Below, in pieces: positions 1-64,000 of a stretch of 64,000 bases of DNA. The translations under genes were made by a program, and so were the position numbers. The DNA is from Clitopilus passeckerianus (taxonomy: Eukaryota; Basidiomycota; Agaricomycetes; Agaricales; Entolomataceae), in NCBI GenBank assembly GCA_944990035.1, contig CALYLX010000067.1, positions 329,682 through 393,681 of the forward strand. Reading direction: 5' to 3'. The first letter of the stretch is position 1. Every line of letters begins with the position of its first letter. The notes under the pieces are model-generated. The model had not been told where the DNA came from. It saw only the letters and a program-made list of their open reading frames with translations, and made no database searches.

Positions 1-1406
1 CCTCAACGTCGGCAAATTCAACATCTTCGCTGCTCTGAGCTTTCCAGAGGCTGATCTCGAGCACCTCACAACCTGCTTGATCTTTTTCCTCTGGGCGTTC
101 GCTGTTCGTGACCCCAATTTTACGTCCCCATTTGTTCTTGCTGACCATGTGGTAGACGGACGACCTTTCGGATGAGGGGGAGTTCCAGTCGCAACCCGAC
201 CAGGTGCAGCACGGGCACGATATCTCGTGCAGCATACTTGACGACGACGATGCTCCACAGCCTAACTATCCTTACGCCGCAATGTTGTGGGAGTGAGTAA
301 CATTTTCTCGGAAGAAGTTTCAAGAACTGAACATCTCAATTTAATTCAGCTTGCTCCGTCGCCTAAGATCGACAGGCAGAATGGGGATGTACAAGCGGTA
401 AGAAACATGGGATTGTCCACCAGCTGAGATACTGACTGCTTCCGCCTTTTGCGTAGGTTCAAGCTGGCATTTTTGGACTTTAGTACCTCTCAGGTCCAGC
501 AATCGACCAATCGAAATGTCGACCGAATTCCTCCTGTCGAAGAATTTATTCTCATGAGGCGAAACACAATTGGTGCCGCTCTTGTGGAAGGTGCTTTCAG
601 GCAATTCAATCGCTTCGTTCTCCGAACTAATCCCCTCGATACAGCCATGGTTGAATATTCATTAGATCTCGATATTCCTTCCTATGTATGGGAGCATCCT
701 GTGATTATCGGCATGTCCCAGGCAACCACTGATATCATGACTTGGCCCAACGTGAGTTCTTCCGGACATCATAGAAACCTTCGCTAATCATTAAAATTAT
801 CTCAGGATCTTTGTTCATTCAACGTGAGTCTCCCTTATGAATTCGCTTAGAAAAGCTTTTCTGACAGGCTGTGCAGAAGGAACAAGCGGACGGCGACTAT
901 CAAAATTTGGTCTGCGTTCTGCAGCACGCGCATGGACTGGAATTGCAAGAAGCTGTGGATCTCTTGACCAAGATGATTTCAGACCGTGTTCAGGACTACG
1001 TCGAGCTCAAGAAACAGCTACCCTCGTTTGGCCCAGACGTTGACCCTGCGGTGCATAGATACCTCACCGCATTGGAACAATTCGTGCAGGGTACCGTGGT
1101 ATGGTATTACTCGAGCCCTCGTAAGTTACCGTATCTTTCCTCGGTCCAGGGTCTCTTTTCTGACATTCGTGGTATTCAGGGTACTTCCGCCACCTTGACC
1201 CTCGCGGAAAACCAGAGGTCCTGATCCACCTTTTCCCCAAATCCGATGCACCAACTTCCCAGCCAGTTGTCGTCCAGGAGAAGAGCCGCACTTTCCTCGA
1301 GCGCGAACTTTACCTACCAGCAAAACGATTATTGGGTGTATTCGTCAACTATGTTGCTATTTCCGTCTTTGGCTATTCAGTGTACAGGCTGTATGGCGAT
1401 TCATGA
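1..1406 (+). CDS. Sesquiterpene synthase (class I terpene cyclase), 5' truncated by the window edge
   Basis: Cyclises a prenyl diphosphate, most likely farnesyl diphosphate. Exons read as 1-103, 156-292, 350-397, 457-751, 806-823, 877-1120 and 1180-1406. The Asp-rich metal motif DDLSDE begins just after intron 1. The second metal motif NDLCSFNKE (NSE triad) is split by the intron at 824-876. The RY pair of the C-terminal cap (RYFRHLDP) follows the last intron. These are the hallmarks of basidiomycete pentalenene/protoilludene-type cyclases. The start codon lies left of the window, so roughly the first 60 residues are missing. The C-terminus carries a hydrophobic stretch (LLGVFVNYVAISVFGYSVYR) beyond the catalytic domain, which could be a membrane anchor. 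The neighbouring transporter, FAD monooxygenase and P450s suggest this is the core enzyme of a terpenoid cluster. Product identity cannot be read from the sequence. Confidence 0.88.
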
Positions 1407-2179
1407 TTATTCCCACCTATTTTATTAGATATTTATCAGTATATATATATATTCCTTCGATATTTTAGATCTAGATTAGAATACACGCGATTATTACTAT
1501 TTGCGGATATTACCCGTGACGATAACTCAATATGCTTATCGAGTCGCTCGTCGGTTATCTCGTGAGAATACAGCTGGCGGAGAAATTACAGGTACATCCC
1601 CTAGCTATTGATTCTTCGAGGTTGTGTAAAGTTCAAGCGCTCCGCCGTCTGGAACCCTTTGTGCTGGAAAGAAAAAGTGTGAATGTTCGATATCTTCATG
1701 TATGGGAGGCCTCAGGTTACGGTTTTCTGGGGTCGGCTATGCTTGCCGGTGCTACTAAGGATGGAAGCCACGTGGGACGGTTATCGCCGAATTCACGCAC
1801 TTTCACCCCGTCAGTTGTGAGAGGCTGGACCGGCGGCCGACCTGGGTGTATTGTTGGAGCTGCCATAACGTACTCGACCTGTGCTGTCGTACGTACTAAT
1901 GTTTACATGTCAGGACGTGATTAATCAGATGCGTCTTGCTTCTCGCCATTCCCTTCGAAATTGGCTGGACAGTTCGGGGCTTGCAACCTCCAAACACGCC
2001 GAGATGTGCGATTCGGAGGGATCAGCTGGATGATCATAAGATGAACGAATCCTTATGGTGATCTACGTATGCTCAACCTTCTGGCTCAGGCTCAACTTTT
2101 CTAGTTTCAAGACATCTATTCGGTATAAGAAACCAGCGAAAGCCAAACATAGTAGTATTAGGAATGTAATAGCTGCCGC
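1407..2179. other. Intergenic region, no supported gene
   Basis: AT-rich 3' flank of the terpene synthase, with a TA run near 1440. The open frame at 1532-1924 (+) has no recognisable domain and no intron context, and was not accepted as a gene. Confidence 0.6.
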
Positions 2180-4185
2180 TCATGCCTTCTCTTGTTGAGC
2201 TGACACCTCCGCGGCCCGTTTTCGTCGTTGTAGGATGATCAATGTCGTGGCGAAGCATGCACTTCCCACCATGCTCGTACACTGGGTAAATTGGCCGGTC
2301 ATTGTGAGGTAAAATAACGACGTAGAATCGAAGCTTACCCCGCAGAATACAGCCGGCCGCCACCACTTGAATTCTTCCGTGAGCAGCGCCCCACCAATTG
2401 GCGTACCGATAAGCCCGCCAATCCCTGTGCAGCAAATAAGCGTCAGCCCCGACGCCTGACAACCTGAGAGTCGTCGACTTACCCGAGAAGAAAAACGCGA
2501 TTCCCATACGTATCCTAGAAAGGCAGGCTCAAAGTCAATAGAAGTCATAAGGGGAACCGCGAAACATTGCCCACCCCAGCTCCGAGAGGTCGCGGCTCAA
2601 GACAACGAGCATTGGGCTAGTGAGACCGACAACTGAACGGAAAAAGCGGGTCAATGTTAAGTTTTCTCATATGGAGTGAGAAAGGGGTCACTCACAAGAA
2701 CCGGCGAAGAATCCGTAGAAGAGGGCAATAAGGACGACACCAGGAATATCCTTGAGTCCAATCATCCCGAAAATAACTGCAGCGCAAGCACCAGTGGCGA
2801 AAGTCATCATGTTAATGACGCCCAGCTTGTTGGCCAGGAATCCGGGCGCAATACGTCCAATGAAGCTGGAAAAGTTCAGGATAATGAGCTAGGTTACGTT
2901 CAGTTTGCATCAAATCGTCGTTGAATTGAACCTGAGTCCATACCGAGTAGAATGCAAAAGTCTCATTGAGCTTGTGCTGAGTAGCATCTAGTTGAAGATA
3001 GAATTGAGGGAAATAGAATCCGATGGAGAAGACCAGTAGTCTGCCCACGCCGTCAGCCCGGGAACGCCTTAAATCCACTGAAAACTCACCCAAGAGCAGC
3101 AGCAATGTAAGCACCATCCGTGGAGAGGGATTTGATAATCTTGCCGCTATCCTGGATCGGTGCCTTCTTGGTTGAAACACGTGTCCTCATGAGACAGCAA
3201 GCAATGAGCAGTAAACCTGCTTGCAAGCCCGCGCTAGCTCGAACGGTGTTTCCGAATCCAAGTTTGCCGAAGAGGTTGTTCAACATGATGGGGTGGATGA
3301 TCGCTCCAAACGAGGCTCCTGATGCAACGATAGTCATCGCCAATGCACGCTTTGTCGTGAAATATTGAGAGACGACTGCGACGCTAGGCACGTAGGTTAG
3401 ACCACCTCCGAGTCCAGCAGCGAAGCCTTGCGCAAGGAACGCCTAAAGACAAACCACGGTCAACGTATGACCTCAGTTTACAGATGGATGCAAATACCTG
3501 GTAATACTGCTCTGGTTTTGCCAGTGAGAGCATAAAAAGTGCGAACACAGTCAGAAGCGATCCTCCCCATAGCAATGGATAACTATTGAGCGACAATTAG
3601 CTGAAGTCTCAAGAGATATGGGGTCGCAAGTCTTACAAGTGGCCTCGATCAAACAGGCGGCCAGCAAACACCCCGCCAGAGATCAGGAGAAAGGCATTGA
3701 AGCTCCCTATCCACCTATACCGAATAAGTTAGTTCGATCTCTCCATGAGGCTGGGCTCGAACGTACGATATTGCGGAAGGTGAGGCAGTTGTTATATATT
3801 CGCGAACGTAGAAATCTGGAAGAGCGCTCAGTTATGCCTGAAATCCTCGCAGGTTGGCAAGGTTTACCTTGGTAGACTCCGAATGAGGATGTGTATCTAA
3901 TTGCCTGGTCAAAAGTGTTTGCCTCGTGGACAAATGTTTGACTTACCCAAAATTGCACACTTGAATCAGGAATGCGCCTAGAACTGTTATGGATGAGTGG
4001 GTTTTAGCATCGTTGCTCCCTTCTAGTATGTAATACCTACCTGTACACCAAGCCTGGAGGCCTCCATCTGGCGGTTGGCTGGCTGCTGCGGATGCTGACG
4101 GCTGTGGTGGTGCTGGTGGCGGCGAAGGGCTGGTAGCCTTCTCATCATGAGACTGAGAGGTTTGAGTCGCCGTTGCTGAGGACAT
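2180..4185 (-). CDS. MFS transporter, monocarboxylate-transporter-like (MCH family)
   Basis: Multi-exon plasma-membrane transporter of the major facilitator superfamily. After a Pro/Ala-rich cytosolic N-terminus comes the family signature PPDGGLQAWCTVLGAF. After splicing this runs on through NFGYTSSFGVYQ, a helix with WIGSFNAFLL, and GGGLTYVPSVAVVSQYF. The C-terminal half contains IGRIAPGFLANKLG and a GGLIGTPIGGALL segment near the end. The start was taken at 4185 because it gives a hydrophilic N-terminus directly before the PDGG motif. It sits between the terpene synthase and a P450, so it may export the cluster product or an intermediate. Fungal members are often annotated as monocarboxylate permeases, but substrates are mostly untested. 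Exons were joined by eye, so internal boundaries are approximate. Confidence 0.85.
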
Positions 4186-5524
4186 CGTTGAGCAGGCCAA
4201 CCTCACAGGTATTGGAAGGTATTGGAGGAAGAAGGCAAGAAGCAACGAGGGCACCCTACCAAGCTTCTTCTGCTCTAACACGATCAGTTGCTGGAACGTT
4301 CCGTGAATCCGTGAATAGCTCTAAGAAGCGTAGGGCCAACGGCAGGTCCATGCGCGGCGTCATTATCATTCCTTCACAGCCGGTAGAAGCTCTGCGACTG
4401 TATGTGGGTTGTCGTTGATCGTAGTAGGTCATGAACCTGACTGTTGCGGAAAAGGTAAACTTACGGTTTTGATGGAATGATCGATCAATGATCCGGCAAA
4501 TCTCGCAATCTGGCCCAATCGGCGAAATCAAGCGGATGCTTCTGTGAAGAACTTTCTGTGTTTGAATACAAACGGCAGAGCGACCGCTCGGATAGTCCGT
4601 ACATAGTTGTAACCTCCCTGGTAAAACTGCCAAACCGGGCCCCTGGCGGATTGAGACGAATGGACTTACGTCAGAATGCAAACTTTGAATGCTACGAAAT
4701 ATTTTCGGTGCTAGTTGTCTGCAGGAACAAGCGTACGAGATGGGGACATGGTGCTCGAAACATTCGGCTCCTGCAGGTTCATCGGTCAGCATGCACTCGA
4801 ACCCAAAAATACAGGAAGCATGCTGGGCGGTGCATGTCGCACGATGTGCACATCAAACTGGGCCCAGAAAGGCTTAGGCCGTTTTCCTGTGGAGTCAGAA
4901 GGCTTCATCAACCTCGGATTTCTTCAGATTCTGGCAGGAAATCGGGGCGAATAGCAAAGCCGTGAAGTCCTCCTACCTCATATCTTCACTGATTGATGAA
5001 GTGCTGACACTTCGAAGTTCTGGATGGAATCAAATCAAATAAAGCTCTATCTGACTGGTCCTCTCTTCGTCTTTGGCATCCCTTGGCTGTGTGAATACGA
5101 GTATATGGAATGGAAACACTGTTCACATGTGTTTACTGAGCCAATAGATGCTACATGACGACCGCTGTTAACAATGGTAGGGTTGATTTTCCCGGATCAT
5201 AGGCAAAATTGAACGACAGTGCGATTCACTCCTCCGTCATTGGTCACCCAGATTCCTATTGATGCTCCCCAATCTTGGACCCATTCCCACGCATTGATCA
5301 CCGTCAATCAAGTGTAGACCCAAACAGCGAAGAGAGGCAGCACCTCACCCGCCTGCCGCAGAATAGGGAAAAATATGCTTGACTTGTACGTACATCGGGT
5401 CGACAAGTGGAGCCCCTTTCGTTCGTTTCCAGCCCGGATGAAATATTAATGATAATAATGATAATGTTACAGTCCTTTCCTCGGAACTACTCGTCTAATG
5501 ATGTGGTCTACCATGCCAAATAAC
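4186..5524. other. Intergenic region between transporter and P450, no supported gene
   Basis: Holds the promoter of the minus-strand transporter and the 3' flank of the minus-strand P450. A 178-codon open frame at 4256-4792 (-) has no family resemblance and overlaps the transporter's promoter side. A short GATAATAATGATAATG-like repeat lies near 5448-5466. Confidence 0.6.
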
Positions 5525-7696
5525 TCAAGCCTCTTCCTTTGGCACACTACCGCTGATCAAAGACAACGCCTGGGCTGAACGAGGCTTCATGTCGAAATCG
5601 AAGTGGTCAGGAACCCTGTTACGAGAGGTGTCAGGCATTCTCCGTACGATAGACAGCGGATGGAATAGTACCTGAAGATAGAATTACTATAGCAAATTTT
5701 TGGTTCAATTACTTGGCCATCTGGCCCAGTTTTCTTGGTGATATCCATAGTCGCAAGGATTGAGACCATTAGCAACCAGACTGACGACTCCACTAAGTCG
5801 GCTCCGGGACAACGTCTGAGGACTGAGTCAATACCGTGTGCTGCACGATGAATCCACGATATGATCGTACCTTCGACCGAATCCAAAGATATAGTTGCGA
5901 GGGTCGCGTCGTTTTCTGAGCTCAGGGTCCTGGACATCTGTGAAGTGGGTGGGATCGAACGCATTGGGGTTCGGGAATAGAGTTTCATCGCGTAGAATGG
6001 CCCTGTGCCAAAGTTTAACCTCAATGCGGTAGGCTTGGGAAAGCAGATTCGACTCACCAGATGTTCGCAATGACCTATGCATTGAATTGAATTCAATGAG
6101 CAACGGTACCGAAACAGCCTGTGTGAAGACGTACAATGCAGTTTTTGGGGATGTACATCCCACGATAGACGTCCTCCTGAGAGGTATAGTGTGGCAAATC
6201 TGAACGTGATATCAGAGTTGAAACAAAGTTCCTGACACAGCGCGTGACTTACTTAGTGGCGTAGGGACGCCCCACCGCCAGACCTCGGACATAACCGCCT
6301 CGACTATGAAAATAACTCAATCAACGATGACGAGGAACAATAAAAGACCGTACCGTAGGGAAGGGCCTCTCTATCCCCGAAGTCGGGGAGGCGATCAGGG
6401 CCAACAACTTTGTCGATCTCGATTTGGGCCTTCCTCATCACCTCCGGATGCAGGGTCATCGCCAGAATGAACTGTGATATCGTGGTCACAGTCTAAATGA
6501 CAGGCGCGCAACACGCCAATATGAGCACATGGGTGTGGGTATTGAAAAAGTTAAACACAAGCTTACCGTGTCTGCGCTTGCGGCGTACATGGAATTGGCG
6601 CTGTACATGAGGTCATGCTCCAAATTTGCGTCAAGGTTTTCCTCCCCTAGAAATTTTGAGCAGAAGGAGGGCATTATTGTTCCTTCACGCTGAATGGGTG
6701 TCGTCAGACCCCTAAAGCAAACAAAAGAGGGACGATGACGTACAGCTTCAACCTTGGAATTCTCGAAAGGTGCACTAATGAACTCAGTCATCTTGGGTTT
6801 CCATATCGCTGCCTTACGTTTGAACCCTGCACCAGGGAACCAGCTCGGTATATGGCGAAGGAAAGGGAAGATGTCGACAGGCCAGATTCCGCTCCCTGCA
6901 GCGATCTCATTGGCGAGGATAGCCAGACATTCTTCCGCGATCATGAGGTACTTATCGTCGGCTGATTTGACCTTGTAACCATAGACGACAGCAAGAGTAA
7001 GGCCACCAGCGTACTTGCGGATGTCGGCTAAGTAGTTTGAGGGGTCCTTCATGAGTGCACGAAGGAAGACTCCTGTTTCGGATTCGATCATGGGGTGATA
7101 GGCAGGGATACTCCTAGGTCCAAGAGTTTGCTGGATGTATCGTCTCTGGCGCCTAAATGTGTCGTTGTACTTGGACAGAGGTACCTGCAGACGGGTCGGA
7201 AGTTGTAAGTGAGAGCATTTCGAGGCGGACTTACCATCTTGTCAACGCCACATCTAAGTTCAGTCAAGTTAGTCAGGGGCCGAAAGGGGTGCTGAAGCCA
7301 CTTACAGCGCGCCAGACATCTGCAGAGTAGGCCTATCAGAATAGATTGCTCCACGTTTTTCGAGTAGTTCATCTGCGGCTTCCGGACTGCTTGCCACAAC
7401 AATGTGCCAATCCAAGACCTGAAGGTGGCAGACATCACCTACGGTAACGAGCAGTTAGTTCCGAGAGGTCCAACGAACAGAAACAGCTACAGACCATATT
7501 TTCGTGACCACTCCGTGGCAGTGAGCCAGAGCTCTTTGATGGTGAAGTCAAGAATGTTGCCGACAATCGGAACCGGCCGAGGACCGGGAGGCAAAGGTAG
7601 CTTCGAGCGTGGCCGCCTCCAGAGCGCCAGAAGAGCAACGGTGGCAGCGGATACTGCTAAGGCAGAAAGCAGAGACTGGGGTATTTCGTTCGACAT
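5525..7696 (-). CDS. Cytochrome P450 monooxygenase (first of three)
   Basis: Microsomal haem-thiolate monooxygenase. The N-terminus has one membrane anchor (about residues 5-25) and then the proline hinge [15 protein letters not shown]. The K-helix EVWR (ExxR) is near 6290. The Cys-ligand loop, spliced across an intron near 5815-5870, reads FGFGRRRCPGAD and matches FxxGxRxCxG. The last intron removes 5608-5666 and the protein ends in KEEA. About ten short introns break the gene, so open frames are scattered, but the joined order matches full-length P450s of the OrdA-like group common in Agaricomycetes. It is divergent from the FAD monooxygenase across a 711-base gap, which suggests co-regulation. 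Likely role: oxidation of the terpene scaffold made by the upstream cyclase (inference from context). Confidence 0.88.
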
Positions 7697-8407
7697 ACTG
7701 AAAGATTCGACGATGGTGACTTAGAAGTTAGAGACTCCAGCGTTCTTTGATTTTATGATTCTTCAGACAACCCCTGAATTGGCTTCGAAGATTCCGTTTC
7801 CCCCATTTCCCTGAAAACGGAAATGGAAAAACAAGTGTTCACATACCGCAAAGGCACCGACCACACGGTCACAGTGGAACTGGTTTCAATGGATCTGGTC
7901 AATTCAATCATGCCTTGATCTTGCCAGAACTGTATACACTTGTTTGAAAAACCTCGGTCTCCTCAGATCTGCAACAACAGGCAACAACCGTTACTGCTCC
8001 GCTGGCCACTCCCGGAGGCAATCATCGTCGTTTCTATTCTCGAATACACAACCCATGAGCTGTTTCAACTCCAAGGAAATATCGGTATCTGGGTCATCAC
8101 ACGCCCATTGTAGGAGGAATTTTTAGCACCAGCCGCATCAGAAGCCAAGGAAGCCTTCGAATCCTGATGTCGATGTGGACAGAACCCTACATTGAGCCTA
8201 CAAGCCAAATCAGGTTCTTTCGATGATACTAGGGGTTCTGACTAAGATGGTATCACGAAGGTAGAGACGACATCGTTTCAAAGGATCGACCAGCGCCAAT
8301 TATAACGGAAGGGACGACGGAGGAAATATAATTCAGCTCACTCAAAAGCGTCTGTGGTCAACGACCAGTTGTTAACAAACTATCCTTGGCTTTCAACTAC
8401 ATCCTCA
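7697..8407. promoter_or_regulatory. Divergent promoter region shared by P450 and FAD monooxygenase
   Basis: A 711-base gap lies between two gene starts pointing away from each other (7696 on minus, 8408 on plus). No supported gene lies inside. Such a shared promoter would let one regulator control both oxidases. No specific operator was recognised. Confidence 0.5.
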
Positions 8408-10269
8408 ATGGCAACTTCACCTCGATTCCGTGTCGCCGTCAGGTAAGTCTAGCCACCGCTATGTAAATTCCCTTGCTGATCGATATGTCCGTAGCGGAGG
8501 TGGCATTGGCGGATTGGCTCTTGCAGCGTTCATTTGCTTCCACGCAAAGGACATTGCTGTTGACATCTACGAGACCAAGCCCGAGATCTCATCCATTGGC
8601 GCCGGTATCGCTATTTGGAAGCGTACCTGGCAGACGCTTCAAGACATCGGGCTTGAAGAAGAAGTCCAGAAGCGCAACCTTCCCCTGCCCAAGGATGGCG
8701 AAGGTGAGAAGGTCCAAGAGTGACGATGTGATCTGCCCTAACCTTCTTCTTTCCCCTAGTGCGTGGGCCTATCTTCCGGAAGGCCGATCAGCCTACGGAG
8801 GGCGTCGACTTCCACAACCATATGATGCCCTGTGAGTAGACATTCCGGCTTGCAACGTCACCTTCTAACCTTTCAACTCATAGATGGCCCCTTGACTGTT
8901 CCTCGACCAATTCTCCTCGACATGCTCAAGTCTCGCCTGGGTGATCTGTGCCAAATCTACACCTCGTCTGGCGTAGTCAGTTACGAGGAACTGCCAAGTG
9001 GTGGTGTCGAGATCAAGTTGAAGGGCGGAGTGACTCGAACTGCTGACCTGCTCATTGGTTGTGACGGTGTCCATTCTCCCGTACGATCAACACTGTTCAA
9101 GACTCTCGCGAAGGTGGACCCTTCGAAAGACTATACGAAGTATTGCGAGCCTAAATGGAGGTGCGTCTACGTTGACCTTTCATTCAGATGATCGGCGTGC
9201 TGAACGTTTTGGTAGTGGAACACTTGCGTACCGTGGAATGGTAAACCGCGAAGAACTGAGGAAGAAGAACCCAAAGAGCTTGGCTCTCGACCAGGCCAGA
9301 CTCGTACGTGTCCCTATATATCTACTTTATAGAGTCCCTCATATTGACATTGGTCTGTTTAGTGGTGCGGAAAGACCAAAGTGAGAGAAACCCTCCTTCA
9401 AACATCCATCATGCCTAACCAGTCATAGCATGCCGTAACCCATCCATTCGGTGACCTCGTCAACCTCGTCTGCTTCTTCAACGAGGAGGACGGTTTTGGA
9501 AAACTTTACACCGACCCCTGGACCGCCGACGTGGAGCCTGAAGAGGTCATTAGGTGCTACCCAGGCTGGGATCCTGATCTCGTGGAGGTCGTTTCTGTGA
9601 GTCTCAGCGAGTCCTTCGAACCTTAGCCGGTCATTGACAAGGATCTCTCGCAGATGATCAAAGCACCAAATAGATGGGCTATTCATGTCGTCGAGCCCCT
9701 ACCATTTTCTGTGCACGGGCATGTTGGCCTACTTGGTGATGCTGTGAGTCGACCTTTCTCGGATTGCGTAGCAGGAAAGGCTGACGATGGATGGCTTTAC
9801 CAGGCTCATGCAATGACACCCCATCAAGGTATCGGAGGTGGACAAGCCATCGAGGTGGGAGAACATTTGATGGTCTGATAGAGTGATAGAGCATTGATTG
9901 TTGAGATCCTAATCACAGGACGCATTTATCCTCGGACGTCTACTGGCTCATGAGAAGACAACCAAGGAAAACCTCACCAAGATTCTTGAGATTTATCAGG
10001 AAGTTCGTTTGGCACCAGCTCAGCTCGCTGCAGAGCGCTCTTGGAACAACGGTCAGTTGCCGTTTTGCCTACGGCATTTCATCCTTTTTGACACCATCAT
10101 AGGACTCCTTTACGACTTCGTTCACCCTGACTTCCAGATTTCAGATGATGCAACTGCGGAGGATCTCAAGCGTGTCGGGGAAGCCGTTGGAACTGCGTTT
10201 GCCTGGCTCGGGAAGGGAGGGTGTGATGATGAGTGGACGAAGGCTGAGGCTCTGATTAATAAGATCTGA
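8408..10269 (+). CDS. FAD-dependent monooxygenase, salicylate-hydroxylase-like
   Basis: Class A flavoprotein hydroxylase that uses NAD(P)H and O2. Spliced exon 1 (ATSPRFRVAV) joins GGGIGGLALAA, the FAD-binding Rossmann glycine motif. Mid-protein GCDGVHSPVRS is the DG motif. The late motif GDAAHAMTPHQGIGGGQAIE is interrupted by an intron after GDA, and its Asp contacts the FAD ribityl chain. About 450 residues, the usual length for the family, ending in ALINKI at 10269. At least seven short introns are needed. Its position facing a P450 in a terpene-synthase neighbourhood suggests scaffold hydroxylation or epoxidation, but homologues also degrade aromatic acids, so the substrate is open. Confidence 0.87.
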
Positions 10270-13097
10270 GCTGAAGATTGGCGCACATATAGATATATAG
10301 ACGTTCGTGTTATGGTTTTGAATGGGCTCCAATCCATTATTGTTGTCCTCCTTCACGGTTGCGTATGAGTGCTTTATTGGACGAACTCGTTTAACTAGTC
10401 AGGCTTCACTTTGTCAAAGAACCTACTACTAGGACATACTCAGTCCTTACATCATATCATCGACAAGAGTTCTTCTCAATGTTCGGACGTTGTTGAAGGA
10501 TGAGAGTTGGTTAGCGTTTCCTTAATATGAAAGCAGGCCTTTGGCAGGTCTCTAGCACAAGTTCCCACAGCTTCGTTGCCAGTGGCCTTAACAGAGCATA
10601 GCTGTACTAAATTGTGGTGAACCTTTTGGTTGGTACTGGTCGAAGAACTGCTTTGAATCTCTCGTAGGGAACAGGGATGGCCATAGGGGGTATGTTGTTG
10701 AATAACAGACGGCACAGGACACAATGTTGTTAGTTCCAACGTTACTGGTCGAACGAGCGTGATGAGGAATAGAAATAATCCCTGGATTCTCTGGTTATCT
10801 CTATTCCTTCATGGGAAAGCAACTGAAAGAAATCTGTTCAATGGTCACATTGACCAGCTGGTTAGCTTATCGCGCGAATTATTTAGCCGTTTCCCTTAGT
10901 ACTGCGCAATGACCTCACCACCATATCCACTTCAGCAATAGGCCTCGGCAACGACTGGTCGCGAAGTTGCGTATACACCTGAGTCTCAAGCACTTCCGGT
11001 GGTCTTTAAATTAATGCGGGAAGCATGAGATATGGAATTTAAGAACTGTGTATGCCTAACCCTCTATAGTAGGAACCAACGATTCTTTCGGCTCACTTCT
11101 ACTAGTATAGCGCAATTATGCGTCTCAGCGGTGAAGTTCCTGACGGAATAGACCTGTTCAGCTTAGCTATTTCTACCGTCAAATCTATCTAAAGGTACAC
11201 AGCCCCTCGCTGAGTCTTGATGATGTGACTTGGTGATACTGCGACTAACTCCCTCGTCCTTGAAGCTTGAAGAGCCATTGGTCAAGTTTTTTGCTTTTAT
11301 GTAGTCCAAGGAAGCATCCCACGGAGCTCTTAATTACCTTGAATACGTCTCCTTGTGGGTGTTTACCTGCCCAAATGCGTGATGGAATGCGCCCAGCAGG
11401 CAAGCCCAGCTGTGTTGACGGAGAAGGCCACCGGCCAAGCCTCTGCTCTGATTAGAAAGACACTTTTAGCATTTAACCCCCGCAAGTACTACGCCTCAGA
11501 GTACCATAAAGAGTCGAGATTACCAGAACATCCATTATGTAACTTTTCAAAACATTCGGGGCCGTTGGTTCAAGCAAACACTCAAGGCAGGATTCAAAGA
11601 AAGGCCCTCAGTGAAAGCTCGGATCAACGGAAATGTCGGCCCGCCTCCTTACAAAGCGCCTGCGTACTCTAAGTTCCCACGATTGCCACTAGGTTTCGGT
11701 CAACTTGAACTCTCTAATCGTTGCTCATAAAATACTATTCAGTGAGTTATATGCCTTACAAACATTGCTCTCGGCCTCAAGGAGGACTATAACTCAGATG
11801 AAAGGAATGGAAGTCACGAAGTGCGGCCGTTCGACTCTTTCCAAGCTCCTTATCCCCATGTTCGGCACCATCCTCAGTGGGCAGGATATTCGGGTGCTAT
11901 TTCACGAACGGCGTGCTTTACTTGCTACTAATTCTTATAAGTTTGTTGCATAACGCGTGGCAACCTTCTAGAAAGAGCGACAAGGAAGTGTTCTCCCTCG
12001 GCCCGACAAACTCTTATGGGACTAGTGCAGCGCCTCTCATCCCACAAGGAGTCTGCTGAGGGCCGAGGGAAGTTTGTGCGCTGCTTTCATGCCCTCAAAG
12101 AATACTATAAGCCTTGAATTTCCGGCAGCATCGTGGAAAGCAGCATGGAAGACAGCAGCAGCGCAAGTACAAGATGATTATCAATCACTTCTGATCTCCC
12201 TTTCGCGTTAGACTCTGTCCAAGACATCGCTTCTCAACATGTCAACTTCTTTGCCTCTCAGCCATGATCAAGTCATGATCTTCAGGCTGCCGACGTTGTC
12301 CCGGAAGAAAGAAAGAACCTCATTCTGATTAATCGCCACCTGCGGGATGATCTGGCGTTGGATCTTCCCGGCGGCCTTGACATGCGTATGGCTCAAAAAC
12401 TTGTTTGCTCTTTCTTGACGACGCCCTGGTGCAGTCTAAGAGCAACTGGCTTCAACGGATAGCTGGCAGATACTCGACGGAAAACATAGACAAGCGTGCG
12501 ACAATTTCAATCGCCAATTCAGAGGTTTCCACACACTCGGGACCACAAACGGGCCCAAGTTTGTATGGGACTGGCGACTCCAAATGACCAGGTCCGGGGT
12601 TGCTGGCATTTGTGCGAACTTTTCGAAAAGAAAGCAACTATTTGAAGCTTTCATCTTGAACGGAACACTGGCAAACCTTCAACTTTGGTTGGCTGTGCCC
12701 CACTGGCAGTCTGTCAGCAAAGCTGAGTCAATCGTCATTGAAGTCGCCATTACCGACGGTACACGATAGCTATCAGGCTCCACCTGATTTGAAGATTCTA
12801 ACAATAGACGAGAACATCCGAGCTCCGACTAACGGGATGCATGCGGAGCTGGCCTGCATCTCCAATTCGGGCGGACGCGCCTTATTCAGGCGACGCGATA
12901 CTGCCTTCGGTGACGTCGATCAGCATGGACCCAGAGCATAGAAAGGATTTTGAAGATACAGAGTGGCAGCTGATCCAAATGTCAACGGCGTATCGGAACA
13001 CTTGCCTTCCCTGAGATTCGCCAAATGAGAGCATACAACTGCACCCTTATATCAGAGGGGCTTCTAACGCGACTTTCTTCCAGTTCATTCGCTTGAC
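10270..13097. other. Long intergenic region with degenerate coding-like stretch
   Basis: No intact gene was recognised in 2.8 kb. Around 12290-12770 two frames look coding-like but are broken by stops: one reads NLILINRHLRDDLALDLPGG, another reads NFNRQFRGFHTLGTTNGPKF. I could not assign a family, and a decayed gene or element is possible. A perfect 11-base inverted repeat (11994-12004 and 12060-12070) lies upstream of it. Confidence 0.5.
13041..13056 (+). promoter_or_regulatory. TATA-like box of the second P450
   Basis: CCTTATATCAG lies about 45 bases before the ATG at 13098. The tandem paralogue has CTTATATATCCAG about 70-75 bases before its ATG, so the two copies keep a similar core promoter. 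Confidence 0.45.
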
Positions 13098-15249
13098 ATG
13101 GCCCCCACCCTCGATATCACTTCTTCGGCCACGCTCCTTAGCGCTGCTGCCTTGATCTGGGTCGCTCTCAAGTTAGCGTCCAAGAACAAGATAAATCTAC
13201 CTCCTGGACCGCCCAGTGATCCCCTCATTGGACACCTACGCGTGCTTCTCAATGCTCATGGCAGAGAGCACATGGCCTTCTACGAGCTTGGTCAGAAATA
13301 CGGTGAGTAAACTCATACTCCACGTAAATGGGCGTTTTCTCATGTACCCTAGGTGACGTCGTCCACCTCGACTATTTGGGCAAAAGGGTCGTCGTGGTAA
13401 ACGGCTACGAAGCCGCTAACGAGCTCCTCGATAAGCGAGGTTCTATCTATAGCTCGAGGCCGAGAACAGTATTCAATGAGATGTACGCAGCTCATTACCT
13501 CTGATCCATTCGCGTCGCTGAAACCGCAGCTAGCATGGGTATTACTCAGGACCTCTCATTAATGGCTTACGGAGATGACTTCCGGGTTCATCGGCGACTT
13601 TTCACAAAATACTTCCGTCAAGAATATGTTAAAGGTCACCATTCAATGCAGACGCGCGAAGCCCGTGCGCTCTTGAAAAAGCTCCTGGCGAATCCTGCGG
13701 ATTATGAGGACCATCTCTTTAGGTGAGATTGTATTTCAAGATGCGATTGCTACCACTGGTCTCATTGCCCGAAAGATTTGCGACTGCTGTCACGATCGAA
13801 GTAGCGTATGGTCATACAGTCACCGACAAAAGCGATCCATACGTCAAGATAGCTGATGATGTGCAGAAACAAGTGTTGCCTGCTTTGGTTCCGACCAATC
13901 CATTTGCAGCAGATCTTGCGATCACTTTCCCCTTCTGTAAGACCAACTCCTCCTTCCATTGGCCATTCAACTGAGCGCTTCCTCCAGTGAAGTACATGCC
14001 CGAATGGTTCCCTGGGGCCTTCCATGCTCGACGTGCCCGCAACGCTAGGAAATACGTGACCGATTACTACGAGTACCCGATGAAGCATGTTTCTGAACAA
14101 ATGGTGAGTCCGAGAACTAGTCCCGATTAGGTGCAATTCATGACCAACTTGGATGCCGATAGCAACAAGGGACTGCAAAACCTTCCTTCCTTGCAACTCA
14201 GTTGGATGAGTATCAGTCGGGCGAAGCTGATAAAGCTATGAACATGGGCCACATCAAGGGAGCCGCAGCCATGATCTACCAGGCCGGGACGGGAACTGTA
14301 AGCTCCGTTTACAAGGAATCCGAGAGTACCGCTCACATTGGATGTGTTAGATGCACTCATGGCTCACTGGTCTCATTGCGTCTTTGCTGACTCATCCTGA
14401 GTGTCTCAAGAAAGTTCAGAGCGAATTGGATAGTGTCGTTGGGTCCGATCGTCTACCCACCTTCGAGGACCGGGACTCTCTACCCTATCTCGAGCGGTGT
14501 CTGTGGGAAGTTCACAGGTAAAATTCTAGAAATCTAAAAAACTGCGGCATATTGACACTTGACACCTACAGGCATAATCCGACACTCCCCCTACGTACGT
14601 CCATGTATTCCTTTCTAGTAACTCGTCACTGATTATGCTTCAGTTCCACATGCTTCTGTTGCAGAGGATATCTACGACGGAGTCCATATTCCCAAGGGTT
14701 CAATCATAATGGGCAACGTCAGGTAAGAGCATCCGCCGAGATGACTCCGATGACGGCCGGACTGATGACAACCTGCTCCCTCTCCAGAGGAATCTCCTGG
14801 GATGAGAGAGTGTACAAGAATCCCCGCGTATACAATCCCGATCGTTATGCTCCCAGGCCTCATGGGCCTGGGGAACCTCCCATGGTTGCAGCTTTTGGTT
14901 GGGGAAGAAGGTGCGTCCTTTGCTACTTAGACCTCCCAACCTTTGTTTCTTACAGTGAAGCATTAGGATATGCCCTGGCCGATGGTTCGGAACCGACAGC
15001 GTGTTCATCGCCGCTGCTAGCCTTCTTTCTACAATGGATATTAAGAAACCCCTTGACGCACAAGGGAAGGAATACATTCCTAATATCGAATTTAGCTTCA
15101 GCGGCACCGCGAGGTCAGTCCGGCAGTTCTTCGCTCTGAGAACAGAGCATTCTGACAAGCTTTCTGGCAGTCATCCAAAACCATTTGAATGCAGGATCGT
15201 GCCGAGAAGCGACATGGCCCGAAAACTCATCTCTTCCGAGATTGAGTAA
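13098..15249 (+). CDS. Cytochrome P450 monooxygenase (second; tandem paralogue of the third)
   Basis: Full-length haem-thiolate oxygenase. It has an N-terminal anchor (about residues 8-28), hinge INLPPGPPSDPLIGH, and the I-helix region AAAMIYQAGTGT, where the oxygen-activating threonine is near the end. The K-helix EVHR (ExxR) is near 14510. The Cys loop [14 protein letters not shown] is split by an intron that ends at 14968. The C-terminal SHPKPFECRIVPRS is typical of Agaricomycete OrdA-like P450s. It is very similar along its whole length, including intron positions, to the next gene, so the pair arose by tandem duplication. Likely acts on the cluster terpenoid (inference). Confidence 0.9.
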
Positions 15250-17756
15250 ATCAGAATTCGTTCTGCTCTTTCTTCTCTGCATGCCTGTATCCTTATATCC
15301 ATTTTTGCAATACATATACCTTCGACTCATCTAACGTCGAAGGCTCGCATGATCAAGTTCTTGGTTCCTTACCTCTAGCATTATCAGATTTGCCATTCGA
15401 CAACCTGCAGTTGCAGAAGTTTGATAACGGTCTGTCGTCACTGCCACTGGGAGATTGGACCATGATCTGATCTCCATCACGGATGCATATTGGCTTTAAG
15501 AGCACGTCTTGGCAGACATGTAGATCCTGGATAACCATCTCCTGACTCTTGGCGAATTCAAACCTCTCGAAACGAATGAATCTGAAGTCACCTGTAGCAG
15601 CTAGTAGCCTGCCGCTATCGGGGGCACCGGGAGCATACGTAAATTCAAGCTTACTCTGGTCAGAGTGATAACAACCCATCGTTTCAGCAGCAACGACGTT
15701 GTGCAAATCCTAATCGTTTACTGACTGAACTCGCAAAGGAAAGGTTGTAATTTCCCCAATTGGCGACTCAAGTCGAGTCACTTGGCGTTGACTCGTCTAG
15801 GAGGGGCGGCATTTTCTCTGATAGCCGATTTTCTTCCCAAGATTCTCAAGTGTCGGAAGTACATCAAGTTGGATCTTTCTTTAGAGGAGCATCTAGGAGC
15901 CTCTTTTTGAACAGCGTGTCTCAATAAGGCCTAACCATGCGAGTGGAACTGGCACTTGACTTCAGACTCTTGAGACCTTTCCCGGAGGCTTCCACGCGCT
16001 ACTCCCCAAATCGGCCTGACAAGCATCCCGAATCTTTTGGACTGGTTCCTGTAGATATGCCTCATCTGCAGCGCTTCAATGCCTATCTTCAGTTTAGTAC
16101 CTGGTTGTCAACTTGTGTCATCTCGTAAGGGATCTCCACCTGGATTAGTCCGAGACCTCGAGTAGATTCTTACCACACAGTTGTTACTTGAGGGCAACAC
16201 AGAGTTCGAAGAACCTTGACTTCACAAGCCGTCTGAGCCATCTTGGCATCCCCTCTTCGCTTAGAGGCCTATCTAGAGGCAAGGCTCAAAGTCTCATCCT
16301 TTCGCCTGCACAACTATCCCGTTCCCAGAAAGACTTAGAACAAGACTACTAGTACTGAGTACCAAGTTCCTGCTTGATTCTCACTGGTCATCTAGGAATT
16401 CTCAATCCTTCTCAGGCTCATCCAAGCTTGCAAAAACTGAGCTAAATCAATGACAGCTGCTCATCCCTTCCATTCTAGACTAGCTTCAGATAATGTGCCC
16501 TTTGGAAATGGTTGTGCGGCCACAGTCTGTCCCGAGGCTCGGACCGACCTTCACTGCGGGCAAGCTACAACGAATTAGCTTGTACTTCAGTTTACACAAG
16601 AGCTAGGCTGTCATATGAGTGCACTGGTGTGTTTTGAAATTAGCTTCGCCTCGTCTTGACGATACAGAAGCAACCCCGAATCCGAAGCTGGGATGGCCAA
16701 GGCGAGCTTGAAGGAGTTCGGCCCGAGGGCGTAAGTATAGGGGAAGGCGGCAGATTCCATGATCCGACATCACTTTGTTCCCTTGCATCCGATTAGCAGG
16801 CGAAGGGTTCAACCTCCCCTTAATGTTCCCTGCGCGGCCAGGCCACACTGAAAGATATGGTGGTGCAATCATAGAAATAGATGTTGCTTGACAATGTAGA
16901 CATTGAGAGAGGGTTAAGGAAGCATTGCCATCGTTCATATTCCTCGGTGAATTCGGATCATTGATGCGAATGGGCATCAAGGGGTGGCCAACATTCTAAC
17001 TTTCAGGCTACTATCCTAGGCCATCCTCAGTACTTATCGTATCGTTGGGTGCTGCCAGGATGTTGCTCTCTCTCGCGCTAGTCAGCTGATCTGATCCCTA
17101 GGCTGTTCTGCGATTACGATTTCAGGCAAAGATCGTGATAGAAAGCAACTAGGTACCTGCTAAGTACCGAACTCAATACAGTCGCTGTCAGCAGACGGCC
17201 AGCAGACAACTCGCAATGTTGCAGGAAACCTTACAGAAATCGAATCAATGGACAAGCACCGCCAACAGCCAAATGTGGTCAAATGTAATGCTCATGAGGT
17301 GGAACCGTCGTTCGCTTGCTTCAAAGGGACCGGAGGCCTGAGGAGCAGCCAAAACTCGTCAATGTATGATGGCTTGGGATCAGAAACGAAATCAAGCGGC
17401 GCTTGGTGACTTGGTCACTCCACAAACTTTGCAGCCTCCACGTCTGTCTGTTTTAGTTGCTCGAAAGTGGTCTGGTTAACATTGGCCAATGACTGGTGAC
17501 CTACTATGTCCATACGGTCCATTGGCTGTGGCATAATGCCTGGTAAGTGCTCTCCTCATTTCTTCGGTTCCTGACTCCCATTTATTAAAAATTCCCATGA
17601 CGTTCAGAACACCTGATGGGATTTGGCAGCTGGCGTAGAATGCACTACACCACTTAAACGGCGCCACCAACACGCGTGGAACTTATATATCCAGCTTAGC
17701 GAAAATGAGAACAATCACCAGGCTCTTCAGCCTTTCCACACTCTAGTGCTTCAGAT
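15250..17756. other. Intergenic region between tandem P450s
   Basis: About 2.5 kb without a supported gene. The open frame at 15353-15706 (-, 117 codons) is the best candidate for a small hypothetical protein, but it has no recognisable domain or signal. Frames at 15937-16128 and 16603-16980 look non-coding. Confidence 0.55.
17680..17696 (+). promoter_or_regulatory. TATA box of the third P450
   Basis: CTTATATATCCAG lies about 70 bases upstream of the ATG at 17757, at a typical TATA distance. Confidence 0.5.
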
Positions 17757-19859
17757 ATGACCTCTGTGACTGCTTCATCCACTGCAACGGTGCTTGCTGC
17801 GAGCGCTGCTACTTTGGCCGCTTACCACTTCCTCGTAAAGAGAAAGCAGAAGCTCCCTCCGGCACCACCAAGCGATCCCATCATTGGCCACCTTCGAGTT
17901 CTCCTGGATGCACAAGGACGAGAGGAAATGGCCTTCTATGAGCTCGGGAAGAAATACGGTGAGTCATAATGCAATCACTTGGCCTGACTAAGTGAAGCCA
18001 TGCGAAATACAGGGGGCGTTGTTCACCTTGACATCATGGGGCAACGAATTGTAGTGGTGAACGATGCCGACGCTGCATACGAGCTATTGGAGAAACGAGG
18101 AGCTATATATTGCTCCCGGCCGCGAACTGTGATGAATGAAATGTAAGCACCTCTGGGATTCCTGAATCTGTATTTGACGGTTGAATATTTTACCAGTATG
18201 GGCGTCACGCAAGACCTTTCACTAATGCCGTACGGGGAAGACTTCCGGATTCATCGTCGCCTCTTCATGAGATACTTCCGCCAGGACTCTGTGAAGGCAA
18301 ATCATCCTATGCAGGCCCGAGAAGCCCGTGTTCTGCTAAAGAGCATGGCGTCACAACCCGAAGATTACGAGAAACACTTATTCCAGTATGTTGTACCCAC
18401 CAAATGCAGATATCTTCGGATGTTGAGCTCTCTCTAGGTTCGCCACTGCAGTAACGATTGGACTCGCTTACGGTCATACGCTCACTGGAGAGGATGACCC
18501 GTACGTCAGGATTGCGGATGAAGTGCAGTCATATATCTTGCCAGCCCTGGTTCCGTCGAATCCATTTGCTGCAGGCCTTGCTCTTGCCTTCCCTTTCTGT
18601 GAGATCCACATTTCCCTAGTCATGGTGCTTGCTAACCTCTTAAACCCCAGTGAAGTATTTGCCCGAATGGATCCCTGGTGCCTATCATCCTAGACGAGCC
18701 TACAACGCAAGGCCCTACGTGACGAACTACTATGAATATCCGCTCCAGGATGTGTCCCGCCAGCTTGTACGTCTGGGATCGTCCTTTTAAAACTTTCACT
18801 CATAAATGTGCACCAACAGCAACAAGGAACGGCCAAACCGTCATTCCTTGCAACGCAGCTTGATGAATTCCAGTCAGGCGAGGCGGATAAGTCGTTGACT
18901 ATGACGCATATCAAAGGTGCAGCGGCCATGATCTACGAAGCCGGCACCGGAACAGTAAGAGCTATCTCATCCGTACAATAGTCTCCGCTCACCCACCGCT
19001 GTCATAGATGCATTCCACGCTTTCCATCCTTATCGCAGCAATGGTCCTGCATCCAGAATGTCTCGAGAAGATTCAAGATGAGATTGACCAAGTCATTGGA
19101 CAAGACCGGCTGCCGAGTTTCGACGATCGGGACTCCCTTCCTTATCTTGAAAGATGCCTTTGGGAAGTCCACAGATGGAACCCAACGCTGCCATTGCGTA
19201 CGTCCCGATGCTCTCACGTTTGCCTGAACCTTGACTGACCTTCGACATACTTCAGTCCCACATGCCAGTGTTGACGAAGACGTCTATGAAGGCGTGTACA
19301 TCCCGAAAGGCGCTATTGTAATGGGTAACGTCAGGTAAGATGCAGTTGATTCTGTCCGGATGGCGGCCGTACTAATCTACCATTCAATTCTTTCAGAGGA
19401 ATTTCGTGGAATGAGAAGGTTTACAAGGATCCGTTTACCTACAACCCCGACCGTTATCTCCCTGGGCCGGATGGGGCAGCCGAACCCCTCCTCCAGGCGG
19501 CGTTTGGATGGGGGAGAAGGCAAGTCATGCTGGTGGTCGTTCTTCGTTCTGGGTTACTAACCTACTTCTAGGATCTGTCCTGGTCGATGGTTTGGACAGG
19601 ACAGCGTTTGGATAGCTGCTGCTTGCATGCTTGCCACCATGAACGTCCGAAGGCCAGTAGACGCAAATGGCAATGAGTACCTGCCGAAGATTGAGTTCAA
19701 ATTTAGCGGTATTGCGAGGTAAGTATTTAAACAGGATGACAGTCGGGTCCCGGTTTTTGATTGCGTTTTGACAGCCACCCTCTGCCGTTTGAGTGCCGTA
19801 TCGAGCCTCGGAATGCAAAAGCATTGAAACTTATCTCTGACCTGGACACAACGGCTTGA
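17757..19859 (+). CDS. Cytochrome P450 monooxygenase (third; tandem paralogue of the second)
   Basis: Same architecture as the preceding P450: membrane anchor, hinge [15 protein letters not shown]-helix [13 protein letters not shown]-helix EVHR, Cys loop [14 protein letters not shown] and C-terminal [14 protein letters not shown]. The intron inside the Cys loop (19520-19571) must start with GCAAGT, a GC-AG intron. The paralogue has an ordinary GTGCGT donor at the same place. Everything else stays in frame, so the gene looks functional. Retention of both copies suggests subfunctionalised oxidation steps on related intermediates, which is inferred only from context. Confidence 0.9.
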
Positions 19860-20413
19860 AAGCCGACACATGATAATCATTCTTGTACAACTTTAATCTG
19901 GGCTCTTTCGTAGTATACGGAGAGCTCTGTGGGTCTGTTATTACGTCTAATTTAGGTCATCTGGGCCTTTCGCTGTCCACAGTCCCAGTCGCTGATTGCG
20001 CAGCATTTTTTTGGCGTTTTGTCAAACATGAAATTTTCAAAGAAAGGTGATAGATGCAATAGCGTGTAATCAAAACGCAATTTCAGCGTTTGTACGAAAG
20101 GAGTGTCTCGGCCCCAATGTTGCCTCCCTCCTAGTGCTCTTGCAAGTAATATACATACTACCCAGGTCGAAGCCGACTCAGGCTGACAGACGATGAGAAT
20201 AAAATGTCGTGGGTAAGCAATGCGGCCACGTGACAGTCGCGTCGCGTCTTCTCCGGATCGGAATCTCGGAACAGGCTTGCCGCCAACTACCACTACATTA
20301 ACCACAGGCTTCACGACTTCCTGTTGTCCCAACAAGCAGTCGTTCATGAAAGGCGCGAAAGGTGACTGATACTACAATACTTGGAGAACTATTTGTAACC
20401 ATTTCGAGGGCAG
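19860..20413. other. Intergenic region, promoter side of DUF6535 gene
   Basis: Between the P450 stop and the next ATG; no gene seen. The frame at 19952-20347 (-) has no recognisable features. Confidence 0.55.
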
Positions 20414-23117
20414 ATGCAAAACCACGAACGGGCCAAACAATCGGAATCCGACGATGATGCGTGCGGAAAACTGTGGGACGTGTATCTCAATGAAGCTCAA
20501 CGGTATGACGAAGGGCTCGTCAAAAGCTGGAAAGAAGACATGGATGTTACGCTGGTTTTCGTGAGTTGCCCTGCTTCGGGTGGTCGGAAATTTTGTTGAT
20601 AGCAAGCTACAGTCCGGTCTTTATTCCGCTGTTCTGACAGCGTTCATAATCGAGAATTACAGAAACCTAAAGGAAGATCCAACAGAGGTCTCGGCAGTGC
20701 TACTTCAGAAAATACTCGCGCAGCTTGGTGATGGCGAGTCTTCCTCAGCAGACTCAATAGCCAATGGTGCATTCGTCGTCGCCCCCTCTGCTCTCGCGAG
20801 TAATGTACTGTGGTTCCTGAGCTTGACCCTGGCGCTTCTCTGTGCATTTCTGGCCACGCTTGTGCAACAATGGACTCGCCATTTTCTCCACAGAACAACG
20901 ATTCTGCGGTCACCCACTGCACGAGCCCGTCTCTTCTCCTTCTTGTATTTCGGCCTCAAGGATTGCCACATGCATACAGTAGTGGATGTGATACCATCCC
21001 TCCTTCATTGCTCACTGTTCTGTTTTTTTGCCGGACTGGTGGCCTTCCTTTACGAAGTCAATGAAGTTGTTACGTGGCTCATGGCCGGCGCTTTGATCCT
21101 TATCACTCTGGTATACGCCATTTTCACGATCCTCCCAGTCATGAAATTGAACTCCTCTTATCAAACTCCCCTCTCCCCCGTAATTTGGCGCTTATGGAGG
21201 AGCATCCGATTTACTTCCCACTCTTCGACTCTTCAACCCCATCCAAAATCAGTCCTTCCAACCTCCCATGCAAACCATACGGCATCGAAGTGCAATCAGG
21301 TGCAATTCAAGCGAAGACTAGCAGACGCAATGGTGGCAGCCTCACACCACGACCGTCACAGCAGAGAGTCTTTGTCCATCACCTGGACTCTGCGATCCTT
21401 AAACGACGATGACGAACTTCTTCCTTTCGTCGAGTCCCTTCCGGACGTCATCTATGGTCCGAGTGGTCTACGTACCAACAACTTTCATATCATCAAGCCC
21501 CTTTTGGAGACCGCAGATCCACACATCGACATTATTTCTCGAACCATGACATTAATGTCAAATGCTGGAAATCCTTGGTTTGGCACGAAACACCGACAAC
21601 GGTGTCGTAGTGCATGTCCAAGGTTATTGTGGACCATAGCACACATGTTGCTCAGCTATCCCGAACGATTTTCCCTGGACGTAACAGGACGGACTTGTTG
21701 GTTTGCCCCAGAGATTCTGGATGCTCTCCAAGACGGCATGGACCACGACACCGTGGACAAATCATACGGAATATCCGCAGCCGCACTCTGTGCTTTTACA
21801 GGGGAACATTTACGCGTCGACTCGTCCAAGAGCTCAGTATTGGAAAAACCGGAATATCGTCGCAGCCTATCCCTTTTCTCAGACGAGTCCGATATTCTGG
21901 CTAGTTACCTGAATTACGCCTTCGACACACTCCCATACCAATTTGAGCACACATGCTCGTTACTTGGAATCGACAGGTACAGGGATGTCCCCATTTTTGT
22001 CCAGGAATTATCCAAGAAGCTTCGCCCAAACTCAGATCCTCAACCTAACAAAATGGCGGATCTGGATCGAATCTTTGCCGTTTTGTTCAAGCGATGTTAC
22101 GGCTCTGATGCCGCCGACCCCGCCGTACGATACATCGCCAAACGTGTAGAATTGGATGGCTGGACAACTACCTCGCATATTTGGGCCGCCTTTGCCACGA
22201 AATTAGGGCTTGTCTATATGTTCGTAACGAAGCATTACATTGCCACCACCCATTGGAGTTGCATGCTTCGAGAAATGCTGTTTTATCTGAGCCCTAGATG
22301 GGCGCAGATGGGACACATTCCTTTGAGCACGTTCTGGAGAGACGCACTGCTTATGCTCCAGTCTCCTGAAGCAACAGCAAACAGGTCCCCGTCCGGCTTG
22401 TCGCTCTTCTACATGATTCAGATCATGGGCCTCAAAGTGATAGCTGTTTCACCCGCTACCTCAGACTATCATTTCCCGGAACTCGTACTCGAGATACTTA
22501 CCCACCACAACGAACAACACCAAGCAACGCCAGGCGTTCCTGATGCTGCTCCTCCACCCGTCACATCGCCAAAGAACACGCCAGAGGATGTTAATCGGCT
22601 TTTGTCGCAGCGACTATTCCAAATTGTTGGCCAGGTCGCTCAAGATTTCGACCTGAAAGACTACGCTCAAGCCACGACAGCCAGAGATACCCTCGAGTAC
22701 CTCTACCTCCTTGGGCTCGACAATGTCTTATCCCTTTCCATCGCATCGGACACAGCAATCAGGCTGGCGGATCGTACGAAGGTTTTATGCGGATATTGGA
22801 GGGGACAGGACGCCTATCGGGATGGAGATGCACGGCAGGAGGTATTAATGCTGATCTGGCAGCTATGGGCTCCGTTTATTGAAAGATCTGACCCGTCAAT
22901 ATCACCTGCTCTGAAGACGCTTTCGGAAGCAGCGGATATCGTTGGCAAATTTGAATTCATGAAGATGGCCTCGAAGGGTAAAACAGTGTGGATAGATGAC
23001 TTCGAGAAGGATTGGAGACCACGGAACGGGAAGTTTAGACCCGTCGATTACAGTAGAATCAACCTTAAGACTCAGATAGAAAGGCTCAAAGTAGCGTTGG
23101 TCCCCAAGGCTTCGTAG
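20414..23117 (+). CDS. DUF6535 domain-containing membrane protein
   Basis: Exon 1 encodes an acidic N-terminus ending KEDMDVTLVF. Removing GTGAGT..CTACAG (20561 to about 20612) keeps frame and gives SGLYSAVLTAFIIENYRNL. This is the diagnostic start of the DUF6535 domain, an Agaricomycete-specific family. Two or three further hydrophobic segments follow (SNVLWFLSLTLALLCAFLAT, LLHCSLFCFFAGLVAFLYEV, and WLMAGALILITLVYAIF). The remaining 600 or so residues are soluble and lack a known catalytic motif. Function is unknown; members are numerous and variable in mushroom genomes. Convergent with the AA9 gene, with only 66 bases between stops. Placed next to the P450s, but nothing ties it to the terpenoid pathway. 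Confidence 0.85.
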
Positions 23118-23183
23118 CTGCCGAATAAATATTTCATCCAATGCTTGCTATTGATACAACGGGTATACAAGTCGTTCATAATC

Positions 23184-24123
23184 TTAATTGCCATTCCATA
23201 ACTTGGGTCCTGGAACCTATTCACCAGAACGTCAGGAAATACGACTGGAGACTAGTTTGAAACCACTTACTGTATAGGCCGTTGGTACGGGATCGTAGAT
23301 GTTTAGCGTGACCTCAGGGTCTATAATGAGGTGAGTAGTATATTCGAAGTGTCGAGAACGATTCAACATACTGGTAGGTGAAACGTAGCCTGGAATGGAC
23401 ACCTTCGGGGTTGGGGTTCCGGCGCCTCCCCCAGTGACCTTAATTTGTGCGCAGGAAACGTACCATTCTGGGTCGTCTATGAGGTGTAGGCCGATTTGTT
23501 CAATCCTAACGAGGTACTGTAAATCACTTTGAATTAGTTCTGATGTTATCAGGAATTTCGCAAGGACAGACCTCTCCAGGAGGTGTCTCCTTCGGGATGG
23601 TACTGTATAGCTCGCTTGCGCCGTAATCCACGAAGCCGAAAGTCCCATCGCCAATGATACTCCACTCAGCAAACTAGAAATGTTGGGGTCAAATGAAGTT
23701 CGACGCTTTCCGATCAACTCTACCTTGAACCACTTGGAACCACTACCATCCCAATCAGCGACCTTCATGCCACTGGGAGGTGCGCCCAGGTATAATGCTG
23801 CAGGGCCTTGATGGAAGATAGTATTGTTGAGGAGGACAAAGCCTATCTTATCTCCAGCAGCCACGTCGACGGTTGCAGTTGCCGGATAGGGGTTTGCATT
23901 GCAGGTGATGTTCTTCGACATAACGTCCTTGAGCGGGTACTCGTCAACAGGCTGCCTAACGGCTGCCGTTGAGTTAATCGACCCCGCCATAAGTGTATGG
24001 AAAATGTCTAGTAGGAGGGGTCAGAATCGCGGTTCCTTTGGATAGAATAGTCAACTTACAGTGTGCCGAAGCGCATTGTAGTTGGGCCAGTGCGGCAAAT
24101 CCAAAGAGAGCAGAGAATTTCAT
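23184..24123 (-). CDS. Secreted AA9 lytic polysaccharide monooxygenase
   Basis: Copper enzyme that oxidatively cleaves cellulose or hemicellulose outside the cell. The start at 24123 gives a 20-residue signal peptide (MKFSALFGFAALAQLQCASA), and cleavage exposes His1 of the histidine brace (HYIFHTLMAGSIN), spliced across an intron. The second brace His is in NNTIFHQGPAALYLG (mature His67 by my count). YLVRIEQIGLH carries the second-sphere His region, and PEWYVSCAQIKVTGGG carries the axial Tyr. Families usually have Gln two residues before that Tyr; here it is Glu. The C-terminus PTAYTVPGPKLW is the usual AA9 ending. About 230 residues with no CBM1 module. Introns are short, and the last one ends just before VPGP. 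Confidence 0.93.
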
Positions 24124-24772
24124 GGTGCGAACGAATCTAGGAATGAAAATCGAGGAAAACCTGGCGACTGAAAGTTCAGGTTGTTTTCAGTGGCGCCTTT
24201 ATAATCCTTCAAGGATAAAAGCTCTCCACAATTCGAAGACATGTTGCAGCCTCGGAGAATATGCAGCAGGGAAATCCTGCAGGTAGTGGTTACCGTAGCG
24301 CAGCGAAAGAGTCCTGGTAACTGCTTGTACAAGGTCCGCCGATTCGACGGATACAAGTGGAGTAAAAACCGAAGTGCAAGTTATTTCTCCGAAATGCCTA
24401 GGGCTGGTATAATGTCCATGAAATTGATCGGAGGGTATACACCTCGATTACACCAGACCTTGTAGAGCCTGTATGTGGTCACTTGATGTCATATGGCCAA
24501 GTAGCGATCAGGATGGCCTCGGCACCACCATCGTGAACGTGGACAAAGATGTCCGGCTTCCTATTCCTGTCCTCGGCATGGAGCGCCCACTGACAGTATC
24601 GGAAAATATTGGAGTCAAGTCTATATTTTCAAAGATGTGGCGAAAATCTGGGAAAGTTACCAATATAGTTGAGGGAACATCGTTCACAGGAATATAGGGG
24701 ATGACGAGAAGGAAACAGGCATCAGTTAATTTCCAAGGAGAGTTAAGGGTTACGAATTGTAATAAAGTTGTC
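24124..24772. other. Intergenic region: AA9 promoter and helicase 3' flank
   Basis: About 650 bases with no supported gene. Open frames here are shadows of the helicase 3' end. Confidence 0.55.
24197..24203 (-). promoter_or_regulatory. TATA box of the AA9 gene
   Basis: Read on the minus strand this is TATAAAG, about 75 bases upstream of the AA9 ATG at 24123. Confidence 0.5.
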
Positions 24773-27700
24773 CTAGGGGTCGTAAGGTAGTCTAGAAGGG
24801 CCTGCAATAGCATTCGTAAAAGCAGAAGAGCCGGCTTGAGTGGCCAAGGGCAACGCTTCGTCTTCAGTAGGGGTATCATTGGCGTTCCCAGGGAGAAGAT
24901 AATCCAACTCCTCAAACATGTGAGGGAACAATATCGCAAGCATGTCGTCAACCCTTAGGTGAACCAAATTAAAACCATATTGCGGGCATCGGGCAGAAGA
25001 ACATACTTGAAGATGAAGTCGCCTTTCTTCTGGAGCTTTTTCTTCGGGGAATTATCAATCTTGACCTCTTCCTCTGCTCCAAGGGAGGTGATGTTCAGGG
25101 TTCCGGCCGAGTTCTCTTTCGTGTACAAGGATAGACCCTTTCGGGCTGCCAAGTCAAGGATGCTTCTCTCGACGGTTTCTATGTGCAAGTGACGTGTCAG
25201 CTTAGTGAAGGCATGCAGGGTACGGTTGTCTAACCTTCAGCATAATAGCAGAAAACTGTATAAGAAACCATTACGTGGTACGTTAGCTCAGGGATTGGGA
25301 CATTGTATTGCCCAACTGACCTTCCGTTGGCCGCGTTTGGCCCATGCGATCGATACGGGCAATAGCTGGTGGTCTGGTCAGCACGAGGACCATTCCAAAC
25401 ATCGGAACATCTACCTTGGACTTCAAAACCGTGGTGAACGACGCTCTCCAGAAGGAACACACGCGACGCGCAGGTGATGTTAAGCCCAGCATTTTCACGT
25501 TCACTGAGGGAATGTTATCGGTCAATTGCTACCTCGAAGTTAAGATGTTAACGAACCCGTGAAGTAGGAGGACAAGGAGGTCCGGGTTGGATTTGAAGCG
25601 CTGAACAGCACTCTCACCCTTAGACTTCTGGTCGATTCGGAGGCATTGGATGCCTATCCGCGGTAGATTCAGCAACCTGAAAGGACGATACGAAACGCAG
25701 CAGCATTACCATTCTCCTTGAGAGCACGCTCTATGACTAGAGGGGGAAATCAGTCCAAGAACTATACGATGAGCTGAGATATACTTACTCAGCAGGGAAT
25801 CGGCCCATGCAGAGAACACGATACTCTTGGACCCAGGCTCCGAGAACTTGAGATAAAGCAGGTGGCGTACAAGGGTTTGGATCTTGCTGCCGTAGTCACC
25901 ATACGAGTCCATCCCTTCAATGTTCCCGAACGTGACAGGATCTATCACGGAATGAAGTGAGTTTGTAAAACAGCTGAGGTGGACTACGAAGACGTACCAA
26001 TATAATTGTATGATATTTGTCGCCTCGATTTTGGGACAGGTTCTGTGGCCTTGACTCGACCGGCTTGAGCTTCAAGCTGTGCTTCAGCCGCAGCGGCAGA
26101 CATCTTGACTCTTTGGAGGGTATCTGGCTCAATGGGGACCCTGGATGCGGGTCATTCATTTACTGAAACCCATAGATGACTGTGACACAAACCTGCACAC
26201 AGGGCACGTCCTTCCCTCCCTTCTCTGAATCCAAGCTTTCATGCATGCCTATAAGCATCAGATAAGAGGTATGTTTTGTCGATTACAACGACGGCAATTA
26301 CTTCACAGAATACATGGGCGCTGGGTAAGGAATTAGCAACAGAACTCTGGTTTTAGGGTTCGCCCACTCACCAATGTGTGATAAAACCACGAATGAACTC
26401 GCAGCGACAGAGGATACATGTTCCCTCTTCCTCTTCTTCGTCCTTGTCTGCTTGTCGGTCGACTGCAAGATTTTCCAAGTAGCGTTGACGGGCGCGTTCA
26501 GTCTTGATGCCCGTGATGAGGTCCTCCTTTTCACCTCCGGCTTCAGTTAGGGCATCCAGGAGATCACCTTCCCAGGTGATTTCCGCGACGGAGTCAGATA
26601 TTTCCTGAAGTTGTCTGAAGTACAGGATTCGCTGGTTAAATGCCTTCCGTAGAAGAGTAAGGTCAGCGTCCAGCTTGTCCATCGACGAATCTGGTGGATA
26701 GATAGTCAGGTGCTGCCAATCAGAAGGAAAACCGGGGCTGACTTTGGTCTGAAATAAAGCGGCGTAGCTCCGCGGCATAATCCTTCAGCAGCAATTTCTC
26801 TGGATCTTTATCCTTCCCAATCTGAGCTTGGGCAGCATTCAAGTCGACGAGGACCTGAGAGTATGGTCAGCCATTGAAGGGTAGGCGCGCCATATAAGGT
26901 TGACATACACTTTTAACCGCCCGACTTTCGACCAGTTTCAAGATGTTCTTCCTCTTCGTCGACAGCTCCACAACCAGGACTTCGTGTTCCGGCCGCAGCT
27001 CTACTTCCTCTAAAGCTGTTCCCAGTGCATTCATGGCGGCGCGGGTCTGGCGATCATGCCTCTCTCGAACGTTGTGAGCAGCAAGAAGGGTTCTTTCAGC
27101 TGTGAGTGTGGTGCGACGGTCCGAAAGCAATGCTGCATATGCTTGCAGATAGGTTTCCGCTTCGCCTTGATTATCCAGGGTTCGCTGGTACTCTTCTCCA
27201 TCGGCTTGGTCACCCTCTGCGGTGATTCCTTGTGTCAGCAAGCCAATTATTTGCGTCCTCCAGTCCCAGATCAACGAAGATTGCTGGTTAAGTACGTCGT
27301 CGATGATGAAGTTTCCTTCCGCCAGCTAAACTTTGTGTTAGTGGGACGTTGCACAACGATTTAGCCGGCTCACCAGCTCAATGGAGGCTTCAGTTCGCTT
27401 ATGAAGGTTAGCTTGCTTCTGGGAATCGTATTGTTCTTGTAATTCAAGTAAAGGGGTGTCGTCCAGGAACGGTGTCTTGATGAGGAGCGTTTTCTTCGTG
27501 AGCTGCTTGGAGGCGCTATCATGTTCTAGCAACCCCATAGCCGCAATGGCATCGCTTTGTGTACCTGGGATTCCAGCTGTCAGCCACAGTAAACCTCCCC
27601 ATGAGCCTGCTTACCGGACAGCAAGCCTCGCCGAATCTGATCAGCTGCACCATAGGCCATATTTTCATCTTCCGCATGGGCATCCCCAAGAGAATGATAC

Positions 27701-30700
27701 ATGTCGCCTTGAAGGAACTTCGCTTGATGGAGAACTATTCGACAATCCCGAAGTCGATTTTGCAAAGCACCTCGTCGCCTGCTTCTTTCTTCGGATGCAG
27801 GGTCGTCATCCTCGTCTTCTGAGTCGGATTCGGAGTCGGCCCTTTCCTTCCCCTTCCCGTTGCTTGAGATGACCTCAGTCCCGTTGGTGCCAGAATCACT
27901 GCTTTGACTACCGAGTTTATCGAGAGCAGCCTGAACCTCTTCAATAAGTCCCATGGCCTCCGCTTCAGCCTCAATCAGACTATTCAAGGCTGTCCTGAAG
28001 CGTCCAAGGTCTTCCCCATCTCGGCTTTGCAACTGAGCGATTCGAATGACGACTTGAACCTAGATGGCACTCAGCAAATGTTAAGACTTATAATGGCGGA
28101 GATATCCACCTTGGATTTGACGTCCTCCATCAACTTGCGCCAGTTCTCGTCTCTCATTCCCTAACACCAGGTAAGCCAAGCGCAGATTTCTAGTTCTATC
28201 AGGCATACCTGCAAGACTTCCTCCATTGTCTTCACAGTTCCTGGCTTGTGGCCGATTCTGTCATTCGGGCGAAGCAACTGCCCCACCTGCAGGAACACGG
28301 TCAGTCAAGTCCGCCCGCCAGCGACAGAATCAACATACCTGCGGGTGCGTGCAGATACCACGGAGTCTTCTGATGACAGAACGAAGAACTTGACCGTCGA
28401 CTTCCCATCCCTCTACAGCAGCAACTCCTCGAGCATCAAGTCCAAGTTCCAATAAAGCGGCTTCAAGGGCTTGGTCGTAGACCTGTGCTATACGTTAGCC
28501 TATGGGATGACGGCAAAAGGCTGTACTTACGTGTCTTTCAACTGGCCCAAGCTTGATGTTGACGAGATAGCGTGTTTGTTGCGGGATGGTCAGCTCGTCC
28601 TTGACTTGAGACTTGAGGGTTCTGTGTAACCGTCAATATGTCGCTTTCAGTGTATCGCTATTCACACCCACCGAATCGCATAGGTCTTGAACAACTCAGC
28701 AAAGTGGGCAGCACCAAAACCTGACGATACCATCCGATTCCAGACCTTATTGTTCCCGATGGCATGATTAACACGAAGGAATCTTGGACATAGTTAGTAA
28801 AACGCGCGGGTGGAATGTAGGGAGAGCTCGTACTTCAGGACGTGGATGAGGTCTGCTACTTGTCCGCGTGCAGGTGTTCCGGAAACAGCAAAGGAGGACA
28901 GGCGCGGGATCAAGGAGACCATATCCCTAGACCCCTTCGTTAGCTGTGATTTTGTGAGGAAGAGCGCGTACAATACGTACTCAGTTTTGCCACCTCCGAC
29001 CATCTGAACCTCATCCATGACTACACGATACCATTCCACCATAACCAGTGGGCTCCTTGGTCGGTCAACATTCGAGTACGTCGCATTACTCCTCCGAGGC
29101 CGATCCGGCGCCGCCAACGCAACATTGAAATCTGACCTCAACGTGGCATACGTAACGATAACCACATCGAAAGTGTCCACGTAAGAGCACCAGTCTTGGA
29201 CTTCAATACCATCGTCGGTATCGACCTCTTCCTCGTCAACGTCCATAGCGTCCTGTTCTTTCTTTCTGTTCCTCCACCCACCCGTGTTCGGCGTCGCCGT
29301 GTGCTGTGCACCAAGCCTCGTCCCGTTCTTGATGCTCTTCCGAATCTTGCTTTTGGCTTCGTTGATCTGACTTTGAGTAATGGGTACTTGAACTTTAGCC
29401 CAGCCGTCGTAGATGAGGACTTTCAGAGTAGGCGCATGAATCCTGAGCTCGTCAGCCCACTGTGACGCAAGTGCTGGTGGTGTGACGATGAGTGTGGCCT
29501 ACATTTGAAACATTAGTTAGAAGAAGCTGTGAGCGTCAAAATATGTCATGCCTTGGTCTCTTTCACATCCAGTTTCGCCTCGGGATCCCAGCTTGAAATG
29601 GTATGATTCCGCCCCGGTGGGGCAGGGTTGAGCATGATCATGCTTATAGTTTCAACTGTCTTTCCAAGTCCCGGTTCTTCCGCCAGGATACCACCAAATG
29701 TAGACGTGAGGTCCGGAGGTATAGAGGAGACTACGCCGTTGAGGCGGTTGAAGTAGAATGTCGCATTCGATAACTGAATCTTGCCCCAGAAAGAGGGCAG
29801 AGAAGAATCCTGAAGGTTTCTTGTTTCTATCTCGCCGTTCGGAGTAATCATCTTTCCTTCCCTTGAGAGTAGCCATGATACGCTTCGTCGCTGGAAAGGA
29901 AGGAGGATTGGTCGAAGTTCTTGTGGTTGCAGAGCCTCAAAGAGGTTTGAAGATGCGAGTGCTGGCGCAGGACCAAGGATGGAGTAGAAGAAGGGTATGT
30001 TGATGGACCCATCGAACGACGGTGGAGTAGGGAAGGGTGAAGGGCAAATATATTCAAGGACACGACGTTGGGCATCGTCGACTTCAGTAGCCTTGAATTG
30101 TTTATTGGCGCGATGCTTTGATGGCTCCAACAGCCCTTCCACCTCAAGGTAAACCGAAACAGTGAACTGAAACCGAAATGAAAGGAGGTCGGGTGATTCG
30201 TCGAGTAGATGGACTTTGAGGTGTGTCTGGATAGACGCACACCCAGCAGCATGGAGGATGGCTGAAGCGAAGAAAATATCCTTCATGCGCTCGGGAAGGT
30301 CATACCACCCGGCATCAATTTCCTCATTGCCGAAAGGCGGTACAAGGAAAAACCAATATGCACTGCGGCCACCAGTGGGGAGCGTCGCAACTAAACGATT
30401 CTGGTGAATCGAAAGCCCAAATGCACCCAAATCGACGCTGCTAAAACCTTTCGTTCGCAACTCTTTGATAGTCTCCTGTAAATCCGCTTCCGAAATCTTT
30501 TGCTGTTTGGTAACTTCAAGTCGGCGCCCAGTAAGACCCTCTGGAATTGTTTCGGAGGTCCTAAACGATATGTTGAACAAATGTTCAATCACTGGTGCAT
30601 CGGGGGCTGATTTTGGGGTAGTTTGACGCGAATCTGGCAGGTACGGATAGAGGTTGCCCTCAGGGTACATAATGCCGAGGTACCTCTCGCGCAATACGAA

Positions 30701-30958
30701 TCCATTAACAGTTCGTAGACGCTTTGAAACTTGCTCGTGAGAATCGTCCGTGTCTAGTAGGCGTTTTTTCCCTTTCAAATTGTCGATCTGGGAGTCGTCA
30801 CTGTCTTCGGAAGAGGCGCGCTTTTCGACTTGTCGCAATAGTTTGGTTAAAATGTGAACATTCAAAGCAGGTTGATAACCGTTTCCTTTGAACGCTGGCC
30901 ATATATCTTCTGAAAGTGTTTGCAACGCCTCAACGTGCTCGGACGTTGTGCTCAGCAT
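24773..30958 (-). CDS. SHPRH/Irc20-type SNF2 helicase with RING E3 ligase domain
   Basis: Large nuclear DNA-dependent ATPase and putative ubiquitin ligase, about 1,500 residues over many exons. The first exon (29546-30958) holds an uncharacterised N-terminus and then Walker A GGILAEEPGLGKT (about residues 422-434). Motif II is MDEVQMVGG near 29000, followed by SGTPARGQ. As in SHPRH and Irc20, a long helical insertion with an acidic patch separates the helicase lobes. Within it a C3HC4 RING reads CILCRCEF, CAHVFCEACMKAW and CPVCRV across two introns (about 26210-26440). The C-terminal lobe has SIVFSAWADSLL, LNITCASRVFLLE and AIARIDRMGQTRP. Family members act in replication-stress tolerance and recombination control. 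The reading frame appears intact after splicing. Its 5' part is duplicated as a pseudogene at 33240-33985. Confidence 0.9.
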
Positions 30959-31606
30959 TGAGGGCTGCTGGGCGTTGGTGGCGAAGACGCGTGCTGAGTC
31001 GCGTAATTTAAAACTGCCTCACGTGGCCGTTCACACGTGCTCGGTACCGACGCCCCCGCTCCCGACGCTCCCGCCCTATGCGCCTGCCAATCATAGGGAA
31101 GTGCGCCTTTCCTCTTTTGGGATTCACCGACGCGTCATTCAGCAACGATCAAAACCAAAATCAAACCTTCCCATGGCTTGTCAATTCTCAAGAATCTCAA
31201 TCAATGCAAGTCAAGGGACAGATGGCTGTATGCGTTGACCCTTATGAAGCTGTTGGGCATCAGGGCGTCCATTGCCTGCACAAGCAATTCTGGGCAGGCC
31301 GAACGGCCATGTGCACCCCGAAAGGGGCGCCAGAGTCTCCTATTTTGGTGATAGCCTCCTTCTAGTGGAATTCCTCCGTCCTGGGCCTCCCACTCAATGT
31401 GATTCTGTCTTACTCGGCAACTGCACTGTCAATTAATTCCCGGGACAATGGGCAGCCGTGACAGCGGGACCTGAGAGCTAAAGATACTTCATGCTCTTGG
31501 CCCTGTAAGGAACAACGAGGCATCACATTACTTCAAGACTCATGAACGACGCCATGTCTTTCATCTTTCTGATGTCAGCCTAGCTGCTCAGCAACCCTCT
31601 CGCCTC
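30959..31606. promoter_or_regulatory. Divergent promoter region of the helicase and first DUF6533 gene
   Basis: Contains the start-proximal region of both genes. Parts of it, with the helicase 5' end, recur at 33950-34090, as expected from the tandem duplication. Confidence 0.5.
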
Positions 31607-32867
31607 ATGATTGACCACCACTTTGTGCGCAATGCCGTCTGCCGTGAGTGTCTATCAGTTTGGATGTGAACCGGTAGTTCTGATACAAATGGTTTTCACA
31701 GTGGCAGCATTCACTTGCATGGCTTGGGAAAGCATACTTACCTGTTGTCAAGAATACAAGCACGTTTGGCGGTCAGTTGTTCTTCACTCTACAGATATTC
31801 AGGATCGTAACGAGACTTCGCCTATCATCAGAGGTGGTTGCAGTGCGTCTGTCAAGTGGCTTTATCTCTTCTCACGATATACCGGCCTCGCAACTCTTCT
31901 GTAAGTGAGGAAGTTTCTCCAATGGTGATCCACTTTGAGCTCAATTTTCCTTCAGAATCAACTGCATTCTCTTGGCGGGCCCTCTTTCTTACGACGATCT
32001 GGATAAACCGATATGCCGCATCTGGTTCGGCTTCTTGACGATCGCTTTAATGCTGCTCTGGTCAGCAATGGACTCGCTACTAGCGCTGCGAGGTGAGAAT
32101 GGATCTACATCCGCAATGTCACCCAAAGCTCATCTCTCTTAGTGTACGCGCTATATCGACGCGATCCAATCATTGGTGCATTTCTTACTGGCCTAACATC
32201 AATCAACCTTCTCCTCAACATTGGATTCGGGATGATGGCTACCTGGAAGACTAAGTACGATTTTCGATGCGAAGCCGAACGTGCACCCATTGAGATTCTC
32301 TGCTCTGGGTACGCTCCTCCTTTTCTTGCTTATCCTCGTCAAGAACTAACGTTTCTTCAGCTCCATAACCATATTGAGTAACCTGATGCTATGGTCGATG
32401 ACACAATACAAGAATATATGGGCAGCACGAGACGGAGGGGATACGGCTCCACAGATACGGGTAGTGGCTCGAGACGCTGGATGGGTCTTTTTTGGGCTTC
32501 TCGGTGAGTGTATGTTTAGTCCGCTGATCTTGAAACACTTCTAATCTCCCTGGAAGCCGTCGTCGTATCCCTCGCCCCCTATTCAATTCATGTGCACGTT
32601 GCTGGGCATTTCGTTTTTATGTCAGTGATCTCCATTACGAATCCCGGATACTTGGAATCTTACGACATGCAATCCACACAGTTGGCCAATAACATTTATT
32701 TCGATCTTTGTGCGTCATCGAACTCCCGCATCCGGCAGATCATTTGCTCACCTATCCTGCCCTTTCAGACGTGCAGACTTATTCTAAACATGCTGTCCTT
32801 ACACATACCCGATTCAGACACCTTTACGGCACTGTCTACCTATCCCGGACCAATCGATAATTCCTAA
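31607..32867 (+). CDS. DUF6533 domain membrane protein, copy A
   Basis: Seven-helix-like Agaricomycete membrane protein of unknown function. Exon 1 (MIDHHFVRNAVC) splices to LAAFTCMAWESILTCCQEYK, then to VKWLYLFSRYTGLATLL, the DUF6533 pattern of an acidic/aromatic first helix followed by VK-LYLFSRY. Later helices include LLAGPLSYDDLDK, FLTIALMLLWSAMDSLLALR and WVFFGLL. Last exons encode WPITFISIF and TCRLILNMLSLHIPD, ending at 32865-32867. All joins use short GT..AG introns and keep frame. Copy B at 34487 has the same exon structure. Which of several upstream ATGs is used is uncertain. Confidence 0.75.
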
Positions 32868-33239
32868 TTCCGAACTTCATGAGCGTGACCAGCCGTCTGG
32901 ACCAAGATCTGAATACTGGCACAGCGTGTTTTAAGCCGTTCGGGACCTTGCCATGCCGATGGCTTCTGCCCCCCGGAAAGCGTTCTCACCCCTTCCACCG
33001 GATGGTCTTCACCGAGATTTCGATGGTAGTTCGCGAGCTGTCCGAGATCTACACGAGAGGTCCAGTATACCATGCTATTCTTGATGAGATGCACATCCTA
33101 TGGCCGCCTATGAATCTTCATTGACTACAACATTGTCAAGAAACCAGACGGTAGCCCTTCGACCTATCCCTCCGTAGATATCTCCTTCGTTGCGTTGAAC
33201 ACCAAATCTCCAACGTTAGCCAGAACTGTAATGACGGGA
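32868..33239. other. 3' flank of DUF6533 copy A, duplicated downstream of copy B
   Basis: Sequence just after the stop (for example GAGCGTGACCAGCCGTCTGG) recurs after copy B near 35750-35830, so it marks part of the duplicated unit. No gene. Confidence 0.6.
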
Positions 33240-33985
33240 GGTCGACCCTATCAAGTCCTCGAACAGATGAACTTGGAGGCGTGTCTAGGTAGATACATGA
33301 CTGTCAATGGAAGATGACTAAAGCGAAGGAAATATCCTTGACACGTTCAGGAGGTCCATACAACGCGGCATCGACATCCTCACTGCCAAAAGGTGGCAAA
33401 AGGAAAAACCGATTTCCAAACTAGCCACCAGGAGTGAAGGAGGCAACCAAACGATCCTGGTGAATCAAAGGTCGAAGCGCGCCTAAATCCACGCTGGTTA
33501 AGTCTCTCTTTCGTAAGTGCTTGATGGTCTCCTGCGAACCCGCTTCTGCGGCCTTGGGTTGTTGTGGGTATCAAGTTAATGACTGGTCAGATCACCTTGG
33601 ATTTTGTTGACGGTCCCGAATGACATGTTGAATATATGTTCAATTACTGGTGCCTCGGGAGCTGATTTTGGTGTATCTTGGCGCGATTCCACCAAGGATG
33701 GATACATGATGTTGTGTGCAGATAACATAATGCCGAAGGCCCTCTCTTGCAACCTGAATCCACTGACGGTTCGTAGACGCTTGTGTGCTCACCGAGAGTT
33801 TCGAATCGCTGTTCTCCGAGCCGTCACTGCCTTTGGATTGGCCATCTAGGGCATCCAGCAAAATTTTGGTTAAAACATAATGGTTCTTGGTGGGCCAATA
33901 TGTGGCGGATTAGGGGGTAGTCCATACATCTTGTGCTAGCGTATCTAACCCTCAACGTGCTCGGACGTTGCCCTCAAGTAATGGT
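33240..33985 (-). pseudogene. Decayed duplicate of the helicase gene 5' end
   Basis: Aligns by eye with 30195-30958. Shared blocks include a stretch starting GCGAAGGAAATATCCTTGAC against GCGAAGAAAATATCCTTCAT in the parent, and CCTCAACGTGCTCGGACGTT, identical at 30928 and about 33951. It carries many substitutions, small indels and stops, and lacks both ATPase lobes, so it cannot encode a helicase. It is the left part of a tandem duplication that also produced DUF6533 copy B. Confidence 0.8.
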
Positions 33986-34486
33986 TAAGACGCGGCGTTG
34001 ATGACAGTCAAGACGCGTCAGTCAGCAGTTGTTGTTTTGATTCCGCTCGAGGCCCTTAGTGATCAAAACTCCCAGGGCCTGTCAATGCGGCGAGATGGCT
34101 AAGTTGATGTAGCCTCAAGGCCGAGCATACTATCTACACCTGCATTGCCCCGATGATGGGAGAGTTTAAGAGACCGCATCCAGCTGCAGCAGAGAGAGTG
34201 GCAAGAGACTTTGGAAGGCTAAGAGCTATATAAGCCACTCTTTCGTGCCTATTCTCGCTACTGGGCCTTTGAAGTTTCGATGGACTCCCTTCTTGTCCAT
34301 CAGCAACTCGATCGCATAATTAATTCCCAAGGCAAGAGAGCGATGCAGCGCCGCGACATCGGGTCACGAGGATGAAAGTAGTTCCCCACATCTCGACCCT
34401 GCAACGACCATTGAGGCATATAGCCCGGACTCAGGAATGACAGGTTTTTCACCTGGTGTCATGCCTATCAGCCCCGCAACAGTTCC
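33986..34486 (+). promoter_or_regulatory. Upstream region of DUF6533 copy B with TATA-like box
   Basis: GAGCTATATAAGCC lies near 34226-34240, about 250 bases before the chosen ATG. This leaves room for a long 5' UTR or an unrecognised first exon (an in-frame-breaking ATG lies at about 34280). Confidence 0.4.
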
Positions 34487-35732
34487 ATGGCCGAACATCA
34501 TTTCGTGCGTAATTCTGTCTGCTGTGAGTGGTTTGACGGTTCTGGATAGGAATGGATTGTACTTATCTGCACCATTTCGCAGTGGCAGCATTGATTTGTC
34601 TCGCTTGGGAGAGTGTGCTCACCTGCCGGAAGGAGTACAAGCATGTTTGGCGGTGAGCTGTCTTCAGAGTATGCAACCTCTCATTCAAGACTTACAATGT
34701 CCTCAGAGGCGGCTTCACATTGGTTAAGTTGCTCTATCTATTCTCTCGATATGCAGGCCTTACAGTTCAAGTGTAAGTGGCCAGGTCGAACATCGAGCGC
34801 TTGTGTTCTGAAGCGTGCTCCAGAACTAATTGCGTTCTTCTGGCTGGACCTCTCTCGTATGACGTGCTGGATACACGAACATGCCGCAGATGGTTCGGCT
34901 TTCTGACTCTCTCTTCAATACTCCTCTGGGCAGCAATGGACTCAATCCTGGCTCTGCGAGGTGAGTCTGGCCTACATCTTGCCAGGCGACGCTCATTCCC
35001 TTTAGTGTACGCGTTATATCGACGGGATTTGATCGCTGGTCGCTTTCTCCTCGGCTTTTTAACAATAATCTTTGTCCTCAATCTGGCGCTTGGAACGAAG
35101 GCCATTCTCAAGATAGACTACGACTTTCGATGTGAAGCTGACGGTGGACCGATCGAGATCCTCTACTTCACGTATGTTCCTATCTACAACTAGCTCCGCT
35201 TCCAATTGGATTTTGATATTTCCTCAGCTTTATCACCTTGTTAAAGCACTTGATATTATGGTCAATGTCACACAACCGAAAGCTATGGGTAGCACGGAAT
35301 GAAGGGGCAACAGCCCCGCTAATAAAGCTAGTTACTCGAGATGCTGGATGGGTCTTTTTTGGGATTCTTGGTATGCATATCCTCGTATGCTCCGCTTGAA
35401 ACACTCCTAATCTACAGTTAAGCTATGGTCGTAACCGTTGCTCCCTATACATTCCGCGTGCACGTCGCTGGGCATCTCATTTTTGTGTCAGTGAATCTCG
35501 CTTCAACCCTACATATTTAGTGTCTAACGACACCGAACTCCCACAGATGGCCAATAACATTTATGTCCATCTTTGTAAGTTTTGACGGTTCCGCATTTTA
35601 CAGGGGACATACTCACCTATCCCACTCTTTCAGACCTGCCGGCTTATTCTAAACATGCTAGCTCTACGTATACCCGATTCCGATACCTTTACCGAGCTGT
35701 CTACCTATCCTGGACAAACCGATAACTCTTAA
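34487..35732 (+). CDS. DUF6533 domain membrane protein, copy B
   Basis: Paralogue of the gene at 31607, arranged in the same orientation. Spliced exons read MAEHHFVRNSVC, LAALICLAWESVLTCRKEYK, FTLVKLLYLFSRYAGLTVQV, VLLAGPLSYDVLDTRTCRRW, LLWAAMDSILALR, VYALYRRDLIAGRFLLGF, WVFFGIL, WPITFMSI and TCRLILNMLALRIPD, with a stop at 35730-35732. Every exon of copy A has a counterpart and no frame break was found, so both copies may be active. Function unknown; membrane location inferred from the hydrophobic segments. Confidence 0.75.
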
Positions 35733-36407
35733 ATTCCGAACTTCACGAGCGTGACCAGCCGTCTGGACCAAGATCTCAACACCTACGCAGCGTGCTTTAA
35801 ACCGTTCGGAACCTTGCCATGCCGATGGCTTCTACCCCAGGGAGCGCCCTAACGCCTTCCCTGCGAATGCTTCTCACCGAGATCTCTGGAGGAAAGCCAA
35901 GTTGAATGGCGGTTCGAGATCTGGTTCGAGATGTACAGGTCATTCGGATTCACCATGTCGTCCCAGAGGGTTTGAACATCCCGTAATCGTCAACGAACCT
36001 CCGCCAATTGCAGGGTGTCCATCAGCGCTGAAGATGGGGGATGCCTCCATGTGGAGGGTGGTAACGTAGAAGAATCTGCGGGCCTCTCGCATCATGACAT
36101 TAACACAGTTCGACACTCGCTTGCTATACAATTCTGGTTCCCCAACAAGCGCTAACTCGCAAATTTTACGGAAGGCCACCAGCCCTCGCCATCTTCAATA
36201 CTTGCAACCGGACAGGAAGAAGTAGTGAATTACTCGTCGCCTTGATGCTTAAATCTGCCGGCCAATGCATCCGTGATAAACCCTCCGATGAATTAGACTA
36301 AGACTACATGGTATATTATGTCAATGAATGAGAAACCAGCCCGTGATATGAATCTCTCCGCGAATAATGAAAAATATATAATGACTGTGAAGGAAGAGGA
36401 AAGAGCG
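35733..36407. other. Intergenic region after DUF6533 copy B
   Basis: Begins with the duplicated 3' flank. A 79-codon frame at 35940-36179 (-) looks weakly coding-like (MAFRKICELALVGEPELYSK) but has no family or gene context. It may be a remnant. Confidence 0.45.
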
Positions 36408-37640
36408 TTAAACCTCGGTACCAAGCCCAATCGACTCCTTGTGTCCCGGCTTGAACGCCATCATGGAAAGAACCTCGTTCGATCCATCAGGGTCGTTATT
36501 TCTTGTGGCAGAACCATCCGAGTTGTAGTGGCTGCTCCCAAATCGAATCTTCGACAACTCCTGGTCGGATACTGTGTTTGCCGACCATGCTCGTCCACGG
36601 GCTACACGAAGGACAATCAGGATGGGCGCCATGCACTATCCGAAAGGATATGTCAGTCGCTGAGCGGTAGAAGTTCTGGAACTGAAACCTTACCTGAATC
36701 TGGATAAGAAGTGGGATGAATAGATTTGCAGCCGTGTTATGCGATCCATACAAAGAGACGAAGATCAAGGAGACGACGCCATATGGGAGGGCGGACTCGA
36801 GTAGGACTGTTGCAATGTTTGAGTACATCCTGCCGTGATGGGAGCCTATCGCCGTTATAATCTTCTGTCGCATGTAGAGTAGCCGACCGATCAAAAGGCA
36901 GGTTAAAAGAATGTTCAAGCCCATGATTATTGAGAAGTATGGGACGGAGAAGTTGAGAGTTGTGTTTGCCCAGAGGCTTGACTGGGGACGGGAGGCCTGA
37001 ACAGTAGTGAGGCAGCCAAATACTAGAACAGTCGTCAGTAGAGCGAAGAGGTGTAAACGGGATGAAACGTACTCGTTGCGGCTAGCCACGCAAGGATAGG
37101 AACGGGTAAGATCCACCAACGAGCATAGACAACATAAACACGGTAAATCTACACTTGTGGTCAAATTACAATTCGTCTTCTGAGCTAGGAGGCGACTTAC
37201 CAGGAGAGCGTCCGCAAGGAAGCTAATCACGATCGACTCCGCATTTCCCGCAATATTTGTGGCAACAGCTTGTTGTTCAATCAAATAAGCCAGAGGTCCA
37301 CCAGGGTATCCACGATTGTTGACATAGACCTCTTGACTAAACCGCATATTCAATGCAATGTTCACCGATCCCAAGCAGAAGAGAATCAGCACGAAGGCCA
37401 GCCAAGCCATGTTTCTTGAGCCATTCCGTGTTCGGTCGGTCACCAGGTAATACGAGCAAGTGCCGGCGACCGCAATGGTTAGACCTACGCGCAATGTCAA
37501 AAGTTAAACGGCACCGACAAGCTTCTGAGCAAGAGAAGACACTCACCGTAGCCGACAGCACCTAGGTAGACTGCTACGAAGTTCACCTGTTCGAGCCATA
37601 GCAATCCTGGAGGATCTTGAGTTGCGTAGGGGTTGGTCAT
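36408..37640 (-). CDS. Seven-transmembrane protein of an Agaricomycete family
   Basis: The start at 37640 gives a short polar N-terminus (MTNPYATQDPPGLLWLEQ) followed by a first helix FVAVYLGAVGYGLTIAV completed across an intron. Further hydrophobic segments: MAWLAFVLILFCLGSVNIA, ESIVISFLADALLV, LNFSVPYFSIIMGLNILLTC, LLESALPYGVVSLIFVSL and LFIPLLIQIQ, then a soluble polar tail ending GLGTEV. The pattern matches the large uncharacterised mushroom 7TM proteins sometimes called receptor-like. No catalytic motif. At least four short introns. Function unknown. Confidence 0.75.
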
Positions 37641-38317
37641 GGTGAGCGGGGAGAACGACTTCGGCGTCCTAGTTCCGACGACATTGAATATATAAAGTGA
37701 AAAACGATGTCAAGCATCCTGACGACTGGAGCACTTGAAGCATGATAATCAAGGGCAGGAGAAAATGCTGCTCGGTGTTAGGCACTTACCCGGCACCAGT
37801 GGCTGACAAAGGTGATTCAACATCAACTTTGCCAGCCGCAGCCAATGAGGGTAAGCGAAAGAAGGAAACTTGAGTGACATTGGCGTTTTGGTGCTCAACT
37901 TGTCGTGAAAAATTGATCTTTGATGAGTGGGGATTAGGCGCCAGAAAGGGCGGAAAAGACATAGTTCCTCAACATTGTAATGATTTCATTAAAGCTATCC
38001 GTCAGTATTCCACGGTGAGAACTCACAATACTTGGCTTCGTTCGGTATATATCACTATCACCATCGACGGAAGAACAGTTTAAGCAACCAATGAATGCCG
38101 ACCTGAACCATCTCTGTGTTATGACTTGAACTTGGGGCAGAAAACTGTAGTTGGCAAATTATCATTAATTCCACCGCGCCTCCTAGAAATACATCATTCC
38201 GGTTGTTGGCCGGAAACAACCTTTCGACTAGAATACATGCTCAACTACAACCGAATATTGCGAGCCTGAGCCCTATCCCAACCCACAAGCCAGTTTAATC
38301 GGGGTTCAGTGAGCCAA
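37641..38317. other. Intergenic region
   Basis: Promoter side of the seven-helix gene; no supported coding sequence. Confidence 0.55.
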
Positions 38318-38686
38318 CTAGCCATTATGACTGTCCGCAGAGTGTGAATGTGTATGATGATGATCATTGGCATGATGGGTGGGTTCCATGGTGGGCGATT
38401 TCGGCAGGCCGTAAAAGATATCGGGCCTGGGCAGGTGATCGATATTCGTTGTCTTTTGAAGCAAAGATCGAGTTTTGAAAGTGACGACCGTATTTAGGGT
38501 TGCGAAGATGAAGACGAGGGCACAGAGGATGTAGAATAGGGTTACGGTCGTACTTGAGAGCGTCTTGGCTTTTGATTCTGGGATAAAATCCATTTCCGTG
38601 GATTCATCCTCGGCGGAGACCAGCGGCTTCAACTCTGCGTTAGCACCTTGGAAGTCTCCATCGCTTAGAGATGCATAGTTCGACAT
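38318..38686 (-). CDS. Small single-pass membrane protein with LPRPDxxYGLP motif and His-rich tail
   Basis: 122 residues. An acidic cytosolic N-terminus (MSNYASLSDGDFQGANAELK) is followed by one membrane helix (TTVTLFYILCALVFIFATLN, about residues 47-68). Then comes HLPRPDIFYGLP, the motif that follows the anchor in many Agaricomycete But2-type and UstYa-type proteins. Where those relatives continue into a lumenal domain, this one ends in a His-rich tail (HHANDHHHTHSHSADSH). It is therefore either a short family member or a C-terminally lost copy. It heads the accessory block of UstYa-like genes. A metal-binding role for the tail is only a guess. Confidence 0.6.
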   Translation of the reverse strand: MSNYASLSDGDFQGANAELKPLVSAEDESTEMDFIPESKAKTLSSTTVTLFYILCALVFIFATLNTVVTFKTRSLLQKTTNIDHLPRPDIFYGLPKSPTMEPTHHANDHHHTHSHSADSHNG

Positions 38687-39976
38687 TTCTGAGGCAGTAT
38701 GGTGTGAGTACTGAGGTCGTCACTGTCAGTGGTAAGGGCAGGCGACTCACAATTATACTAGCAGATGGAGGTGAGCGTGGAGAAACTGGAGCTCGACCCT
38801 GCTGCCGTCTGTGTCAGTACTCAGGAGCAGTAATCCCATTGCGGAGAGATCCTTACCGAGGGTTCACAGGCTCACACATGGTATGCAGCTCCCTGCAATT
38901 GATGAAAGCTTCGCTGAGTTTGAGGTTACGCGGGGCAACAGTATGATCGATCTCGATTAACGAGAACCAGAGCCTCGGCCTCCGGAAAACCGGTATCTTA
39001 CAGGCCGCCAATGATGGTAACTGGACTCGCAACGTCACGCTAATCCCCAATTCGAAGTCCAAAACGAGCCTGTCAGAGCCCTTATCAATAATAGACAACT
39101 GTCCTGTCGTCTGTCATGAGGGGTAAGTTGCGGAGGAGCATCAAAGCCACCAGAAAGCTCAACAGAATACGGGAGGAGCTAGGATTAGATTGTGATAACA
39201 ACGACAGAGCTCCATGCGATGAGGAAGGCCAAGCTTTGTTCGCAAGCGGCGCATTCCGCAAGTGACTGATAGTGGTCGCAAATACCCACAAAAAGCTCAA
39301 GTTGATCGTGGCCGACTTCTGGATGGCCAACTAGGTCCGGAGTAATCCAATCCCAGTTTTGTCATTTGGTTCTCTCCTCAATTGGCGAAACATTGAGCGG
39401 CAAATGTTACGAATAGAATCGATGAATAGAATACCTAGTGTTGTCAACTACCATGGGCAGAATGTTACGATTGCAAGCAATGGTAGAATGTTCTACGTCG
39501 GAATATGAAGCTTATTTCGCTTCCTGCGGTCCGGCACATGCAATCTCCATATGCTACCATCGCATTTCATGTAGTCAAACTGGGCTTTGCCGCCCACAAA
39601 AGGCATCCGTCTGAGGCCATGTTTCAATCCTCCACGCGATGATTGTACGGCAGAAGTTGCAAACAGAGTCGGATCAGGGAATTGGCCACTCAAGGCGTGC
39701 CTTTTTCTTCGGAGAGTGGTAAGCGCCCAGATCACTAAATATGGTCGGAGTAGATACAATGACGAACCACGGTTCGTATTGACATAACTAGTTCGCCCGA
39801 GACTTAAACCACTCAGCAGCTCCTGAAGTGCGAATCATTTCCATTTATCTTTCTCTGTGGACCTGTCAATCGATCTATTTGCCGCGTGGCGATGTCCACT
39901 CGAACGGATTGAATAAAGCCCACACTTTCTTGGAAACTTTGTTTTCCTCCTGTTCAACAAACGCCCGTGAAAAATC
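38687..39976. other. Intergenic region, 1.3 kb
   Basis: No supported gene. Frames at 39085-39330 (-) and 39493-39759 (-) have no recognisable domain or signal peptide. A TATA-like GAATAAAG at about 39910 could serve the peptide gene at 39977. Confidence 0.5.
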
Positions 39977-40182
39977 ATGCACGCATTCAGGCAGCTAATC
40001 ACCGGGCTCGTTGTTGCGGTCCTTGCAATGAAGGTTGCTCATGCAGCGCCAGGTCAGTTTCCGTTTCGAATTGCCTTCTGGTATGAGCTCAACCCACCGC
40101 GTCACTAGTGGTCGAAACTGTGGATTGCGACGCAGAGGACCTGGAGAGACGTGGAACTGCCAACATTGCACTCTGTCTATGA
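39977..40182 (+). CDS. Putative two-exon secreted peptide with dibasic cleavage site (candidate precursor or truncated small secreted protein)
   Basis: Too short for usual ORF cut-offs. Exon 39977-40052 encodes a convincing signal peptide (MHAFRQLITGLVVAVLAMKV then AHAAP). A 56-base intron (GTCAGT..CACTAG, 40053-40108) joins to an acidic propeptide VVETVDCDAEDLERR and a last segment GTANIALCL, with a TGA at 40180-40182. 49 residues in total. The ERR site before the last nine residues fits Kex2 processing, and five UstYa-like genes lie within 7 kb, so a ribosomal peptide precursor is one reading. Against it, the tail has no Tyr or Phe, the usual UstYa substrates. ANIALC also resembles the first strand of small secreted beta/gamma-crystallin-like proteins, in which case the TGA marks a truncation. 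Coding-like remnants after the stop favour that alternative somewhat. Confidence 0.4.
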
Positions 40183-40624
40183 CCGTTCTATGACCATGGT
40201 ATGTTTCTCAGCTTGGATTGTCCCAGAATGGTACTGAGAACGTATCTCAGGGTCGACCAGTTCTATGGACGTTGAGAGGTGCCGTCCCTAGCACTGTAAG
40301 ATGAAACGTGACAACTCGATCCTGTGCAGCAACTGTGGAGAGCTGGATCTACACGGACAAAATGCTGCATATTATGACCAACATTATTCTTCGAGGGATT
40401 CCTCATTCATAGATGGGGATATTGCTACGGCAGCTGTTCTTTAGAGTCGTTTAACGGAATCGTACAAACATGTATAATTAGCATCATTTCTGGAATCTCC
40501 AGTATATCGCCGTGTGCCTTGCTCAGCAATACCTGGTTCCATACCGTCATGACGAAGGTCCACGTCTAACAGTCGATGTAGCTCAGTACTCACCTCGTTC
40601 TATTCATGACACGATCGTTCGATT
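40183..40624. other. Downstream of the peptide gene: possible decayed exon sequence
   Basis: In frame after the TGA there is PFYDHG and later QFYGR. A plausible intron GTATGT..CTCAG lies at 40200-40251, and a frame near 40335-40440 reads NAAYYDQHYSSRDSSF. These may be remains of the rest of a small secreted protein; no intact gene. Confidence 0.4.
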
Positions 40625-41317
40625 ATGTTGACTATCCCGAAACTACGTTCTGAACGCACATTTCTCCTGGTCGTAACTCTGCTACTCGTCTCACTTGCTA
40701 CGATCGTCTTTCGGGGTCAGATGACGCGACAGAATGTCCTCGCTGACAGAGAAAATTTCAGACTTGGCTCTTCTGAATCACTCGATGATGTTGTGGGTGA
40801 GTACAATCGGCTGGTATTCCGCTGTCGGAGGATTGAACATCGGATTCAAGTCACAAGCCATCCTCTGACCAAGAAATGGCGTATTTCGCCTCTAGAATCT
40901 GTCCACCTGCCTCTGGAGAACACGCACCACTTGGATTTTGTAACACCCCTCGGTGACATGGAATGGAACGCGACTCTCCCCGCGGGCGGAGCCGTCGTCT
41001 ACCTTGGGCCAAATAGGCATGCCTACACTGTAGGGATGTTCCATCGGCTCAGATGTCTAAATATCATCCGCAAGAACCTTGCGGAATTCTACGCGGACGA
41101 TTCTCCCGAAGCCAAGATATCCCAGCCCACGTTGGTTCACCACTGCATGAACTATCTACGCCAAATGGTTCTATGCGATTCCGATGTGACGTTGGAGTCC
41201 ATTCGTTCCGATCGTGGCAATCATTTGACGACATGGGAGGTCACCCACGAATGCAAAGATTGGAGCGTTGTATACGAGGAAGCGGAGAAGAATTGGATGC
41301 TATTCAATGGGGTCTAG
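40625..41317 (+). CDS. UstYa-like protein (DUF3328), variant first motif
   Basis: 230-residue type II membrane protein of the UstYa family, oxidases that modify ribosomal and nonribosomal peptides in the secretory pathway of fungi. An anchor lies at about residues 12-29 (FLLVVTLLLVSLATIVF). The family normally has two motifs, HxxHC and HC-x-x-YLRQ. Here the first reads HRLRC (residues 140-144), so the second His is Arg, while the second motif is intact (HHCMNYLRQ, 172-180). The C-terminal HECKDW (208-213) is also kept. Single-exon as read. A possible 54-base in-frame intron near 40799 lacks a good acceptor. It converges with the next UstYa-like gene. Activity is doubtful because of the motif change. 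Confidence 0.85.
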   Translation: MLTIPKLRSERTFLLVVTLLLVSLATIVFRGQMTRQNVLADRENFRLGSSESLDDVVGEYNRLVFRCRRIEHRIQVTSHPLTKKWRISPLESVHLPLENTHHLDFVTPLGDMEWNATLPAGGAVVYLGPNRHAYTVGMFHRLRCLNIIRKNLAEFYADDSPEAKISQPTLVHHCMNYLRQMVLCDSDVTLESIRSDRGNHLTTWEVTHECKDWSVVYEEAEKNWMLFNGV

Positions 41318-41427
41318 TGAATGTCATGTAGTGTTGGCGCCATATTGCGATTGCATTAAGTGTACTTTTAGTTACTTCTCGACCGATATGGTCATGCTTC
41401 GTATTCAAAGATGACAATCCACGAGGT

Positions 41428-42061
41428 CTATCCTAGTGCATCTGCTTTCTGCGAGTTGTTCTCCCATTGAATTCTGTATCCATTCATCACCTGATAGACC
41501 TTCTCCCAATCCTTACAGACATAACCGGCCGCCGTCCTATCTGTCTCGAAGTTTCTTTCTTCGAAATTTCCCGGCTCCAACGTAAGATCCGCCGAGCAGA
41601 GAGCAGATTGTCTGAGATAGTTTAGGCAGTGTTGAATGTGTCCTGGATTGGCTATACGCGCTTTACCGAATGCAAGGTTCAGCACTCGCAAGCAATGCAT
41701 CTGGTGGAACATCGAGACCATGAAGAGCCTATTTTCCGGCCCGAGCCTGACATAGCCGAAATCAGAACTTGTTAAGGAGAACCATTCGTCATCAGAGCTC
41801 TGGCCGAGTAGGGGATAGTGGACGGTTTCTTCTGCAATCATGAAAACATCTGGCAGCTCTTTGTGCGGGATGGGGAGCGTTGAAGGAAAGTCATGCCCGC
41901 GATATGCTATCATAGTCCAAAATCATGAGACAAAGTATCAGGAATCATTCAAAGAGACACGAACAGTAGGTTCTCTTTTCCCTGAGAGCCCAGACAATGT
42001 ACAGCAAGCTCAGAAAACTGATTCCAAGCAGGACACAGGAGGTGAGGGGACGTTGACCCAT
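41428..42061 (-). CDS. UstYa-like protein (DUF3328), canonical motifs
   Basis: Two exons. Exon 1 (start 42061) encodes a membrane anchor (MGQRPLTSCVLLGISFLSLL). An intron with a GTTCGT donor and GATAG acceptor joins SYRGHDFPSTLPIPHKE. 191 residues. Motif 1 HQMHC at 100-104, motif 2 HCLNYLRQ at 125-132, and a C-terminal CKDW. All histidines and cysteines of the family are present, so this is a good candidate for an active oxidase. It is divergent from the secreted S33 hydrolase across 396 bases, which suggests joint regulation. In characterised fungal pathways such proteins form peptide side-chain crosslinks or hydroxylations; the substrate here is unknown. Confidence 0.87.
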
Positions 42062-42457
42062 GCTCGAACCGATTCGTGCGGGAGAGCAGTGCAACTGGAT
42101 CCTGGTCTGTTCGTTGTTATCGTATCCCTACCTGTATTATTTTTGCAGCTGCATTCGATACAGACGGAACCCCAGGTATACAATATAGTCAAGAGTCGTC
42201 AAGCCCTTGCCGAGATACGGCGCAGACCGAACGTGAAACCTTGAGCTTGAATCCCCAATGCGGAAGTTTTACCCACGGTTCTGTGATGTCTCCGAATGGA
42301 ATGGACTGTCAACGAACTGTCACAAATTCACGGATCGCCGGTGCAATTGAAACTTTCGTCAGCTCATCTCCTCTTCCTCGTGGTTCGGTTCGAGTGGTTG
42401 AAGGGATTCTCCCCGTTAAAAGGTAAAGAAAGAAGATGTGATACTCTAGACGCCGTC
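42062..42457. promoter_or_regulatory. Divergent promoter between UstYa-like gene and secreted S33 hydrolase
   Basis: 396 bases between start codons on opposite strands. An upstream in-frame extension of the hydrolase frame (from 42296) is possible but would bury the signal peptide, so this stretch is taken as promoter and leader. Confidence 0.5.
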
Positions 42458-43468
42458 ATGCTCGCCTTCAGTCGCCTTCAGTTGATCGTCTCTGCGACCG
42501 CGCTCTTGGTAGCAGCTTCGCCATTTAGCTCACACACAGAGTCGACTATCGCAGAAGGGTTTGCTCCCTTCCCCTATCAGGGAGAAACATACAGCACGTA
42601 CTACAAGGTTATTGGGAACCTGAAATCTCCCTCTCCTCCCGTTGTTGTACTACATGGCGGACCAGGTCTATCTCACGACTATTTGGCCCCGTTTGAGGAC
42701 CTGGCAACGAAGTACAACCGTCCAGTTGTCCTCTATGATCAGCTGGGAAACGCGCGTTCTACTCACCTGGATGATAAGCCACAATCATTCTGGACATTCG
42801 ACCTCTTTACCGGCGAACTCCAAAATCTTCTCTCACACCTTTCCATCGAGCGGTCATTCGACCTCGTGGGCCATTCTTGGGGTGGCATTCTCGCTTCGGA
42901 ATTCGAAGTTCGCAAACAACCCACTGGTTTGAAGCACCTCGTGCTTTCGGACGCTCCTTCTTCCGCAGCTCTTCAGTCGGAATCTCACCTTCAACTCCTG
43001 AAGGCGTTCCCGAAAGATGTGCAGGAAGGGTTCATTGGTGGGATGACCAATCCCACGGCATTCTACAATGCGCTGACCGTTTACTACGGAGTGCACGCGA
43101 TGACCCTGAGGCCTGTGCCAACTGAATACAACTTTACGCTGAGCACAGTCTTTGGACCCCATGGTGATGTCACCGTCGCCAGTGCTCCGTGAGTAATGAG
43201 ATGTCGACTACCCAAGTTCTCCCGCTAATCCGAACTCATGTTTAGGATCCTCCAAGATTGGACCATCGTTGATCGCCTCAGCGCAGTTCACGTCCCAACG
43301 CTGGTCATTAACGGCAAAAAAGATATTGTTCAAGACTTCGTCGTGGCGCCATTTGTTGAGAAGATTTCGAAAGCCAAGTGGGTCAAGTTCCAGGAATCAA
43401 GTCATACTCCTTTCTGGGAGGAACGAACCAAATACTTCGAAGTCTTGGACAAGTTCCTATCGGCGTAA
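42458..43468 (+). CDS. Secreted proline-iminopeptidase-like alpha/beta hydrolase (S33)
   Basis: The start at 42458 gives a signal peptide (MLAFSRLQLIVSATALLVAA). The fold then shows oxyanion-hole HGGPGLSHDY, nucleophile elbow GHSWGG with the catalytic Ser, NGKKD with the acid, and SSHTP with the catalytic His. One intron (about 43190-43244) splits SAPILQDW. S33 enzymes of this group remove N-terminal proline or act as amino-acid amidases and related hydrolases. About 319 residues. Its close paralogue at 48931 lacks the secretory signal. Embedded between UstYa-like genes, it could trim a secreted peptide after dibasic cleavage, but that is an inference from position alone. Confidence 0.88.
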
Positions 43469-43945
43469 TGTGAGGAACCGAGGGCGAGGCAATCTAGAGA
43501 TTTATTTACCATACGACAACTGTACAAGCCATCTGATTATTCACCGACTTTCGCACTAAGCATGACGAAATACCCACTGACAAGTCCGAGGCGCAACATC
43601 CTTCCCAATCGAGAGTCAAGAACGCACCCAATTGGGATAAGCTGTCAACAGGAGCAAAAGGAGAAGATCTATGCCAACGGCTCTTTACACTCTGTGGGGA
43701 AGTGATTGAATGCTCCTAAGCGGTGAACGTAGAAGAACGTTCCATCTGAATGTTGAAGTAGTCTATACTCGTCTCCACGGACACACCCGTTTGGCGACTC
43801 ACGCCAAAGATCCGGCGTTTTCGTATAGTTGCTACATGCATTTGTGACCACATGTGTGCGAACCTGAAGACCAATCAGCCCTCCCAATTGAACTGCTATC
43901 AGGGGCAGGGAGATCACACTCACCCTTTCATTGAACACCATCGTC
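43469..43945. other. Intergenic region with doubtful minus-strand ORF
   Basis: A 92-codon frame from an ATG at 43947 to 43669 (-) encodes a hydrophobic stretch and a Cys-containing tail (ESPNGCVRGDEYRLLQHSDG). Its ATG overlaps, within the same CATG, the ATG of the plus-strand UstYa-like gene, so both cannot have ordinary leaders unless transcripts overlap. No family recognised. Confidence 0.4.
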
Positions 43946-44659
43946 ATGTACACTCGTCGAAGCGACAACGTCTATATCCTACCTGCTAGTGTCGTGCATA
44001 CAGGGCTTGCCGTCCTAGTTCTATCACTGGTAGTCAACTTCGCAGAGACTTGGATCCGATTTGAGAGCCTGAGAGCAGGCACGATCCCAAGTAAGCCTCG
44101 CAAATACCCACACAAGACTCTATTGAACAGGAAAATTCCAGCGCAAAACTTTACTTGGGCCGAGAAGACGCCGAACCAACTTCCCATTGATGTGCGGCGA
44201 GTAGCATTGGAGGTGGTCGACTCGGACCGATATGGGATGAATGCGACCAACGACTGGGCATCCATATTTCCTCGCGGTCTCGGCTTCGTGAAAGGAGGAG
44301 ACGATGGAGAGTTCTACGCCCTATCAATGTATCACCAGCTGCATTGTCTGAACAGCTTCCGCAAGATGTTCAATGGCCATCGGGGTGCCTCAAAGGCAGC
44401 GCACGACGAGGTTCATGTGATTCACTGCTTGACATACCTTCGTCAAATGGTTCTCTGCAATGGGGACACGACCCTCGAACCCGCCTTCACTGCTGTCAAT
44501 ACGGATGGAAGGAAGACCAAGGCAGCCTACGGTGCAGGGGTTACTCATCAGTGTAGAGATTGGACTCAAATACGCGAGTTTGTGGAAGGGAACTACGAAA
44601 ATTGGAAGGAAGAGACAAGTGGGTTCGCCACAACAGAAATCAACGCTATCGCTGGGTGA
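43946..44659 (+). CDS. UstYa-like protein (DUF3328), canonical motifs
   Basis: 237 residues from the first ATG (the frame is open further left but only from a TTG). Anchor SVVHTGLAVLVLSLVVNF is near residues 15-32. Motif 1 YHQLHC ends at about residue 134, motif 2 HCLTYLRQ at about 160-167, and HQCRDW follows near 201-206, all matching the family. A basic region rich in Lys and Pro links anchor and domain. It reads as a single exon; a 40-base GTAAGC..AACAG stretch would break frame and was not removed. It is likely an active secretory-pathway oxidase and shares the block with four relatives. Substrate unknown. Confidence 0.85.
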   Translation: MYTRRSDNVYILPASVVHTGLAVLVLSLVVNFAETWIRFESLRAGTIPSKPRKYPHKTLLNRKIPAQNFTWAEKTPNQLPIDVRRVALEVVDSDRYGMNATNDWASIFPRGLGFVKGGDDGEFYALSMYHQLHCLNSFRKMFNGHRGASKAAHDEVHVIHCLTYLRQMVLCNGDTTLEPAFTAVNTDGRKTKAAYGAGVTHQCRDWTQIREFVEGNYENWKEETSGFATTEINAIAG

Positions 44660-44854
44660 CCGTGTCACGCTTCCACTATCTCCTTTACCACCACATTCGA
44701 TAATGCTATAGACTTATCTCATTGTATATTACGATTGCACGAAATTTGATTCATTTATCCTCCTGCTCCGACTCCTTGAAGGCGTACCAGAGCGAAATAT
44801 ATTGCAGGGGAGAAAGCTGTGAAACAGAATGCTCTAAAACTGCCCCAACATCTA

Positions 44855-45471
44855 TTACGACTCCTTCCTGGGCCAGTTCTTGTAGGCTTCTTCTAGATAC
44901 CCCGCCAGTTGGGACCAATCCTTACACTGGTGAGTGACACCGAACCCCGTCACTGCCTTCACGATGTGGCCCTGCTGGCTAATCTGTTTATGGCTGGCGG
45001 GCTCCAGCGTCAAGTCGAGGTTGCACAGCAGTGTCTGCCTCAGATAGCTAAAACAGAAGTCCAGGTGACGCCGTGAGGGCGCATCCTTTTGTCGGAGGGA
45101 GTTTCGGATATTCCTAAGGCACTCAAGCTGGTGATAGTGCGCAATGAAGTAGTACTCGTCCGACGCGGGTGAATGGTAAAAGCCGTCACCGGCGGGGAAT
45201 ATAGAATCCCAGTCGCTGTCGTTTGCGAAAAGCCCAATCGTGAGGATTTTGTAACGTTTAAGGAAGCTTGGCGAATAGGTACTGGGAAGTTTGCTGTAGA
45301 AACCTGAGGTAAGCCTGCTGCGAAAGTCAATACACGTCTAACGTATTCACATACGATGTCGGAGCTCCTATGCGATGCCGTGAGCCACCCCAAGGTATGG
45401 CTACCCACAGAGAATGCAATTGCAACCAGACAGCATACCACTAACGAAAGTGGTACCTCGACGTATCTCAT
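44855..45471 (-). pseudogene. UstYa-like gene (DUF3328) with apparent frameshift and altered motifs
   Basis: Exon 1 encodes an anchor (VPLSLVVCCLVAIAFSVGSH). After an intron (donor GTATGT) the frame reads ANFPVPIRQASLNVTKSSRL. This aligns with QFPSPIQATVLNATNARR of the neighbour at 46012. The homology then continues in another frame as ANDSDWDSIFPAGDGF, so one extra T in the TTTT run near 45231 best explains the sequence. The motifs have also decayed: HQLEC instead of HQLHC, and DFCFSYLRQ where the neighbour has DHCIIYLRQ. The C-terminal HQCKDW is kept. A splice variant with donor GTGAAT would restore an open frame but lose the homologous segment. Most likely a dying duplicate of the adjacent gene; a non-catalytic paralogue is the alternative. 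Confidence 0.65.
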
Positions 45472-46011
45472 GGTACAAGTAAACCCGGCATCTCCAATTC
45501 ATCAGGACCCTCGTAGGCTGAGGATTCAATATTCCCACTTCGGTCTCGACGAATGGGGAAGAAATAGGCATGGTTCTCGCCTTTTTTAGTTATAACCCCA
45601 TGAAGGACTGACCACCTTATGCAGCCTCAGCCACGCGATGAGGTGCCATGGGTGGTTGGAGGATGTTGAACCCAGAGCAGAAAGATCGTCATCAGAGGCG
45701 CTGATTAGCTCCGTGCATCCCCTTTTCGAGAGAGATTGAGTCGAACTGAACCAGGTTGGCCGCACCCTGAATGTCGAGTTGTAACCTCACTGATAAGCTT
45801 CGTAGTTCATTTGTAGAATAGATGTCCCCTCTTTTAAGCGGCTAACCCTTACTCCTCCAGATGTTCACTTTGACACGAGCCATTTTCGCTTCAATCATGA
45901 CCAGAGGGAATTGCTACCCATGATGACCTGCGCAATTGCATGATAGGGGTGTAGAACCATGACCCGACATTCATCAATCTATGGACAACAGGAAGCACAC
46001 AGGAAAGCTAG
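45472..46011. other. Intergenic region between two UstYa-like genes
   Basis: 540 bases; no gene or short secreted peptide frame recognised on either strand. Confidence 0.55.
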
Positions 46012-46632
46012 CTAGTATGTATCCTTCCACTCGTCGTAATTATGCCCCATGTAGTCCCAAAGCTGCGCCCAGTCTCTGCACTGGTGCTCGACTCCAATAC
46101 CCGTCACCACGCGCGTACCATTAGCGACGTATTCCGGCGGTTCCATCGTCAGATCCAGGTTACACATTAGCATCTGCCGCAAATATATTATACAGTGGTC
46201 GACGTGACCGTAGTCCGACTTGGTGAGGTTCGGTAAGAGCAGAGTGTACTCGCGCAGGGACCGCAGGCAGTGCAGTTGATGGTAGTGCGAGACGAGGAAG
46301 TGGGCTTCATGTTGTGGATGGTAAATGAAGCCGTCGCCCGGAGGAAGCAGTGAATCCCAGTCTGAGTCGTTTGAGTGCACCCAGAAGCGTCGGGCGTTGG
46401 TGGCATTGAGTACAGTAGCCTGGATCGGGCTGGGGAATTGGGGATGGGTGAGGTTCACATGTTTCCCTGCGGCCGGTACGACGTGAGATCATGAGTCCAC
46501 CAGACATCGACCCTTCAGCTCACCTGTCGCCCTGAGAAGAATGGTCGTATCAAGCACATGCAAAGCTGCCGTCCAAGCCAGCGCAGCTGCAGTAAGAATA
46601 GCCAGAGGAAGCGGGATGGAAACGTTCGTCAT
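46012..46632 (-). CDS. UstYa-like protein (DUF3328), canonical motifs
   Basis: Two exons joined by GTGAGC..CCGCAG. The start at 46632 gives an anchor (IPLPLAILTAAALAWTAALH). 187 residues. SNDSDWDSLLPPGDGF leads into YHQLHC (98-103), then HCIIYLRQ (127-134) and HQCRDW (164-169). All motif residues are present. It is the closest relative in the window of the decayed copy at 44855, and the two are tandem on the same strand. Probably active in the ER/Golgi lumen on a peptide substrate, by analogy with UstYa. Confidence 0.87.
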
Positions 46633-47123
46633 GATCGTGGTACTTAGTCCAACTCCATCTTTGAAGGTGTTGCAGCGCCGATGTGGGCGTCAAGAAGCAA
46701 GAGAAGACCGTCGGCTGAGAGTCAAGGGTCTACGTCCGAGTTGATGGTAAGGATCCAGTTGACTCGGATCTCCAGACCCTTGCAGTAATTCTGGACGGAG
46801 ATACTGTCGAGCTGCTGACCCTGGGTTCAGAATTGGTGAACTCGGGGCCCAGTGAGAAAAGGATAGGGAAAATGTAATTATTTTGACTTTTTGCACATGC
46901 GCGAGGATTCCACCACTCCAAACCAGCCGACGACGGTGGCGTATCAAGGAGGAGGCGTTCAAAGGGTTCATTCATTGCTTGGATTAGCCATTATCTGATA
47001 GTATCTCGTCATAGATAACAAGGGAACTTGAATATGATGCACGTTCGTATTGGGGACTCGGAACTTGAGGATAGGGGCGAACGCTCTGATTCTTGTTCAA
47101 TGGTGCAACTAAAGGATATATTA
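46633..47123. other. Intergenic region
   Basis: Promoter side of the UstYa-like gene and 3' flank of the But2-type gene; no supported gene. Confidence 0.55.
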
Positions 47124-48151
47124 TTATTGTGGATCTTGGAATTTCGTATGCGTGCTATGTTGCGTAAGAAATATTCCTGGACAGAATTCAAATAAATTCG
47201 TGAAACACATTGATATTCCCAAGTGGAGAGACGAACCAGATCGGTGCTTTTTCATTTTATTTTGCCAAAGATCGACCAAGCAGGCTGTGGTGCCCGTAGG
47301 ACAGCAGAGTTCTAGGGTAGTGAACTCGTTTGTGGGGCATTCAAAGTGGGTGCTATTCGTGGGTGAGTCTCCAAGGAGTAGCGATCCTAGTTGTCTATTG
47401 CGTTTCGGGGCAGAGCGCCAACTTTCGGGGAACCAGGGAGAAATTTCTGACGAAGGCTCAAGCACCCAGATGTCAACCGTTGGTGGAGATGATGCTCCAG
47501 CAGTGCCAGAAGGAGGAACATACTGCAGTACGCAGTCTTCCATGGCAAAATCGAGGTGCCGGAAGTGAAGGATTGTTGAAACCTGGAAACAGTTATCAGC
47601 AACAGGCGTCAGAGATAAGTTAAGGACTCTGAATCGCTAACCTCCGAAGAAACGAGAATATGACGATCAAAGGGATATACAGCACCTATCGAGGTGATTC
47701 TGCCCTTTTCATCTTCTCTGATCCGTCTTGAAGTATCTGAAGTGTCAATCTGAAGGACAATTTCGGGAAAGTTGACCACGGGAGGAAATGTAGCATCGGG
47801 CGCCTTCTTTAGGACTTTCTCTAGGTTAGGGTATGGATTCGGTCTTCGCAGAGGAATCTGAGGCGGAGGTGCCCCATATGTGTCACGATTGACGAAAACG
47901 TAGAAAGCCAATACGCTTGTAAGCACAGTGCTTACGCTGGCAAGCACGAACAAGATGTCCTGAAATGACCTGCTGCGACCTCTAGCTTGTAAGATATGGT
48001 TGCATTGAGCCAGTAAATCAAACATACCAGGCGTCACTTTAGGTCGTCCATTTGATGGTGGATACATGAATTCTTGGCCGTGGTCATCTGAATCTAGCAC
48101 CAGTGGCTGCCTTTCCTCCTCCAGAACATCAGTATTAGCTGCAGGACACAT
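47124..48151 (-). CDS. But2-type (ubiquitin 3 binding protein But2 C-terminal domain) single-pass membrane protein
   Basis: N-terminal acidic cytosolic part (residues about 1-57), one membrane helix (DILFVLASVSTVLTSVLAFY), then PLRRPNPYPNLEKVLK. This is the anchor-proximal motif also seen in the short protein at 38318. A spliced exon 2 gives VSTILHFRHLDFAMEDCVLQ, the start of the But2-like beta domain of Agaricomycetes, and continues with WLxxP-type segments and three clustered cysteines (ELCCPTGTTACLVDLW). The end of the protein is longer than I would expect, so a late intron may be missed. Function unknown; family members are often co-located with UstYa-like genes. Assignment rests on overall pattern, not on a catalytic motif. 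Confidence 0.65.
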
Positions 48152-48930
48152 TGTCAGACAGCATCCAGAAAGTACAATTCGCAGTTATTTTGGAGACCTG
48201 ATCGTTCTGGTCAAACAGCTGCAGGGTCCCGACCCAGAGTGCGATGTCCTCACGTGTACCGGCCCGCTTCGCTCTCAACTATGACCACACCTTCTTGGAT
48301 CTTGCCCGGTTCTGGCTTCTTTGGCCGTCGTCGTCATAAACCCTGATATATGATAGACTCTGAGGGAGAATCCTTACTGCCTGAGCCTCCGTGATTGACG
48401 CCCCAGACTCCGAGTAACGCTGCTGTACGGTCCAGTGCAGGGCATAGTGATGCCCATTCGCCCACTGTATCAGAAGGTTTCTTCTGATGAAACACAATTC
48501 GCCCATAGTTGCGCGTGGTCCTTCCCAGAAAGACGTAGCGCCTGTTCCACATCTCCCTGGTCCCGGGCTCGGGCAAAAGATAGGAATGCTTTGATCCATC
48601 AAGAAGCTCAGGCAATTGGACGAAAGCATGACCGTCTAGGATAGCCGGGGACGATCAGTCCAACATTGAACCAATTGAGAGAATGTGTAAGCTAATATGA
48701 CATGAGGATCTTGATATATATTGGTCTTTCCAATGAACACGACCCTTGTCAACGTTGACGAGATCCATTTCGGTAAGCTCTTTTCAACTTCAGCTGGACT
48801 AGTCCTGACGTATCGAGTTAGGCTGTCATCATCACCAGGTATGCTGCTGGCTCTCCGCCGAGCTGTCATTTCGGGGCTCAAGTTTACATCTCCTACTTTC
48901 CGCAGGTCTAGCCATACCCCATCCTCAACA
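48152..48930. promoter_or_regulatory. Divergent region between But2-type gene and S33 hydrolase
   Basis: Contains a TATA-like GATATATATTGG at about 48712-48723, some 210 bases before the 48931 ATG, and a possible leader intron (GTAAGC..GTTAG, about 48773-48822). In-frame ATGs at 48733 and 48841 precede the usual family start. Frames on the minus strand (48279-48629, 48636-48953) have no family. Confidence 0.45.
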
Positions 48931-49861
48931 ATGTCTTTCACAGACGGCCTCATCGACTTTACCTACAAAGGTGAAACCTTTCAGACTTACTACAAGCTCT
49001 TCGGCGACCTCAAAGCCAAGAAACGTACACCTCTGGTCGCACTTCACGGTGGTCCCGGCCTCGTACACAACTACCTCACCCCATTTGAGGACCTAGCCAC
49101 CAAATACGACATCCCCACTATCATCTACGACCAAATCGGCAATGGCAAGTCCACCCACCTCAAAGAAAAGGCACCCGAATTCTGGACTGTCGACCTGTTC
49201 GTCGACGAACTGGTCAACCTCCTCAACCATTTCGGAATCCAGGACGACTTTGATCTGGCAGGCCACTCCTGGGGAGGAATCCTCGCTTCGGAGTTCACTG
49301 TTCGTCGGCAGCCTGAGGGATTGAAGCACCTCATCTTGATGGATTCACTAGCTGCGTCCAGCTTGTGGAATAAGTCCCAGTTTGAACTGGTGATGACTTT
49401 CCCTCCGAGTGTGCAGCAGGGGTTAGCGGGAGGGATGAAGGAGCCGGAGAAGTTCTTCGCTGCGCTTAAGGAGTTCCATGCTGTTCATGGGTGCACTGTT
49501 AAGCCACAGCCGGAGTGGTTTGCCTATACGATGGAACAGGTGTTTGGGAAGGATGGGGACCCGACTGTTGCGTCTGCTCCGTAAGTGGAAGTAATAGATG
49601 TTTATGAGCATCCGCTGATTCACGACCGTTTGCAGAATCCTCAAAGACTGGACAATTGTTGAGAGGCTGGACCAGGTGAAGGTTCCGACCTTTGTGATTA
49701 ACGGACGAAAGGATATTGCCCAGGATTATGTCGTCCGACCCTTCTTCGACCGCATTCGGAAGGTGAAGTGGGTCACTTTCGAGAACTCGAGCCATACACC
49801 ACATATAGAAGAGCGGGAGAGGTGCTTTGAGCTCATCTCAGAGTTCTGCCAACCCCAGTGA
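48931..49861 (+). CDS. Proline-iminopeptidase-like alpha/beta hydrolase (S33), non-secreted paralogue
   Basis: Paralogue of the gene at 42458. It shows HGGPGLVHNY, GHSWGG (nucleophile Ser), NGRKDIAQD (acid) and SSHTP (His). One intron after TVASAP (about 49583-49635) lies at the same position as in the paralogue. From 48931 it starts MSFTDGLIDFTYKGETFQTY, the usual cytosolic family start. An upstream in-frame ATG at 48841 would add 30 residues rich in Arg and Ser (MLLALRRAVISGLKF..), resembling a mitochondrial presequence. It sits at the edge of the UstYa-like block, so it may or may not belong to it. Confidence 0.88.
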
Positions 49862-49997
49862 ACTGCCAAACCTGTAGTCTCTTGACCTTTAGTTTGTATG
49901 AAATGTATCAATATTCTTCTTCTTCATGGATCTTCCTTCGATGATCATGCAAGTGGATAAATGAGATTGAGAAAGTAGTGCAACAACATGTCCAATT

Positions 49998-50847
49998 CTA
50001 GCTCTTCTGCTTCCCTTGCCCTTCCTCTCTTTTCACCCGTCTTCGTTTCACGTCCCAATTATACACTCTCGCCGTATTGACTTCCATCACAGTCAGCTGC
50101 TCTCTCAGAAACTCGAGATCTTCCACCGTGTTCTCAAGCGTCGTCTGCGCTGCGTCAAGTTTTGACCGTAATAGCGCTATCGCCTCCGGGATCTTGTATG
50201 ACAACATTACGTTTGCCTACAGATTATTCTGAGGAAAGTCAATTGTAGTAGGAGGTAGAAACGTACGCCAAGCCATAAGTACACCGTATCTGTATCTTCC
50301 AGCTCTGCCTCTGCAAATAGAGTATCGTTGAGCTCATATGTCGTTTTGAGAGGTTTCGAGGAGGCTTCATCATCTCCTAGGTCATCGTCTAGATCGTCTG
50401 CATCATCGGATGCTTTGCTTTTGCCTTCCTAGAGAGCAGTCAGTGCAGGTCCACAGCCAATCACAAATATGTATTCACTCTTCTGGACTGCAAGAATTCT
50501 ACCATATCCAGTGTCTTCTTGATATCTGGGATCTTCTCTTCCAGACTTGATCTCCGCTGGTTCAAGTTGCTGTCCATATACCGGTACTTGCTGCCCTTTC
50601 AAGCTTTCTTTTAGCGCAGCTTAGCACATAAAAATATGTCCAGACGTACGCTATAGCATCCTGAAATGCGCGAAGAGGTGCTTCTACCTCTCCATCTGGG
50701 CCACCAAGATATTCCTCGACATCAGCCTACCGATGCAATTTCTGTCAGTCAAGCCCCTCAGTCTTTAGCTTCAAGACTCACAATAAAAGGTGCCTTCGGT
50801 ATCCCTCTCGGATTTTTCTCGTCAGAAAACACGGTTTTTGGCGGCAT
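49998..50847 (-). CDS. PAC10: Prefoldin subunit 3 (Pac10/VBP1 type)
   Basis: Alpha-type prefoldin subunit, a hexameric chaperone part that passes nascent actin and tubulin to the CCT chaperonin. The N-terminus reads NPRGIPKAPFIADVEEYLGG, the family signature, across the first intron. Then comes a coiled-coil helix (YRYMDSNLNQRRSSLEEKIP), an acidic linker, TVYLWLGANVMLSYKIPEA (the beta-hairpin region), and a second helix ending NTARVYNWDVKRRR. Five exons, about 210 residues, normal for the family. Start 50847 is divergent from the Mrd1 gene. Confidence 0.92.
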
Positions 50848-51054
50848 TTTGGCGGTTTGAAGCCGCGATAGTCAATGGCAAAAGCAGTCGCTTGAGGCGG
50901 TCCGGAGATAACCGGCGGAGTTCCAAATGAATTCTTGATTTCCTCATAAACTTTGGATTATTTTCTTGCACCGGCTCTCCTCAGGTTCGTATCCCCTGCA
51001 TTGCTCGTTGTCGGCGTAGCAGCTAACAAAATTTCTTCAAAGATATAGGCAGCA

Positions 51055-54000
51055 ATGTCGAGGCTTATTGTCAAAAATTTGCCGTCTTATATCACCCCAG
51101 CACGGCTGAGGGAACATTTCGAGCAGAAGTCTGGTCCTGGAGGCACTTTGACCGATTTCAAGGTCCTTCATAAACAGGACGGGACCTCCAGGAGGCTTGG
51201 CTTTGTTGGTTACAAGACCGATGAGGAAGCCCTGAAAGCCAAGGAGTGGTTTGACAGGACATTTATTGACTCAACAAGGATTAATGTCAATGTTGTTCAG
51301 GCATGCAGATTCAAATCGTTATTGGAGAATCTGAAGCTAACTGGGTCATTTCAGGGAGCAAAAGATGCACCAGCACCACGGCCGAACAAAAGGCGACGTG
51401 TGGACCCCACCTCAGATGATGAAGAATCTGGTGTTCCCAAAACCACAAGCAAAAAATCGAAAGTACCTGCAAAAGCAGAGAAATCGGCACAGGACTCCCA
51501 GTTGGACAAGTTCCTGGAAGTCATGCATCCCAAGACGAAGAATCTTCCGACATGGGCCAATGATGCACCTTCCCAACCTGAAGCTCTGCCCGAGCCTGAC
51601 CCGGGTGAAGGTGAAGGACAGGGCGAGGCGAAGGATGCTGCTGCGAATGACGAAGTGATTGATGACATGGAATGGATGCGGAGAAGGATGACACAGAATG
51701 TGGATAAGACTGAGAAAGAGTTTGAGCAGTCAGAAGACGAGGCTGAAGCCGAACCTGTTGTGGACACTCAAGTAGGACAATTTTTACCGTTTGGTCGCCC
51801 CTTATAGTTGCTGACGACTTGGCTTTCTATTGCAGGAGCATGAGAAGCAGGCAGAGCCTGAACCACCGAAAGACCCAATCAAAGACACCATTCTGCAAAC
51901 AGCGCGGCTCTTTCTCCGAAATCTGGCTTTCTCGTGTACGGAAGCAGAACTCTCGGAGTTTTTCAGTCCCTACGGAGAACTATCTCAGGTGGGCATTGCT
52001 CTTCATTTTTTCTCTATTTTTTTCTCTGTGCGAAGGGCTTTTGCTTCCGCATTTTTTTTTTGGCGAAGATGAAAAACAGTATAGGGACATCAGAGGCTTT
52101 ACTGCACATGCTGATCCTTATTGGAATCGTTAGTAGAATCAAAAGCTTTTGAGCCACTTTCCTTCTTTCCTTTTGCCACTTCAAAACATATTCACGATTA
52201 CTGACCCTCCTCTTTCCAGGTGAGCTCGTCGTCGGGCACCAATGAATCAACTCTGACTTGCGTATTTTCTGCCCGTCTTTTCACGTCATAAGGTGAATTT
52301 CATGGCCTTGTTATTTTCTAAGATGCAAAACAGTATAGGGACATCAGAACCTTCGGGACTGCTGAACATATACAGGAATCGATAGTAGAATCTTTATTCT
52401 GATCACTTTATTCTTTATTCTGCTCTTTTACGACAACATTACTCAACCGCCTCCTCTTCACCTCAGGTCCACATCCCTATCGACATAAACACCAAGCAGC
52501 CCAAAGGCGTTGGCTACGTCACATACAAATCTCCAGCCTCCGCCCTTGCAGCATATGAAGCCCTGGACAAGAGATCATTCCAAGGCCGGCTGCTTCATAT
52601 CCTTGGGGCAGTTGACCGGAGAGGCCAGTTCCAAGTCGAGGAAGGCGAAGGGAGGAAGAAGACACTCAAGGACGAGAAACAAGCTAAACGCAAAGCAATG
52701 GCTGGAAAGGAGTTTAATTGGGGTATGCTTTATATGAATGTTGGTCCTTTTTCTTCTATCCCGGGAAACACGGAATTGACGGGGTATGATGGTTTTCTAG
52801 AGCGACGCAGTGGCATCCTCAATAGCCTCCCGACTCAACGTGGACAAATCTTCCATCCTCAACCCCGAATCAGGAGACACGAACGCAGCAGTCAAACTCG
52901 CCCTCGCAGAAACGCACATCATACAAGAAACCAAAAGCTTCCTTGAATCACAAGGGATCAACCTCTCCTCCTTCTCCTCCCTCCCCAATTCCCGAACTCG
53001 CTCCGATACCGTAATACTCGTCAAGAACATTCCATTCGGAACGACGGAGGCTCAAATACGCGAGCTCTTCGACCCGCATGGTGTGGTGACGAGGGTGATA
53101 GTACCACCTGCTGGGACTATCGCTGTTGTAGAGTTCGCACAAGCCGATGAGGCGAGGAAGGGGTTCAAGAGCGTCGCATATAGGAGGATTGGCAACTCCA
53201 TCGTCTACCTGGAAATGGGCCCAGTGGGGATGTTCACCGAGACTGCTGTTGCTGGTCCATCGTCAACATCTACCCTACCTTTAACATCAAGACCGGGAGG
53301 TGTCAAGATCCGGGAACAGGAGGAAGAATCTGGTGCTGTCGCAGGTGCAGGAGACGCAGCACCAGCAGAAGCAGGAGCGGAACCCTCAATATCAGAGGGA
53401 ACGACTTTATACGTGAAGAACCTCTCCTTTGCAACGACCGCCGAACGGTTAACCCAGATGTTCCGGCACCTACCCTCGTTCGCCTTCGCTCGCGTGCAGA
53501 CCAAAGCAGACCCAAAACACCCGGGCCAGCGTCTCAGCATGGGATACGGGTTCATCGGGTTCAAAGACGTAGAGGGCGCGAAGAAAGCTTTATCGAGTAT
53601 GCAGGGGTTCAATCTGGATGGACACGCGCTTTATGTGAAGTTTGCCGGGCGGGGGAGGGATGATGAGAAGGCGGAGAAGGAGAAGGAGAAGAGGGCGGGT
53701 GGGAGGACGACGAAGATGATTGTGAAGAATGTGCCGTTTGAGGCTACGAAGAAGGATATTCAGGCTTTGTTTGGGTTTGTCTTTCACCTCCTTCATTCGA
53801 CTATGGACTTGATTCTAATGTTGTTACACTTGCAGTGCACATGGACACCTCAAATCCGTCCGCCTCCCCAAGAAATTCAACTCTCGCACAAGAGGGTTCG
53901 CGTTTTTGGACTTTACCTCGCGAGCCGAAGCGGAGAACGCGTATGAGACACTGCGTCATACGCATTTGCTCGGTCGGCATCTCGTTCTAGAATGGGCGGA

Positions 54001-54142
54001 GGAAGAAGAGCAGGACCTGGAGAAGTTGAGACAGAAAGCTGGCGTCGGGTACGGCGAGGGCAAGACTGTGCCTTGGAAGAAGAAGAAACTTGAGATGAGG
54101 AAGAATGGAGGGGAGGATGACCCTGAGCCTATGGAATTCTGA
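51055..54142 (+). CDS. MRD1: Mrd1-type multiple RNA-recognition-motif protein (pre-rRNA processing)
   Basis: Nucleolar protein with five RRMs needed for early pre-rRNA cleavages in 40S assembly. RRM1 starts at residue 3 (RLIVKNLPSYITPARLREHF, RNP1 RRLGFVGY) and is followed by the DAPAPRPNKRRR linker. RRM2 (RLFLRNLAFSCTEAELSEFF) is split by a 478-base intron and resumes at KGVGYVTY. KEFNWGMLYMNSDAVASSIA is the Mrd1-specific block. RRM3 (VILVKNIPFGTTEAQIRELF), RRM4 (TLYVKNLSFATTAERL) and RRM5 (MIVKNVPFEATKKDIQALFG, resuming GHLKSVRLP) follow. The intron at 51301-51354 starts with GCATGC, so a GC-AG donor is needed; it has a CTAAC branch site. Confidence 0.92.
52067..52392 (+). repeat. Two degenerate direct repeats inside an Mrd1 intron
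   Basis: Copies at about 52067-52140 and 52321-52392 share AAAACAGTATAGGGACATC exactly, continuing with AGA, and end alike in AGTAGAATC, with divergence in between. Offset 254 bases. They account for much of the unusual 478-base length of the intron at 51989-52466. Confidence 0.75.
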
Positions 54143-54870
54143 GCGAGTCGGACCGTCCGCTTGTATTTTAGTGTTATGCTTTCCTATATCTGAATTCAAT
54201 GGGCTTGAGTGGCGCTCCGATGTTTTCCGGAATTCCAACGAATGTTTGACATATAATCTCCGCCTGCAGCAGCTGAGCTGAGGATTTGAAGTCTGCTGAG
54301 ACCTCGGCCGATTTTTCTACGAGCTAAGGGCACCCAAGCCCCAAATCTTGCGATGATGGGAGGGCACATGTTTGTTGGCTGTTGGCCACATGTCAATGGT
54401 TCCGCTGAGCACCCAAAATTCATTAAATACATTCAAAAATTCAGCAAGCCTATGAGGAGCTTATTGTAGCCTTTCAAGGCCTTGTACCGTATTTTTGAGC
54501 GCCTCAGAGCATTATAGACGATTGGGGTTAGGCCGATTGTCGCTGGGGACTGATTCGGCAATACCAAGGAGGCGTGCCAAATAAGGTGCTTGCCGTCCAC
54601 CACAACCGTCGACAACGTGCCCGACTCCTCATTGCCTTCAACTTTCACCGTGGAGACGCTCAGAACGCCCCAAACGACGGCGTCGACAGTGTATTGACCA
54701 ACGAGCAAACCACACAACTTCATTGAAAGGACTCAAACAAATCGTCATTTCTTTTGGCATTTAATATCGGACGACGGGACCTGCCTGCCCGCGAACAGTG
54801 TGACCTGCTGCTTTACCTGCATTCAGGCCATTTCGGAATCTATTTGCTGGGCTGTTAACCCTAAGACAGC
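54143..54870. other. Intergenic region
   Basis: 728 bases between Mrd1 and the Myb gene. A 96-codon frame at 54433-54723 (-) has no recognisable domain and would sit in the Myb-gene promoter. I did not accept it as a gene. Confidence 0.5.
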
Positions 54871-57800
54871 ATGGCTACCACCTTGGGCGAACGCAAGGGC
54901 GAATCAGCGCTTCAGGTACCATCTAGCTCGACCTTTTCCTTCAAAGCGCCATTCCCCGCTTCCTCGTCCTCAAGTGCGGCTTCAACAGCCTTGAAGCAGC
55001 GTAGAGTCTCTCTAGCGCTCCCCTCATCACCCAAAGTCGCGTGGGACTTCAGAGATGACACCGGTGTCGACTCTCATGTGCCAGAAACGGAGTCGATGCC
55101 CGAGAAAAGGGGGAAGTTGAGGAAGACGGGAACTGGGGCAGAGAAGAATGAAATGCCGCAGGAGAAGAAGCAACGGAAGAAATGGACCGAAGAGGAGACT
55201 CAGATGCTGGTCACCGGGTGTAATATTGTGGGTAGTCACTATCTTGCAATCTGCCTCACCGTAGCCGCGTGTTCATATCAACTTGCTTTCAGCACGGGGT
55301 CGGGAACTGGAAGACTATCCTGAGCGATCCAAACCTTAAGTTTGACAACCGGTCGCCTGTTGATCTCAAGGACAGGTAGGGGTTGTCACCTCTTGCTTCA
55401 CATGGACTTGGACTAACACCGGATCTTCACGATAGGTTCCGCACCTACTTTCCAGACGCGTACAAAGAACATTACCCTAACGCCCGAACGCACCTTTCCA
55501 GCAAGGTCCGTTCCACGCTCCCCGATGGGACGTCCCTCTTCGAAAAGACCCGTAGCAAGAAACGCCGTCCCTTCACTGAAGAAGAGGACAGAGCACTCAA
55601 GGCCGGGTACGAGAAGCACGGCACCGTATGGGCAGCCATCGTCAAAGATCCAATCTTCAGAGAGCAAGGCCGGCGGTCTACAGATCTTCGAGATAGATTC
55701 AGGAACGCGTTTCCTGAGCTGTACAAAGCTGCTGGCTATAAGCCGCGAAATTCGGCGAAGAAGAAACTGCTCGCTGAAGGTAGTATTGGCCTTGGTGGAA
55801 GGGGTACGATTAGGGCTGCTACAGATGATCAGCTGCCGCTGTCGTCTACCGGTCCGGTCAGGAGTCGGAGGAGGGCCCACACGAACCAGGGTCTCTTAAG
55901 GGGTGGCACGAAGAGTGTCCCCCAAAGCGCTGCTGCTTCTGAGGATGAGGACAGCTCTGGCGCCGAAGATGATGGTCCCATCTTTAAGACACCCCACACG
56001 CCTGTGTTGGTGGACAATATCTCGACCTCGACCTCAACCTCTAACAAGTTGCTCCCATTCGATGACGATGACATGGATATGGTCACTTTTGACCACTCCG
56101 AACCCTTAGGCGAATTCCTTGCTGGCACGAGTCAATTCTCTCAAATCCACGACGCAGATAAGCACTCACAGACCTGGTCTCCAAATGTGAGCACGCCGAC
56201 CCACTCAGTCAACGCCTGGTCGACTGCAGCAGGCTCACCGACCTCCTCTCACCTCTCCGCCGACTTCCTCGGTAACACACACTCACCCTCTTTCCAACGG
56301 CGCGCAGACCCATTCAGCAACATGGGCATGATCGGGAAATCTGCATGGGGCACCCAAGACTGGTTCTCTGCCAACCCACGCATGGATCCTGGCAGCAGCG
56401 GAAGCCAGAACGCATCTGCCCAGGCCGACGAGGCTTTATCCCCCGCATCTCCATTCTCATTCTCCAACCTCAACCACGGTGTCCTGGATCGCTACGACTT
56501 GCACCCACCGCTCTACACACACGACTTCGCTTCTGAAGTGGGAGCTGGGGATACACATTCTACATTCTCGGATGATGTGTTCGCGCCTGCTGGTGGATTC
56601 AGAGGGTTCACCCACCATTCCAACTTCGCTGGAGATCTCATCTTTGGTGCACGTACCCATCAACCTGTGCAAGGTTTCGGTGGATTTGCCGATTTCAATG
56701 GGTTCGGTGGTGGACTTGGTCTTTCTGGGATGTCACAAGCACAGGGCATACACCCAATGCAGCTGTCCATGCCTGGGATTGACGAGATGGCATTGGCTGG
56801 GATCACGCTCGATGATGACAACAATTCAAGTGTGCATAATAACGAATCGTCGTTGTTGGAGGATACAAATATTGCGGATTTGATGATCAGCGACTCTCAT
56901 CCCAGTCAAACTCAGGACGACTCCCACTCGCACTCCCATTCACAGGACGTTAATAATTCAAGCTCGTCGTTAGGTGGTATTGGATCGTCGGTGGAGAGGT
57001 TCAGTTTGGATGATTTGGTGGATCTGTCGGCACATGATGCTATGGACCTGCAACATTCCACACCACCTGCGACACCGCTCATGTCAGCAGAGAGGTCTGG
57101 AAGAAGACCCTCAGCGTTCCATGGATTGTCAGGGCATGCAAGATCCATATCCGTCCCACCCACAGATGCACGAGCGCCTGCAAATATCAGTGCACCCGCT
57201 GTTCTGGATTTTGCTGGTGTCGATGGGGGTGCTTATTCTCCGTCTATATCAAGACCCTCTACACACCGTCATCCAAACTCCCAACCCGTCATGTCGTCCA
57301 CGATCAGGTCCGGAGGGTTCTATGGTCAAGAACGTCCTCGCCAAAGCTCGGATGCTGCAGTTACGCCCTCAGCTATCACTTCCCCGCTAGCAAAGGACGA
57401 CACCCACCCTTCATTGGATCATCACCAATCCCTCTACTCCAACCACCTCCTCGACCCCCATGAGATCAACTGGCGCGCTGCCCTGTCCCATTCCGCCTCC
57501 GACAGCAACTTCAACCTACCGTTCCTAGATCTGCACTACTACGGCCTTCATCCAGCCAGCTCTGCCACCGGTGGAATCAACGGGCCCGGCGGGAACCTTG
57601 GGATGGAAGATTATGATGCAGTTGCAGCTCAAGCTCTGCGGCAAGGCCAAGCACTCGACCTTGCGCAACCTCTGGCGTCAGGATCTTCGATCAACCTCGC
57701 CAGCCTCGCAATGGCATCCCCAATGGCACCTGCCTCTCATAAAGGCCTGACACTAGGCTCTGCGTTCAAGTCGTTCACCCATGCTTCGCCTTCTCAGCTG

Positions 57801-58052
57801 GGACACCAGCCTCAACAAACGCCGACGACGGCTATTGGTCCTGGTCCAGGAGCAGGAGAGATGTCGTTGGGAGATAGTAATGCAGCGGACAAGATGAACT
57901 CTATGTTCAATGGGACGGGGACTATCAGGGCAAGGAGAAGTCAGGGTGGACATCATCGCTCGCACACTCAGAGTGGGATTAACCCACAGGAGTTGATGTT
58001 GGGAAGCGACAGTAGGAGGAAGAGGTTGAGCTGGGATGGAACTGCTCAATAG
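54871..58052 (+). CDS. Teb1/Tbf1-like protein with two Myb DNA-binding domains
   Basis: Three exons: 54871-55227, 55293-55375, 55436-58052. The first Myb repeat, spliced over two introns, reads KWTEEETQMLVTGCNIHGVG, NWKTILSDP, DLKDRFRTYFP. The second is RRPFTEEEDRALKAGYEKHG, VWAAIVKDP, STDLRDRFRNAFPE. Two adjacent repeats of this kind are typical of fission-yeast Teb1 and its basidiomycete relatives, which bind TTAGGG-like repeats in promoters or subtelomeres. The remaining 700 or so residues are Ser/Gly/Asp-rich, probably disordered, with a His-Ser run (DDSHSHSHSQD) and low-complexity gene-activation-like segments. Single long last exon. Role as regulator of histone or telomeric genes is by family analogy. 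Confidence 0.85.
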
Positions 58053-58443
58053 GACCCTCGGCAGTGTTGCTTTGGACGCCAAGCATTGCCTGGTTTGGTG
58101 TCAAAATTACGCATATAGTCACCTTAAATCGCTCGTATGGATCGGATTTGGAACATTATGACAATTTTCTCGTTTTCTCTGTCCTCTTTTTCCTTTATGT
58201 TTTGACCTGTAACAAATACCTACCCATTACTCAGTACTCAGCTACCACCCACATTCCCCTGCATTGCTTTTCTGACTACCCTACTGCATTAACAGTTATC
58301 TCTGCTCTCCCATTATCGTCGTTTATGACAGCTTTTAAGTAGCCATCCCAATGATATGGAATTTTCCACTAATTTTCGTAGCCTTCAGACTGGCATAGGT
58401 ATTTGAAAAATTGCTGATTGGAATTATGGATCTAGAATACATT
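58053..58443. other. Convergent 3' flanks
   Basis: About 390 bases between the Myb gene stop and the Rpn9 stop; AT-rich, no gene. Confidence 0.6.
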
Positions 58444-59964
58444 TTATGCGCTAGCCAAAACCTCAGGAGCTATCCGCTTCTCAACCACATTCAACTTCTT
58501 CGTCCAGGCATCCAGCCGATGCGCCAGAACACCGATTTGCTCCTTCGAGAGCACTCTAGGCTGGACCCATGTAATATTAGCCTTTTCATCGACTTGGTCG
58601 ATTGAGCCTTTGATGAGTTTCAGGCTATAAAAATTCTCATTAGTTCGTGTCAGGCTGGATATGGTAACAAGGCGAATTACCTTAGAGCTTTCATGATGAG
58701 ATGCTCGACCTCTTCCACAGGCAGCCGTGTCTCTTCAGCAATGGTCTTGAAGCCCATTGTACGATCATTGCATTTCGTTTGAACACGGATTCAATGAGAG
58801 CCATCAAGCAGATCTTCTGCCGCAGGAAGGGGTAGTTTTGTTGGAGGATGGGCTAAATTCAAATTTTAGACCTTAGACATGGTGGAATCCCAGTGAAGAG
58901 AGAGCAAGTACCTCTTTTGGGAAAAGTGGTGCCAAAGCCTCGAATTTCCCGATGTTGCCTTCGTTGAATGTGAAGAGGAGTTTCTTGATCCATTCGTGTG
59001 GGGTTTTGTCGAGGGCGTCGAGGATGGGGTGCATCAGCTAGAATCGTGGATCAGAAACATATTTCCTTTGAGGGTTAGGGGAAGCATACCAGTTCGCCGA
59101 AGTTGTAGATAGTATCACCCAAGAAAGCAGATATGCTAAGATCGTGGGCTCGTGAAAGCCGCTCGTCTGCTGTCATGTCTTCCTGGATATCCAGGCATGC
59201 CAGATACAGGAGGGAATGTCGGTAGTAAGGTGCATATTCTGCTCGGACCTATGCAGCATATATTAGCAGAAGTACCCTTCAAGTAGGTGAAGAAAGGCTT
59301 TACCTTGTAGTAATCAGCAGCAACAGCGTAATATGCAGCATTTACACTGTTGTCGACGCCCTCAAGGGTATCGAGAACTTTCCACGCGGCGTCCATATCC
59401 TTCTTGGCACCCTCGGAGTCGCCATATGTCAGCTTTGCATGGGCGATGGTTGCAAGCAGCAGGACGTGTGCTTCTTGTGATTTTTCAGCATTGATTCTCG
59501 AGAGGAGTGCCGACAGGAAAAGCAGCTGGGTTTGCGGGTCTGGTCGCTTTCTTTAGCACATGTAACACACCCACACAGCTAGTTTCACTTACTATCAATA
59601 TCTTTAGACACCTTGACCCCCATCTGAACCAGCCGCAGCTGGTTAATCTTCGTTTCAAAATCCGTCACAAACCGCTCGAACACATCGACCCTATAAGGGA
59701 TAGCTTCTTCATCGTCAAAGAACTCCTCGAGCTTCAGCGTAAGCTGGTGCCATAGCCTGCCAATCATCAAACCTTAGCCTCTCAAAATCAAAGTTGCGAC
59801 ATTCAGAAATTGTGCACATACTTTCGGTTGTACAGTGCCTGGAACGCTTCAAAGTAGGGGTGCAACGAGGGTGGTGTCGCCGAGAGACCTGTGCTGATAA
59901 AGTCGTCCAGTACGAGCTTTGGAGGTTTGGGGTAGTCGACTGCCATTTCTGCTGAGGACGACAT
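58444..59964 (-). CDS. RPN9: 26S proteasome regulatory subunit Rpn9 (PSMD13), with apparent one-base frameshift
   Basis: Lid subunit of the 19S particle. The N-terminal helices FEAFQALYNRKLWHQLTLKL and FEDDEEAIPYRVDVFERFV-like segments, then AAYYAVAADYYKVRAEYAPY and YNFGELLMHPILDALDKTPH, match PSMD13. The PCI domain continues as LIESVFKRNA. The homologous continuation NDRTMGFKTIAEETRLPVEE is then in the next frame, needing one extra base at about 58766-58772. After the following intron the frame goes on LKLIKGSIDQVDEKANITWV to the stop at 58444. Everything outside that point is well conserved. As given, the unshifted frame would stop within about 25 codons and lose the winged-helix end of the PCI domain. 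Confidence 0.88.
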
Positions 59965-60377
59965 GGTGGACGATGAGCTCGCTGTTCTGATTAGTGGGCT
60001 CGCGCTTTCACGATCATGGTGGTACGCGTCGCCTGTTGCTTGGCAATGGGAGTAGATTGAAACAGAGCCAATTAAATGTAAACACTGTAAGATCACCGCA
60101 AATCACTACGCGCCGGGTGCTCATGACTCCCCAAGTTCCGCAAATTCCGGCGAGTCACTTTCAACCCAGAAGGCTGTGGAATTCCTTAAATGACAGGCTG
60201 CCGCAGGCAACAGCAGTTCCTAACCTTTCCAATAACTCGAGCTTCCTTGCGACATAAGGTCTATCGTTTCAAGCAAGTTAACGTGCATGTGTGGGGGCCT
60301 GATTTGCGCCACTTTGAATCGACAGCACCCTTACAAATAACGTGTATCTAACATTGGGATGTTGAGAAGCTATGGCG
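59965..60377. other. Intergenic region, Rpn9 promoter side
   Basis: About 410 bases; no supported gene. Confidence 0.55.
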
Positions 60378-61671
60378 TCAATCTATCACATTATCAAGCC
60401 TTTCCATATAACCTTCATCTCCCCACATCTTCCGCACGGACACATCTCCCCACATTCTTCGCAAAGGGTCGTAATAACCAACTGGCTCGACACGCCCTCC
60501 AGCAGCCGTGAATTTGGGGAGTATAGTTTCTATCCGTTCCATGTCTAGCGGAGATTTAGTCGCCCGAATGACAAGCCTCTCAAGCTTTGGCTTGAACAAT
60601 TTGCTGGCCAGTCGGACATCCACCATTGACCATGACGTGTGACGTACACCTCGACCTGTGCTACACGGATCGCCGTGAGCACGATCTCTTTGAGATGCTC
60701 GAGCTGCTTGACAGATAGTATCAACTCTCCAAACTGAACAATGTTATCTCCCGTCTGAACAGACACGGATTCCAGGCATTTGTTCTCGTTGAGCTGTAAT
60801 CCACGACTAGTGAACACCCCTGAAAGCCACCAACCCCGAGATCAGCTAAACCATTCAAGTAGGAGGAAGTCTACAAAAAAATACACGTACCATCATCCGC
60901 AGTAGCCAACGACAACTCCAAATGACGCAGAGCCCGACCCATCTTGAGCAGAAACGCAGACAATTTTTCGAGTTGCGTGACATCATACATCCGTACTCTG
61001 TTCAACTTGGGAAAGCATTCCAAGTTATCTGTAAACCAGGCTACAACGTCCGGGGCCCGCCTGACCCCCCACCAATCCAGGTTTAAGGTGTGGAAGTTGG
61101 ACAAAGGCGACGTGAGCTTGCCGTCCTCAGAACCGGTCTCGTAATCTGGTGTGCCAGTCCAGCCTCTCAAGGTAATCTCTTCGAGAGCCGGGAGGCCTGA
61201 GATCAGTTTGCTTATATCCCTGATCGAGTCGATTCTGGACCTGGTGAGATAGAGATTGGTCACCGTATTGAACTTCCCAAACATCCCCCGTACATATGGG
61301 TCGCTTAAGTTCAACGAGAGGAGGATGAAAAGATACTCTATCTGCCCCAGCCCAAGATCAAGAAGTGGCTGAAGATCCTTGCTCGCGGCAGCGTAGCAGT
61401 GTATGAGCAGGGTACGGACATGCTCTAGATGGTGTTCGGGTTTTTTGTCGGGGTCCTCGTTGTCCACTGGCTTTGGCACTGGTAACAGTAAGCCAGTAGA
61501 GCCATTAGGGCCTGGGGGTCCAACACGAATGTGCATGCGATGGAACAGGTGCTGTTGGGAACGAGATCTCCATTGGCTGTTGACGAGGCTACAGCTGCGT
61601 AAGGAGGCCTGGTCTAGGGAGAGATCGTCGATGATGCGGTCGAGAAGCTCTTGTGGGATGTCGCTGGTCAT
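60378..61671 (-). CDS. F-box protein with leucine-rich-repeat-like C-terminus
   Basis: F-box at the very N-terminus (MTSDIPQELLDRIIDDLSLD, then LRSCSLVNSQWRSRSQQHLF), the adaptor surface for Skp1 in SCF ubiquitin ligases. The rest has degenerate LRR-like spacing (LPALEEITLRGW, FHTLNLDWWG, LRHLELSLA, LEHLKEIVLTAI), the usual mushroom F-box layout. Start 61671 was preferred over the in-frame 61701 because its context ACCACCATG is stronger and it places the F-box first. Introns follow ATADDG and VAQVEV; the second is 44 bases with a GTACGT donor. About 400 residues. Target unknown. Confidence 0.8.
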
Positions 61672-61701
61672 GGTGGTTGAGTTAAGGATTGTACCACCCA
61701 C

Positions 61702-62489
61702 AACCGGCCTTTTATAACTCCTAGCCGGACAGCCTGCGTACTACGTAGCCTCTAGGTGGATCGGGAGGTGCCTCGAAGAATCGATCGGAAAATTGAACAA
61801 GCTATGTGTCAACTTCGGGGGTGATATCTGTCAAGAAAATACCCTAGTTCTAGAGGTCACTAGAAGGTTCGTTGGTAACTACTTCTGAAAGAACATGGCA
61901 TGCTTACGGTTGTAGTTGGATTCCTCTGGATACATTGTGGGCGTGAACGAGTGTCCATATTTATATTGTATTTCTGCGGCTGTGCATAAATCAAATAGCT
62001 TTACGATCGGTATCCAACTGCTAGCTTCGCCTCGAATGAGTCGGAATGACTGCGCGTCGCGCTCGCAGAAGGTTTCAATACGACGTTTAACAGACGGTGC
62101 GACGTTACAGGACATTGGTCGTTGACTCGATCTTGGACTCGATGCTTTACGAACGGTTCCTCGTGCTGAGCACAGCCAATCACATGTCGGCTCTATCAAG
62201 CGCACCTGCTGCATACGCGGTCATGAACGCGACAGAATCAGTCACAATAATTAACCCATATGCATGAATTAAAACATAACCTCGTACTTATGTGTGGGTA
62301 AAGGGCTACAGTTGACAGTTCATTATAGAGTACACAAGCGTCCGAATGTCGAAACCTGCAGCCTTTCGGCCGAAATTGATACAGGGAGAGGTAAAACAGC
62401 AGAAAGGATGGGAATAATGAAAGCGATAACGATAACAAACTGCAAGTTGATGACGTACGAGGAATCTTAAGTCGTGAATGCAATGATTT
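61702..62489. other. Intergenic region
   Basis: A 111-codon frame at 61879-62214 (-) has no recognised domain. The rest shows no coding signal. Confidence 0.5.
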
Positions 62490-63916
62490 TCATGACGTTA
62501 AATCAATAACGCCGTAATACCATTCGGACCACGGCCCGAAGTGGTAAAGTTGCAAAATATCCGACGGAAGCAACAACTGAAGACACCAGAGCGGTGGGCC
62601 GGAATATGAGAGGGTATTTGGGCAATTCCTCAGGTATAGTCTCGAGAGTCGCAGACGAAGTGGAAATGTACGGAACGAATGGGGCTTGGGAGTGGGTGAA
62701 CGAGGAGGGTACGACGGCCGCCGGGGACGAGTTCGTAATTTCACCCCACCAGGCATGAGCGCGGAGATTAAGGACGAGACGGACTCCAACGAGTAGGGAA
62801 ACTTGTGTTGGTTTTTATCCACCACGACTTGTTCGAGTTCCCGAACTTTGGCCTCGTGTTTGTCATATCGCTTTTCGTGCTTGCGGACCGTCTTGTCCAT
62901 GGCCATGAGGGCTTCGTCGATGTATTCGTAGACTTCTTCCGTGGAGTGAACAAAAGTCGTCTCCGAGCGGGAAAATGAGGCTTCAAGTTTCTCTATGCGC
63001 TTGGAAAGCGTGTCGATGGTTTGATGCAGCTTGCGTTCCTCCAGGGTAGAGGTCGAGGGATAGTGAATGACGTCATGAAGATCCGTCGTGCGTTGTCCTA
63101 GACGCTCGACAATATGTGACCAAGGACGCATGCCTGTGGCCAGACAAATAAGGTGGTGCTAAACCACGATACAGCGTCTGTTCCGAGGACAGTGACGGTG
63201 ACGGTGCGAAGAATGAAAGCTCCTATCAAAGGAGAGATTGCACTCAAAGTGAGATAGAACATCTCGAGTTTCCGTAATTCCGAGGTAGCGATATGCTTGT
63301 AATGTTCTTGAGCAGTAGAGGGTGGCAAATGAGGATCCCGAATCTTGGGACGTGATTTGTGATATAGCCTCCACGGAACTGGTGGGAGCCGGTCAAAACA
63401 TATTATATGTCAAACTCATTTCAATTACGAACCTTCAATGATTTGGTGAAGATACCAGATCAGAAGCAGCAACGAGAAGAACACTTTAACGTGATCTCCT
63501 CCAGTGACCCAGTTCCCGACGGGTGATACCAGAGCAATCACGACCACCAGGTCAAATTCATACCAAGAACGTGATTTGGTATTGCTTCCGGAATGGGGGT
63601 CTTCATTGCGCATATCGTCGTTCAAGAGTGAAGTACTGAATCTGCGCTGTTTAGGCGACCGAACTCGCGGCGTGATTTCATCGACTTCCTGAAAGTCTTC
63701 GTCGTCACTTTCACTTCCAGCGTACCCATTGACGCCATTAACGTTCCCAGACGCAAAGCCTTCGTCTGACGGCAAACTCGAAGATTCGACCATGGGAGAG
63801 ATTGGCGAGCTGGGCTCTGCAAGATTGTCACCATCGGGTTCTCCTGGTCGCCCTTCAGACCGTGTACGACGTCGAAGGGCTTGTTTTCCTTCAAGAACGC
63901 TCGTAGTCGTCGCCAT
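62490..63916 (-). CDS. Conserved basidiomycete membrane protein with coiled coil, apparent one-base frameshift
   Basis: The N-terminal 120 or so residues are polar and acidic. Then come hydrophobic segments (FDLVVVIALVSPVGNWVTGG, VKVFFSLLLLIWYLHQII, FYLTLSAISPLIGAFILRTV) followed by WFSTTLFV. The frame then ends, while ATGMRPWSHIVERLGQRTT continues in another frame, so one base seems missing near 63138-63149. Beyond it a long coiled coil follows (about 62800-63050: TIDTLSKRIEKLEASF, MAMDKTVRKHEKRYDKHEAK), then a basic Pro/Ser-rich tail and a hydrophobic end. One clear intron (donor GTTCGT) follows HQIIE. Start 63916 is used; 63949 is an in-frame alternative. I do not recognise a named function. 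Confidence 0.6.
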
Positions 63917-64000
63917 TACTGGCAGTGGAGTTTGCCAGAGTGCCGTCAAAGATCGTTGGCTGTGGTTACATGCACGCGCAGGACAAAATGCGGGGACGCA

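Follow-up and report, generated by a model that had tools for sequence, protein, structure and literature searches.

The locus lies within the window (the whole analysed stretch of Clitopilus passeckerianus DNA, 64,000 nucleotides) and starts on the left with a receptor-like gene for a seven-transmembrane (7TM) protein (36408 to 37640, reverse strand), whose five exons (37640-37547, 37484-37201, 37148-37073, 37022-36694 and 36635-36408) translate, when joined, into 336 amino acids. On the same strand follows a single-exon gene (38318 to 38686) for a protein of 122 amino acids with one transmembrane segment and a His-rich C-terminal tail, which matched no Pfam family at E <= 0.1, and then, on the forward strand, the gene of a precursor peptide (39977 to 40182; exons 39977-40052 and 40109-40182). 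Five UstYa-family frames, spread from about 40625 to 46632, all pass the Pfam PF11807 cut-off of 25 bits: UstYa1 (40625 to 41317, forward, a single exon with an N-terminal transmembrane segment, 73.5 bits), UstYa2 (41428 to 42061, reverse, 59.9 bits), UstYa3 (43946 to 44659, forward, single exon, 89.1 bits), UstYa4 (44855 to 45471, reverse, 59.8 bits) and UstYa5 (46012 to 46632, reverse, 72.5 bits). UstYa2, UstYa4 and UstYa5 have two exons each, the first placed by eye; in UstYa2 it carries the transmembrane segment. Two hydrolases of two exons each exceed the cut-off of the proline iminopeptidase family (NCBIfam TIGR01250, 167.65 bits), one at 42458 to 43468 (forward, 172.6 bits), with a signal-peptide-like start and divergent from UstYa2, and the other at 48931 to 49861 (forward, 167.9 bits). 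The best PDB sequence matches of the former are proline iminopeptidases. The membrane protein at 47124 to 48151 (reverse, two exons, join approximate) has a paralog at L014:7235-8060.

The original prediction had placed at 38318 to 49861 a block of five UstYa-like genes with two peptidase-like hydrolases, one of them secreted and divergent from a UstYa gene, and a signal-peptide gene with a dibasic site near the first UstYa gene. This content is borne out, as is the absence of P450 and methyltransferase genes, none of which appeared among the block frames scanned with Pfam. Its But2-type label for the frame at 47124 is not, as that frame has no Pfam family at E <= 0.1, and the left edge shifts outward, to the 7TM gene.

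The precursor has 49 amino acids, with a signal peptide, one Cys, an RR site and a 9-residue core ending ALCL, and its gene ends 443 bases before UstYa1. A paralogous cluster on contig C139 (other allele, C59) repeats the gene order of the window and holds two homologous precursors; alleles or copies of the window cluster itself lie on C69 and C66. All three precursors (49-53 amino acids) share a first exon of 76 nt, a signal peptide, a Cys ahead of KR or RR, and a core ending ALC-x. Each has a single core, repeated core peptides being absent, and none of the three cores contains Tyr, Phe or Trp, while His occurs in two. Global alignment of the window precursor with its two C139 paralogs gave scores of 92 and 62, reached in none of 20000 shuffles; with the signal peptide left out, the scores were 47 (matched by 0 of 20000 shuffles) and 34 (matched by 3 of 20000). 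Because its structure and core ending return in the paralogous cluster, the predicted precursor gene is more than a chance frame. Pooled over the three allele pairs, 12 silent and 12 replacement changes were counted (pN/pS 0.37, P = 0.013, using the 53-nt intron for one C139 precursor whose two possible acceptors give 53 or 62 nt). The C66 allele of the window precursor differs by 4 silent changes and 1 replacement, none after the RR. The cores are identical between alleles, with no change of any kind, and the pN/pS value thus says nothing about the core.

The genes for the 7TM protein, the His-rich membrane protein and the precursor form a triplet, found once in the window cluster and twice in tandem on C139, where the triplet was copied without UstYa genes. 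Both C139 paralogs of the His-rich protein also have His-rich tails, and the second hydrolase has an ortholog at L014:8884-9826 (61% identity over the first exon). Judging from these sequence comparisons, the block is duplicated as a unit, since UstYa1, 2 and 3 pair one-to-one between the clusters, and the 7TM gene at 36408-37640 is part of this unit. The other genes common to both clusters have drifted to about 32-70% identity, while the core ending is conserved.

In the tree, the window and C139 proteins of types 1, 2 and 3 pair with support of 100/99, 100/98 and 97/88, respectively. UstYa4 and UstYa5 share a group (100/100) with Flammula, Somion and Heliocybe proteins, UstYa5 together with P0039-P0041. 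This tree leaves out 13 database rows, two C59 alleles and one misread frame (C116_b); its bootstrap is unsettled and long branches make the placement of UstYa1 and UstYa4 unsure. A test of grouping by cluster counted 3 changes per cluster and did not beat shuffled labels, the result to be expected of UstYa types that predate the duplication. The opposing view, that the UstYa genes are merely a local expansion, is contradicted by the tree for types 1, 2, 3 and 5; local duplication seems to account for UstYa4 alone and, outside the family, for one of the hydrolases. All UstYa types together have 64 database relatives, and UstYa3 has relatives in many Agaricomycetes; alignment scans of viral_contigs and genome_contigs with UstYa3 returned none. 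Canonical HxxHC copper motifs are present in three of the five window proteins (UstYa2, UstYa3 and UstYa5), while both halves are degenerate in UstYa1 (HRLRC and LVHHC), as also in its C139 counterpart, and in UstYa4 (HQLEC and HLDFC). A copper-dependent dimeric enzyme has been demonstrated for CctR (PMC12435403).

Among the matches listed in this genome, relatives of the 7TM protein with at least 48% identity are confined to the window cluster, its counterparts on C69/C66, and C139/C59, which has two; another 13 contigs carry distant relatives (23-35%), and 9 of these contigs have no UstYa match. Structure models of two branches of the family had Ste2, the yeast alpha-factor receptor that senses a mating peptide, as top match, and the top three VIA rows were Ste2 in both, with the lower two Ste2 rows of the second model (17.2) tying with TAS2R14 (16.6). 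Foldseek alone gave no match at E <= 0.001, with class A receptors first and Ste2 14th. At the level of sequence, the family had no match among solved structures and, among the answers listed, none over any Pfam cut-off; the families that 45 members matched did not include STE2, and a search of the genome with the STE2 model (PF02116) found nothing over the cut-off (best 13.7 bits, on contig C127). Neither is there a Pfam match to the STE3 domain at the 7TM genes. The LPLSSMWA motif of helix 7 described for class D1 (PMC8942848) is not found in the family, whose consensus in the modelled helix 7 is FIPLLxQV. The 7TM protein is, as modelled, Ste2-like in fold only, not by sequence models or motif. 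Ste2-like receptors are reported as exclusive to Ascomycota (PMC12842992), and Ste2 as absent from Basidiomycota. Separately, a mating-type B reading of nearby STE3 genes was rejected for now; a 4.8 kb stretch is 92% identical between the haplotypes.

In 10 of the 12 species for which both were listed, the 7TM and UstYa3 orthologs are on contigs of equal length, an indirect indication that the two genes are linked across species. Gelatoporia, Wolfiporia and Laetiporus have further 7TM proteins (40-45%) on other contigs, and in Amylostereum the 7TM and UstYa3 proteins are on two different short contigs.

The idea that a Kex2-cut peptide is modified here by UstYa proteins is supported further by the order-conserved paralogous cluster with its homologous precursors. 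As in the dikaritin pathways of ascomycetes (ustiloxin, phomopsin, asperipin), a secreted precursor with a Kex2-type site adjoins UstYa/DUF3328 and peptidase-like genes. The parallel fails in that the window precursor has one Tyr-free core instead of repeats and a short propeptide with an invariant Cys, and in that the block lacks a P450 or methyltransferase gene among its scanned frames and adds the 7TM and His-rich proteins. Tyr in the core is described as needed for dikaritin cross-linking (PMC7329392), and victorin is linked through Phe (PMC9233826). With a conserved 7TM protein encoded next to it, the peptide looks like a signal instead of, or in addition to, a defence metabolite. We propose, with a probability of about 0.57, that the block serves both production and perception of a small modified peptide, a Kex2-cut and UstYa-oxidised signal with its own GPCR-like receptor. 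Signal peptidase and Kex2 would act in the Golgi to free the core (9-10 residues, with the ALC-x end), which UstYa2, 3 and 5, with their intact copper motifs, would oxidise or cross-link, perhaps with UstYa1 and 4 as partners. Because the cores lack Tyr, the modified site would most likely be the invariant Cys. A possible role of the His-rich protein is to keep copper available to these enzymes, and that of the hydrolases to trim the peptide ends. After secretion, the product would be sensed by the 7TM protein, a putative GPCR with the helix arrangement of class D (Ste2-like).

A dikaritin-type toxin or defence RiPP, acting on other organisms, with the 7TM protein serving self-protection, transport or other sensing, is a less probable reading, which we nevertheless weigh seriously. 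Known UstYa RiPPs are bioactive metabolites (PMC9233826), and 16 UstYa-like genes of Pleurotus, 6 of them developmentally expressed, were called probable dikaritin genes (eLife 2022, PMC8893723). Against it, the cores are Tyr-free and single-copy, and each precursor keeps one 7TM gene even after tandem duplication, which, like the Ste2-type fold of the models, fits a receptor better than an exporter. Toxins tend toward faster divergence, and here the core ending stayed conserved while the other shared genes drifted. We consider it improbable that the 7TM protein senses the peptide as a plain secreted signal while the UstYa genes, mere neighbours, act on another substrate. Yeast alpha-factor is indeed linear (PMC7329392) and the triplet is a unit of its own, because it was duplicated on C139 without UstYa genes, but both clusters of the genome hold the triplet and UstYa1-2-3 together, and the equal-length contigs of UstYa3 and 7TM orthologs speak against it as well. 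That unrelated genes came together by chance and local duplication is very improbable given the order-conserved paralogous block and the indirect cross-species linkage, even if local duplication seems to explain UstYa4 and one hydrolase.

The proposed peptide signal with its own receptor suggests a signalling system not yet described in mushrooms. It resembles the ascomycete alpha-factor/Ste2 pair (a class D1 GPCR) in its secreted, dibasic-cut peptide and in the 7TM models, which match Ste2 best, and differs in that precursor and 7TM genes are adjacent and co-duplicated, tailoring oxidases are present, and the 7TM protein has neither an STE2 sequence-model match nor LPLSSMWA. The STE3/lipopeptide pheromone modules of basidiomycetes likewise have a peptide precursor near a 7TM gene, but here the precursor has a signal peptide and ends ALC-x instead of CaaX, and Pfam does not assign the 7TM protein to STE3. 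More tentatively, and at clearly less than even odds, mushroom-forming fungi might have, in addition to STE3, another peptide-hormone system that is non-lipid: a ligand-receptor cassette of a short UstYa-oxidised, Kex2-cut peptide and its cognate class D (Ste2-like) GPCR. Most fungal GPCRs are described as orphans (PMC13308352), and a proposal of 2019 was that Kex2-released peptides of Basidiomycota could be the ligands of GPCRs yet to be found (PMC6339444). This locus brings together a concrete candidate ligand gene, a concrete receptor-like gene and a set of tailoring enzymes, and it has relatives in different mushroom orders. If the proposal made here is true, a UstYa product would be made for sensing by its own producer, the chemistry would take place on an aliphatic/Cys core, and a Ste2-type receptor lineage invisible to sequence models would exist in Basidiomycota. 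Action of UstYa enzymes on a Tyr-free core would widen known UstYa RiPP chemistry.

Kex2-processed repeat proteins (KEPs) of Basidiomycota are also secreted and Kex2-cut, and 103 of 1680 were reported near DUF3328 genes (PMC7329392). Since KEPs are defined through repeats, single-core precursors of 49-53 amino acids would escape that definition. Of 58 candidates from a protein database search with six precursor sequences, none reached E <= 10; annotation often misses small two-exon genes. Furthermore, genome searches with the precursor of one cluster did not recover those of the other, and further precursors may therefore exist unseen. When a KR/RR core was required, 30 kb around the UstYa genes yielded 7 candidates on C114 and 11 on C8, with none in common; the C114/C8 locus, with a UstYa pair and a 7TM protein of about 32%, showed no precursor of the window type in the scans. 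Under the same rule there was 1 candidate in 10 kb of C4 and 5 in 30 kb of C116; the one they had in common was rejected, as its position is that of the transmembrane exon of a UstYa gene. Scans of 10 kb each at C114, C8, C4 and C116 without the KR rule gave 0, 0, 1 and 1 candidates, none in common. In the window itself, the two-exon precursor scan over 34901-51000 picked up a second shared frame at 35425.

The gene block in the window has a paralogous counterpart in the same genome, on contig C139 (allele on C59), with order and orientation kept: 7TM gene, short membrane gene, precursor, UstYa1, UstYa2, UstYa3, But2-type gene and hydrolase. The C59 contig stops after UstYa2, so only the left part of this allele is visible. 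Between the clusters, UstYa1, UstYa2 and UstYa3 share about 61%, 66% and 70% identity; within a cluster, identity between UstYa types is about 24-42%. A tree of 62 proteins, with unsettled bootstrap and some long branches, supports these three window-C139 pairs at 100/99, 100/98 and 97/88 and groups UstYa4/5 with Somion, Flammula and Heliocybe proteins (100/100). Because order is conserved and UstYa1-3 pair between the clusters, the block was copied as a unit. UstYa4/5 and a second hydrolase were not found on C139.

As for the content of the block itself, the original prediction was confirmed for all five UstYa frames (about 40625-46632), the two hydrolases and the small secreted gene. Both the "But2" frame and that of the short membrane protein are open, and the paralogous cluster has a counterpart of each, but neither has a Pfam match. 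In this assembly (64.8 Mb, 160 contigs), C69 is 99.96% identical to the window contig, C67, over 10 kb holding most of the block. C69:1-20000 aligns to window 29846-49897 in two pieces (98.9% and 99.96%), and the near-identical stretch probably represents overlapping contig ends of one haplotype. C66, about 92-93% identical to the block, is taken for the other haplotype.

The confirmed secreted gene (39977-40182) encodes 49 residues: a signal peptide, a short one-Cys stretch, RR and GTANIALCL. C139 encodes two homologs, 49-53 residues long and one of them with an ambiguous acceptor, that end in KR-STTSHLALCD and RR-SSTSHLALCN. In all three precursors exon 1 is 76 nt long and the intron measures 49-62 nt. 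Aligned globally with the two C139 precursors, the window precursor scored 92 and 62, values that none of 20000 shuffles reached; with the signal peptide removed, 0/20000 and 3/20000 shuffles scored as high. Pooling the three allele pairs gives 12 silent against 12 replacement changes (pN/pS 0.37, P = 0.013), none of either kind after the dibasic site, and therefore the core that follows it has no selection test of its own. A blind scan whose sole requirement was a two-exon secreted peptide of 40-75 residues shared between alleles recovered only the two precursors from the C139/C59 stretches. Window 34901-51000, compared with C66, gave two frames: the precursor and a frame at 35425, left of the unit and without a dibasic site. 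The latter lies within a tandem duplicate (31537-33021 and 34391-35886, about 69% DNA identity) directly left of the cluster, whose frames have membrane-like stretches; the two frames scanned gave no Pfam match above cut-off. Genome searches with one precursor per cluster matched only that cluster and its copies, missing the other cluster, and are therefore too insensitive to exclude further precursors.

The 7TM gene (36408-37640; five exons, 336 aa) lies outside the originally predicted block (38318-49861). C139 carries two tandem copies of a triplet made up of the 7TM, short membrane and precursor genes. Among the matches listed, 7TM copies of at least 48% identity occur only at the window and C139 clusters (with their copies), one per precursor. 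More distant relatives (23-35%) are found on 13 other contigs, nine of them without a UstYa match and one at the UstYa pair of C114/C8. This co-duplication of precursor and 7TM as a single cassette recalls pheromone loci. Searches of the open-licence literature on UstYa/DUF3328 in basidiomycetes or with GPCRs, and on secreted peptides with GPCRs and Kex2, found no description of a peptide/UstYa/7TM cassette in the titles and abstract openings listed; the closest reports are 16 UstYa-like genes in Pleurotus (PMC8893723) and speculation on unknown GPCRs for basidiomycete KEPs (PMC6339444, 2019).

A protein-database search found 55 relatives of the 7TM, whose named sources we take to be all Agaricomycetes. 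Of the 16 named species in which a UstYa relative reaches at least 50% identity to UstYa3, 12 also have a listed 7TM. For 10 of these (Flammula, Sphaerobolus, T. cingulata, Panaeolus, T. sanguinea, Gelatoporia, Wolfiporia, Heliocybe, Cubamyces, Laetiporus) both lie on contigs of the same length, which is an indirect sign of linkage and not a map. Three shared contigs are just 228-259 kb long, and the T. sanguinea locus tags are 002855 and 002861. The Taiwanofungus matches come from different assemblies, and Amylostereum has a 7TM of 32% identity, its two matches lying on separate short contigs. The 12 do not include Sparassis or Termitomyces, whose matches come from different species or strains. 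Gelatoporia, Wolfiporia and Laetiporus have additional 7TMs on other contigs.

Regarding chemistry, the HxxHC pair, described as the copper site of UstYa proteins (PMC12435403), is lost in two UstYa proteins of the window block. The same loss in the C139 UstYa1 suggests that the degenerate UstYa1 has retained a partner role. The short membrane protein (38318-38686) has a His-rich C-terminal tail in all three triplets (in the window copy, eight of the last 19 residues are His), which may hold copper in the Golgi lumen. The cyclisations of ustiloxin, phomopsin and asperipin are described as strictly requiring Tyr (PMC7329392), whereas the window and C139 cores are Tyr-free; any modification would therefore be of another kind, the invariant Cys being its likely site.

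Across the assembly, PF11807 was matched at 68 places when exons and the two haplotypes are counted separately. At a third UstYa locus (C114:184-190 kb, C8:156-162 kb), a UstYa pair is accompanied by a But2-type gene and by a 7TM of about 32% identity; no precursor of the window/C139 type was found there. Many more UstYa-like frames on C142, C93 and other contigs, several with internal stop codons (from introns or decay of the copy), suggest that a further UstYa group has expanded in this genome. About 15 kb right of the cluster are genes for STE3-type pheromone receptors (C69:35225-39502 and 61664-62585, equivalent to about 65.1-69.4 kb and 91.6 kb in window coordinates, past the window end), with alleles on C66. 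They are probably not a diverged mating-type allele, because the two haplotypes are 92% identical over one stretch of 4.8 kb. Within the window, a DUF6535 protein adjoins an AA9 (LPMO) frame at 20565-24020.
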